Origin: Neckera pumila
Taxonomy: Eukaryota > Streptophyta > Bryopsida > Hypnales > Neckeraceae
Direction: 5' to 3'
Length of the DNA: 64,000 nt
Assembly: GCA_963969595.1 (NCBI GenBank)
Contig: OZ018417.1
Span: 4,838,501-4,902,500, forward strand
How positions within the stretch are numbered: the stretch's first letter is position 1; the number at the start of each line of letters is the position of its first letter. Below the pieces are notes generated by a model. That model was not told the DNA's origin. It did not search any database and saw only the letters and a list, made by a program, of their open reading frames with translations. Below are positions 1 through 64,000 of this stretch, one piece after another. The translations under genes and the position numbers were made by a program.

Positions 1-647
1 CTTTAGGTATGGTAATAAATTAAATAAAAAATTAAGTACTTTGGTTTCAATAACTCTTATAAATTGTTTTCCATTCAATACATCAAATATCAAGATGGTA
101 ACAATATGATTTAAATTAATCATCACCATTGTATAAAAAACAATTATCATCATATTTCATTAAAAAAAAATTCTTGTCATTTCTACTTTTAAAATGCATT
201 TCAAAATGTTAAATTTAAATGACATTTTAAATAACTTATATTTAAATTTGATGTTCAATTCTTTTTAAACCTTATTGTGGAGGTGTAGAAGTTTTTTCTT
301 CAATTTTCTTCCTTCCTGTTAGAATTGTCAACTTCTCTGTTATTAACTTTTCCACCGTGGTTGCAATGTAGCATTAATAAGTGAATTCAACTATGGTCTC
401 TTAACCTTTGCAATTGATGATGTAGTTATTTAGGTATAATATAAACCCTTTTTGAAATCTACAATTATAATCAAAATTAATGAATCACTCTTAAGAAAAT
501 GAAATTGCATCAAACTAAAATAGAATTTTGAGACTTGTGATCATTTTGCTGATAATCTTTATTGCCACTGGTCAAGTAAGTCATAGGGCAGGCACGTGCA
601 AATACTAATACCTTCTTCTTCAAATCAAATTACATGGCTAGACTTTT

Positions 648-910
648 GTTTTCTTTTCAAATTGCACGGCTATTGATATTTCAAGAGTAGATATTTTTTT
701 TTTAATCGCCTGATTTTTGATTTTTGAGAAGGGGTGTATTATTTTCTTTTCAAATTGCGTGGCTGTTGATTTTTCATTTTTCATTTTTTTTTCCTCAAGT
801 CAAATCTTATAGTTATTGTTTTCTTTTTGAATTGCAAAGTTATTGATTTTTTGAAGGGTTATTGTTTTCTTTTCAAATTGTATGGCTGTTATTTTTTTAG
901 CTCACATCTC
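648..910. repeat. Degenerate tandem repeat
   Basis: The phrase TTTTCTTTTCAAATTGC followed by (G/C)TGGCTGTTGAT recurs about four times with irregular spacing and substitutions, near 648, 741, 819 and 862. It looks like an old decayed tandem array in AT-rich DNA. Confidence 0.6.
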
Positions 911-975
911 ATGGCCATCGAGGGTAGTTTTAGGTTTTTTTAAATTTCATCCGACGGCTGCTAATTTTTCACTTT

Positions 976-1001
976 GGGGGGGGGGGGGGGGGGAGGGGGG
1001 G
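976..1001 (+). repeat. Poly-G tract
   Basis: A run of 18 G, one A, then 7 G. On the single strand it can form G-quadruplexes. The exact length may be an assembly or polymerase artefact. Confidence 0.9.
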
Positions 1002-3235
1002 CTCACAAGGGTGTGCAACCCCTTTTTGGTACATTGTCATTGATAATGAAAAGAAAAATGAGGTTGTAAAATATTAACATAATAGAGTTCCTCAAACTAG
1101 GTATCCAAAACTAGAGTTTGCTAAAAATATGGTATGTCATATGAACAGTGTTGAAAGTGGTCGGTTGCCTTTGACTTAAAACATAAACACAAAGTGAAAC
1201 CCCTCCAAACACCCGGAAATTGGGCTCCATTTGAGTTTAATGTTGAGTTTCAATTTGTGTCATATGCAAGGTTATAGGTATGACAGGCATGTGACGGGAG
1301 TTCAAAGCTGCTCTTTGGCTTTGAAGCTTACGGCGATGGAATGGAGACTTGCTCCAAAGCAATTTATGGTGTTCTTTCAATAGACAAGAAGTGCGACCTC
1401 AAAAATTGCAATGTGAAATTGCAATCTTTTATTTTTGTTGATTCATTTAACCTTGTGAAGAGTTGCATTCTTCTACTTATATGAACTAGATAAAATATGC
1501 CTCATTCACATGTTGAAGGCCCCTTGAAGTATTCTATCACAAAGTAGCACTTATCTTGAGAATTGAGAATTGAATCTCACCAAGAGAACAAATAGTGAAG
1601 GAGGAAATCCGTTCGTGTTTTCTTGCTTTAGGATTGAGGGTTGGAAAAAGTGGCTTTGTGACTATGAATCATGGAATGTGTTGCATCATTTTTTTCAAAC
1701 TCAATCTATCAACATCGCTTGTATAGAAAATTTTAGGGCTTGGCCGGAGGTACAATTCTAATATCTCATTTGCTTCAAGTGGAAGAAGGCAGAGACCAGG
1801 TTTATTGTTTATACTTCAAACAATTTCCAATTTTAATTATTTCTCACATTTTAACCAATTTGAACAACCTATAGTTTAAGTTCTTCTTTTAGGTTTGAAA
1901 ATTCATTGTTTATTGTTTGGTGTTCACGAAGAACATGTGTATAGAATTTGAAATCTTCTTCCAATTGCCAACATGATCCAACAAAAATTGAAAGAAGTCA
2001 ATAAAAAGAACCATGCTTTGATGAGAGAATACACAACAAGTGCATTGCCTTTTCACCCTAGATTATTTGAAATTGATTTCCCTTCATGTCTTTTACATAG
2101 ACATGTTCACTGAAATTCAGTGGTTGCTATTCTTTTCACTAAATGATATTAATACAAGTGGTTAGGTTACTGATGAATAGAATGTGGATATATAAAAATG
2201 GATAGCATCTTTCCAATTTTATAAACCTGACTTCTTTAGATTTAGTACGACCATCTTTCACCAAGACTGAATTTAGCTGCTACGGACTCCAATCAAAAAG
2301 AGCATGTATGTTTTTTAGTGTCTTCTAAAGGTGTTGTTTAAATATTGCTTCAGAATTTCATTTTTGGTCTTCTTTTTGATTTATTGGAACATCCAACCAA
2401 AGTTTAGACAATTTACTAATGAAAATAATGTTGATAATAACACATATTTGGAATATTTTAGATGTACACACTTTGGTCTTTACATTTATACAATTTAATA
2501 AAGTTAGTGGCAAGTTATTTTCTATTATAAAGATAATGTATTGCAAATTCGAACAACATTTGGAAATTTGAAAGTTTTATTCAGGAATTAAATTCTCATT
2601 TCATACATGTGATGTTTGTCATTGGTGGTTTATGGTATGTCGTTTTGTTTACAACTTTCCTTTCCACTAGTTAGGTTTAAAATGTTTTTTTTGTCTAACT
2701 TCAAGAGATATGACAGGTATAGGAGTCTAACCTTTTAGGAGATGTGTAGAGCTCTAGTCAGAGTGATTTCTAGACTACTCAATTGATATAGATCTTCATT
2801 CCACTTTTTTTTGAAAATTTATGTTATTTTTTGCATTTAAGTAGTAACAATGGTATTTTGTTGTAATAGGTAAAATCCAAGTGTTTTGCAAGAGGTACTC
2901 TTTGATACACTTTGATGGTGAGGTTTTTCCAAAGTTGGGACCCATTGGCAAAAAAATGCAAACAATGTGAGCGCAAGGATAGGGTTGTTGTCCATTCTTT
3001 GGAACTTTCACACATGGTTGCAACCTATCACAAATACTTTTGCACAATGATGTAGTGAAAGTCGCTTAAAGGTAACACAAAAGATACTTAACCTAGTATG
3101 GAAGCTAGTCAAGATATTTCAGAGTTTTGTATTCAAATATTTATAAGCTTGACATTAAAATATTCAAAAAATATAACACCTAAAAAATTATGGATTAAAA
3201 AATTAAAAAATTAGAGTTTTCTAAAATATATAATA

Positions 3236-3300
3236 TATCCCTATTGCTAATAAGCTCCTTACAACACAACTAAAGCCTATGATGGAAAATTTCTAGAAAT
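3236..3300 (-). pseudogene. Short Ty3/gypsy integrase remnant
   Basis: Read on the minus strand, this gives an integrase-core-like phrase ending KELISNRDI, matching the gypsy pattern (P)KELISDRGTHF. The same stretch occurs at 9048-9081 as KELISNKGIE. The homology is short and contains a stop, so it is only a relic. It lies at the left edge of the LTR-like segment. Confidence 0.4.
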
Positions 3301-3917
3301 TATCTGGGTGACAATAAAATCTCACCAAAAATTATACTAGCTTATTTATGTTAATAAAATGCTCCAATAAGATTAAAGACATTCCAATAGCTAGTAGTAC
3401 CCAAATTGGCAAGATTTTCCGATTACTAGCAATTTTAAAGATTACGACAAAATGACTGGTGGTCCAAGAGCATACGAAATCGGAATGGGCCCAAGTTAGG
3501 TCTTTTCTTACTTCCTAGTACCTACTATAGAGCCTAGGCTAGTTACTTTTCACATAATAGTCAAACTCCAAAATCCCTCCTTTTGGTTTTATATTGGCGC
3601 TAGGTTTTGATAAGCTTTTTGAGATAGAAAAAGAGGTGGGAATTCTCTTAGATTAAAAATGGACTTTTGAGTCCACTGGCGCAATTCATTTGTGATTAAG
3701 AGTTAATCTCCAAAAATTAAAGTTTGGACTAGCGTAGAAAGTGAAAATCCTAAGAGATTAGGAGAAAAATTCTAGAGGATTAGGATGAAAATCCTAGGTG
3801 ATAGGTTTATTTATAAAAAAAAATGAAAGGATGGGGGTGCCTCATTAGAGTATAAAAGGGCCCCATTTTCTTTTCAAAACTCTCCCTTCTTATCATCTTG
3901 GGTTTATTGGGTTCAAT
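3240..3917 (+). mobile_element. LTR-like segment with TATA box, left part
   Basis: Several phrases recur in the same order at 11.4-12.5 kb. These are AATCTCACYAAAAATTA, a GACWTTCCAATAG motif, YGGCGCAATT, and a TATA box (TATAAAAGGGCCCC at 3851 versus TATAAAAGGCCCCC near 12455) followed by a CT-rich start region. This is what two diverged LTRs of one retrotransposon family would look like. The segment is cut at 3918 by the TTAA element copy B and may continue after 8498. I did not find clear TG...CA ends. Confidence 0.45.
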
Positions 3918-4420
3918 TTAATCCCTAAAATCCCATTGTCCCATCGTGGGACAAAATGGATTTTAGGCAGGCTCCTATGGTCTTAGTATTTGCTGTAATT
4001 TTTTGAGTTTTTTTTTTGAAGACGGAGACCACATTAGCTTTCCAAATATGTAATTTTTATTTTAATTGGTGCCGGTAGCAAAAGTTATGGCAGAAAAACT
4101 CCAAATTTTAGTTTGGTGGGGAGAAAAAAACCCTCACAAAAACTCTAAATTAAATTTGAAAAAAATCTGTTTCATATAGATTTTATTTTCATCTACATGG
4201 ATAGTTTTGATTCATTCCATGTGGATTTGTTAAGCAAAAGTTATGGACAACTTTATTTTTTGGGCAATTAGAGCATCTTCTTGAAAAAATAACTTGTAGG
4301 ATTCATTTCTGAATTCAATTTTGACAATTTAAGAAGAAAAAAAGTTTCACAAGTTTAAGATTTCTTGCTAGAAAAATCTCATCATTGAGATTAGTATATT
4401 TCAACCCTATCTTAGTGCTA

Positions 4421-5352
4421 TTAACCCCCAAAATATCGAGGCCCTTTTTCTGCCAAAAAACACTCAAGACTGTCATTTCTATAGCAAAAAGAAAAGAAAA
4501 TTGAAAAGTGTTTTTTTTTCCACATCTAACCGTAGGATCTTACACCTAACTAGTTTGAGAGTGTGTGGAAAAAATTTCAGAATTTTTTCACCGCATAGAT
4601 TGCAAGATATCTGCGTTTAAAGTGAAAAAAACAAGTTTTTCAGCACATTGTGGGATTAGATTTTTTGACTTTGAACATTTTTAACTTAAAATTTTTGCAC
4701 TACAGAGTTTTGAGCTTTAAATCTTTGTAGTGGACAATTGAGTTGAGGGTCTAGGGGAAAAACAAAAAAACAAAAAAACTTAATTATCATTCTTTAAAAA
4801 ATTGTTAAGTAGAAGTAGTTACAAGATAGAAGGAAAATCTAAAATATTAATATCTTTTAGATGGAATTAAAATGCATTAATCCCAATAGTGAGATTGTTC
4901 TATCAAGTTATATAAACCATGCAAAAAAAAAAAATTGAAAAGTTTGAAAAATTGCATTCTGAAATGCATCCTAGAAGTTATTTTTTTCAAAAAGATGCTT
5001 TAACTTCCCGAAAAACAAGAATGTCCATAACTTTCTCATAACAAATCCAATGAAATGAATCAAAGCTTCCCAAATATACAAAAATATAATCTATGAGGAA
5101 AAAAATATTAAAAAAAAAATTCAAATTTTTGTCCTTTTTTTTATACTGCACGCTGTCCCCTATTTTGAGCTTTTTTGGTCATAACTTTTTTTTTCGGGTA
5201 CCAATTGTAAAAAAAATTATATTCCCACTAATCTTATCACTTTTTCTATCTTCAAAAAAAGTTTCAAAAAATCACGACAAAATTTCAGCCCGTAGGTACC
5301 TGCCCGATATCCCAAATGTCTGCCGAACCGACAATGGTCCTTTAGGGGTTAA
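4421..5352 (+). mobile_element. piggyBac-like non-autonomous element, copy A
   Basis: A 932 bp element flanked by TTAA on both sides. It begins TTAACCCCCAAAATATC and ends GGTCCTTTAGGGGTTAA, so the termini are inverted. The interior shares blocks with copies C, E, F and G, for example TTGCAAGATAWCTGCGTTTAAAG and the TCTATAGCAAAG block. No transposase ORF is present; the ORF at 5093-5419 is low-complexity. It is inserted at a TTAA inside copy B. Confidence 0.8.
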
Positions 5353-5744
5353 TGATTTCATTTTTCTTTCAATCTTGAAGCTACTTTTACTTAACAAATT
5401 TTTAATGAGTGAAAACTAATTGTTTCTTTTTTGAATTTTTTTCTTAGATTTTCAACTTAATTTTTTCATCATATAAAATTAGAAATTTAAAATCATTAGA
5501 GCAAAATTTTAAGTTTAGAAGGTTCAAAGCCCAAAAATATACACTAAAATTGGTAAATAGTATTGGCAACATTAATTGTCCCATCTAACACTAATTGTAA
5601 TTTGCAAGGTTAGTGCTAGAATATTATTTATCCCCTCCAACACTATTTTAGCTCTGTAGTAAAATTTGGTCATCTTAACATTTTTACGAGAGTGCATTTA
5701 GTGTTAGATAGGAACAAAATATAGAAGTTGGAATGGTGGGAAAA

Positions 5745-5931
5745 AATAAGCAATGAAATGCTGAAATAGACCATTAAATGCTGAAATAAGCAATAAAATG
5801 TTGAAATAGACTACAAAATGCTGAAATAGAACATGAAATGCTAAAATAGACCATGAAATATTGAAATAGACCATGAAATGCTCAAATGGACCATGAATTG
5901 CTGAAATAAACAATAAAATGCTAAAAAATTT
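5745..5931 (+). repeat. 20 bp minisatellite, about 9 copies
   Basis: The unit is close to AAATGCTGAAATAGACCATG, repeated head to tail at an exact 20 bp period with scattered substitutions. It lies between the left inverted repeat and the 3' end of the pogo-like transposase gene. The minus-strand ORF over it (5704-5982) is only a translation of the repeat. Confidence 0.9.
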
Positions 5932-6044
5932 CATAGTGTATGTATAAGTTGCTAAATATAACAACAACCATAAGCACAACATAATAATCCTAGCTGTAGG
6001 CCAAAAAGTGAAGGAGAAATATAGTAAAATATCAAAAAAGATTT

Positions 6045-7561
6045 TTAAATTGCCTTAATGAAATTGGGTAGTTCTTGCCCTTGGAAATATTGCAAATGTT
6101 TTGCAATTATCTCTTGGAAATGTAGAAACAATTGCCCTACACTCCAAGATCCATCAAGTCTTGATGCCAAGCCACAATGTATCACTGCTTTCCTAGTATA
6201 GGAGATGTTGTCAACATCTACTTCTCGATTAACATCTTCTACACTATCCGCAGCCAATTGTAGAAAAATATGTTTCCTCGGATTTGTCAACTTCCCTGAC
6301 CATTGTCCATCTGCTCGGGGTGCATTTTGCCAAGCATTTAGTTGTATCAACTCAATTTTCTTGGCTTCCCACCATTTTGTCCATGCATCTTTGATTTTTG
6401 CAATGAAGAATGTATTTGTTGGTTGGCAAAGGTGAGTAGAACATGGAGGTAGAAATTTGAAAACTGTATTTTTGGCAGCTAAGACAGCAGCCAATCTAGG
6501 GGTCACAGTATGGCCACTACAATTATCAAGTCATATGATCTTCATGCATTGATGAAGATCGGCTTGATATGCACGAGGTTCCAAAAAGTATCCCAATAAG
6601 AGGGTTTGGTCCATCCAACCTTTAGGACCTGTTCTATAAGAAACCCTAGGAATATTATCCATCAAACTCCGGATAGGATAGCTCCTATTTTCATTTGAGC
6701 TTTTATTGTGGTATGCCGGCCTCTTGAAATGCAAACCACCATGCTCATGGACTCCCCACCCGAGACAACTCCAACGTATTTGACAGTTGTATCTCCCCTA
6801 AATCCTAAAGTTCGGCCATTGTCAAGATTGACAACGAAATGTGTTTCATCCAGGTTTTCAATGAGTTTTTCATCAAATTCCTTGGATAAAAATCCTCTTT
6901 GCAAGACCCTCAAATGGTAGGTGGTTTGCATCTCGCTTTGAAGCTTGTTTTCAGGGCTACAAGTCAAACGACCATGTTGGTATAGAAGGACAATATTTTG
7001 GTTATCCATGAACTGATTGATCCAATTCGCTATGATTTTGTTGACCACAAAACACTGCCTTTCAGATTGACAGATTGGGCTGTGAAAATGGACTCAGGAG
7101 CTACGAAATTGGATAGGGTCAGTTCACGAAGTAGAAATGCTGAAAATTTGACATCTAATTTGTGAAGGCGGTTGGATTCTTCAAATAAAAATGGGTACAA
7201 ATATTGCACCCATTCGCTCTTATTCTTGCCTTGCCTTGATCTGGCCTTTGGAGAATGGCGCCTCCTTTTGCCAAACAACTTCGGCTACAAGGGAATGGAG
7301 TGATGAGGCCTTCAATATCTTCAGTGAATTGGTCATGCTGTTGCCACCATTGGCTGGCTTTGATGAGTTGGCCGGGCGTTGGCCATGGAAGTGTTCCGGA
7401 AATGCTTGGATGACCCGAGCATTGAGGCCAACCAAGTCGTAAACACCGACGTCCTTGATCATCCAAGAAGTGACAGATCGGCGAGTGGCTTGGTTGGAAA
7501 CTTGTTGAAGACGGCGGGCAGGGGCATTGGGAGGAATTTCAGCAAGCAAGGGGTGGTCCAT
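6045..7561 (-). pseudogene. pogo-like DDE transposase, decayed
   Basis: The likely start is the ATG at 7561 (MDHPLLAEIP) and the likely end is the TAA at 6045, about 505 codons with at least three frameshifts and several stops. In order it shows a basic N-terminal region, a stretch around 7.0-7.2 kb ending in NQFMDNQNIV, the first catalytic block NLDETHFVVNLDNGRTLGFRGD near 6.87 kb, a second block WLDNCSGHTV near 6.5 kb, and a C-terminal LPPCSTHLCQPTN segment with IKDAWTKWWE. The spacing and motifs fit DDE_1 (pogo/Jerky-type) transposases, which cut and paste DNA between terminal inverted repeats. The frame breaks mean it cannot be active. Confidence 0.8.
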
Positions 7562-8498
7562 GGTTAAAATACTGGCAAAGAAAAAGGTAAAAATGCAATT
7601 TAAAAAAAAAATGGTGACCAAAAAAAAAGTTTTTAGAGGAAACAGATGATAGTAAGACAAATCCCATGGTGTCATCGAAAGTTCAACCAGATACCTCAAT
7701 CAGAAGTTATGGATGTCGGAAGTTCGAATGGAAGATTTGCGAGCGGGAGCGGGAATTTTGAAATTTGAGGGATCGGCGGGAAACAATGGAGTATAAACAC
7801 ACCTACACCTACACACCTTGGAAAAACCAAATGAGCTATTAGCTCACAAACAGCTCTCAGTCCAACCTGATTGAAGCTGGCCTGCCCATTCTAATTTGGC
7901 CTGCAAGCGCCGTAGCGACTCCGACCTTGCCCTCGGTAATCCAAATGTCAAGCCCCAAACTTGCTCCAATTTTGAAGGCCTGATCCGCTCTGCCCATCCA
8001 ACCTTCAAGCTCCAAAGTCCATCGCCAGCAGGAACCAGGAAAACAACAACAACCCATAAGGCTGAAATTTTGCGCTTCCCAGGGAAGGGCCAGCTTGTGA
8101 CGGCAAGAGGCGAAAACTTCAGTTTCCCAGGGAAGGGTCAGTTTTTGACGGAGTGAGTTCAATGCCTAACACTATTTACACATAAGTTGGAAAATAGTGT
8201 TGGGGGAAAAAGAAAGGGAGCAACACTAATTATCACCCAACACTATTTATCAATTTTAGTATAGTTGAACAAGGTGCAAAAAAATTTGATTCCTTCACTT
8301 TAAATGCAAATATCTTGCAACCTACATAGTCAAAGTTTCTAAAATTTCTTCCACACATTCTTACACTAGATGTAGTACGAGATCCTATGGTTAAATATGC
8401 AAAAAACACATTTAAATTTTTTTTTAGCTCTTTGCTATAGAAATAGCAGTTTTGAGTGTTTTTTGATGGAAAAAGCGCCTTGAGACTTTAGGAGGTAA

Positions 8499-9040
8499 GT
8501 CGAGTTTTTTGGCATTTTTAGCAGAAAAACTTGAATACTTTTTTGGGGACCTTTTGTGCTCCATTGTTGTTGTTTTTCCAAGCTTTGTAAAGGTATTTGG
8601 GGGTCCTTCCTCATTGTGTATTCTCATATACTTGTTGTTGTAGTTTTCTTTTGTACTAAATTGTTGCATTGTACTAACCGTAGAGCCATTTTATATTGTA
8701 CCTTGGCGATGCCGCTTTGGGAAGCCTCTATTGTCTTGTGAGTGGGATTTTGTTCTCAAACTTATTCTACTACTTGAGCTTGAAATAACCTTGATATATA
8801 CGTGTTGTACTAGCATGTATGGACCTTATTCATTTTACCCATTTGCTTGTTGATATTTTCTTTGCCCTCAGGGCTCAGTGGTGGAGCTTTGAACCCTTTT
8901 GGACTCAGAAGTCTTAGTTTGTATGTTAGAACCAAACCGATGGCGGAGCTTTGAACCTCATTGGATTCAAAAGTCTTAGATTTGGTGTTAAATCCAACCC
9001 TACGGCAAAGTTTTGAACCCCCTTGATGTTCATTTCCAAA
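8499..9040 (+). mobile_element. Possible continuation of the LTR-like segment
   Basis: This lies directly right of copy B. Between 8875 and 9020 it contains three imperfect ~65 bp repeats around GGCRRAGYTTTGAACC. A related phrase (CACGGCAAAGCTTTGACC) occurs near 12993 in the second LTR-like region. If copy B inserted into an LTR, this is the displaced 3' part. This is inference; the end is not defined. Confidence 0.35.
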
Positions 9041-9750
9041 GTTTAGTTTCTATACCCTTGTTGCTAATAAGCTCTTTAGGAAATCCAAAATGAAAAATAA
9101 TATTTTTTTTGAAAATCTAGCTATCATTCTGGCATGATTATTTCTAGTTGCAATGGCCTTTGTCCATTTGTTAGCATAGTTAGGTTCCACTAGAATATAA
9201 TGTTTTCTACCGGGATGGATAATAAGAGCTATAGCCCCTACAAAATCAATTCTCTATTTTTTCAAATGGAGCCAAAGCAATTAATGGTATAAGTGGCATA
9301 GTGGTAGAGGGTGTAGGCTTCTTCATCCATTGGCCTGGATTACACCTACGGGCAAATGCATGAGCATCCTTAAAAAGGGAAGGCCACCAATAATTGGCCA
9401 ATAAATTTTTTCATGTAGTGGTATCTCCCGTAAAATGCCCGCCACATGCATTGGAATGAAATCCTTCAAAAATAGCCGGCACCTCACTCTTATAAATACA
9501 CTGCCTCAAGGTACCATCTTGGCCCATTTTATATAGTGTTTCTCCTATAAAGATATAGGAAACACACCTTTTAACTAAGGCAATGTATTGACTTGATCCA
9601 AATCCAATTGGAAATCTATTATGAATCAAATAGGCTAATACATCACCATACTATGGATGAATGACATCCACTTTAAAAAGTTGAGCGTTTGAGACATCAT
9701 CTTCTAAGGGATTTTCTTCTAATCTCGGGGGGTGTAGTCCTTGAAAAAAA
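9040..9750 (-). pseudogene. Ty3/gypsy integrase fragment
   Basis: The minus strand reads the integrase N-terminal and core regions in order. The pre-integrase motif HPPRLEENPLEDDVSNAQL is near 9.72 kb. The HHCC zinc region follows (YKMGQDGTLRQCI, HSNACGGHFTGD), then YWWPSLFKDAHAFARRC, a PLALAPFEK-type phrase with a stop, and finally GFPKELISNKGIE at 9048-9081. Integrase joins retrotransposon cDNA to the chromosome. The fragment has several in-frame stops and lacks reverse transcriptase upstream. The RNase H piece at 19.5-19.7 kb is from the same strand and general clade, but I cannot show that it is the same copy. Confidence 0.8.
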
Positions 9751-9779
9751 TAAGGATACACGTGCAAACACTAGGTATT

Positions 9780-9905
9780 TAATTAGGGGGTATTATTTTT
9801 TGTGTAGTGGTTATTTTGCACCCTATCATTATGTACTTTTCTAATTTGGGTCATTAAAATGATGGCATTGAGTAATTATAATTTCCAATTGCCATGATTA
9901 TTTCA
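9780..9905. repeat. Dispersed repeat shared with 60420-60545
   Basis: The segment TTATTTTGCACCCTAT...TTTCTAATTTGG...TAATTATAATT...GCCATG resembles TTATTTTTTGGCACCCTATG...TTTCTAATTTGG...TTATAATTGGCACATG at 60.45-60.54 kb. By eye the similarity is moderate. Its class is unknown. Confidence 0.5.
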
Positions 9906-10216
9906 TATGCTATTTTACTTGAAGTTCTTGGAAATACTTTTGGTTTGAGATTTTGGTGTATAGTTTTTGCTTTGCAATTAAGGTGCTTTTTAAACGCCTA
10001 CCATACCACCACACTTCAAGCAAATTTGTGTATTGAATAAAGTTTGTCTATATAACAAAATAACTGCAAACACATTTAACATAACAATACAACTGCAAAC
10101 ACACATTCAACATAACAATACAATTGCAAACACATTGAAGGCAAGCAAAATACACCAACAACTGAAGTATAACCCTAAAATTATGCTTTGTGTAGTATAT
10201 AACCAAAATAATGTAT

Positions 10217-10891
10217 TTACAAACACAATGTGTTTAGGAACAGAATCACCAAAAAAATATCATATATGGAGTCGAGTGCAAAACATGCCAACAGTATAGA
10301 ACCTAGTGCAGAACCTAACTTCTTCAAAACCAAAAACTCAAAAAACCCCCGAAAGGGTGTTGTGCTATATGACAAATTTCCAAGCCCAAGAAAACAACTT
10401 GTTGTTGAATTAGCAGCAACCAGATACTCCTCAGCATTATTGAAGTACATCGAATTTTTGATTCCAGTTAATCGGTCCTTCGAGAGGGAGGGATTTCCAT
10501 TCAAGTCCAACACCAATGTAGATTTGTAAATTGCCTTACCCATATACTCCACAACCGGTAGAAATTTTGATTCCACTCCAACACAATTTTCCTCCGTTGG
10601 TAGGTTTGGCTCGGCACAATCTAACATCTGGCTAATAGCATCTTGGCATTCCTCCTCAGCAACCCTTATATCATCTTTCCTGTCTTCCAATGGTGTATCC
10701 ACCTCCTCATTGTCGTTACTGTCTACCAATTCGTCTCCATAGGCACCTGCAGCTCCCTCCACCTGATCACCACTGGAGTCCCTCAATACTTTGCTGTCCC
10801 CGTCTTCTCCAGCGACGGTTTTGCAGGCGGCATATATGTCCAATGCTTCGGATCTGCCCTCTCCACTGTTTAGGGTTGTGTAAGCTTTCAA
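10217..10891 (-). pseudogene. ORF of unknown function, possible distal part of the zinc-finger transposase gene
   Basis: An open frame of 224 codons starting MKAYTTLNSGEG. Residues 40-95 are acidic. A conserved-looking core follows at about residues 105-170, with MGKAIYKSTLV, LNGNPSLSKDRLTGIKNS and a NNAEEYLVAANS phrase, then a hydrophobic tail that probably reads into non-coding DNA. I do not recognise a catalytic domain. Strand and position fit the C-terminal region of the transposase pseudogene at 15290-18927, with the LTR-like region at 11.4-13.1 kb inserted between. That link is inference from memory of similar plant proteins. Confidence 0.4.
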
Positions 10892-11389
10892 GTTAGTACT
10901 TTGGACTCTGGGTTTATTTTTTGTGATTTATGTTAGTTTTTAGTCCTAATTTGTGCAAATAGTATGGAATAAATAGTTGAGAGGGATTTGGTAGAAGTCC
11001 CTACCAAGTCAGTGAGGAGTCTTCCTAAAATTGTGGGAAGTACAACATATTGTATCTTTCATGATTTAGGCCCTAAATTGGAACTTTAGAGATTAGATTA
11101 GCCTTTCCGAGAGAAGTGAGGATGTGAGAGTTAGCCAATCTCGTCGATGTGAGGCATGTGACAACCTAGCTAAGTAAGAGAGTCTATTAATAGGTTTACA
11201 AGGGTCTAGATCCAATTCACAAAAGGATTTGGAATAGTTATGTTACATTGCAGGTAATTTAAGAATATCAAGCCAGAATGCAAAGTAGACAAAGGATTAG
11301 GTGATTGGAATATAAAGAAAGGTGCTTTTAGAGTAAAAGCATGCCAAGAGGTCAACTTAGGAGTCAATCATCTACAACAAACCTTGGTA

Positions 11390-13065
11390 CCAGATCAATT
11401 TCCCCCCCGGGTGGAAATTATTAAGGAGCGGCTGATTTTAGACTTCTTATGAATTGTATTATAGGAGATTTGGTTTTGCCCTTAGCTTGTGGGAATTCTC
11501 AAAAGGTTGCCCCAAAAGTTTCGGAATTTTACAAAACTCCACGATGACTCCATGAGAAGTCAATTGCCTTTGAATCTGATGGTAAATTCATAGGAATTAC
11601 CCAAAGTGCGGTAAAATCTCACTAAAAATTAGGATAGAGTTTTGTGTGTCCGATAAGTGACCTATCAAGTTTGAAGACTTTCCAATAGTCAAAAGTACCG
11701 GAATCAGTAACGACATCAAATTTAACAAGAATTTACAACCTGGCGGCGAGTTGACCGGCGTACCCAGAGTTCACGATGTCCGACCGTTGCAAATGAAGAA
11801 TGTTTTCTTGCTTCCACGAACCTTCCAAGAAACCCTAGTTAGTCAAATTCCTTGGAAAATGCAAATGCCATTAATTGGAGTTTTGACCATTTCTTTGGAG
11901 TTACCGTTAGTGGTTTTTACGGACGAAATTAGCTTGGAAGAAGGGAGTAGGGGATCTTCTAGTCTAATTTGGGTCTTTTGAACGCAATGGCGCAATTGGT
12001 TTTCAATTTCAAGTTGTTCCCTAAAAGATAGAGAAGGTCCAGCTGTAGGTTTGACTTTTTAGAAGTAATTAGCTGTAATTCTAAGTTAATTCACAAAATA
12101 TCTTGGTTAGAAACAAAGATTAGATGTAGTTAAGATCTCAAATCTTTCCTAAAAAACCCTCTTTGACTAAATTAAGAATATTTGGAAGTATCTTAAGATT
12201 AAAACGCATAATATCCTAAGGTAAAATAGGTTAAAATCCTAAATATCTTTGGAAAAAATCTAAGGTTTTACTTGGATAAGATTTCTTTTTTTAATTAAGG
12301 CTTGTTTTAGAAAATTCTTAAATTAAACAAAGATTATTTAGGAAATATCTTAGGGTAGTTTAGAAATTAGCTTAGGGTTAATTAGGTGAGTTTTGGAGCA
12401 AAAGCGTACAATATCTTGTGGTAAATCAAGGAGGTGGGACTTCTTGCAAAGTATAAAAGGCCCCCCTCCGAGGTTTCCTCAACCCTCTTTTCTGTTCACT
12501 GATATGCTGCCAAAGTGTAGAAGATCCACACTTTGATTTTGCTCATTGAAACTCTGCCCGAAGTGTGGAAGACCCACACTTTGATTTTGCTTACCGACAC
12601 TTTGTCATGATTATTTATTGAGGCCAAGATATGGCCATCTTTTGCTTTCAATTTCTTTAGTGGAGGTCTTGGTTAGAGGACACGGGGTTTCCTTAACACC
12701 AACAAACCACATTAAAACTCACACTGGGAGGTTTAGTCCCCCAGAAGATTGATACATCATTTTGCATACTAACCACGTGCCATTGTAATAGCATTGACTT
12801 GACTAATTCCTAATTTTCGGTTAAACACTATCATGAGTATCTCATTTAGGAATTAAACCATCAAGATTCACTATAATCTTTGATTTTTGGTTTAAACACT
12901 ATCATAAGTACCTCATTCAAAGATTAGATATTCGAGAAAGGACTGGAACCGTTGTGTTCAAGTTTTTCCTGGGGTTGCTCCCGCACGGCAAAGCTTTGAC
13001 CTTAGAGGAAAAATTGGGATATACCCTTGGTTGCTGGGCTACTTAAGTCAATACACCACATCAAG
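11390..13065 (+). mobile_element. LTR-like region, second copy
   Basis: This shares ordered blocks with 3.24-3.92 kb, including the TATA box (TATAAAAGGCCCCC near 12455) and a CT-rich start region. Downstream it has internal duplications: a ~54 bp repeat around CACACTTTGATTTTGCT at 12513-12610 and a second around TTTAAACACTATCATRAGTA at 12810-12930. Near 13065 the sequence TGGTTCCC follows a CA-rich end, which could be a primer binding site. No gag-pol reading frame follows. It may be a solo LTR or a truncated element. Confidence 0.45.
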
Positions 13066-13317
13066 TGGTTCCCTTTCTTCCGCCAAAAATTGCTCACTTT
13101 GCTTTGTTTTGCTTCCATCGCCAAATTATGAATTTAGTTGATAGTTTAGTTTTGCCTTAGTTTAGTTCATCTTTGCCTTTGTTTTAGTTTAGTTAGCATT
13201 GTGTAGAATATCCCAAAACTCCCCAAAAATCGTTTGTTTAGATTTGGTTGCTTCATTATATCCAAAAATCTAAAACCATTTAGCTCAGTTTAAATTCTTT
13301 AGTTATTTTAGTTCGTT

Positions 13318-13460
13318 CTTCCGTTAGCCAAAACCAGTGCCAGTTTAAAAGCCAGAACCAACACCTAGTTTAAAAGCCAAAACCAGTACTAGTTTAAAAG
13401 CTAGAACCAGCACAACTTAAAAAGCCAGAACCAGCACAGTTTAAGAAGCCAGACCCAGTC
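13318..13460 (+). repeat. Minisatellite, ~25 bp unit
   Basis: The phrase AGCCAGAACCAGCACAGTTTAA repeats about six times with variation. Confidence 0.8.
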
Positions 13461-13546
13461 TAGGGGTCGGAGGAAGGGAATGAGACCAGACCACACGGAG
13501 AACGCCGGAGCCGCAGCCAATCGGGCAGCACCACGTGGCCACGGGG

Positions 13547-13626
13547 TCGGGAAGGTCGCTGGGGAGTTAGGCAGGTTGCTGGAGGTCGGGAAGGTCGTTG
13601 GGGGAGTCAGGCAAGTTGCTGGGGTG
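13547..13626 (+). repeat. Tandem duplication, ~40 bp, GC-rich
   Basis: Two copies of GTCGGGAAGGTCGYTGGGG followed by AGTYAGGCARGTTGCTGG. They lie in a GC-rich island (13460-13650) unlike its AT-rich surroundings. The ORF across it (13480-13692) looks like a by-product of the repeat. Confidence 0.75.
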
Positions 13627-13699
13627 GAGTTCGTGGAGTCCAGGGAGTCCAGGGACCAAAATTTGACTTGGAGAACTCACACCAAAATTTGACAAAAAT

Positions 13700-15289
13700 T
13701 CAAATACTAAAAAGGTTAGGCCGTTGCTTGCCACACCAACCCAATTTTGGTTTTTGTTCTAAAATCTTGGTTGATCACACTTCAAATTAACACTCACTTC
13801 AACCTTCAAACTTACAACTCTCCAACTCCATAGCCAAATTTCAAATGACAACAAAATTTGAAGCAAAACATACTTAGAGAAGACAAAGTGGTGGTTTGAG
13901 AAGGAATTAGCATTAAAATACTAATTTCTTCTAACGAATCTAACTATTCAAGTGATTTTATTTTTGTTTGTTGTGTTTTTCCCTATTCATTTACTATTCA
14001 TTTTGGATTTGTTTGGCTCCTATTCCGTTACTATTCATCTACTATTCATTTCGGGACAATTTGTTTTGTTTTTATTCTCTCTTTACTATGCATTTCCTAT
14101 TCATTTGGAATAATTCCTTGATTTTATTCCTTTCACTATTGAAGAATTTGGTTTGTTGCCACTAAATTTGATTCCTTTGACAATTAGTGGTTGAATTTAG
14201 TTTTGATTTGTTTCATTAGGCCTAATAAGCCAAATAGGAAGAAACAAAAGTCAACAAATATCTTAGAATAATCTAGTAAAATTAATAACCTAACCAACAA
14301 AGAATAAACTAATAATTCAATTGAAACAATTGAATTATATAGTTGACAAAGAATATTTGAACCTTTGAATTTCATTTAAACAACCAAAGAATAAGAATTA
14401 CAAATAGAATTAGGACTTTGAAATTTGATTGATTTTTAAAATTACTTTAGAACCAACTTGAATTCTTTGAAGTACTTAATTTAGTCCCTTAATCTAGAGG
14501 AATTAAATTAAAACACACTTAAAACTAACCCATTATTGTAGGACTTAGCAAAAGGAAATGTAGAAACAAGGGAATTTTGAATTGACTTAATTCCAACTAC
14601 CTTCCAATTAGGCAAGGAAAATTATACAATGGAGAACGACGGTTACTTTGAAACCATCATGCTCGTGATGTGCAATGACGGCACGTTAGAAGCCGTCGAG
14701 GCCAAGGTATGTTAGTTTCCCATTTATTTACTTTTATTTGAATTGAATTTAGAAGTTAGAACATTAATTAGGTTAGAATCTTAGTCTTTAGGACAAGTAG
14801 GTCATTTTTTCAGAGAACTTTTAACCCATTTCATGCAAAAGAAATAACCAAAACCTACAAGTTACGAGTAGTTAAAATTTAACCAGAGAAAAATTAGGGT
14901 TTTCATTAAAAGGAATTAACAAGGGATCTTTTAGGTAAAAATTAGGTTTGAAATTAGAATCTAACCCTAAAATTTAGAAGTAGTTAAACCTCAGTATTAC
15001 TTCCAATTAGTGAAAGAAGTTTTACAATAGAATTAGGAATTAAACTCAAATTGCCAATAACTTTGACTAAGAATCGAGAATTTACTTTTCTTCACTACTT
15101 GGTAGGAAGAAGGTTACATTCTATCACTCACTTAGACGCAACTCTAGTTTGGAATAGCTTTTATTTTTTTGCCCGTGGATTGATTAACCATGATCTTCTA
15201 ACCTTTAACAAATAGTGTGATTGACTATTTGAAAGTAGGAAATTCTCAAGTAACAAAAAGTGTCCATTGCTTGGAAGGCATACACTTGC
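13700..15289. other. AT-rich stretch without a supported gene
   Basis: Mostly AT-rich. A short open frame begins at the ATG at 14629 (MENDGYFETIM) and runs to a GTATGT donor-like site at 14707. It could be a first exon of a retroelement or captured gene, but I find no continuation. Confidence 0.4.
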
Positions 15290-18200
15290 TCAGGAGTTAC
15301 ACACCCATGAGCGACTCTCCCTTCTATAAGCCGCTAGAATCTGTGTGCCACTTTCTGACTCAAGGGTGGAGTTAGAAACACTCACAGGCTGCAAGAACCA
15401 ATTCTTGTTCCTAGCATATGTTGATGGTGCTATATTCAACACATTCAATTGAGCTTGGGCTGCCTTCAATCCTTCTTTGAGTGTTGCGACAGTGTCTTCA
15501 TCTGTAGATAGGCTGCTATAATCTGACAAATCTACATGTGCCTCTCCGATTTCTAGAGGGTGCAATTGAGCCCATATGTTTTGTTGTTTGTTGTGCGCCC
15601 TGTCAAACTGCAAGCCATTCTCTCTATATTCAATCGCAGCTAGTGGGTTCACAGTATTAGCGCACCCCACAAGTTCTTGGAAATCATAAGCTTTCTTCAT
15701 ACCCTGCATTCCACCCACCTTGCTAAAGAAAATTTCTCAAGAATTAGATCCGGTGAGGTGAAATGGGACCGGCAAGTGAGGAAACGCATCTCTAAAATAT
15801 CTTATCACCATTACCACAAAGTGACAAGAAAGTTGTACATCAAGGTAGCACTGGTTACTAACAAAACACTCTTGGACGGTTGGTGTCTTTATATTCCCCC
15901 CTACACTATGGTGGCCATACTTGAACCATAACTTCCATATAGAAAAGAAAAATGAAACTTTGCTTGCAAGCACAACCCTATCTAGCAGACTTAATGAAAT
16001 AGAGAGAAAAATGTCCACATAATCAGCACAGATTGCCAAATACAACTCGGTCCCCAGTGTTCTTTCTTGGTGGGCGTTTCTTGAAGTTCTAAGTTTCTGT
16101 AAACAAATCCTTGCTTTATGAGCACAAATATGCTGTGCATTAGCCCAGCTCTGACAGTCAGTTCGTTAGACGTCTTCCTTTCTTAAGCCGTGCTGATCTA
16201 AAGAATTTTTTTGATACACCTGACTAAGATGGTCTAGATAACAGACGTTTGCCCCTAGCTGAAGGTTTTTGACCGGACTGTCTAGTGGATTTATTAATTT
16301 CTTGCCGTTGTGAATAAAATCCTGATCATGCAAGCCACGAATTTTATTTTCTTCCAACCATTCACAAGACAAAGATCATCCTTCCCACGGAATTTCATAC
16401 CTTAGCCCTACCTTACTGGTGTAATCTTTAACCATGAGCTGCCTTCTTCGCGAGTCTCCATAAGAAGCATGACCTATAATTGGCCCTATCGATATACCAT
16501 AGCTTTTTTGCCATAAAACATCAATACTCTTCTATTGATTTTGAACCCACTCCAAATTAAAACAGTTGCATGTGCAGGATACGACAAGCACAAGTCTTGG
16601 AAGCTTATCATGCAAAGGATTCACCATGGTGACTCTAGCAAAACTCCCTTTCTAATGTAACTTAAGGGAATCAACTATGGCTTCATATCCACACTCATTG
16701 TTGCCTACCTGCGGCTTGAAGTTTGATACGCATACGTGATTGTCTTTGAAACTGCAAAAACCCACAAGTCCATTATAACGTGCTTCCCAAGAAATTCTTG
16801 ACTTCACCTTTGTCTTGTCTTCTGCCAAGATGACTGGTATTGCCCCTTGAATTCCATGAGCTGCTTTAGCCTCCCTGTAGATTTCAGCAACAGCAGCAAA
16901 CAGAGAAGCATGCTCCCTAGCAATGAACTGGACTCCTTTGCTATTTTCACGTTTACTACTATCATACAAAGGTCCGCCAAAATTCAATGCAAACAGATCA
17001 CACATATGCCTACCTCCGTATATCTTCATTGTTTGTGAAAATTATTTTGTATTTTTAGAAAATCTATGACCCTGTCTTACTCAGTTTAAATTTGAAGCGA
17101 CATCCCTGAGGAAGTCCCACAACGTTGGCTTTCCCCCAAAAGCGTTTGTTCAATGAGTCGCCAAAATGTTATTACAAAATGAAAGAACATCCTTCCAATT
17201 GAAGCTCTCTACAGCACTCAGTTTGAGCCCACGCTGCCTAACTTTAAGTTGAGCGACCTTAGACTTCATCACCCAAAGCATGGCCTTCTCTTCACGGTAT
17301 TTCCTAGCCAGACCTCGACAGTGTGTGGCTAATTCATTAGTGGACAGGTAATCGACCCTTCTTCCCAATCCCACGTCCCTGTAGCCTTGTTTTAGAAATG
17401 CACGACCCTCACGAAGCACCCTCAATCTGAAATCTGTGGCATGCACAATTTTGGAGCACTTACTACAAATGAAACGAGTGAACGGTGAACCTGTGACAGA
17501 CAACCGTTTACAAGCTACATGGCAAAAGCAACCCATGACAACAATGTTTTTGTTATTGAACTCAAAATCTGTTGAAGTACTAGGCTCTGGTATCCATAGT
17601 GCTCTAGGCTTGGGATCATTCAGAAGACTGTCGACTCGATACACCTTACCCCCATATTCAATTGTTTTATTACGCAAACCCCAACACAGTAATGCCAAAT
17701 GGGAGTCGAAATTCATACCTGACGGAGATTCCTCAGAAGTTCGTGACTCGGCAGTGGATGCACCAGAAAACCAAGTGTGCAGATCAGGTTGTTTCCCAAG
17801 AGTGGATCTTGACATTGTTGTAGGCCTTCCCCTTTTTCCAGTGGAGAGTCAGACTTCCTCGTTGTTGATTTAGTAGCCACAACTATGTCCTCGCAGCATT
17901 TTGTATGAATGAGCCCGTGTAGGTGATTCTCTAGATTAGTTCTCAAATTATTTTTTGCTGGGCACAAGAGCAAAATCTCACCATCAATCTTGCAGCAAAC
18001 CTTGTACCACCAGCTTTTTAGTTCGGTAACCCCCACATCTCCCACTAGTTCAAACGGAGGATCATTTGAGGAGATGGAGTCATTCACACTTTCAAAAATG
18101 CTCACACCTTCGTTAACAAGTTGTCTGTGCTCTGCTGTAGTATAAATTTGCGGCTTACCCTTGGGATGATCACAGTATATGGTGCTCTTCCTTTTGCACC

Positions 18201-18927
18201 ATTATTTAATATGCAATGTGGAGTGCAAGTGTGACTTTTTGAAATTAGCAAATAAATTTTGTATACTTGACCTAGAGTGATCACCGCCACTGCCTCCAAT
18301 TTCCCTGCTGCACTCTCCACAAAAAATCTTCACAACTGCCACGTCGTGCTGATTGTAGCTTTTCAGATTCTATATATGGTTTGCAAAGTCCATGGATGCT
18401 AGCTCCTTCGTTAGCTTTAGGGCACCGCGCTTGTAATTTCCGTGATGTCGTCGGAAATCAATTTTGATTGCAGCAAATTGTCGCCCTCTTCCAGCGCTAC
18501 AATCGTTACACCTGCACTCACATCCGCCTCCTGCAACAGCGTGGTGACATTGTCTTCAAAACCCTTGCCATCAACACTAGGAAACTCCACCTATAAAGGT
18601 GCGACAACCTCATTGCTGCTGGTTTCTCCTGCATTGTGAACACAAGGTCGCTTGTGAGCTCTTGCAACGTCGTCTTCCACCTCAAGAACAACATATACTT
18701 TTTCGCATATAGGATTCATCAACTCAAACTTCCTTCGGATGCGGCAGTGGTCATCACAATCCCAGAATTCAAATGGCCAGTCCACATATTTGCCCTTTTC
18801 TAAACGTGACTACAAATCTGCATAGGCCATAGGTATCCCCTGTCTGGCAAAAGAAAGGGCTCAGTAGCTTAGGTGGCGCGCTCACGTCTACAAGCGCATA
18901 CAGCTTGATCTTAAACTTCAACGTCAT
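15290..18927 (-). pseudogene. Zinc-finger, DDE-like transposase-family protein, decayed
   Basis: It reads leftward from the ATG at 18927 (MTLKFKIKLYALVD) to about 15290, broken by many stops and frameshifts. The N-terminal region includes DWPFEFWDCDDHCRIRRKF. Next comes a BED-like finger near 18.2-18.3 kb (FCGECSREIGGS ... SHLHSTLHIK). A second Cys/His cluster is near 17.95 kb (LCPAKNNLRTNLENHLHGLIH). A third is near 17.5 kb (GCFCHVACKRL ... FICSKCSKI). Further on are VILAEDKTKV (about 16.83 kb), GANVCYLDHLSQVYQK (about 16.25 kb) and FVSNQCYLDVQLSCHFVVMV followed by FHLTGS (about 15.75-15.87 kb). The acidic and Cys/His motifs suggest a DNA-binding DDE-type transposase, but I cannot assign a named superfamily. 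Confidence 0.55.
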
Positions 18928-19469
18928 GTTTGCATCACCGCAACAACACCCTCAAACGTAAGGCAGAACCTGTGAAACCCTAAGTTATCAGAACACCATC
19001 TGCAAGCGCTTCTCTGCTAACCCTAAAGCAAGCAACAACGGTATAGAACAACAACGAAAGAAGAGTGCGCCCAAAACCCAAGCGCCAGACCCCCGCAGAT
19101 TGCATCCACATCTTCATGATTCCATCCAATGGCGCCCGTTGCCCCACGTCAAACAACATTTCAGACATTCATTATCATTTACTACTCTGACGCAGTACAT
19201 GCCAACTCACAAGGCACTCCTAGTTAAGACTTCTGGCACACTTTTTGAATAAAAGGGGGGGTATCCTGAGTCAAATTCTTTTCTAATTTCTCCCATTATT
19301 CCACAATATTTAGAAGACACCCAAGGCCATTTCCCCTATACTATAGTATTATCAATTAAGTTATAATTTTTTGCCCTAATGTTTTGTTGGCACCTTACAT
19401 TTGTTCCCACGTATATAGATACTCTTACCGCTTACTGCACCACGAGCTTCTAATTTGAGCCATTATTTC

Positions 19470-19742
19470 AACCTTGACAAATGATCAGCATTAGTATGTT
19501 GTTTGCCAGGCTAAAAAATTACACCAAATTGAAATTCTTTCAATAGCAATATCCATTGTGCTAATTGGCTGCTCAACTTAGGTTTGTTTTTAACATATTT
19601 TAGGACATCATGATTGACATAGAAGATAAATTTATAACCCAATAGATAATGTTGGAATTTTTGGATAGCATAGACCATTCCTAAAGCTTCCATGCCATAT
19701 TTAACTACTTTTGGACTATTCAAAGTCCAGAATTTAAAATCT
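19470..19742 (-). pseudogene. Ty3/gypsy RNase H fragment
   Basis: The minus strand reads the retroelement RNase H pattern EALGMVYAIQKFQHYLLG, then FYVNHDVLKYV, then QLAQWILLLKEFQFGVIF, and ends at a PGKQHTNADHLSRL phrase. These are the hallmark residues that follow the reverse transcriptase of plant gypsy elements. Here RNase H would degrade the RNA strand of the cDNA hybrid. Neither reverse transcriptase nor integrase is adjacent, so it is a fragment, placed at the left edge of the palindrome-rich region. Confidence 0.8.
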
Positions 19743-19761
19743 CCCGATGCATGGTGTTAGA

Positions 19762-20627
19762 AAATACACCAGGAGATTTCTGTACACAATAATGTTTATT
19801 TTTGTGAAGGCGTTGGAAGGCTCCCGGGTGGTCCATTGACGCACAGCAATATGGATCTCAGGACATACATGAACTACAAATGTGAAGTACATAGCCTTTG
19901 AATGGCTGCGTGGTGTTTGTCAAAACATCAGGAGATATCCAGATACATTAGAGTTCATTTTGTTGAGGGTGTTCACATGCCCCAAGAGGTCAATGAGAGC
20001 CCATGAACATGCATCTCAGGATATACATAAAATGTAAATACGGATCAGTATATAGCCTGTGATGCATAATGGTAGGCATAACTTCGGGAGATATCCAGCT
20101 ACCTTGAAGTTCAAGCACCTAAGTGTACTGTGAAACCCCCGAGAGGTCAATTGCACTCAAACTTGTATGTCACGGACAATATGAACTTTGAATGATGCTC
20201 CAAGTTTGAATGCAGGTTCCAAAGGTGGCAAGTGAAGATGAATATTGACAACAGTAAGTGGCAATGAAAAAAAAGTCTTGCAACATTGTAGTAATCCCAC
20301 AGGAGATCAAGTACAAGAAAAGAAAGAATAGCAAAAGAAAAGAGCGTGGACATTTGCTACGACTACGACATGGGATTTGGAGGGTGCCCTCGAGGAATTA
20401 TAACAAGAACTGCACATTCTGATATTTTTTAATAAAATAAACCCATCCTAGTCACATCAGCTTCCACTGCCAACACTAGTAACTTCCGTAAAAGACATAG
20501 AGAACCATTTACCAAAGAAATGAACTATGCTATTATGAAGCCGAACAAAATAAACCATCGGGAGATATCCTGATAGCCCTGCCATGGTCACAGTGAACAA
20601 AGAAAAGCATCGGGGAATCTCCCGGTA
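19762..20627. repeat. Palindrome cluster 1, partly in a ~156 bp tandem duplication
   Basis: Degenerate copies lie near 19770, 19928, 20085, 20556 (CATCGGGAGATATCCTGATA) and 20608 (CATCGGGGAATCTCCCGGTA). Between about 19858 and 20165 two ~156 bp units (starting TCTCAGGAYATACAT) each carry one palindrome. This lies just downstream of the minus-strand gene. Confidence 0.7.
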
Positions 20628-20656
20628 GTCGTGGTGGACCACGAGACGTTAGTCGA

Positions 20657-23600
20657 TTAAAGGTCCACCTCGTTTGCCCTATTCAAATTCGCCTGGGCAG
20701 CCTCTCTGCTTTTCTTAGGAATAGTACGTGATTTTGGGTTCACTTTCTTGGACCAATTGGCGTACAATGCACAAGATGCATCCACCCAAGTGGGAGGCCT
20801 ATTCTCCACAACCCATTTCCCGTACCAACAATTCTGGTACATCAATTCCAAGTTACTTTTAGAATTATCTGGTCGCCAATACTGGAGCATGAACTTTCCA
20901 TTATTCTCATGCCCTTCTTCTCTGCAGACATTGGACAATGCTCTTCCTTGCTAGACAGCACATACTGAGGGGTCCTCAGATCTAAGCAGAACCCATGAAC
21001 ATGGTGGAATATCAACCCAAGGATTAAAGCTTTCCCTTGGCGCCTCATTTGCGGGTCCGCAATAAGGTTCAAATTCCTCTTCTTCTGAAACCATGTCGAC
21101 AGGGTTGATGGTTGGCCGCTAGCAAGCGGATTTCTACAACCTCCAATCGTACTTTGGCCAAAAGCCTTCCACCAATTCCGAAGGGCAGTCGGGAAGGGAC
21201 TCCTTGAGCTTTCGCAACACACGTTTCCAGTAATCGACGTACGGCGCAAAGGCGGCCGCAAACCCCTCGCATTTGGACATCCCGTTTCGCCAATATTCAA
21301 TGTACTTCTCGATTCCTAACAGAATCAAACCCTTGCTTAAGGTCGCTTTCCTTACTGCCTCCACTGCCTTCTCTTGATTTCCCGTGGCTTCCGCAACTTC
21401 GCTACCCCACATAGGCTTGAAAGAAATAGGCTTAGGGCAACCTCGAGGGAGTGTCGCACGACCCATGCGGTCTTTCTTCCATAGGCATCGAGAAGGTGTA
21501 TCTGATGGTAGCCACTGTGAATCTACTGCAGACTTTTTGTACTTCATGACGGGGATTCCATCACTATCCACGTAGAACCGGAAAAGGTGCATCTCCCCGA
21601 AAACCGATTAGTTTAGCCGTGCCACTGCACAGGTATCCCTTCACGAAGGACTTGAAATCCGCCACCTCTTGGATGAATTCGGGCATGAATGACAATTCTT
21701 GGGACTCCATGAACGACTTCATGAGGTCCGCGACAACAAATGTATTCTTGCTCTTTAAAGCCTTTGACAGGTGGCTAAAATATGCATCAATATCTTTGTG
21801 AGTATGTCCGACTAGAAGGAAACCGACCTGAATTTCCTTGAAGACTCCTCGCGCAGTAAGCAAAGACAAGAACGCCATGAGGTACTGGTTTTTGTTATCC
21901 TTGGCGGAGTTGTCAAGCTGAAAATAGAGTTTGCTAGGAAGGGGACTAGATCTACGCCGAACTTCCTGTGGAATCAATTTCAAGGCGTTCATACACCGAG
22001 ATTTCCCTTTGAGTAGCGCGTCGAAGATTGCATTTGCAGGCGGATAGGAAAAGAGGCCGCCCATCTCCCGAATTGGTGGACCTTCACGTCGCCTGAACAG
22101 TCTAGTCAACGATGAAATGGTGAAGTTTAAGTCGCTCGGCTCGTAGGCTGGTGCATAATGCGCATACGCACCATCGGCATGACCATAAGCCACCATTCCA
22201 GTTATACTTATGGGAAGCTGACCCAAACCTTGTGTAGCCTTCGTCGTCACCCACATTCTTGGAAGAGCCGTCTTCCTTGTATCCATCTTGTCATGAATAA
22301 TGCACAGTATCTCTTGAGGATTCCTCTTGGATTCCTCACGCCACAAAGCATACAGACGACGGCAGGATGCTTGATGATTAAGGTGTTCAGTTTGTTGCTT
22401 CATGAATTCCACAAAGTCCGAACTCCCTTTTGATGATTTCAGAATGAACTGCTGCAGTTCGTCGCATTTCGTACACTTCGCAAAAGAGCTACCAACAGGC
22501 TTAATCAAGACGTTGTTGAAGTGCTCTTTCTTTATTCTACTAACCGTTGCTTGGCTCACTAGAGGAAGGCCACACTCCACATTCAACTGCGATTTCCGAA
22601 AAACAGAAGCACAAGCCGCGGAGGCAGTAACACTATGAGAACTGATAAACAAATAGGAGCAAAGAGAACAGCAGCAATGAGGACAATTGATTACAGGGAT
22701 CAACAACGGGATATATCCCGCTGAAAAGATGACTGCATTCAAGTCCTACAACGAAATGTATGAAGAGGTTTTCAAATGAGAGAACCATCCAAATGAAGTA
22801 CGCATGGAGTACTGTGTCTTGGACATGTCCAACACAGGGAAAAAACTTAGTGAAGGCCTTATACAGTAGTTCAACGGGATATATCCCGTTGACGTAGCAG
22901 TCCGACAAATCCATCAATAATAAAAAACAACAGAAGGACAGTTCATGGAACTACCTCATTGGCATCAGCATGAACGTGCTTCTAGTTGTTCCCAACAGGC
23001 AGGAACTTAAGCGTGTCCACTCTCACCATTTCCAATGCACCGCATTTGGTGCGGCATCTGGTCAGCAGTGTTGTCGATGATCGCTTTCATTGTACCAGTG
23101 ACTTGCAGCGTTCGAAGTCGAGGCCGCTTAACCCCTTTGTTTCTGTGTGTAGATGAAAGAATGCCTTCCTTGTACTTGTCAATGTAATTGTGATAGGTCG
23201 ACTTCGGTATTCCGTGAATAATGTATCACGCTGTGGCACAGACTTCCACTTCTTCCAACGTAATGTACTTCCGCTTCCGTGTCTACTCCACAATATGCAA
23301 TTGTCCACCAACTGCAATACCATACTTTCGACGCTCTTCAAATGGTTTCGAGAAGTATTTCTTCCTGACCTTCAGCGATTTCTCACGCGGAAACAGTTGG
23401 CAGCAATGACTATCGCAGCAGTTCTGCAAGCTTATCTTCTGAATTTTGAAGTTCGTCGTCTTCCGCGTAAACTGTGTCTCCTTTTCATTGAGGGAGGGTT
23501 GATGAACTATGAAACAATAGGGTGCCTTCTGTCTTCCACCCAAATAGGCTAGGGGATCTAGTACATTATGGAAGGTGAAGAAGTGGTCGACTATATCCTT

Positions 23601-24236
23601 CAAGTACCGACCACTAGGGAACCAGCAATTGGAAAGGGACCACCGAGCATGGGTCATAATCGTGTTTGAGTTACCCACGAAAACGTCAAGGACTGTCACA
23701 CCTATGTAGCCTTCACCGAGGGTAGAACTCTGGAAATAATGATCCGCCCTCCAGCAAGTAATTCGACCTGACGATTGAAGAACACCGAAGGAATCTAGTT
23801 GATGCACCTCTAGGCCAATCCAATCTTCCTGAGGAATGAATGGGCTTCCATCCACATGCAGATCCGCAGTGACCTTAACCACGTCAGCTGCCCTCCACAA
23901 CATGGTTCTGTTTTGAACTTCTCCCAGCGTACTCAGACCTCTCTGGCAGGAAGAGACCCTAATATATTGAGCTTTTGGGACGACCAATGAAGGCCTTACG
24001 AGAACGAATACCCACGGCTCGACCAGGATCGGCACACCCAGCCACTTGCCATGAGGATGGGCCTCCACAACAGAACCCACTCTAACTTCTCCAAAATCCA
24101 GTAGGGAAAGCCTCACTACGTCACCATCGCGTAGCAGAGCTGTCCTTGCAGTAGATTCTTGAGAATCAGCGTCCCCGGCTGATTCTCCAGAATATGGAGT
24201 GATGGCATCATAAAATGAATTAGAGTACAAATCCAT
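20657..24236 (-). pseudogene. DDE/RNase H-like transposase-type protein (DUF7869-like), broken
   Basis: It starts at the ATG at 24236 (MDLYSNSFYDAITPYSGES). The N-terminal ~230 residues have a BAH-like or beta-rich look (LLRDGDVVRLSLLDFGEV, GVPILVEPWVFVLVRP). A putative helix-turn-helix lies near 23.2 kb (GIPKSTYHNYIDKYKEG). After an intron (about 22642-22954, holding two palindromes) comes the core: CIIHDKMDTRK, YFQLDNSAKDNKNQYLMAF, FLLVGHTHKDIDAYF. The three Asp-bearing motifs are spaced like a DDE/RNase H fold. A C-terminal WKRVL...GFWPKYDWRL region ends at 20657. There are premature stops (TAG near 23283, TGA near 23226) and frameshifts near 23045 and 21590. The DUF7869 link is from memory. 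Confidence 0.6.
22707..22890. repeat. Palindrome pair inside the transposase-like gene's intron
   Basis: CGGGATATATCCCG at 22707-22720 and the perfect 18 bp palindrome AACGGGATATATCCCGTT at 22873-22890. Both lie between the two coding exons, about 150 bp apart. Confidence 0.9.
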
Positions 24237-24631
24237 TGTCTCTGACGCACTGAATCCAGGAACCTTATAGTAGCAAAAATGTAATGAAGAGTGAACTTGG
24301 AGACGGAAATTCTAGAATATCAGTCTACATTGTAATTATGATTGGACTTCGATAGGGGAAGGAGATATGTTGATTTATCCCTTGACCTAGTTATATGTGA
24401 AGTTTGCGCCGTTGGCCGAGGTGGAGTGGGGTTGCACTACTACGTTACAAAAAGAAGAATGCATTAGAATACAAATGGAATATTGTCTTTCGGAATATGG
24501 AACTTGAGAACCCAACGATCTACGAGATCAAAAGGTCACATCACAGAACAATGTTATCTATCGGTTTGATGCAACGGTACATATTACCATGTACAATATC
24601 CACTGTTGACCAACTGAGATGTTTTCATGGA

Positions 24632-24800
24632 AACAGCGGGATATCTCCCACTGAGAACAATGGGATACCTCCCTTTGGGAACAACGGGATATCTCCCGCT
24701 GGGAGGAACAGGATAATTCCCGCTAGAAACAATGGGATATCTCCCGTTGAGATCAACGGATGACTTCTATCAATAAGTTCTTAACAGCGGGATATTTCTC
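24632..24800 (+). repeat. 24 bp tandem array of palindromes upstream of the transposase-like gene
   Basis: Five head-to-tail units of 24, 24, 24, 23 and 25 bp (AACARYGGGATATCTCCCGC then TGRG), and a sixth degenerate copy near 24786. They sit about 400 bp upstream of the ATG at 24236, in the presumed promoter region between the divergent genes. Since 24 is a multiple of three, the plus strand also reads as an 8-residue peptide repeat (NNGISPxx) in the ORF 24404-24763. I take that ORF as a by-product. Confidence 0.9.
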
Positions 24801-26450
24801 AATGTTTTGAACGACAGACAGGAGATTATCAACTGGCGTAGCTGCACGGATCCGGTATACAGCATTCACTACGTATTATAGTCTATACTCGTAGTCTACG
24901 GTCGTATACGGTACAAGAGGTAGACGACTACACTATTACGGCTTACGACTTCGTTGCTTTCGCCACTGACGGAATGACCAGGACCGTCCTACACTGAAGA
25001 AAACGACATTATAAACTGCCATTGCTAGCGGTATGCACAGCGCCGCTTACAGCACTGTGCCCAGTAAGCGGTTCTGCGCACATTCTGCACTACTTCGGCA
25101 TTGCAGGCACTTATCCTCTTTCATCAATTAGCACTCATGTGATACGCAACTAATGCTTAAGTATCAAACTCAAAGGACCTGATGTGTGGACAGTCAAATC
25201 ATTGTAGAAGGTGACCTTCCGGCCATTCTTCACTGCTGGTATCACTTGCCCGATCATTATTCCTTCACAACTTCTATATTGCCCTGAAAACACTGAACTG
25301 CTCATGAAAGTGGGAATCGCGGGTAACAAGATTTGAAGAATTCATACCTAGAGAGGAAATGCAAGACTACGACAGATCCGCAAGCTCCATACAATCCACG
25401 AGCGCTGCCAATTAACAAAAGATAGGTGTCCAAACTCCTCGACCGCCACTGCTCATTCACGTGCACCTGGGGAAAACAAGGAAAGTCGATTGGGGATTCA
25501 CGATATTGCTGGAGGTCCTATTTCCTGCTTTCACTTGGATAGGGTCCATCTGCATGTTCATTAACACATGCACTCTTCAAAGCTGTGCACCAATGTGTCA
25601 AGGTAGAATCTTAAGATGCGGTCGTGTTTGCGGAATGTTGACTGCGTTCTCGTTCGTCTCGAGTCCTTCAATGCAGAACTGTCGCGCCTAAGTTAATGTG
25701 CACGTAATTTGGGTCCTGGGAGATTTTCGAGGGGAAACGTGCGGCATTTGAATTCGAATCTAATTGGGATTCCAAAACCCTGCAGCATTCACTGCGGCTG
25801 TCAAGGACCCGTTGAAGCTCCAAGCTTGGCATTTCTCGGGAACGGGACTCAACATTTACCACTCTGACTGACATTCTTGTGTCTGTAATTGCATGCAGAC
25901 TACTCCTTTTTTTCCATTCATTTGATACAGTTCAATCGGATTTTTCATGCAAAGGAAATAATACTCAGGCTAGCAGGCTGAAGTGATCTTTCCGGTGCTG
26001 TCTTAAATAAACCGATTGCCTTTCTAACTTTGAAGATGCCGCACCCTGACATTTTCATTCCGGCAATACATCTGTTGTTTACATTTGTGGAGGTTGTTGG
26101 ATTCAGTAATCAATGCATTTCAACTTCAAATATTCGTAACAAATTCCACCAAGGTCAAAGACATATTAACGAACTTGCCTTACAGTCATGGCAATCCGAT
26201 TTGGAAAGTAAAAAATTTAACTGAGAACTGTTTTAAGGAATTATTCTTCCTCGACATCATTATAGACAAAAAGCTCTTACATGGTCGCTACAAGAGCAGA
26301 CTAACTTACTCAACCTGTTCAATTATACTAAACAAACAGATTATTGACTTCACAAAGCACATCCACTAGTCTTCATAGACATTCATAGGACAACATAGAG
26401 TTACCATACACTTAATTATTCCATGCCATGTGCCTTGCCTGCATTCAATG
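24800..26450. other. Presumed central non-coding region of the element
   Basis: No supported gene. Composition is balanced and unlike the AT-rich DNA to the right. Around 24850-24950 there are imperfect self-complementary stretches based on GTCTATACTCGTAGTCTACG and GTATACGG. A similar CGTATACGGCAC occurs near 32060, close to the other gene. These may be promoter or leader sequences. Confidence 0.4.
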
Positions 26451-26451
26451 C

Positions 26452-26495
26452 TAGGGTTTCAGGGTGTAGGGCTTAGGGTTAGGGTTCAGGATTTC
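26452..26495 (+). repeat. Degenerate telomere-like repeat, TTAGGG/TTTAGGG type
   Basis: A short run of GGGTTT, GGGCTTAGGGTTAGGGTTCAGG phrases. A second run is at 28049-28140. Probably interstitial or a microsatellite, not a chromosome end. Confidence 0.6.
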
Positions 26496-26703
26496 AAGAC
26501 TTCCAATTTAAGGTTCGGGTTTCTACATTCAGGTTCATTGAGTTCAATATTAAGGTTTTCTAACATATTCGGAACAACTGTAAACGTACTCTAGTTTAGG
26601 GTCAGTGGGTTTGTTTCACTTAATAATGTGAACTTCACTAATTTTTGGTTGCTACATGGCTTGGTGTGATTTCTATTAAACTAAAATCTTCAGTATCCCC
26701 TTC

Positions 26704-27169
26704 TAACATATTTAGTATCGACTTAGTGGGTGGGTGGGTGGTACAAAAGTTATAAGGAAGTTGAACATCTTTTGTTTGTCCATACATTTTACAATACCTA
26801 AAACCATACTTGTATTATAATTTATCTTTTTCAATATGTATAAAGAAAAATACATATATATCTTCTACCATACTTAGTAGAGGCTTAGTGGGTGGGTGGG
26901 TGGGCCAAAAAATAAAAAGAAGTTCAAAATCTTTTCTTTGTCCACATATTTTACAATACCTAAAACCATGGTATTGTAATTTATCTTTTATAATACCTAT
27001 GAAGACAAATATCTATATATTCTAACATACTTAGCATAGGCTTAGTAGGTGGGTGGGTGGGTGGGACAAAAAATAAAAGGAAGTTCAAAATCTTTTCTTA
27101 GTTTGTCCATACATTTTACAGTACCTAAAACCATGGTATTATAATTTATCTTTTATAATACCTATGAAG

Positions 27170-27213
<44 letters not shown>

Positions 27214-27377
27214 TAACATACTTAGCATAGGCTTAGTAGGTGGGTGGGTGGGTGGGACAAAAAATAAAAGGAAGTTGAAAATCTTTTCTTTGTCCATACA
27301 TTTTACAGTATCTAAAACCATAGTATTAGAATTTATCTTTTTCAATATCTATAAAGACAAATATTTATATTCGTTTA
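26704..27377 (+). repeat. Tandem repeat, four units of ~160-190 bp
   Basis: The units begin near 26704, 26868, 27025 and 27214. Each has TAGYAYAGGCTTAGTRGGTGGG, a (GGTG)n run, ACAAAAAATAAAAGGAAGTT, TTTGTCCATACATTTTACA, CCTAAAACCAT and TTATCTTTT. The third unit carries an expanded (AT)n run at 27174-27211. Minus-strand and plus-strand ORFs over the array are repeat translations. Confidence 0.9.
27174..27211. repeat. (AT)n microsatellite
   Basis: About 19 AT dinucleotides, inside the third unit of the tandem repeat. Confidence 0.95.
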
Positions 27378-27443
27378 TAGAGATGACCGGCATGTAACTC
27401 CATTTTATTATTCTTTTCCTTCTTCATAAGTTTTAAACTTTTG

Positions 27444-27992
27444 TTAACCCTTAAAAGCCCAAGGGGTTTGGACAAAATACAAATGTGTTATAAAATATAA
27501 GTTCTAAAACTTTTTTGAAGCTTGCATTAAAGAAGATAATGTAAAGCAGAAAAAGTAGAAAGCATCCGTACGGTCAAATTTATAAAATTATTTTTAGATT
27601 TATCTAAAATGAATTTTGAAGATATAACTTCAAAAATTCATCAAAAATACAATTTTTGTTTTTAGCATTTGAATTTTTTTTTTATTGGTCAAATTGTGTT
27701 TTTTATTGATTTGTGAAAAAATGCATGAGATCTAGTAATGAGAACACCAATACTTTCCCCAAATAGTACATTTTTCAACACTACACAAATCTAGACACTT
27801 TGTGCTATTTCCCTTTTAATTTTTGTTTGACCGTAGCGATCTGAGTTTTGAATATGTATATTGCTAAACAACCCAATCTTTTGAAGAAAAAAATAAAAAG
27901 AATTTGAAAAAAATAAAAATTTTGCTTAGAAATTTGGGCTAAAGTTGGGCTACGACCATAAAATGGTCACTCGAGCGCTTACTAGGGGTTAA
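27444..27992. mobile_element. Possible TTAA-flanked non-autonomous element, short family
   Basis: A 549 bp interval beginning TTAACCCTTAAAAGCCC and ending GCTTACTAGGGGTTAA. The ends are inverted and TTAA-flanked as in the ~930 bp family, but the interior does not clearly align with it. It may be a relative or a deleted derivative. Confidence 0.5.
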
Positions 27993-28048
27993 GAAAATTG
28001 TCTCCAAATTTTTGTTAATTATCCAAATCAAAAAAAGGGTTTACGGTC

Positions 28049-28140
28049 AGTGCTTAGGATTTAGGGTTTAGGGATAGGGATCAGGTTTAGGATTTAGGGT
28101 TAGGGTTGAGGGTTGAGGGTTTTGGTGGTTTAGGGTTTCC
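28049..28140 (+). repeat. Degenerate telomere-like repeat
   Basis: TTTAGGG, TTAGGG, GAGGG and AGGGTTT phrases in irregular order. Confidence 0.7.
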
Positions 28141-29740
28141 AAAATCTGGTTCCAGGAATTGAAGATTAAGGTTGCTGAGCATTCTGCAACTACTATACAC
28201 ATACTCGGGTCTTTTGTTTGGTTTAATGTATTATAAACAACTTTTAGTCGAAAGCATTTGAGGAGCCACGTTTCTTTCTAAGCATTTGAGAAGCCACGTT
28301 TCTTTTCTAATGGTGACTGCACATATTTTCTTTATTAAGTATTTTCTTTATTTCATTTATGAACTTCAAAAAACATGTTATAGTTTTCCAATGTTCAAGG
28401 ATGCATTTCAATCATTCTTCTACCTCCTTAATGATCAAAGTAAGGATTCTGTTAAATCTGAGATCATTTTGTTGTTGTATACATTGAGGAGGGCTATTAT
28501 TAGATAATGTGAGCACTTCTATGATTTATTGTAGTATTTAATTTTTATAAGTGTTTGAATCTCCTATGTAACTTTTTTTTATGTAGTAAATTATTGGATT
28601 GTACTTCTCCAATCTGTTTTGGAAGAAGTGCAAGAATGCAGAAGGATTCATTGGTACTACCTTTTCAAAAATGAAATTTGTTTTCTCATATTTGTTGAAT
28701 ATCCTTCATATATAATCGAGGACATTCACATTGATTAAATGATTTTATTTAAATGTGAACATTATGCTTCATATGTAGCTAGATTAAATATAATTAGATT
28801 TTACTCCATTGTACATAATTATTCGGGAACCCTCATGTTCATGAAATTCAATAATGTATTTAGCAATGATGAATTCAAGTGAATAGGACCATCTCCATCA
28901 TTTGGAGCCTACATTTAAATAATTATATGATGTACAATTCACATCAAGAACTAATAGCCAAAAAGTAACCAATGTTGTACATCTTCAATTTTCCATTTCA
29001 AAATACAATCATAAAATTTCATACATAATATGATTATGTCATTCTTACATGCCCATATCATAGCATATGATGCCCTATGAAAATATTAGTTTTCCGATAT
29101 TGGAGGCCCATATCATAGCATATGATGCTCTATTACTATATACTATGTCATGGAGTCTGATAGCCTATGATGCAAAAGAATCGAGTACACAAATAAAGTT
29201 CTTCTAAATTGATTTACGATCCCACAGAAAAAGAGTTATGGTGAAGTGCACCCTAAACCACACAGTAGAAGGAAGTCCATTGTATAGTTATGCCTTCGTA
29301 GCTAAGTTCTAGAATTGAAGGTGCCTTGCGTCAATAATGGGAAAAAAATTGAAGGTCCTAAATGATTCTAATTTGCTTTCCAATAGCCAGTGAGTCTACC
29401 ACTTGTCCCATAATAATGTATTTTATTTTCAAATTATTGAAGTCATTTTGACAATATTTTAGTTTAGTAGTGCCCCATATTTTGAACCAAACCCAAAACC
29501 AAATCCTTGATAATTGAGGAAATGAAAATTGAATGTGGAATTTCTAAGGGAATGATGGAATTCCTAAATGAATGATTAAACCCTCTATGTCCTTTTTTTT
29601 TTCAACTTCGCCAAATGTGCTATAAATTGAACCCTAAACTAATATTTGGATAAGTTGTAAAAAAAGTATGGTACAATAATCCAAAATCCAGTTCGGGCGG
29701 GCAACATAAGAAATTCGTTTAAAGTGAATTTAAAATTTTT
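28141..29740. other. AT-rich DNA with two short duplications
   Basis: A 28 bp tandem duplication (AAGCATTTGAGRAGCCACG then TTTCTT) lies at 28252-28307. The phrase CCATATCATAGCATATGATG is duplicated at 29052 and 29107. The ORF 28286-28507 has a tail (SVKSEIILLLYTLRRAIIR) that looks like a helical gene fragment, but I cannot identify it. Confidence 0.45.
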
Positions 29741-30250
29741 TGAATTAGCCTTCTAGAAGATAACGTTTTTGTGTACAAGAAAGCCTTGATGCATTGCATT
29801 TTCATTAAATATGACAGAGGAAGTTCTGGGTTTTTTTTTGGCCATCTAAACATGTTTTAGAAAAAAATAACTTGTACAGTTCATTTTTGAATGCAATCCA
29901 TATTACAGTTTTTCAACAAATAATTCATGATTTTGTCCAATTTGCTTAGTAGAACAATCTCACCGTTGCAATTACGTTGATTCAATTCCATCTTAGAGTT
30001 ATTAATGATATATTTTTTAATTTACTGAATCTTGGACATACCTTTAATAAATCCTTTCTTGGAGGATGGAAACGATGTGATTTTTCCCTACATTTTTGGT
30101 TCCACATTCAAAACTCAATTCCAAAGCATATGAAAAGTTGTCAATGCAGAAGTTAGTTGAAGTGCAAGAATTTGAAGTTAAGAACATTTAAAGTGAAGAA
30201 CAGTAGTGAGTCATTGAAGGTGGTAGGAAACTTATTTTCTTCACCTAAAC
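29740..30250 (-). mobile_element. Partial ~930 bp TTAA-family element, reverse, copy H
   Basis: Aligns in order with part of copy F: ATAACTTGTACAGTTCATTTTT, then GAACAATCTCACCGTTG, then CAATTCCATCTTAGAGTTAT. No clean left terminus is seen. Confidence 0.55.
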
Positions 30251-30254
30251 CCTC

Positions 30255-30847
30255 CAGAAGACCAAGTGCGGTTTTGGTCAAAATCATTCCGATAAACCTG
30301 CCATGTCTATAGCAAAGAAAGAAAAACTTAAAAAATTATTTTTTGGGCAATCTAACCATAGGATCTAATACTAGACTTGTAACTATAAGAATGTGTCAAT
30401 GAATTCTTAGAAACTTGACCCCATGCATTGCAAGACCTTAATTTTCATTAAATGTGCAGAATTCAAGTTCTTTTGCAACTCACTTGTAATGATTAAATTT
30501 TTTGGCTTTGAATGTCTTTAACTAAACATTTTTGCACTATTGATTTTGATTTTCTAACTGTTTTAGTTGAATTGTTGGTGGGAACTAATTGGAAAAAGAA
30601 TTTGAAGTGAAAAACACTTAATTTTCATTCTAAATGCGCAATGTTCACCCTTGCACAAAATTTGAAGTCAGAAAATTAAAAATATGCTTTTTGTACCCAA
30701 TGCTTGTTGATGCTGAAAGTAGACTTCCAAAATGAGTATCCCAAAAATACGAAGTAATAAGTTAGAGCAGCGGAGTTGCTAGATTTTAATTGAACTCTTT
30801 AAAATTTTGAACATCCACATTGGGTGCCTTGGGCATTTAGGGGTTAA
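30255..30847 (+). mobile_element. Partial ~930 bp TTAA-family element, forward, copy I
   Basis: It has the forward family blocks (TCTATAGCAAAGAAAGAAAA, TCTAACCATAGGATCTAATAC, GCATTGCAAGACCTT) and ends CATTTAGGGGTTAA at 30844-30847. It is shorter than full length. It faces copy H, giving a decayed inverted pair. Confidence 0.6.
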
Positions 30848-30959
30848 GGGGTGTGGGAAAATTGATGAATTGCCCCCCTAACTTATTTGAAGGTAACTTA
30901 CCCCCCTTGCAGTAATTTCAATATATTACCACTCCTTGCATAGGAAGTGGGGATCCAAT

Positions 30960-32380
30960 TCATCATGACCCCATCTCGCTGCGGGTCAAGTCATCCCTTG
31001 CCTGTCAGATTGGTAATCACAGTGGATGGCGCGCCATGATGGCCAAGTTCCTGACCTGGGGCTACGTGCCTCTCCCGCTAAACCGCTTGTTCATCCCGTT
31101 GCACTCACTGGTCAGCGTCCTCCTCCGCAGGCTCTCTCCCTTTGGTAATCGTCTTCCTCCACGAAGCGCTTCCTCGTTTTCTCCTGTTGCAACAAGCGGC
31201 CCGCTGGAAATCGTTGAGTTTGTTGCTTAAATTGCGGGACTTGGGAGAGGAGACCCTGGCGTCTAGTTCGTCATTTCCGCGCGTTTCCGTGGCTTCGAGG
31301 GAGACGTTGGAGTTGCAGCTGTTTGGTTCGCTCGGAGGGAAGCATCGTGATTGAGTTTGCACCAGAGGTCCACGCTGCAAGGACACGGTAGGGTTTTCCA
31401 TCTCCTGCTCTGGATTTTTTTCTCTTGTCAAGTTTCCAAGTTGGATCCGTTTGATCGAATGAACCCTAACAAATAATCCGAAAGTCTGCTTAGTCACTTG
31501 TTTCTCAAAATGAGCTTGAGAATAGCGACAAGAATTATAGGTGATGCTCTTATCTAGATTAAGAGAGAATACTTTAGGTATGAAGTAGATTCAGACAGTG
31601 TAGACAGAAGACGCTCAACCTCCCGTGTTGGTCATTGCGGCGTGGATTGTGGTCTGTTTTTTTGAGGGACGGAATTTCTATCAGTTTCAGTCGTCTTTGC
31701 GATGAGCTTGAAGCTGCACTATCTGGCTGAATTTCTGCGCTGTGGATATTACATATTTACAATTGAGGAAGTTTGTGTTCATTTGGTCTTTGATTTATGA
31801 GAATATCGATTCCGTGCTTGCTGCGAGGGTCTCCATTGTGCCATTTCCGGGTGTCTTGCTTCTTCCGGATCTCAGAGCTCGTTGCGGAGCTTGCTTTCCG
31901 AAAGCAGAGAGGTTGTGCTGTGCCCGGTCATTGGATTTTGTGAGGGCGTCTACTAGTTGGCTTAGTGGTTGGACGTGTGTTAAAAAAGCACTTTGAACTG
32001 CGCAGGAATTACAGAGGCGGGAGGTCATTGTCGACGAGTAGCACCGTATCGTCGACGTATACGGCACAAGCACACCATCATGGCTACATCATCGGCAGTC
32101 GAAGTCACACCAGCATTCTGGAATGACCCGTAAGATTGCAGTCCCCTGAAGTTCTGGATTTTTGTGGTTGTTTGTATTAGATAGAAAGTCAGTATGCTAA
32201 GCATTGTAGTCCAGTTTGCACGGAGAAATTTCAAAATGCCCTATAGCTGCGTAGGACCGGACAATGCCTTCGGTGGGAACACCGGAGACACTTGCAGGTG
32301 CAAACCCGGAGTCCTAATTTCATCGTGATTAATCCCGATAAAGACCTGGAGTACAACTAAAATAGTGGTTAATGATATGA
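30960..32380. promoter_or_regulatory. GC-richer upstream region of the plus-strand element gene
   Basis: GC content rises sharply at about 30960, and CpG-containing sites appear (for example GGCGCGCC near 31028). Small ORFs occur on both strands here, none with a recognisable domain. Position and composition suggest the promoter, 5' leader and possibly upstream exons of the gene that is clearly coding from 33051. Exact exons cannot be set from sequence alone. Confidence 0.4.
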
Positions 32381-32382
32381 CT

Positions 32383-33005
32383 ATCGGGAGATTGCCCGAT
32401 AGTTTTGCAGTACACATAGTACAACAAAGCAATCGGGAACGAAACAAAGTGGTTTTAGTTGAACAGAAAACGAATAAACGGACAAAGAAACAGCGGGAGA
32501 TCTCCCGAAAAAATTGGAAAAAATAATAGAGTTTCGACCGAGATGCTGACACCGCGTTCAAAAGATGAAAGCGCTTCCTTGTGCAAACCATAGACAGCAC
32601 ATGAAATTGGCATCGGGGTATATCCCGATGTCTAACAGGGCATAACATGAATAACGTGGAGAGAAGATCAGCGGGATTTCTCAAAATGCTCTTGTTCGAA
32701 CATGACTGGTAAGAGAACTCAGGAAGGATTGCGTGAATAATGTCGATAGGAGTCGTATGCACTGGGGACTGAGGACGATCCGGTCAGACACGAATCCAAC
32801 GGGAGATCTCTCGATGATTTGAAGCATAAGTAATGATCAGTGCAATAGCAGAGGAGAAAACATTAGAATATGCAAGGTGTTGCTTATGCCGGCACCTACT
32901 GGACATACTCATTGGGAGAACTCCCGCTGAATATGGTAGACGGCCTAAATTAAGGAGCGATGTAGAGCAGGACAGCATTGACGTTCAACGGGAATAATCC
33001 CGATG
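32383..33005. repeat. Palindrome cluster 2, upstream of the plus-strand gene
   Basis: At least seven copies. They include ATCGGGAGATTGCCCGAT (32383), the perfect CGGGAGATCTCCCG (32494), CATCGGGGTATATCCCGATG (32611), a degenerate copy near 32670, CAACGGGAGATCTCTCGATG (32798), ATTGGGAGAACTCCCGCT (32911) and CAACGGGAATAATCCCGATG (32986). They stop just before the coding region. Confidence 0.9.
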
Positions 33006-34451
33006 AAAACTCAGAGGACAGGATATGAGGTGGACTTCTGACCATTGTGCATGGCATTGCGCAGAGAAAATACATCGATCGACCTGCCTGCAGACTTGTC
33101 ACCCATCAGGCTGTACAAGTTTATCGACTCAGTGGTGCACACGTTCCAGTACATCGGCGAGAGCAATCCAGGAGCTGTGTTTCGATGCAACCAGAAAGTT
33201 ACAGCGTGGGGCCTTCAGTGGATGGACCAGGTCGGAGGTGTTGCAATCATATGCCCTAGGCTCTCGTTTGAAGGCAAGGCTCACGCCACGACAGGCTTAG
33301 ACGTCGTGGAGCTTCAAGGGCTAGATAACTCTACTGCCCTCAACATTTTTCGAGAGATGGTTCCCAAGAAGCAGGAAGCACGGACCTACGGCCTCATCCT
33401 TGACTATGCCACCATGGATCTCCAGATGTGTGAGTCTATGACAATAAAGGGATTTCTAGACAAGCCAGTCGGATCTCATTCCTGGACACCAGCGAAGATG
33501 TCCAATGAATGGGTCGTTATAGACGACAACCTTGGCGAGTCCAATACGGACATAGTACCAGTCGTTGCTACTGCATCAACGCCTTCTACCCCAAAGAAGC
33601 AGAGGAAGAGGAAAGCCATAGCGGGTGGGCCAGGAGATGATATTGTGGAGGAAGTAGAGGAGAAGGGCAGGGGTAAGAAGAAAAAAAAGGCCACCCCACT
33701 GACTATTGCGCAGGCAATCAAAATGACAGACGCTGAGGTCAGCAAGCTCAAGCCCAGTGAAATAAAGGAGATCAACAAGTTGTACAACCAGGTTTTCAAG
33801 CCAATGTACAGATGGGACAAGAAGCCACTAGCCAATGCGAAGGGGGAACTCCTACAGGTGCACTACAAGTTCCTCCACAGGGCAAAAGCCGGGGATCTCG
33901 CATACAGAGCTATTGACCAGGATCGGCTCAAAGGGATTAAGAATAAGGTTCTTGTGGACAACGACTTCCACTCTGAGAACCGGTATATAACCGTCTTGCC
34001 CTTGAAGAAAGGACCATACGGGCCGAATAATCTAGTAGAGTTCTGAGACACGTGTCCGAGGAAGGAGAGTCTGACCACCAAATCCCACTACTACATTATT
34101 GGTGGTCAGCACACTGTTGGAGCGCACAAAGAGTTGATCGAGAAGAAACATATCACTGAGGCAGATAAGGCCGACGCTTCCACGTTCAACATCATTCCTA
34201 TATGGGCGTTGCATGAAACAAAGAAGAATGATATCGTTCACCTTTCGAGAGCTCTCAACCAGAACATCGCTGGTGAACAAAAGGAGCAGAGATTTGCACA
34301 ACAGCTTGCTCACGCTTGTGTGAAGTGGAAAGATATGGGGTCCCCGCACCTGTCATACAGAGGACAAGCGCACTCAGCAGCGTACATTGTAAGTTTTATT
34401 GAACTTACGCCCGAGTTATGCTCGTACATCGTTTTTTTCCTTCCTAGAAAT

Positions 34452-34646
34452 CAGCGGGAGATATCCCGATGACTGTCCACAGCGGGACATATCCCACTGT
34501 CGACAGGATCAGAGTATTATTCCTACTAGGCGGGAGAGATACAGATGTTATGAAAATGCACTGATCTCTCGCTGGCATTCAACGGGAATTATCCCATTCT
34601 TCACAGCATAGCCCCGAATCAATCCAGCAACGGGATTTATCCCGAT
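34452..34646. repeat. Palindrome cluster 3, inside intron 1 of the plus-strand gene
   Basis: Four copies within about 200 bp: CAGCGGGAGATATCCCGATG (34452), CAGCGGGACATATCCCACTG (34480), CAACGGGAATTATCCCATTC (34580) and CAACGGGATTTATCCCGATG (34628). The intron runs from the GTAAGT donor at 34389 to the TGTGCAG acceptor ending at 34720. Confidence 0.9.
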
Positions 34647-36774
34647 GAAGAATACTTTCATTGTCTTCTAATTTAGCATTTATCCCCAATGTAACTTGCA
34701 TTGTCGGCACTCATGTGCAGGGATTCTATAATGTGATGTCCTCAATCTTCAATGGGTTCAAGAATGCCGACAACCCGGATTTGAAAATCCCGCTACTCTT
34801 CCTGGAGAAGGATGAAGACTTCAACCGCTGGATTCAGATTGACAAGGACTTTCTGGCCAGAAAGCTTCCTGACGGGAACGAACCAAAATCAAAGGGTGTC
34901 CGTAAGGCGCTGGCATACACCGAATTCAAGCCTTTCTGGGGATTGCAAGATGAGGACTTGAACTACTTGGCTAGCCAGGTGGAGCAGGGAGTGGTGTGCA
35001 TGAAGAAAACGGCTATAAACCTCGATTTTGGGGGAACGCCGGTCACTCCAGTGGCAGCGGGTCGGGAGAAGAAGGTGAGGGCCATGAAGAACAAGCTCAT
35101 GTGCCACTACAAGCAGTTTCCGCTTCCGAGCAAGAAGCCAGAGTACTCTCCCTACCCAGTAGAAGAATGGGAAGAGTTTGTGGCTGCGAAGAAGATTACC
35201 CGGGAGCAAGTCGAGTGGTGGACGGATAAGAGCATGGCGACGGAGCTGGGCAAGGCGTGGCTAGAGGGTCGTACGAAGGCCCTGAACAAGACACACAATC
35301 CAAGCAACTGTCTAGAGGCGGTAAAGAAGATGTAGGAGATCTTCATGAATGCGCATACAGAGGAGATCCAGGAATATGTTGCCAAGGACTTCGGAAGCGA
35401 CTATCTGTGCAAGGTCATGGACGAGAAATGCTGGGACATCAGCAAGATTTTGGCAAAAGATTTCGTAAAGGCATGGCGAGGTAAAGCGAAGACTCACATG
35501 TATTTCTGGTTTCTCTTTGAAATGACCAGTCGCGGTGCTCGTGCTAAATTCCTGGAGAACCGGAATCTGAACCGCGTATTCGATGCCATGGAGTACAAGG
35601 ATACCGATCGACGCCTTGTGAGAGCCCGTTCACCAGCAGTACTTATAACGGATGGTGCTGGATTTCATGCAATTCAAACACACTTGGAGAGGCGGTAGCA
35701 GGACATGAAAGTCCGGCTCTGGGATTGGCATGTAATTCATTACATTCCGGAGAAAGCGGATGGCTTCCCCCCTCCAGTGACAAGATCGCATTTCACTGTG
35801 TAGTTGGTCTTGCTCTTTGCCTACGACGAAGTCCACGGTCCAACGAGTAGCTTCCACAATTTCTTCAGGAGTGCAATCGAGATGTCTGCTGTGTATTTCT
35901 CGAGAGATTTGGACGAAGTGGACAAGTTGTATAGGCGGTCGAATATGCCTTGGTTTTCCATTGCCGCGGCGATGGAAATTTTCCGTAACCACATGACCGA
36001 CAACATGGTCATTGTTAATGTGAACGGCGGTCCGGAAATTACTTCTCTTGCAATGGTAAGCCCTAATTCATTCTCTTTCCCATTATTTTTTGGAACTCAA
36101 TCAATTTCTAGTGCATTGACATTTGCTTCTACAATGCTGTCAGGTCTCCTCGAATAAGGTTATCGAAGTCGTTTATGACTCCGAATCAGAGTCCGAGGCA
36201 ATTTTGGTCGCCCGGCAGATTTGGGAGCAATTGCATAATGCTCAATTCCTTTGTGAGGAGAATGAGGACGAAGAAGAAGAGGAGGGTGGGGGAGAGGAGG
36301 GTGGAGGAGAGGAGGGTGGTAGAGACGGCGACGAGGAAGAGGAAGAGGGACGAGGAAGAGGAAGAGGGACGAGAGGGCGACGGAGAAGAAGAAGAAAGAC
36401 GAGGAGAGGGCGAAGAGGGAGGGGGAGAGGCTGGAGGAGTTGGCGACGATGCTGACATTGTTCCTTCGGATCACCGCCTGACTTCACAAAGTGAACAGGG
36501 AGACGAAGTCGTCGCCGCCGCAGAGGAGGGTGATTCCTCTCATCTGGGAATGCAGGACGATTCTCTACACCACCAGACTATAGGAACGGACACGGGACGT
36601 CAAGACAACGCTTCGAACAAGGAAGACAGTACCTCCCGCATAGAGAGTGATCATGACAATGAGGAAATTCAAACTCCTACTCCTCTGATCACCGCAAGTA
36701 CCCCTCACGCCGAGGAGGACATGGAGAATGACAAAGAAACTAGTCCAGGCAGAAAGGTCAGTCATTGTACCTAA

Positions 36775-37366
36775 TCATCGGGATATTTCCCCCTACCAGT
36801 TCGCATTGCGCATAATCATCTGCTGAGGAAATCCTACGTGTTCTAATCGCAGGATGAGATTGCATGGAGACGGACGCCACGTTCAGCGGAGAAGATAGGC
36901 ACGGTAGGGCGGAGGATGGCCTCAAGGTCAACACTCATTGAGGTCGAGTCAGGTCCGCGCAATGAGTTGAGGACGAAGATGACTAGATATCAGCCTCCCT
37001 CGTGATGACCCTTCGGTTAATCGGCCACAGGCCCCTCAGCAGCCTGCAAGGAATGAAGGCCCCAGCCTCTCCTCCCCTACACCGTCCGGAGCAAAGGTTT
37101 CTTTGACGGGGACTCCTGAAGCGACAAACACTGTGTCCATTCTTTTTACCGTTGCAATATAGGGAGGAGCTGCATCTGTGAAGGATACAATCGTTGACAT
37201 AGTTCCCCCCACAGCAGAGTCTTCACATGACGTACCTTCGAGGCCGGAGCAGTGCGTCGGTGCAGCGAGAGATCTCCCGATCCTGGGTGATCATGCTTCT
37301 TTTCCTGGACCTCGGCATTTGAAGAGGAAGGAGCCGATTACTGATGCAACGGGAGATATCCCATTG
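36775..37366. repeat. Palindrome copies, one in an intron, two in coding sequence
   Basis: A degenerate copy at 36775 lies in the intron between 36756 and 36853. Copies at 37264 (GAGAGATCTCCCGAT) and 37347 (CAACGGGAGATATCCCATTG) lie within an open frame, where the latter reads TGDIPL. They are the exceptions to the non-coding bias. Confidence 0.8.
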
Positions 37367-38519
37367 CCTGAGACACCTGTTGTTCCACCGTTCGCGGAAA
37401 TGGCGGATACAATGGCGGACCTCACGCAAATGAGTCCGGATGCGGCTGAATCGAAGGTGAATCCAATGATTGTTGTCCCACACCCGGGACGTACGCATGC
37501 TGACATGGTTTCCTTGAAGAGTAGGGTTAAGGATTTTTTGAATTTGCCAGCTTTTCATGCTAGACAGACGCGCCATTTGGCGAATAATAGCAGGTCCAAG
37601 TTTCCGGCCGTCTGGGAGGCGCACTCATTTCTTTATCGCAACATTTTTCAGATAGCCTCTGACAGTGGACCGGTGGAAACAGAAAAAAGGACCGAAGGAC
37701 ACGGGGGTCGAAGGAGTGCGAAAGTCGGGGAAGCACAACGGGCGAGGAAGGAAGAAGCCGTTGTGAGAGGTACTTCATGTGACACCTTTTGTATTTCTAA
37801 GGGTTTCATTGAAGTTCCTTTTGCTTTTTCATGGACTTGTCTCTAACTGGGCTTTGCCGTACTTGTCTTCAGATTGTGGTGGACCTTCAACGACGCAACC
37901 AAGCACATTGGAAAAGGTAGCTCGGCGAAAGTATTCTGTGGTCCTTGACTTGAATGGAGTGCTTCTTCACAGGTCATACAAGCGTAATAATCCCCATGTT
38001 GAGCGTCGCCCGGGTGTCACCACGTTTCTTTAATTGGTTGCGCTATAGAGCAGATGTTGCATTCTGGAGTAGTGTTACTCCAAAGAACATGGACAATTTG
38101 TTGGACATTGTCCTCGCGGATTGTTCCTTTGGCCGTCGAGATGTCATTTGTCTTCGTCAAGGGGCATGCATAAAGTCCACGTACAGGGCCCCGTCTGCAC
38201 CCAATCAGCTGATCTTCCTGAAAGATCTGACGACATTTGCGAACATGGCCAGTTTGTCCATGTTGGATAACATTCTTCTCATTGACAACAGTCCAGAAAA
38301 GAACATCTTGAACAATGCTTATAACGCTGTTTTCCTCAGTCCTTTCGCAGTGAGCTGCTCGACAACTATCTCTGCATGCAGTTGATGCCGTGGCTTGATG
38401 GCCTCCTTCTTTCGAATGAGGCGGTGCCGGTGTATGTGAAGGCAAATCCCCTTCTACGCGGGCAAAATGCAGTGGATCAAGAATCCACATTGGGCTGGGG
38501 AATCATTACCGGAATTTAG

Positions 38520-39513
38520 CGTCGTTGATTCCTGTTGGCATGGGGCTTCATCGAGATATTTCCCATTGCTGGAGACGACAGTTTCTTGGAATGATGTTTC
38601 ATAATCGTCTGATTACAAATTGTAATTTTAATTCTAAATGCTGTTGTAAATTCTTGATCGGACATTTCTCTGAACCTGTAATTGTCAAATAGTCAATGCA
38701 TTAGCAAATATGGATCATGATTGAAGTGATGCTTCTTGACAATTCATTGCATATGCACACTCAAGTTGTTCCTTCATGGTTCCTTGTTTACACACAACAT
38801 GAATTCTATGTGAGCTGTGATCCCGTATTTGCTTTTCAATTATTGGTCACATACATAATTTTTTAGCTTCCCTGTCAATTTTTAGGTGTCCCGGTATTCC
38901 TTGGCAAGGACTCGCGACCATGATTGTACTTGTAGCTTGTAGTTCAGATGCAAGATAATTATTGCATCTCATGCTTGTTGAGTTTCATCTATCTTAAGTT
39001 ACCGCATTACAAATTCGTAGGCACACTTCCATGTCGTCGATATCCACTTTGTATATAGTAATGTAAGAGTGTAATTCTACTATATTGGGAGATCTCCCGT
39101 TGGGCAGGGGTTCTCCGTCAAGTTCTGTGTCCATTTGAATCTCTTGAGATCTACCATTTACAAGATCTGCGTAATGTGAGTGTCCCTTTTAAGCTTATTG
39201 GGAGATCTTTTGTTGTTTAGTGGTTCTCAGTGAAGTGACTACCCATTCTTAATTCAATGGGAGATCATTACTTGTTTACTTCTTTTCAGTGTAGTGATTG
39301 TTCGTAATAAATCATAGGGATACCTCTCATTGTTTACTGGCTCTAAGTGAAGTGACTATCCATTCTAAATTCATCGGGATACCTCCCGTTCTTTGAAGGT
39401 TCTCAATATAGTGAGTCCCCTTTGGAATAACATCGGGAAATCTCTTGTTCTTTAGAAATTTTGTCCTCCTCTGTCTGCCAAGTTAACTTCCTTGCTATGT
39501 TCTGATTGTGCAG
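38520..39513. repeat. Palindrome cluster 4 in ~60 bp tandem units
   Basis: No coding sequence is seen. Between 39084 and 39445 about six units of roughly 57-64 bp each carry one palindrome copy, then GTTCTC/GGCTCT and AGTGAAGTGAC. Examples are TTGGGAGATCTCCCGTTG (39085) and CATCGGGATACCTCCCGTTC (39378). An outlying degenerate copy is near 38550. Confidence 0.85.
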
Positions 39514-39996
39514 AAGGCGGCTGTCGTTGTTCTTACAGGTGATTTATGCGTGGAGGGTGGTGTTTTGGATCTTCCGGAAATATTCGACGTTCCCTCTGGT
39601 TTCCATGACTTCCTTAGTCAGTTGGTTGAACGGGCTCACTGTGGGTTGTATTCCTCCATGCATTTGTCTACTTTGGAGGTGCTTATACGGCGTCTTCTCC
39701 CGCAAAAGACTTGGAAAGGATTTCATTTTTTTGCCAGTTCCAAAATTCCTAACAAGAATAATCCTTATCCACACCATGGGGCATTACTAAGCCGGATCTT
39801 AGGTAGCCCTAGACTACGCAACATTTTTTTGGATCAAACTATTGCAGTACTTCAGATAGATCCTCTTGAATGGCCACGTTCTCATTTGATGGGTCCCTCT
39901 GTAGACATGAGGGATGATATTGATCTCTTGAAATTAGAAGATCCATGGTATGTACGGAAGCAGCTACTTATAGTTGGGAATTCTGTTACGCATTAG
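39514..39996 (+). pseudogene. HAD/FCP1-like exon of the element, incomplete
   Basis: An open exon after a TTGTGCAG acceptor, ending at TAG 39994. It reads KAAVVVLTGDLCVEGGV, then FDVPSGFHDFLSQLVER, GLYSSMHLSTLEVLIRRLLP, and a C-terminal PRSHLMGPSVDMRDDIDLL. The order of a receptor-like VPSGFHDFL and a GLYSSM segment resembles the FCP1/NIF HAD fold (RPGL.eFL ... vWSSm...nL). The catalytic DxDxT strand is not seen and may be in a missing upstream exon or lost. It may be a third gene of the element or a captured host fragment. Confidence 0.4.
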
Positions 39997-40339
39997 TTAA
40001 GTTCAATAATTTAGATACTATAGGGATTGCCTTTCTTTCTTTTCGTGGGCAACTTTTTGATTGTGACCTTCTTTATCAGTATTAATAAAATGTGGTGACC
40101 CTTCTTCACCTTTTCTTTACTTTCAAGTTCCATTCCACCGTGCCAACAATCCTCTTGTACCGTAAGTTTGAATGCGGGAATTACACCAAGAGAATTCCGG
40201 ATCCTTATTCTGCAGGGAGATACTAATGGGTTAGACAGTGCTTGCTTACTAGTCTTTGTAATAATCTAAGTTGAATTATATTTGTTTTCATTGTTTTCTT
40301 GCAACACTTTAGATCCCAAAGTCTGGGATATGCACTACA

Positions 40340-40524
40340 GCGGCAACTTTCCCGATGAATCTTCTCTACTGTTAGGTAGAATTAATGTACTATGGGTGAA
40401 ATATCTTAGTTATTATGTTTCTTTGTCCTCTTCTTGGCTATGAACATGGTCTACTTCATTCTAATCTGCCCACTTTCATAGGCGTTGCGGTCTTAAAAAC
40501 CAATACAACGGGAGCTCTCCCAAT
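40340..40524. repeat. Rightmost palindrome copies
   Basis: A degenerate copy near 40350 (CGGCAACTTTCCCGATG) and CAACGGGAGCTCTCCCAATG at 40505-40524. I see none further right, so these mark the apparent right limit of the candidate element. Confidence 0.75.
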
Positions 40525-40628
40525 GTAGTCTCCCAGGACATAGTCTAAAATTACTCCTAAAGTCCAAAAGTAGTTAAATATGGCATTTCCCTTTATGTAG
40601 TAGTATAATTATTCTTTGCAGGGATTAA

Positions 40629-40651
40629 TTACCTACTAGCATAGTAGGTAA
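40629..40651. repeat. Short perfect inverted repeat
   Basis: TTACCTACTA, a 3 base loop, then TAGTAGGTAA. GGGAT (40621) and ATCCC (near 40656) flank it as a further imperfect pairing. It sits about 100 bp outside the last palindrome of the candidate element. Confidence 0.8.
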
Positions 40652-40659
40652 GACGATCC

Positions 40660-42180
40660 CTATTAAAATTCATCTTTTTGAATAGAATGCATCCCATAGC
40701 TACATTATATCAAGGGCAAACAAATCATTGATTGAAGTATTTTTCTTAAAGAAAATAAATACAAAAATTGAGCATAGAAAGCATAAAAGGAATTAAATAG
40801 ACTACTTGTCTTGTCAATATTTCTTGCATATAACCTTTCCTAAGATTGATTGTTTGTTGTAATGTCCAAAACTATTTTGCTAAACCTAAACCTATTCTTA
40901 AATCTAACCTAAATCTCATCTAAAATTTATCTAAGAATATCCAAGATACTACCTCCCCTCTTGTAACAAGTTCTTAAAGGAGCTAGATTTTTTTATTTTT
41001 GAGCATATTTTTTATGAAAACTAGTAATTTTCTTAGGAGTATTTTGGTAATAAATTAGAATATGCTCAAAAAATATAAAAGTGCTTTAATCAATGTGACA
41101 AATTTTATATTTCCTTCAATGCCGCTAAGTGCCAACTTGTAGTACCTTATGACTGCACCCTTGCCATCTTTTTAAATTTTTGTGTTCTTTAAATCTATTT
41201 TTCATTTTTGCAAATCTGGTTTTGAACTAGAGTCAATGCAATTTTTGCTTGGTCAAAGACTTGAAATACTTCCACATTTGTAGATTTTAGAAAAGTATGT
41301 ACTCTAGTAACACCAAATCCAACCATTAGATAGGACAACAACTTGATAAAGTATCTCCATAAATTTGGATGACTTTCATCTAAGCAGAATGAGAAAGAAA
41401 CAAGAGTTTTAATCTGTTCGTTGTCCAGAAAGTGGACTTCAAAGCGCTTAGAGGTTATTTTGATGGCCAAAGGTTTATATATGCTTTTAAAGCATTCTTA
41501 CAAATTTTCAGCAAACCTTCATAACTCAACAAGTAGCCTCCACTTTTCATATCATCAAAAAGAGGACAATTCAATTTTGAGGTAGTTTTTCAATTTTCCA
41601 AAGGAAAAATATTTAACAAAACAAGTCTACAATTGTAGGTTAAATTTTAGAATTCTAATAATACATCTAAGTTGTTGTCATGATAATCAATGAATACATT
41701 AATTGAACAATTTTTTTGTAAGAATTTAGAGTTTAAAAATTGTTTGGAAGGTGAAAATCTAGATTATGAAAGTATCATCCATACATTCAAAACTTTAGAG
41801 ACGTATAAAGATATATATCATCTACATACACTAGCGTCTTATACTTGCCAAAAAAATTCAAATATTTCTATGAATTTTGTACCTCAATTACTAAATTATA
41901 GAATGTGGTTAAAATTCTATAGTATATATTTAGATCATGAAAGCATTTGTAGCTAAATAGTGAACACTGTTGCATACAATAACTTAAATGTGGGTGTAAA
42001 TGAAGAATTTGTGTCCACCTATACTAACCCAACATTAAGCGTATACAATAACGGTTTAGTGTGTATGAGCATTGTCAACATTTCACTAGAAATGTGGTGC
42101 GGCAAATTAAGCCCATATGCCACACTCCGTTTGTGGAAATGTGCACTAGAAGAAATCCTCGTTTTAGGTGGCGTTTTGTG
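40660..42180. other. AT-rich DNA, no supported gene
   Basis: ORFs at 41195-41470 (minus) and 41690-42181 (plus) have no motif I recognise and no matching splice pattern. Nothing else is supported. Confidence 0.5.
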
Positions 42181-42184
42181 ATTT

Positions 42185-43705
42185 TTTCAAATGGATTTTA
42201 GGTGACATAAAAAAACACGATTTTTGATATTCTGTTAAAGTATGGTGCTTCATATAATTTAATATTGTACTTAATTAAAGATGAATAGGAAATCATTGAT
42301 CCCACTGGTGAGATTGTTCTAACAAGTTAACCCCTAAAGGTTTTTGACTATGTTTTCACCAAAACCGCTCCAAAACTGCCATTTCTAATACAAGTACCAA
42401 ACTTTAGAAAAAAAACATTTTTGAACACATGGAATTGTAGGATCTTGTAGTACACTAGTTTAAAAAGATGTGGAAAAAATTCCAGAATTTTCCACCATCT
42501 AGATTGCAAGATAATAGCGTTTGAATTGACAAAAATCTTTTTTTAATCACTGCAAAAATCTGGGCAGCTGCCCTTCACAAGGTCACATTTGTATGAAAAA
42601 ATGTCTAAAATGGTGGTTACTCTTTAGATTCATTCTTCAAGGCAAGTTGGCTACATGCTTGAAAATTTTCAGGTCATTTGGAATTGTACAACATATAGGA
42701 AAAAAGTAGTAAGTAGGAAGAGGTAGAGAATGACTCAAAATGCTAAATTGTTAAGAATTTAATTATGGAATTGAAAAATGCCAATCCCAACGATTGTAGT
42801 ATTGTGATAAACAATGTACACTCAATGTTTTTTGTTTTATTTAAAGATATTGAAAATTGAGTTAGATAAAGGACTCCAAAGTTTATTTTAGAGTAGAGAT
42901 TCCATAACTACCCTCAAACTAAAACTCCTCATAACTTTTGACTCGTTAATCCAAATGGAATGATTCAAAGCTTTCCAAGTATATATAAACTTGTAAAACC
43001 AATTTCAAATTCTAATTTTTCAAAAAAGTGTTTTTTCAAGAATTTTTTTGAATTGCCCGGGCTGCTTGCCGAATGCAAAAAGTTACATATCATGCAATAA
43101 CTTTTTACCCATAAAGTCAAATGTTATGAAAATTGTTGGGCCTTAAAGCTACTCCTTAGGCACATTTTGTATGAAAATTTCAAAGAAAAAAAATTAAAAT
43201 TTCCATTTGTAGTGAGCTACCAAAAATTGCTATGTTGCTAAAAAATGGTGTTTGGTCCTTTAGGGGTTAACTAAACTCTGTGAATCCTTTTTTTCTTAAA
43301 TTGTAAGAATTGCATTAAAAAATAAATCCTGTAAGTTAGTTTTTCAAAAAGATGATTAATCTGCCTTAGAAATAAGATGGTCTATAACTTTCTCATCACT
43401 AATCCAAATAAAATGAATCAAATCTTTTCATACAGTCAAAAATACTTTCCATGCAAAATAAAACTTAAAAAAGTTATTTTGAATTTTTGTAAATTTTTTT
43501 TGTGCTACCTAAGTACCTAACAAACTCCATTTTGGACTTATGATGGCATAACTTTTGCTCTTGGGCACCAATAGAAACATAAACTATATTCCTAGAAAGC
43601 TAATGTGTTTTTCTATCTTCACGAAAAGTTTCAAAAAATCACCATACAAATTGAAACTATAGGAGCCTATCGGCAAAATCCATTTTGTCTTTTGAGGGGG
43701 ACATG
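42185..43705 (+). mobile_element. ~930 bp TTAA-family element, copy D, split by copy C
   Basis: The left piece (to 42326) ends with the family phrase GAGATTGTTCTAACAAG. The right piece (from 43271) resumes with the family right half (TTTCTCATCACTAATCCAAA, AGCTAATGTGTTTTTCTATC, GGAGCCTATCGGC) and ends near 43705 with a decayed terminus. The left end is not clean, so the start is approximate. Confidence 0.6.
42327..43270 (+). mobile_element. piggyBac-like non-autonomous element, copy C
   Basis: 944 bp with near-perfect family ends: TTAACCCCTAAAGG at 42327 and TTTGGTCCTTTAGGGGTTAA ending at 43270. It is inserted at a TTAA inside an older member of its own family (copy D). No coding capacity. 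Confidence 0.85.
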
Positions 43706-46600
43706 CATGGAACACATGTTCTTTACAATTTTTAGTATTTATACAAATCTTTTAATAACAAGCATGAATATGGCATGAACTTGCGTTAACAACATAATCA
43801 ACATGAGTTGTATCCGCAACATGTAATTATCCTTGCTTTGCATTTCACCAAATTATCCTATATTCTTTTAGGACTGTCAAAAGACAATGAACTTCACTTT
43901 GTGATCAACCTTTCTATTTTGGCTTTTGAAATCTCATCTATAAAGCACCTCTTTCATTTCACCGTCTAATAAATTCTTAGATGGTGCGTATATTCAATAC
44001 AATTGGTTCAAAAATATTATAGTTTTTAAAATTATGAGAACTAAACTTAGAAATTTCAAAATTATCTAACTTAGTTGATTTCAAAGACATCCTAATCATT
44101 AATTCCAAAAATATTTAGCTATACTTATTAAATTGTGATCCTTAGAATTTTTTTGTAAAACTAAAATATATTTTTTCACTTGGTAAGGATTAATATTAGT
44201 AAAGATATTAGGAACAAATTTAATTATACCTTTAAACTAAATTCACTTTGCAAACACCACTTTAACACTTTTGTATTATTAGATTGATAAATCAATATAA
44301 CTCTTGAATGATAATCCTAATCACGATGGACATCACACAAAAAATTATCAATTAAAGTTTCTACTCTTCTTATTTGAAAAAAATGTAGAAATCTTCAAGC
44401 GCTTTGAATCCTTTAAAACTTTACATAGTTCAAAACTCTTTGAAGTTGACAAAAATTGATCCAATGATGAAATAATGGAAAATTGTAAAATAAATGCATC
44501 ATAATATACAACTCATAAAATTCAATGGTGCTAATTAAGGTTGTTCCTAGAAGACATTCCATTCCTTTCACATGACTTGTGCGGGATGATAGATAGATTT
44601 TATCTTAGGAGGGTGAGCCAATCACCATGGTCCTATCTACATGGTGACTAACAACTTGCCTATTTCAAATTTGTGGCCACAATTTTACTTTCTAATCTTC
44701 AAATCTAACCATACATAAATATAATTAGAAATTCACACTTGAGTAGATCCATCAGCTACCATGGTAATTAATTTATTTGTCATTTTTGTAGAATCTATTA
44801 TTGCCTAAAAGAAACCAACTTAATTATTGACAAATATCACACCTAAAAAACAATGAATAATATGAATAAATACTTCTTATTCATTTGATAAGAAAATTTA
44901 TAATCATTCATCGGACACTTAAAGTCCACAACAACTTTACAAAGTTAACCCAATAAGGACAATGAGTTCCCAAATGGCCAATGGATAACTTTCAAAGATA
45001 TTGTAGAAATGAAGAAACCACCTAATAGTCCAAAAATCTTTGAAATCAATCATTGACATTATTGTTGCTTGTCTACCTTAGTTAGTAATAGGTCTCATCA
45101 AAGATTTTTTTTTCATTATGTTTAGGTAGTACACAAAGTAATATATACTAGAATCATGAAACATGAAAAATGAAACCTGAAAATTGTGGATTAAAATACA
45201 TATATTCATCCAAAGGAATGTAAAATCATTTGTGATAGAGCAATATTGTCTCTAGATTACATAGCAATTGATTCATTGAATATAAGAAAATTTGTTATTC
45301 AATATTCCCTAAAAGAATTTGATTAGTTTTGGAACTCTAAATCACTTCTAATAAGATTCTAGGTCCCATCCTTTCATAATTAAACCTTCATTGAGGCAGT
45401 GAGCCAAAAAATGGATTCAAACAATGGATGAAAAATACATTCTTGATTCTACATTTCTAAAACCTTGAAAATCATGTACTGATATTAATGTAGCCAATAG
45501 TCTACTCTTAATCCATTCCCATGTGGTATTTCATCACCTAAAATCAACCTTTTTATAATACAATTCAAACAAAGACTGCTTTTGGTGAAGAAAAGGTTTT
45601 AATACATGCCTATGAACAAAAATAGGAAGCTACCACTTTTCACTTCAAATTCACTTCAAGAAAAATAATTTTAAAATAATTATTTTTCCACCACTTAGTT
45701 CACCAAGAGGCTAATTATGATTCTTAATAGCAAAAGGCAAAATATTTAAAGGGACTAAAATAGATTGTATTATTTATAATCTCCACAAAATTTGATTACA
45801 ATAAATACATTTTCCATTGATTTATAGGCAATTGGCCATATTTTTAATTAGAACATTTGTTCTAGATTATTTGTTACTTGATTGGACACAACTTACTTTG
45901 AAAAATGCCATGTTCATTGCATTAGGAAAAACACGTAGTTATTCAAAGCCACAATCTAAAGTTCACCCATGGCTGTAAATGCATGCCATAACATTAACAT
46001 TACTTGTCAAATCTTGAACATGAAAACATTTTTACATGTATATAGTTTGTGAAAAAATACTAATTCTCACAAATAGTGGTAGGTTTCAAACAATATCATT
46101 GATTGTGATTCAACAAACTTGCCACACTGAAAACAATACTTCAATACTAGAGTTACCTAATCTACAAGTTTGTTAAACCTAACAATGACAATAAGGTGAA
46201 AAATCACTAAATAAATTTATGACCTAAATTATGCTACATAACAATATTAAGGCTAGGTCCATTGCTCCTTGCAATAAGGTAGAAACATCCATTAGCATCC
46301 CCACTCCCATTCTTGTACCTTTTTTACTAAATCTATCTCTAAACTTCTCATTAATGTGTCCTTCAAATACTTGCTATGATTCAATAACACATTTGAAGGA
46401 CACATACCTAACTCTCATTTGCTAACTACTGATTTTGGTTGATTTTAGTACCATGTGACAGTTTCAGTGGTCTAGGGAGCCATCTCTTCGAAAAATCATA
46501 AAAATTACATACCATATCCAAAAAATCTATTTTCTTTTTTTATATTCATAATTTTCACTCATTAATACCACAAAAATGTTAATTTTAGGAAAAGCTCCCT
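43706..46600. other. AT-rich intergenic DNA, no supported gene
   Basis: Very AT-rich, with no ORF of substance and no recognisable repeat. I see nothing to annotate. Confidence 0.6.
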
Positions 46601-47575
46601 CCCAACTGTGCTGAATTGCTTAATATTAACGTTTTTGGGTGCTTCCACCTCAGACATAACTCAAATTCATCTCGAATTCGGAAAGAATCATTCTCGAAAG
46701 GTAAGGAGACTCCCGGTTTCGTGGTCACTGGCCAAGACAACTAACTACATAGTTACTCTTAAGAGATTACAAAAACATTGCCGACTCCGAAGGAAGAAGG
46801 CCGCGCAGAAGCAGATAAAGACTACCAACTACTACAGATATCCAACGCAGAACTCCTATTTCTATAAAAGAAAAATGAAAGTAGACATAGGAACAAATGC
46901 TAGTTACGTATTCCTATTACACGAAAACTGATTTCCTGTCGGACCATCAAGACTCTCATATCGCTTGTAAGCGATCCTGAAATCTGCAACAATGATTTCC
47001 TTGACTAGATTTGTTTCTCTTGCCACGGATATCAAAAGAGTAGCTGTTTTTCAGGGACAAATGATTTCGCAGGTAGGAATTCCTGACCAGATTACTTCAC
47101 AGAACATGTGTTGTAATATGGAGTACCGTTGGAGCACAAGGGACAAGCAGCTCAAGCAGTCAACCTTTAGTTACTCTCAGAAAAGAAAAAGACTGTAAAT
47201 AGACATCAGAGTAGACACCCATCGTTTTGAGAGGATAACCAGATCTTATCCAAAGTTTTCTCACTTATATTGATTCCTGCAAAAACATAGATCTAATATT
47301 AACTCAATAGGAAAAGTGTGATCATAAATGCTGATTCAAAATAATATGCGTAGGTTGTGGAACTTTTGAAGCTCAGACATTCTTTTGTAAACACGCTTAG
47401 ATACTACGGCTGATTTGAGGTTTACAGAAAGATTCTTGATTCGAAGTCTCAAGAGTTAAAAAAACAGTTAGCAAGCAAGGTCAGGCAAAGCAATTGCTGA
47501 GAAAGAAGCAATCATGTTTTACCACTGGAAGTAGAATCCACAATTTGATGGTGAAGCACGTTAGTGGTATTGGCG
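46600..47575 (-). other. Probable 3' UTR and downstream flank of eRF3
   Basis: Immediately after the eRF3 stop on the minus strand, composition remains balanced for about 1 kb and then drops to AT-rich at 46600. Plus-strand ORFs here (46608-46931, 46992-47198) have no recognisable features. A polyadenylation site could not be fixed. Confidence 0.45.
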
Positions 47576-50500
47576 TCAGTTCTGGCTTGTGCTATCGGAC
47601 TTGGGGAACTTAACGATCTTGCCAATTGCTACAGTCTTGCCTGTTCGCACATCACACACAATCAGAAATCAATAACACGACTAACTGATCAAGAACAACA
47701 AATACCATATAAAGCGGGTTGGTACAAATTAAAGGGAGCAGGGGACATACCCTCGTCTCGCAGCGTAAAGCGTCCAAGCTGAGGAAAATCGTCAAACTTT
47801 TCCACACAAATGATCTGGCTAACCTGAAAGTTAAACAGACGCTTCATCAGTACTCGAGATCAGCTCTTCACCATGCAAGGAAGCTACTAAAAAAACTTCC
47901 CCCTTATTGCCTTCAAGGAACCAACATATTCCTTCCTTTCAAATATAGGAAACGAGAGCTGAATACCAACCTGGATGCGAACCACTACAACGGCTCCATT
48001 CTTGACAAACAAAATTTTCTTCCTGATTGGCTTCTTTGTTTTAGGATCAATCTGATGAATGAGTCCCATAATCTCACACTCCTCTACCACAGAGTGAATG
48101 TGAAGGATGGCTTTGTACCCAGCAGTGAAAATCGCCTGTAACAATTATTATACAATTACTATACAATGACGCTTAAGATAAAAACTCTATTAACGTGCTC
48201 GATCCAGTCATACATGTTCGCGCAAACCAAGAAATGCGGCAATCTCCTATTAGTTGACGAAGCAAAGCTGACCACTATTATGATTAGCCCAGAGAGCACG
48301 GTCTGCAGTTAAATAAATCCCAAGATAAAAGCTTCAAGCAAAAATAAATTTGAACGAGGAATGTCGCTATTCAACGTTCGAGTGCATTAGAAACAAATCA
48401 GAAACAAGAAACTCACCTTGTGATCAAGAAGCTCAAGAATCTGGAGCTGAGCATCAAACTCCAGAACTGCGGGAATCGGGTTATCTGCAAAGACAACCAA
48501 TATAGTTAACTCCCGAAAAAAGAAAGAGCTTGAAAGTTGTAAAATCGGCAAGGCAAGAAATGAGATACTTACTCACGGATGAAAGAACAAATCCTGGAAT
48601 AATGTCCTCTTCTTCAACACCTGATACCCTGATTCGAAGATTTTCACCAGGCTTGGCGTAGTTTACTTCATCGTTGTCTCGATACACTGTAACAACCTTT
48701 ACCAAGGCCTGCATGCATATACACATACAGTTTAAACCGCTGTATCTGTCGCCAGAAAATACGCTCATGGACCATATCCACAGAAATCAGAAATACTTGA
48801 AAATAGCATCAACCTCCTAAGAGGACCACAAGCAATAACTTCAGGGCACTCACCTTATTAGGCATAATCATCAAAGTATCTCCTCGTCGTACACTCCCAG
48901 ATTCTATCTTGCCCATCAATACGGTACCCATGTCCCTATATTTATCTATTAAAGGCATCCTGCACATAAAATAATAAATACATCAAATTATAACTACACA
49001 GCTTACAGTACGATAAAAAAACATCAAGTCTTTGGAAATTAAGTCCCCACAAAGAGCAAATTAAGGTCTTTACCTGAAAGAACCCTTGGGATCTCGTAAT
49101 GGAAGCTCAATAGCATCCAATGCTTCAAAAAGGCAACTATCCGATGCTCTATCCCACCATGGACAAATGTCTTTTGACATCCGCTCCTTCATGTTGTGCC
49201 CCAAAAGCCCAGAAATAGGTAAAAACTGTACGTCTGCACAGTGAACCACCACAAACTTAAATTAAAATTGCCAAAATCAACAAGCTTCATCTTGAATTAA
49301 TTCTCTAGCACACTGCATCTGATAAACCAAAAGGAACGCATCAAAGAGAAAAACGAGCAACTCAATAAACGAATTAGATGCGCATACCTTTTTTTGTGTT
49401 GTATCCACATGACTTCAAGAAAGGAACAATCTTCTTTTCAATTTCATCAAACCTGAAGGCCACAATCCAATACTTCAAATTATCACCACTACTGATCACT
49501 AAGGTGAGCAAAGAGAAAAAGAAATTAACTATGCCTTAGTAGCCCTTGAGCTCTTCGTCAACAATCACGGCTGCTGAAGTACCATACTTTCGGGAAGAGC
49601 TAGCAGAGTCAGTTTAAAGGCTCACATGTAGTCTATTCTCAATACAGTCTGCTTCTGTTCCCTTAGCACTACACAAAATTCATAGATGTAGACAACATGA
49701 TCTAGTAATGCTAAACGAACTCTCCATTGTCACGTGTTGAAAAATAACCTACCTTTCCTTGGACCACTCAACCGATGGATCGTCCATCTTGTTAACAACT
49801 ACCAACAGCTTGGAAACGCCCAGGGTCTTAGCAAGCTGTGCATGCTCCCGAGTCTGACCTCCTCTCTCAAATCCAGTCTCAAACTCTCCTTTTCTGGCTG
49901 AAATTACCTGAAAAGAAACAGAGAACTCTAAATCATTAAGACTGACATCACAAATATGATCCAAGACCACAAAATCTCTCCTTCAACAATTAATAAGAGC
50001 TACGGACCGGCAAATACATCATACGTACCAGCACTCCAACGTCAGCCTGTGATGCACCACTGATCATATTTGGGACATAGTTTTTGTGGCCCTTCACAGA
50101 ACAACAACTTTTAGGAGTCAATGAGGTTCAAGCAAACCAGGTATTCGAGAGGATAATTAATTCCTTTCACCAATCATGTGTTGCATCCATGCAAACCCAA
50201 TCCTCTTGAAACACCAGAAAAATGCATCTGTAATATTCCTCTCTAGCATTGAAACAATACACCATTTGCTTTATCTGCAAAATCTAAGAAGATATATAAG
50301 ATCTTTTCTAGCGTAATCGGTCAGGAAAATTGTAAACAGAGCCTGAACTTCTAGGCGCTTTCAATTTCAGAGAGACATACCACTCAACGCCAGAAAATAA
50401 TTCTTTCACAGCTCCTAACCTAGAGCAATTACTGTTAATTCATAACAAGTATACTTAGATTCAATCAGATGCTACCAAGAAATGCAAAAAAACTTACAGG

Positions 50501-52871
50501 TGCATCCAAAATTGTGAATCTCGTTTTATCTGTCTCAAAATGAGCTCTCCCAACTTCCACTGTTTTACCCTGCATTCTCCAATATAGACATCAGATTGAC
50601 GTTAGGCAGATTGCTTCTCATCGGGCTTGTAAATAAGGAAAACTCTAGAGGACAGTGCGAACTCGCCAGTACGAATTCATCAATTTATGACGCCTTATAA
50701 TACCGACCAAAGAGCTAGTCTTCTGCTGAAATGAAACCAATTCACAACACTAACTGCAGTGCCAGTGAGGAATCGTATCCATAATTTGAAAGGAAAATGC
50801 AGAACTTTACTTGATCATTTTGACCAATTTCAGAATCAAACCACAGAAATCAAAATCAAATGAAAAAATGATTTACAACCTTTGCTCTCTCTTCCTCGTT
50901 CGTATCCATGATGTAAGCCATGTACCTGGAACATGACATTGTCAATTAGTTTCTAGACACTTCACAAAAGCGACTTCGAAACCATCTCAAAACGGTTGAG
51001 ACACATACTCCTGTTTGCGGCCAATTCCACGCAAGGTCAACTCCTACGTGAAATACCCAAGGTAAAGATATGTCATCGAGGTTCTATCACTCACCAACTC
51101 TCCCTGTTCTTGTCCTTGGCCTCCCGCTCGTACTTCTGTATCGTACGCTCGTCCACCATGCCGCTTAGGTACAATATCTGACCTCCTATGGTTGATTTAC
51201 CAGCATCTGTGTCAATATGTCAATTTAAATATCAGTGATACATCAGTCTTGACATAAAAGACTATCAGCATTGCGACAAATAAATGCTAAATTATTCGAG
51301 AAAGCGATATGTTAAGAATATAAAACCGAGCATGCTTCGGTGCACTTCCCCTATCATAGTCGGAACTCGAAATACATGAAACAGTGCACAGAAATTGATC
51401 CCCAGATAGGAAAGGAACTGAAGAGGAGAAGCAGCGGCAAACTCCGTACCTACGTGCCCAATGAATACTACATTCAAATGCTGCCGACTATCCCCAGCAT
51501 CTTCCTGCGATTCCTGCTCCTGTGCGACAGGAGCAGACGCCTGCGAATCCTTCACGGAGGTCTCCGGCTCTGGCTCAGGATGTGCGGGAGCCTCTGCCTT
51601 TGCTTCCTCCTGCAACTTATCTTCGGCATGCTTCTCCGCATCTTTCAAATTCAGATTCTCTCCTAATTGAGTAGCAACGTGCTCAGGTTCGACCTGAGAC
51701 AATTCGAGCATCAGGAAACCATACATGAATATATCTGATCAGCTAAATATAATCACTCCACCGAGTCGATTTCACAAATGCCAGACTAATAATCAAGAAA
51801 ATACACCACCACCACCAGCTCCTCAAACATACCAGACGCTAGACTAACCAGATTCGTCTTAAACATTCGCCGATCAGAATCGGACAAGCTGAAGATAGTA
51901 ACACTACCTGGACTGGCGTCGGCTCCACCGCCTCTGCCTTCAGAAACGATGGCACAAATTCCGCACTAGCTGCATTCAGACCTGAGAATCCCAATTTCGG
52001 AGGCTCCAATATTTTCTCTTCATGTTCCCAGTCGTGGTCCGCAGTATCCTATTCACAAAGAACCCTAAGCCAATCAACATCCAACAACCGAGAACCTCAA
52101 CAACACTTAACCGGTACCACATGCCAACAACATAAAACGACTCCTCCCGATACTTACATCCTCCAAACTCATATAAACCACCATAAACGACACAAAAGAC
52201 CGCACAACGCACATTAACAAAACCAACACGGCTACAACCTCAGCTCCATCAATCAACATCGAGACGTCACTCAACAGCAAAAAAATTCACACAAAAATCC
52301 ATGAACATGCACTTAAACTGACACTCCCTGCCTGTTCCAATTACCGTCCAATGATCCCCGACCAATCAACATCAGACAACCTAGAACCTCACCAGGACTC
52401 GATCAACACCACTCGTCAACAAATTACCACAACGATTAAAACCTCCACAAACGATACGAAACCAAAATCCTAACAAACATGATCAAAATTAGGTCGGCAT
52501 TTCGTCCCAAAGTAGCATCAGTACAAGGTCAAGCGCCAATGGTGCGTCGGTGAAAACGAGTGCAAGCACGCGAGGGAAGCACTTGAATCGGATTCGACAT
52601 TTATCTATCTTCAATCCAATGATTCCCGACCACTTAGCATCAGACAACCTCGAACCTCAACAGTACTTAAGCCACACCACACATCAACAACTCATCACAA
52701 TTAGTCCATCCTCCACAAACGGATACAAATCCAAAATTCTAACAAAACATTGCCAAATTAGGTCGGCATTTCGCCCTAAAAATGCATCGGTCCTAGCAAC
52801 GGTGTGGCGGCGAAACCGGCGACGAGAGAGAGAGGAAAGACGCAGGGACGCACTTGAATCGGGTCCGACAT
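47576..52871 (-). CDS. eRF3: Eukaryotic peptide chain release factor GTP-binding subunit eRF3
   Basis: A translational GTPase that works with eRF1 to end protein synthesis at stop codons in the cytoplasm. I reconstruct 16 coding exons: 52854-52871, 51908-52048, 51450-51693, 51095-51206, 50880-50925, 50498-50569, 50029-50091, 49753-49907, 49388-49452, 49074-49233, 48854-48959, 48573-48708, 48417-48484, 47971-48135, 47751-47823, 47576-47640. They sum to 1689 nt, an exact multiple of three (562 residues plus TGA), with GT-AG junctions in phase. Residues 1-53 include a PAM2 motif (GLNAASAEFVPSF) that binds poly(A)-binding protein. A linker rich in Glu, Ala and Pro follows. The GTPase motifs are GHVDAGKST, DAPGHKNYVPNMISGASQAD, NKMDDPS and ISGLLG. 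Domains 2 and 3 end with GRFTLRDEGKTVAIGKIVKF. ETDKTRFTILDAPGH and SARKGEFETGF distinguish eRF3 from EF-1alpha; HBS1 is less likely. The N-terminal extension is short, as in plants. Confidence 0.93.
52330..52871 (-). repeat. Tandem duplication of eRF3 exon 1 and adjoining intron
   Basis: A ~270 bp segment is present twice: about 52330-52600 and 52605-52871. Shared phrases include ATGATYCCCGACCA, ATTAGGTCGGCATTTCG and the coding start. The outer copy reads MSDPIQ with donor GTGCGT at 52853. The inner copy (52583-52600) reads MSNPIQ with the weaker donor GTGCTT. A third, more diverged segment of the intron part lies at about 52060-52260. I chose the outer copy as the start because of its donor and the adjacent leader. 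Confidence 0.8.
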
Positions 52872-53380
52872 GGTGGAAGCAGGACCGCCTCCCGAGTGGT
52901 TCACTTAAGGTAGCTAGCGGCGCGGGAACAGAGAAGAGAAGAGAAGAAGGGCAAGGCCAAGAGCAAGGGCAAGGGCAGGGGATGTGAGCACAGGGTGAAG
53001 CTCGGCGAGTAGCAATAGGGAGACGGGGGGAGAGAAGGGAGAGAAGGGAGAGAAGGGCAGTGGCGGGGAGAGGGGGCTCGGAGGAGCAGCAGCGGCAATG
53101 ACGAAGCGGGAGAGACAGAGAGAGCGGGAGAGATCAGAGGAACGCGAGGGTACGAGGGAGGGCATGGCCGCATGGGTCGGGTTGATCCAGGGTTTGCTTT
53201 GCTTTGCTTTGCTTCGGAGCTTTTGCGAGGGACGTGACTGGCAATAGGCTTGGGCGGACGGCTGGCGGCTCCTGACTTTAGGACGCGTGGCGATTCCGAC
53301 TTTTCTTAAGACTCTGTCCAGTTCAACGCGGGAGGGTGAATTTTTCATCCGGTTTTGAGGTACTGTATGTGCACCCATAC
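52872..53380 (-). promoter_or_regulatory. eRF3 leader and promoter region
   Basis: On the minus strand this is a long pyrimidine-rich stretch (CTCTCTCCCGCTCTCTCTGT and repeated TTCTCTCCC) just upstream of the ATG. It is GC- and CpG-rich compared with the flanks. A (GCTTT)n run lies at about 53193-53215. CT-rich leaders are common in plant housekeeping genes. The overlapping minus-strand ORFs (52901-53378) are low-complexity and I do not treat them as genes. Confidence 0.65.
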
Positions 53381-53399
53381 CGGAGGTTGTTTTTTTTAA

Positions 53400-55046
53400 T
53401 TTTTTTTAAGACAGAACAGAAAGCGATAATCTCTGGAAGGATGAAGTTATTTACCTCCATAGAAATGGATGAAACTTGCAATATATAGATGAAATTTCAT
53501 TTATTCATCAAAAATTATGTACATTCATCCAAAATTGAGTGATGCCATCCCAAGATTTGGTAGCAAATTAGCAATTTCATTCACTGAAAAGCAAGAATCT
53601 TTTGCCAAATATTTCCTAGAAAAAAATTATCACTTTTGAGTGAAAAATTGCTCAAAAAAAATGTGACCCTAAATCTCGACCCTAAATGCAACACCTTCAT
53701 CTAAATCAAAAACTGACACTAAAGTAACCACACCTAATTTTGACCCCTATTCCTCTGCCCTAAAATAATTCCGTGATTTGTGAACATTGGGTTGAAATAA
53801 GCTTCAAATTTTGTAAAAAAACATGTTACCTTATCCTTATAGTATGTGTTACCACATTGTATGCTTGCAATGTGTGTACCATTGCAATAATGTACTATGA
53901 GAAATTATTATTTGCATATTTGTTTTTCTAGTGCAATTCTAAACTAAGCTTATTTTAACTAGTGTTTTTAAACCTTGGAATTGTTTTTTGGGAGATAGAA
54001 GAATACTCTTTATATTCATGAAAGTTCATGATTGAGTTTAAAAACATTTATTTTCAGTACTTTGAAAATTCATAGTATATTTATACATTGTCCAAAAAAT
54101 GCATTTTAAGAAAAGCTAGAATTTTTTTTTGACTAACAACAAGACTCTACAAAAAGAAAATATGATAATGGATCATGCTCAATTGCTTATTCAATCAATT
54201 TTTGATGTAATTACTATGGTAAGGATGAACTTAAATGTTATATTGGAATTGAAAATGAATTTTCATGTTTTTTACAATTGGAATTATGGCCTTTTGTCAA
54301 GTTTGGCAATGTTTTCGTGTTTGTATGAATACAAAGAAATTACTTTCTAGGATTAGCTTAGCTTTGTTATTAAATAGTACACAATGAAAATGTTCTAATT
54401 CAACGTTAAAAATAGTGTTTTGAAAATTAGAAAATACACAATATCATTTGGTCCAAGTTTGATAGTATTTGGCTCCAATCTCCCGTGTTAGCTTTTTGGA
54501 GTGGTTCTACCATCATTTGGAGTAGGAAAGGCCCTACCATTTGTTCTTTCTCTTAGTTTGTTTGGTTTTGTTTCTCTCCTTGTTTTTCTCTTTTTTCTGT
54601 TTTTGCTCTTATCTCTTCATTTGCCAGCCTCGGCTTGGCTGTTGTTCCTTGGTTCCTTTTTAATGCAATGGTACTTCCTATTTGTTCAAATAAGGAGAAA
54701 AAAAACTAGGAAATTGATTCCTCTACTACTTTCCGGGATTTGTAGCCAAAATTTTTGCTAAGATTCATTTAGATTCTAGTCTTACATTTTTCGCATTGCC
54801 ATGCTATGAATTAGAAATTTTGCTATCTTATATTTCACCAATTTATACAGCATAGAAGTTTGTTTTAAAACCTGGATATTGATGAGACAAGATGTACACA
54901 TTTAAAACATGAAAATTTGAAAGAATGTAGCATCAATTTTGGATACACAAATAGAAAATACTTTTGTAATGATTACCATCTATTCTCAAATGACAAAGAA
55001 ATAATTTTTTATCCTTAAAAAGAATTTATTGATCCTTGTGTTTAGT
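53400..55046. other. AT-rich intergenic DNA, no supported gene
   Basis: The ORF 54501-54761 is a hydrophobic Leu/Phe-rich translation without context. Nothing else is supported. Confidence 0.5.
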
Positions 55047-55944
55047 TTAACCCCTAAAGGACCAAAGCCTTTTTTCTGCCAAAAACATTCAAAACTATCA
55101 TTACTATAGCAAAGAATAAAATATTTGAAAAATTGTTTTTTTGCACATCTAGCCGTAGAATTTTACACCAAATTAGTATAAAAAATGTGTAGAAAAAATT
55201 ACAAATTTTTTGACCGCGTGGATTGCAAGATAACTGCGTTTAAAGTGAAAAAATCAAGTTTTTCAAAACATTGTGAAACTAGATTATTTGACTTTGAACC
55301 TTCTTAACTTTAATTTTTTGCACTACAGAGTTTTGAGCTTTAAATCTTTATGGTGGAGAATTGAGTTGAGAATCTAGAAAAAAAGTTCCAAAAAATTTAA
55401 TTTCCATTCTTTAAAAAATTATTAAATAGAAATAGGTACAAGATAGAAGGAAAATCTAAATTATTAATATCTCTAAGATGGAATTAAAATGCACTAATCC
55501 CAATTTTGAGGTTATTCTAGCAGGAAAACTAAACCATGTGAAACTTTTTATTTTTTAAACTTGTAAGACTTGCATTTGGCAACGAATTTTACAAGTATAT
55601 TTTCAAGAAGATTCTCTAATTGTCCAAAAAACAAAATTGTCTATGACTTTCTCATAACAACTCCAAATGGAATGAATCAAAGCTTTCCATGTAGAAAAAA
55701 ATTTATCCTATGTAAAAAAAATTCAAAAAAAATTCAAATATTTTTTTGCTGGCCCCTCTCACCTATTTTGAGCTTATTTAGGCTTCATGAGCATTGATTG
55801 AAAACGAAATTATACTCCCACGAAGCTAATGAATTTTTTTATCTTCAAAAAGGTTCAAAAAGTGATGACAAAAAATCAGCCAATAGATACCTGCCCAAAA
55901 TTCCACTTGTCTCTTGAAGGGGCAATTGGGTCCTTTAGGGGTTA
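55047..55944 (+). mobile_element. piggyBac-like non-autonomous element, copy E
   Basis: 898 bp beginning TTAACCCCTAAAGGACCAAA and ending TGGGTCCTTTAGGGGTTAA. This is the cleanest pair of family termini in the window. The interior matches copy A block for block, and there is no coding capacity. Confidence 0.9.
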
Positions 55945-56338
55945 ATGTTATAGATTTATTAATATATTTGCATAATTAGATGTATATTGGTTGTAGCATA
56001 TGTGTACAAAAATCATAAACAAAAATATAAATATTAATGAAATTGAGAGTAATGCATTGAACAAGCACCCTATATAAGGAAACTATCAAGCATACCATTT
56101 CATCTTTTTGACTTGCAGAAACTTGTTTGTGAGTGGAAAGTAAAATTGATGCTACCAAGCGTACCTAAAAGAAGTTTGTGCTACAATGTGACAATGATGG
56201 GGGGAGAGTTTTAAAGATGGTTGATTCTACCTGAGGCTTTATTAACATATTTGAGTATCTACTTATTTAGGAAGTTGATAACCAAATAATTAATTTTAAA
56301 ATAATCTTAATTTGAAGGTTTAACTTCCTAAACTTTTG

Positions 56339-56960
56339 TCAAAGTAATATAAGCAAGTATGCTCTAACAAATCCTACCAAATAGATTTTTGTCACAATTG
56401 GTAAAGAATGTAAACATAGATATCCACGAAGATGCTTAACATGTACTAGTTTAAGAATGAATAGTATGAAGAGATGTGATAATGACATTTCAAATGTAAG
56501 ATAGAGCCTTGTCTGTGATATAGCTGACGTCACAGAGTTATTGGCAAACAATATATAGGTATATATCGATCAAGATGATGAACAAGTAGTTTGAAAGTGA
56601 CTACTGTGAAGATGACATGATAATGACATTCAAATATACTAGCAAATATAAGATTCAACCTTGTTTCATATCTTTTCATGTGACATAGTGGTTGGCTGAG
56701 AATAATGGATATCTAGCCACCAAGATACTTCGGACATAGGTTGATTATGAAGAAACATGATAATAACATTTAAATGTAAGATGGAGTCTCATCCAGTATC
56801 TTTTGATGTAATAGAGTGGTTAGCAAAGAATATAAAAGTAGATATCTACCAAGATGCTTAATACATTACTTAATTATAAAAAGAACATGATAATGACATT
56901 CAAATGTACAATGAAGCCTCATCTAATATATATTTGTTGATGTGATAGAGTGAAATTGGA
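56339..56960 (+). repeat. Tandem repeat, four to five units of ~125-145 bp
   Basis: Each unit contains ACATGATAATGACATTCAAA, then TGTAAGAT, GCCTYRTC, GATGTGATAGAGTGGTTAGC, AAAGAATATA and GATATCTACCAAGATGCTTA, with substitutions. The last unit is truncated near 56960. Confidence 0.8.
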
Positions 56961-56999
56961 TGAATTGATTAAAGCCATTGTTTCATGACAAAATGTAAT

Positions 57000-57992
57000 T
57001 GAAGATGAGAATATGTAATTGAAGGATTTCTACTTTGGGCCCAAAAGAATCTCAAAGATATCAATTTGTGCAATCAATTCCCTTGATACAAAGAGTAGTA
57101 ACTCTGTACAAGACATCCAATGGGACAAAAATACTATTTACAAAAGGTGAGCTCTACTATTACTATTTTATGTTATACTGTCATGGCAAATTAAAAATTA
57201 AAAAATGTGTCTCACTACGGTTCTTAGGTGCAATATGAGATATTTTTCTATTTTGCATAGGATTTGTTTTCAAAAATAAAAATCCAATTAGATTTTTAAT
57301 TCCATAAAAAAACTTGGACCTTTAAAATGGTTCTTTTTTGTGTTTAAATAAAACCAATAAATGAAGCATTTCAAATCTAGTTTCTATTCCACTTGAAAAA
57401 TCCTATAGTGAAATATTCTATTGCAATTTGAATTGAAAAAAATATATCTACATTTCTAAATATAAAATGAGAGAGGAACTTGTTTTATATTGTGATACTC
57501 TATATTAAAATATATACCTATGATGCAAGATGGGAGCATGTAAAGTGCGAAATACTAAAGTTTGACTACAAGGGCTTGTACCTACCTTTTAACCTTCTAA
57601 AGTCATTGGGGCCAAATTATTCACATTAAGATTGAAAAATGGATGATTTCTATATGGATTTTTAAAACTTTACTAATGTTATATCCACTTTGATGACTCA
57701 AATTCAAGTTATATTAAATTTTTTATTTTCCTATTTAGATTTTGCTTCAAAGAAACAAATATTATAAATTGTATTCTAACTCTTCAGATATTTTGTTTTC
57801 AAAACTTCTTTGTAACATTAAAAGTGGATATATTACCTTGCATATACCAAGAAAAATGAAGCTTTGAAAGCGTTTTCTAATTTATAACTACATTTAAATT
57901 TCAATAGCTTTTTAAAACTGAATGTTTTAGTACAATTTAGAATTGAAAGACTATAATCACTTTTCCAATTAAAGAATGATTCAAAAATCTAA
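57000..57992. other. AT-rich DNA, no supported gene
   Basis: The short ORF 57035-57238 has no recognisable motif. I see nothing else. Confidence 0.5.
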
Positions 57993-58918
57993 TTAATCCC
58001 TAAAGAACCATTGTCTGTTTGGGGGACAAATGGGATTTCAGGCAAGTACCTATGAGCTGCATCTATGTCCTATTTTTTGAAACTTTTTTGGAAGATAAAA
58101 ATAATGATAAACTTTGTGGGAAAATGAATTTTTTTCAATTGGTGCCTGCAAATAAAAGTCTTGCGTAAATAAGCTCAAAACAAGGGAGAGGAGGCAGCAA
58201 AAAAATAATTCTAAAACTTGAATTTTCTTTTTAAATTTTTTTCCATAGATTATATTTTTGTCTACCATCTAAAGCTTTGATTCATTCCATTTGGATTTTT
58301 ATGAGAAAATTCTGGACAATTTTGTTTTTTAAGCAATTAGAACATCTTTTTGAAAAAATAACTTATAGGATTCATTTTTTAATGCAATTTTTATAATTTT
58401 CAAAAAAAAAGTTTTTGTATAGATTAGTTTTTTTGCTTGAACAATCTCACCATTGGAATTTGTGCATTTTAATTCCATCTTAGAGATATTGATAATTTAG
58501 GTTTTCCTTCTATCTTGTACCTATTTCTATTTAACAAATTTAAAAATAAAATAAAATAAATTTTTTTTGAATTTTTGTTTACTTCCTAGAATTTCAATTC
58601 AATTATCTACAATAAAGATTTAAAGCTCAAAATGCTGTAGCGCAAAAAATTAAAGCTAAGAAGGTTCAAAGTCAAATAATGTAGTCCCGCATTGTAATGA
58701 AACACTTGTTTTTTTCCACTTTAAATGCAGATATTTTGCAACCTATGTGGTCAAAAATTTTGAATATTTTCCACACATTTTCATACTAGTTAGGTATAAG
58801 ATCTTATAGTTAAATGTGCAAAGAAAAGAATTTTTAAATTTTTTTACTCTTTGCTATAGAAATGGTAGTTTTTAGTGTTTTTTGGTAGAAAAAAGGTCTT
58901 GTTCCTTTTAGAAATTAA
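57993..58918 (-). mobile_element. piggyBac-like non-autonomous element, copy F
   Basis: 926 bp in reverse orientation, from TTAATCCCTAAAGAACCA at 57993 to TTCCTTTTAGAAATTAA ending at 58918. It is uninterrupted, so it served as the reference for piecing together copy B at 3918-8498. Confidence 0.85.
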
Positions 58919-60420
58919 TACAAAGACGTTTGATACAATGGTGTTTACCTGTAGTGAAAGTTTATAGTAAATTTTTCAATTTTATTCTTTGATATTGCTT
59001 ATTTTATTTTTTCAAAAATTCATGTTATTAAATAATTTCAAAATTTAACAAGTAAATCTATTTTCTTTATGATTTAGTGAATATATGATTTCATCTTTGA
59101 AGAATAAAAGTAAAGAAATCCATTTGTATGTAGTAGTAAAATGAAATATATAGAATGAAAAGATTTTGAAATTTGATAATTGAGTTGACAACATGGTTAA
59201 AAGTTTTCCTTAATCCATAAACATCTCAAAGACTCTTCCTTGCCATATATTTTAACTTGTATAATTGTGTTTAGTACAGCAACACTACCATTCTTAATTA
59301 CAGTATCATATTAAAGTACATATTTGTGTTTCAAACAATACACAACATGGATTTTAAAGGACTCTAACCTCAATATTAGCAACCTTTTGAAAAGAAACAT
59401 ATTCTTCTGTTTGGCCTCTTTAGTAATTGTTTGTCTCTTTATTTCTTTAAACTAATCTCTTTATTTAAAATTTAACTACTAGATGAGGTAGCCCAATAAC
59501 TATATTAAAACTAATCAAATTTGTTAGCAAAAGAGCAACCAAGCCTTGATATTGAAACAACACAAATCTTTCAATGTATACAAAATATGTTATTTTTGAA
59601 ATGATCCTTTATATTCATAATTTTTTTTAATATTAAAAACTAAAAACTAAAAATATCATATATATCTAAAATCTTAAACATCAAAATTTAATATATTAAT
59701 TAATTACAAACTAACAAACTATAACTTTTTAATTCAATGATTTATAAAACTATTCAATTTACAAATGAAAAATTTAAGAGTTTACAAATTGAACAAATTA
59801 AAATTTTCAAAATTTCAAAATTTGCGTAATTATGATTTTTAACAATGCATATATTGATTGGATGGCATTCATGGTAGTAACAATGAGGAGCATTAGAACT
59901 TTGGTGTTATAATTAATCTTTTGTCCACATTGAATATGTAGAAATTGATAAATTTGATGGCCTTTCACATTCAAGATAAACTTTCATGTCTCTTGCACAA
60001 TATATCCATAAGTGCTTTTTTCTTTTTATCTCAAGGTCACTACCTTTTATAATGTCTTAAAATTCAGTAATTGATTTAAAAATATATATTTCTTCCATTC
60101 ATAAAGAAGATCTTGTAAATTTTGCAAATGAGAAGGTGTTCTAAGGTAGGACATTTGGAGGCTCTACAAACAACTACTCAATATTTTCTAATTTTAGCCA
60201 CCCACATTTTAGGCTCAAATGGCATCCACTTTCATCCAAAAATGCTACAGCATTTGAAAAACAACCACGGAAGTTGAAGAGTTCTTTGAGGCAACCAATG
60301 GGTGTTGAGCATTTAGTGCTGCTAGAGTATGTATTTAATCCTTTAGCACCTCTATCATTTTTGCTTAAATCCTCATTAAGGAGATACTCCTTATAAAATT
60401 TCATAACCCCATGAGTTATG
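58919..60420. other. AT-rich DNA, no supported gene
   Basis: The minus-strand ORF 60174-60404 (CLKELFNFRGCFSNAVAFL) has no family I recognise. It lies next to the repeat shared with 9.8 kb, so it may belong to a mobile element. Confidence 0.45.
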
Positions 60421-60545
60421 AGGATATTTAAAGTGGGAATTATTATTCAAATATGAATTATTTTTTGGCACCCTATGATAGCTAAATTTCTAATTTGGCC
60501 CACTTAATGGTAGGCTATGCTTATTTATAATTGGCACATGTCTTC
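60420..60545. repeat. Dispersed repeat shared with 9780-9905
   Basis: Second copy of the repeat noted near the gypsy integrase fragment, in the same orientation. Confidence 0.5.
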
Positions 60546-61071
60546 AATATTTGCCACCTTATGTTGGTTTAAAGTGTTATTATTACCTTTGTGAACAAAA
60601 CAACAATACAAACCAAATGAAACAAATAGCAATAAAAGCATACTAGATTTACAAAATTGGCAGTCCTTGTGCACATTGCTATTATATGCATACAAACTAA
60701 ACCTTGTCAAGTGCTTAGATTTAGTGTCCACATGTACAATAGTTATGTACACAAATGGTAGAAATTCAAAAGCAATGGATATAATAAAACGATTACCAAC
60801 AAAGCAATAGAGATTGAATACACAAAAGAGTGAGAAAAGTGATTAACAAAGGTCAACATTGCCACCCTACCACCTTCTACGTGTGGGGATGCTAAGTGCA
60901 AATTTAACCTTCTTAATGGAAGCAACAATAATCAAAGCTTACAACATTGGATCTCCAAGTTTCACAAGAATTTTTACACATAATAAACGGAGCCTACTAA
61001 CAATAAATTTCTTGTATTAAATTACATCACTTTAATTACTTCTCATTTTTCCTAATCAATACCTTAAATGA

Positions 61072-61126
61072 GTTTGTTTGTTTGTTTGTTTGTTTGTTTT
61101 GTTTTGTTTTGTTTTGTTTTGTTTGT
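61072..61126 (+). repeat. (GTTT)n(GTTTT)n microsatellite
   Basis: About six GTTT units followed by about five GTTTT units, then an abrupt change to GC-rich sequence. The sharp change could mark an insertion junction. Confidence 0.95.
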
Positions 61127-61279
61127 AGCGTGGACAACTTCCTGACCGTGCGTCCCCCGATTGCGTGCTTGGTACCGTCGGAAAGCTCTCACCGAGGAGG
61201 GGTGCACCGGCTTGGTTTCGTGGCGTTTGGAGCGGTGGTGCAAAAGTTATTGAATTTCAAAGTATTTATTAATTAAAAA

Positions 61280-61612
61280 ATTAGAAAATTACTTTTACTT
61301 TGATTTTGGTGGCATTCTTGCTACTGGGAGTGGAACCGAGAGTTAGAAAATTGCTTTTACTTTGATTTTGGTGGCGTTCTTGCTTTTGGAAGTAAAACTG
61401 GGAGTGGAACTGGGAGTGGAACCGGGAATTAGAAAATTACGTTTGCTTTGATTTTGGTGGCGTTCTTGCTTCTAGGAATGGAACTAGGAGTGGAACCGAG
61501 AGTTAGAAAACTGCTTTTACTTTGATTTTGGTGGCGTTCTTGCTTCTGGAAGTGGAACTGGGAGTGGAACTGGGAGTTAGAAAATTACGTTTGCTTTGAT
61601 TTTAGTTGTGGC
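61280..61612 (+). repeat. Variable tandem repeat, about five units of 60-85 bp
   Basis: Each unit has TTAGAAAATTRCKTTTRCTTT, GATTTTGGTGGCGTTCTTGC and a variable number of GGAGTGGAACYGGGAG sub-repeats. Differences in unit length come from this inner ~12 bp repeat. Confidence 0.9.
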
Positions 61613-61968
61613 AACGACACAGGGCACACTAGTACTTATGAATATAAGGCACTTAAATATACTAGTTATACACTTTGAAAAAATTAAAAGGACTATATAT
61701 TGTTTCTAAAAACCATGTAAATTTTTTTTGGAAAACATTTTATAGCATCCTATATTAGCCCCTACATAGTTTTCCAGTACCTAGCAATGTCCCTTTTGGA
61801 CTTAAATCTCTACACAAATAAATTATTTACCTCAATAACATTAAATTGGTCGTTGAGAGATTTTTACTTAAAGATTCAAATGTTGTTTGAGATGAATGAG
61901 CAAATATTTTGACAAAGCATTGGAATGAGGCACTTTCTTCATGATCAAGAACATCGATGTTGAAGAGC

Positions 61969-63095
61969 TTAATTCCTAAAGGACCAAGGCCATTTTCTGT
62001 CAAACAACACTCAAAACTGCCTCTACTGCTGTGTTCAACAAAATTTTCAACAAAATATTTTTTTAGAGAATGTAATTGTAATATTTGACTTGTACTAGAC
62101 TTGGAAAAGAAGAAGTGGTAAAAATTTCATGACATTTGACCGTATAGATTGAAAAATATAAGCATTTGAAGTCAAAGTTTTTCTTTTCCCCACTATGCCC
62201 AAGAACTTTAGCCGCCTTTGACTATTGATTGTGGTAGATTTTTCTACTATAGGTACAAAATTCAAAAATTAAACATACTCTAGGTCATGTTAGAAATGTC
62301 TCCCAAATAATTTCAAGGCAAAAAAAAACATGGAACACATCCAAAAAAGTTTTGTAGTGAAACAATGTCCAAAAATTTACAATGCCTCACATAATTTTTT
62401 GATCAAGTTTTCCACCACCTAATTATGAAACCCAAAAATCCAAATGGTGGATTGCAAGATATACTAGTGCTTTACAATGTCTAAGAAAGTTTTGGAAAAA
62501 AACAAAATCTATATTTCCTATAGAATTTTGAAGCACTATGTGAAAAAAATGGAATATGGCTTTGGGCATGGTATGAAAAAAGGGTTGAAATCTATTCCCA
62601 ATCTGCTCCAACGGCGTTCCCAATACATTTTTACCATTGGAAACTCAGTGTTTGCAAAGAACTTCTAATGGGGAACTTAAACCACTTGAAACTAAATCCA
62701 AATGGAGGGAAGTGGGTAACTTGGCAGGGAGATCCGACACTGGCAAGGAGCCCTTGACCGGCAACAATCCTGCCCCCGACTTTCGGTCAGCTTCAGGGAC
62801 ATCGAGGAGGCAGCTGACGCACTCTCCCTTCACCCCGCCTCTTCTTCAGGCCCCTTGTCCCCCTCCATTAACCTTAGCAAAGTTAAGGCCTGTTGCCTTG
62901 TCCAGTTTGCCCCATGACGTGGAAATTTTGGAAGAATTGCCATAACTTTTGAACCGTGAAGTCAATTCCCTAAAAAAATTAGACCACCATGTTGTTCTTT
63001 GAGAATTCTCTCTCTCTCTCTCCAAAAACTTACATGACAATTGGTCAAAAAGCCCGCTTTGTCCTCGAAGGAGACAATGATCCTTTAGGGATTAA
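61969..63095 (+). mobile_element. piggyBac-like non-autonomous element, copy G, with extra GC-rich segment
   Basis: 1127 bp from TTAATTCCTAAAGGACCAAG at 61969 to GATCCTTTAGGGATTAA ending at 63095. It is about 200 bp longer than its relatives. A GC-rich stretch at about 62690-62905 is absent from the other copies and may be captured or inserted DNA. The ORF 62637-62945 covers this stretch but shows no domain. Confidence 0.75.
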
Positions 63096-64000
63096 TGGGA
63101 GTCTAAGAGGCATGAATAGGTACCCTATACTTTCAACTTTAAAAATTCATAGAGTATTATGTGAGTATCTAAAAATTACGAAGCGACTCAAATTGATTTT
63201 TATTTGAGTAGGCTAACATTCATACTAAAATCATCAGCCTTTTCATCATACTTCTAGCAAGAGAAAGTATTAGTTTTTGGTACTTCTCCCTTAGTATGGT
63301 ATTTTAATCCTCAAATGTTGTTGAGGATAAAAAAATGCCCCTTACATGACATCACCTAAGACTATAGGATAGAAAAAAATATTTACTCATCAAAGTTTCT
63401 TTGGAAGTTGCTTGAGTATATTTTCAATGAATAAGGTTTAGGGAATTCCTTCATTGTGGTATTATTGACTTTTCTAAAGAAGAAGATGTTCAATCCATAG
63501 ATCACTTTGTAGTATATTTTGGCCATTTCTTGCTATTTTATTCTTAATGTGAATTTTAGTCATAAAAATGGTGTTTTTTGAATTTAAGTTCAACTAAGGA
63601 TATGAAGCTTATCAAATGTAGTCAGTTCTACTCCAATTGGAAATTTTGAAAGCACTATGAACTTTAGACCTATAACCATGGTTTGTTTATTTTTCAAATT
63701 TCGAATGATACAATAATTAATGATATAATATGATATGATAATTTAGAATACAAATTTGGAATATATATATATATATAATGATATTATTCACTATAATATA
63801 AATCTATGATGAGAATTTTAGATTTTTGGATTATATTTTCTAAATTCACAATAATTTCTAAATTTTCCTAAAAAATTTGAAAATTTGATAATTTATAGTG
63901 GATACATGATTTCATCCCTAAAAAAGAAACATAAAATTTTTCATTCATACCTATTTATAAAATTACAACATAAAATAGTGTCTTATCTTTATATATCATC
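63096..64000. other. AT-rich DNA, no supported gene
   Basis: It contains an (AT)n run at about 63761-63777. Nothing else can be supported. Confidence 0.6.

Follow-up and report, generated by a model that had tools for sequence, protein, structure and literature searches.

Bacterial ParB–parS systems rely on a ParB-fold protein that acts on palindromic repeated sites, while CACTA/En-Spm transposons possess CACTA termini, a 3-bp target-site duplication (TSD) and subterminal TnpA sites. The VANDAL elements of Arabidopsis are MULEs. A short motif has been described as dense in the introns and upstream DNA of one VANDAL family; such motifs expand and diverge as tandem repeats, related families differ in their spectra, and the VANC21 motif is the 9-bp YAGTATTAY in one orientation (PMC5735166, PMC10398659). 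The giant Sola-1 element of Ectocarpus, Sola1-1_Ec32, is 21.5 kb long and carries a transposase gene together with an opposite-strand gene containing ParB-like and DNA methyltransferase-type domains, the latter predicted to make 4mC or 6mA; its authors raised the possibility that proteins of this kind recognize the element encoding them and modify it. The main text does not mention palindromes, and no target site is given in the passages on these proteins (PMC12477816). This paper was the only relevant one among the matches listed for ParB. Self-marking of giant transposons by ParB-methyltransferase proteins has already been suggested.

Here, we analysed a 64-kb window of a moss genome, the whole stretch of DNA under study. 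It contains a giant DNA transposon with terminal inverted repeats (TIRs), 20.9 kb in length in this copy (W), which was delimited by 26-bp perfect inverted repeats, the flanking TSD and related copies with the same ends.

19692–40586, no strand: giant TIR DNA transposon, window copy W
19692–19717, plus strand: left TIR, matching the other end perfectly over 26 bp
40561–40586, minus strand: right TIR, 26 bp, perfect
19688–19691 (left) and 40587–40590 (right), no strand: TSD TTCC, read directly from the sequence
23283–24311, minus strand: transposase gene, N-terminal exon region (ORF; dN/dS of 0.18 versus the diverged subfamily copies S1 and S2)
20640–22700, minus strand: transposase gene, DUF7869 exon region (PF25273, E = 5e-38; dN/dS of 0.12–0.13)

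Genome-wide, 1,246 ends match the TIR with at most three mismatches (642 forward and 604 reverse), and the reversed control gave none. When the TSDs of the seven full-length copies (W and E1–E6) were judged by eye, six of them (W and E1–E5) showed exact 4-bp duplications, namely TTCC, ATGG, GACT, ATTG, CTAA and TTGT; that of E6 is not exact. CG/CHG deamination is visible in the transposon copies. Sola elements have a 4-bp TSD and TIRs, and some are larger than 15 kb (PMC10741241). Our element shares the 4-bp TSD and the TIRs and has a compatible size, and by these three features it is best read as probably Sola-type. On the transposase side, DUF7869 with its D and DN/H motifs was the sole match in the ORFs scanned, which gave no MULE transposase. 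The DUF7869 exon region is split into several ORFs in W; in copy E1 the N-terminal exon is intact (463-aa ORF) and the PF25273 match reaches E = 7e-43. Literature searches returned no paper on DUF7869 and none on giant transposons with TIRs in a moss genome.

The initial annotation had reported more than 30 copies of a palindrome confined to a 21-kb block, partly in three tandem arrays with units of 24, ~60 and ~156 bp. An iterated 20-bp position weight matrix (PWM), applied to the whole window at a score above 12, confirmed this by retrieving 35 non-overlapping palindromes with the core CANCGGGANATNTCCCGNTG, all inside 19926–40525, against a Markov null expectation of 0.6 sites per 64 kb. At a laxer score above 6 there were 38 sites, still none outside 19.7–40.6 kb of the window. 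The three arrays are likewise real, the ~60-bp unit measuring 59 bp.

35 palindromic sites, no strand (PWM score above 12), starting at 19926, 20082, 20556, 20608, 22704, 22872, 24634, 24658, 24682, 24706, 24730, 24785, 32321, 32382, 32491, 32611, 32669, 32797, 32910, 32986, 34452, 34480, 34580, 34628, 36776, 37263, 37347, 38549, 39083, 39196, 39313, 39372, 39431, 40338 and 40506
24634–24749, no strand: tandem palindrome array of 24-bp units, close to the transposase gene's 5′ end
39313–39450, no strand: palindrome array spaced 59 bp (PWM sites)
19748–20113, no strand: subterminal ~156-bp units with degenerate sites (family D7)
34452–34647, no strand: group of four palindromes, placed in the accessory-gene intron presumed to separate exons 1 and 2

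The sites occur upstream of and in presumed introns of both divergent genes as well as in intergenic DNA, and subterminal half-sites or palindromes sit 48–76 bp from each end of the element. ORF stretches, with intervals set by hand, hold only 4 of the 35 sites but 39.5% of the bases (p = 4e-4), showing that the sites avoid ORFs and lie mostly, as first proposed, in the non-coding DNA of the two genes. Two of these four lie at ORF ends presumed to run into introns, and the other two fall in one linker ORF with a dN/dS of 0.91–0.97.

The information is essentially limited to 20 bp, with a slight added signal at position −2. The initial annotation had described conserved arms around a variable centre, but the centre as a whole is not variable: variation is found at positions 9/12 and 3/18, and A10–T11 in the middle is mostly retained. 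The palindromic form itself, and the doubly substituted but perfect palindrome CATCGTGAGATCTCACGATG borne by some MITEs, would also suit RNA hairpins or DNA cruciforms. However, across 148 unique instances the frequency of complementary arm pairs was close to that expected for independent positions, with slight excesses for the central pair (107 versus 99.6 expected) and 9/12 (55 versus 50.9) and a deficit for 3/18 (38 versus 48.8). This lack of clear compensatory change means that the half-sites vary nearly independently, which argues for a symmetric protein site rather than a hairpin. Furthermore, the sites are found in both opposite-strand genes and between them, and an Rfam scan of the element block gave no match at the gathering score. 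Hairpins or cruciforms are thus highly improbable.

Genome-wide, the strict pattern CAACGGGANATNTCCCGYTG gave 168 + 164 strand hits, perfect palindromes being counted on each strand, and the reversed control gave none. Six related copies contain 32–36 sites each and S1 and S2 33 each, while the ~1-kb flanks of these copies contain none. Among the matches listed, 63 of 67 strict sites lie less than 22 kb from an inward-facing perfect TIR, compared with 0.9% of random points, and 66 of 67 lie within 35 kb. The palindrome goes with the TIR family: it marks the whole transposon family, not the W copy alone, and among the matches listed rarely occurs outside it. A viral-contig relative was also considered and rejected, as none was present among the 42 pattern matches there.

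Accumulation of host sites is a known feature of transposons, and palindromes upstream of and within introns of both genes could be bound by a host transcription or chromatin factor whose site the element has accumulated. The proximity of nearly all strict sites to TIRs, however, leaves almost no host-gene sites among the matches listed, and the preference at position 9 differs between subfamilies of one genome, which would be odd for a constant host protein. We consider this explanation unlikely. The plant E2F octamer, the sole host site thought similar, was contained in none of the 35 sites.

Between subfamilies, the site cores diverge at half the rate of their flanks. The sites were first chosen in W, which alone could lower core divergence, but the constraint persists after reverse site choice in S1/S2 and neutral simulation and thus exceeds ascertainment bias. 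No excess core conservation was seen among recent copies. This last result and the 24-, 59- and 156-bp arrays are compatible with a small functionless sequence passively multiplied by slippage and template switching; yet the site flanks share almost nothing past 20 bp, the divergence expected under neutrality is not seen between subfamilies, most sites lie outside ORFs and MITEs carry half-site arrays too, making passive spread quite unlikely.

Five complete MITEs of 226–278 bp were found among 30 loci examined, all composed of TIRs and half-site arrays and three of them with an exact 4-bp TSD. The variant CATCGTGAGATCTCACGATG occurs at 30 places with at most one mismatch, 7 of them exact, and its control gave none. 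Since these places are so few and scattered, a second autonomous family was rejected and a MITE family is more likely.

The half-site arrays in 5/5 complete MITEs are what a cis requirement for mobility would predict, and together with the subterminal sites at both ends they fit a role in transposition: the ends would be joined by the transposase, or by a cofactor resembling TnpA, through binding to copies of the site both near the ends and inside the element, the internal sites being a by-product of array duplication. Many sites, however, are located 3–9 kb from whichever end is closer, within presumed introns or in the DNA separating the two divergent genes, and 28 of these align with S1 (~20% diverged) with constrained cores; a pure end-synapsis role has no need of them. 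We regard this role as possible but doubtful.

The second gene, divergent from the transposase gene, comprises the following conserved parts.

33042–34472, plus strand: exon 1 of the accessory gene, predicted ParB/sulfiredoxin-fold domain (VIA-align and an AF2 model from copy E5; dN/dS of 0.12–0.13)
34715–36105, plus strand: accessory gene exon 2, putative methyltransferase-fold domain (dN/dS of 0.19; broken in W)
37900–38520, plus strand: NIF/HAD phosphatase-like exon (PF03031, E = 3e-14 in copy E1; dN/dS of 0.29–0.30; frame broken in W)
39530–39996, plus strand: final conserved accessory-gene ORF (dN/dS of 0.56–0.57)

In W, the exon 1 ORF contains a stop codon and its final stretch is presumed to be intron. 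The exon 1 protein is predicted from its model to have a ParB/Srx fold, with the top 21 VIA-align rows all being ParB, Noc, KorB, PadC or sulfiredoxin proteins plus Atu1540, and its dN/dS shows this predicted ParB-fold protein to be under purifying selection. Canonical ParB proteins possess a GxRR CTP-binding motif, which exon 1 lacks; the corresponding stretch is IIGGQHTVEA, in which G353 and H356 are invariant and G354, Q355 and T357 nearly so (18 sequences). DNA N6A/N4C methyltransferases contain catalytic (D/N/S)PP(Y/F/W) and SAM-binding FxGxG motifs. Exon 2 is without motifs of the DPPY and FxGxG types and shows at these places, as aligned by eye, TD[GAC]xGF in 6/6 sequences and NV[NK]GGP in 5/6, those reaching that far. 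Neither exon had a match above threshold in Pfam, NCBIfam, PHROG or PDB sequence searches; one weak PHROG match to ParB was taken as a hint, and a weak PDB match to BefA (E = 0.022) was not credited.

The 20-bp information, the nearly independent half-sites, the co-occurrence with the TIR family and the core conservation between subfamilies all support the proposed dimer site, and the site tests bear out that one element uses one site through its non-coding DNA. We therefore give about an even chance to the palindromes being cis-acting sites for an element-encoded symmetric (dimeric) DNA-binding protein, with the ParB-fold/methyltransferase-like accessory protein as the best candidate; this putative palindrome-binding protein is probably related to bacterial ParB. 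Once bound, it may coat the introns, promoters and ends of the element and so keep them accessible against host CG/CHG methylation in a VANC-like way, and/or it may bring the element to the transposase, which would explain the half-site arrays retained on MITEs. More tentatively, and in our view not probable, the family may possess a eukaryotic ParB–parS-like anti-silencing system. The transposon would encode a ParB-fold protein whose methyltransferase module is catalytically dead; after loading on dozens of parS-like palindromes and spreading from them, this protein would protect the 20-kb element, and the MITEs as well, against CG/CHG methylation, and protein and site would co-evolve from one subfamily to another. 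If the accessory protein does bind the palindromes, the VANC-type strategy of sequence-specific transposon self-recognition would have arisen a second time, from an unrelated origin, and ParB–parS-like logic would be brought into a nucleus. The family offers a concrete candidate target site, one palindrome present about 35 times per element and also on ~250-bp MITEs.

Compared with CACTA/En-Spm, repeated element-specific sites are likewise retained on deletion derivatives, but the ends here are ATGCCATATTTAAC... rather than CACTA, the TSD is 4 bp, the transposase is of the DUF7869 type and the sites extend all through the interior; a literature search on TnpA/Spm demethylation and subterminal sites found no paper. 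ParB–parS shares with our element a ParB-fold protein, here predicted, and palindromes that recur along the DNA on which such a protein would act. In contrast, no ParA is found here among the genes matched, there is no canonical CTP motif, and the sites number dozens per element, in a eukaryotic nucleus. As in VANDAL/VANC, a dense element-specific non-coding motif changes between subfamilies via tandem repeats, and an accessory gene lies beside the transposase gene, encoding a DNA-binding protein in VANDAL and a predicted ParB fold here; the motif is, however, a 20-bp palindrome instead of 9 bp in a single orientation, and DUF7869 with a 4-bp TSD replaces the MULE transposase. Sola1-1_Ec32 resembles our element in its size of ~21 kb and in combining a transposase with an opposite-strand gene for ParB-like and, putatively here, methyltransferase-type domains, and differs in that exon 2 here lacks the DPPY- and FxGxG-type motifs and that a NIF phosphatase exon is present, which is not mentioned in the passages describing the Ectocarpus element (PMC12477816).

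The motif-derived position weight matrix was iterated on the window, and non-overlapping sites scoring >12 were counted. This yielded 35 sites, every one within 19926-40525, while a cut-off of 6 applied to the whole 64-kb window gave 38, again with none outside the block; the Markov null expectations per 64 kb are 0.6 sites at >12 and 5.4 at >6. The initial annotation, which had described more than 30 copies in a ~21-kb block with three types of tandem array, is thus borne out, all three array types being present. A whole-genome search (339.5 Mb, 18 contigs, with the window at C10:4838501-4902500) returned 168 + 164 strand matches to the strict motif pattern and 0 to the reversed control.

The block lies in a giant DNA transposon, whose copy in the window (W) is delimited by terminal inverted repeats (TIRs):

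19692-19717 and 40561-40586, perfect 26-bp inverted repeats, flanked on both sides by TTCC

At ≤3 mismatches the TIR has 642 + 604 matches in the genome (control 0). The comparison used six further full-length members of the family (E1-E6, at loci L036-L053, 19.9-20.7 kb) together with two copies of a diverged subfamily (S1, L060-061; S2, L062-063; 18.5-18.9 kb), all picked as having both perfect TIRs among the listed matches at about the right spacing. W and E1-E6 differ pairwise by 3.2-7.5%, and S1 and S2 share 71-87% identity with W over aligned blocks. Exact 4-bp target site duplications (TSDs) flank W and E1-E5, and E6 lacks one. The name Sola is assigned to the window element by its features. 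Two arrays occur in its intergenic part (26700-27370, 28036-28138; GC 31%), one of ~162-191-bp tandem units and one of degenerate, telomere-like AGGGTTT repeats. Outside the element, ORFs at 6045-6530 (DDE endonuclease-like, judged by eye) and 16652-18201 (minus strand) resemble fragments of other transposon genes.

The palindromic sites are a property of this transposon family. E1-E6 carry 34, 36, 32, 35, 35 and 36 sites and S1 and S2 33 each, with none in the ~500-bp flanks on either side of these copies. At least one full site was found in the inner 1.5 kb at 29 of 30 TIR-end loci and in the outer 1.5 kb at 0/30, several of these loci coming from the same copies and five being small non-autonomous derivatives (MITEs). 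Among the matches listed on C1-C3, 63 of the 67 strict-motif places lie within 22 kb of an inward-facing perfect TIR, itself among the listed matches, and 66 within 35 kb (random points, 0.9% and 1.7%); the four places beyond 22 kb are all on C2.

The MITEs, found at 5/30 TIR-end loci, are complete elements of 226-278 bp with the same TIRs and half-site arrays:

L006 1501-1767
L009 1501-1747
L012 1249-1526
L023 1501-1767
L034 1501-1726

Three have exact TSDs. A full palindrome at >12 is present in four, the fifth reaching a best score of 10.7. Each of the five, which are mutually similar and so not five independent tests, contains 4-7 half-sites at score >7, compared with 0.2-0.5 in Markov shuffles, and 0/200 shuffles matched the observed count. 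Counted by hand, 12 of 19 same-strand half-site intervals show 20-22 bp spacing. In W, half-sites lie 48-76 bp in from either end. The minimal mobile unit is therefore a TIR plus a half-site array, pointing to a cis function of these arrays in mobility or protection. One MITE holds a symmetric variant palindrome, CATCGTGAGATCTCACGATG, with 30 genome places at ≤1 mismatch (7 exact).

From 243 instances in seven related copies, 148 of them unique, the unique set gave the consensus CANCGGGANATNTCCCGNTG. The initial annotation had described conserved arms around a variable centre; variation does occur at positions 9/12, but also at 3/18, and the central AT is largely retained. Compensatory change between the arms, also raised there, was assessed in the same 148 instances. 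Complementary combinations were within 5 of the expectation for independent halves at 7 of 10 pairs; counts were 107 vs 111.5 at 6/15 and 55 vs 50.9 at 9/12, with an excess at 10/11 (107 vs 99.6) and a deficit at 3/18 (38 vs 48.8). Beyond 20 bp, the information content of all 35 sites is near background, the highest outside value being 0.37 bits at position -2; when each cluster is reduced to a single site (n=14), positions -2 and -4 reach 0.63 and 0.49 bits. Since the halves vary nearly independently and the information is nearly confined to 20 bp, the signature is, judging from sequence, that of two like DNA-protein half-sites. The hairpin reading is disfavoured, as complementary pairs are about as frequent as independence predicts.

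Among E1-E6, variability in motif columns is no lower than in flank columns matched for base class; the site positions common to these copies therefore reflect common descent. Between W and S1/S2, core divergence is 12.3% and 12.7% vs 24% in the near flank (p 9e-9, 3e-8). This comes mostly from C/G core positions, A/T core positions alone being non-significant (p 0.06, 0.10). For the four variable positions, divergence exceeds that of the flank at A/T bases (49-51%; flank 22-23%) and shows no rise at C/G bases (25-27%; flank 26%). Because these sites had been chosen in W, the comparison was rerun on site sets drawn from S1 or S2 instead, giving core divergences of 12.9% and 12.1% (near flank 26%); 27/28 and 26/28 of the aligned sites pass the >12 cut-off in W as well. 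When sites were selected in this way under a neutral simulation, a core divergence of 21.5-22.7% (sd 1.9%) was predicted, and 0/2000 runs fell to the observed value or lower with either of two assumed ancestors. The base counts for half-site position 9 are G 29 and T 29 of 70 in W, and G 46 and T 7 of 66 in S1/S2 (p 8e-4, nominal, the sites being partly non-independent). The same change is thus shared by many sites, as in the synchronous motif evolution described for targets of VANC, the Arabidopsis anti-silencing protein. Values of dS between W and S1/S2 span an about threefold range among exons (ParB exon 0.67-0.68, DUF7869 exon 0.35-0.36, last ORF 0.21-0.22; window 20640-24311, 33042-40000), which suggests exchange between subfamilies.

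Singleton transitions per site in W and E1-E6 are 0.28 at CG, 0.25 at CHG, 0.10 at CHH and 0.02 at A/T. The CG/CHG excess is likely the footprint of land-plant-type cytosine methylation of the family. As each half-site, read from its sequence, contains CG, CHG and CHH cytosines, binding to the candidate site could be methylation-sensitive.

Exon folds of the accessory gene, divergent from the DUF7869 transposase gene, are predictions from shallow alignments. Its NIF/FCP-type phosphatase-like exon (PF03031; window 37900-38520; L036 2562-3320, minus strand) has DLNG at the place of DxDx(T/V), the usual motif of such phosphatases. We infer that the palindromes may be sites of the element's own ParB-fold protein; once bound, they would keep the element open and/or mobilisable, with a presumed effect on methylation. 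The main rival explanation is that the palindromes serve transposition only.

Parts of the window element resemble two known systems at once. In VANDAL transposons, the non-coding DNA is densely set with motifs to which VANC binds, stripping methylation, and these motifs grow in number and diverge as tandem repeats (PMC5735166, PMC10398659); the window element, too, has a dense motif in non-coding DNA and tandem-array growth. The 21.5-kb Sola1-1_Ec32 of Ectocarpus has a ParB-like and methyltransferase gene opposite the transposase, its product being a proposed binder and modifier of its own element, a proposal that refers to similar algal proteins (PMC12477816). The window element, at ~21 kb, likewise carries a gene with a predicted ParB fold, and a putative methyltransferase-like one, opposite its transposase.
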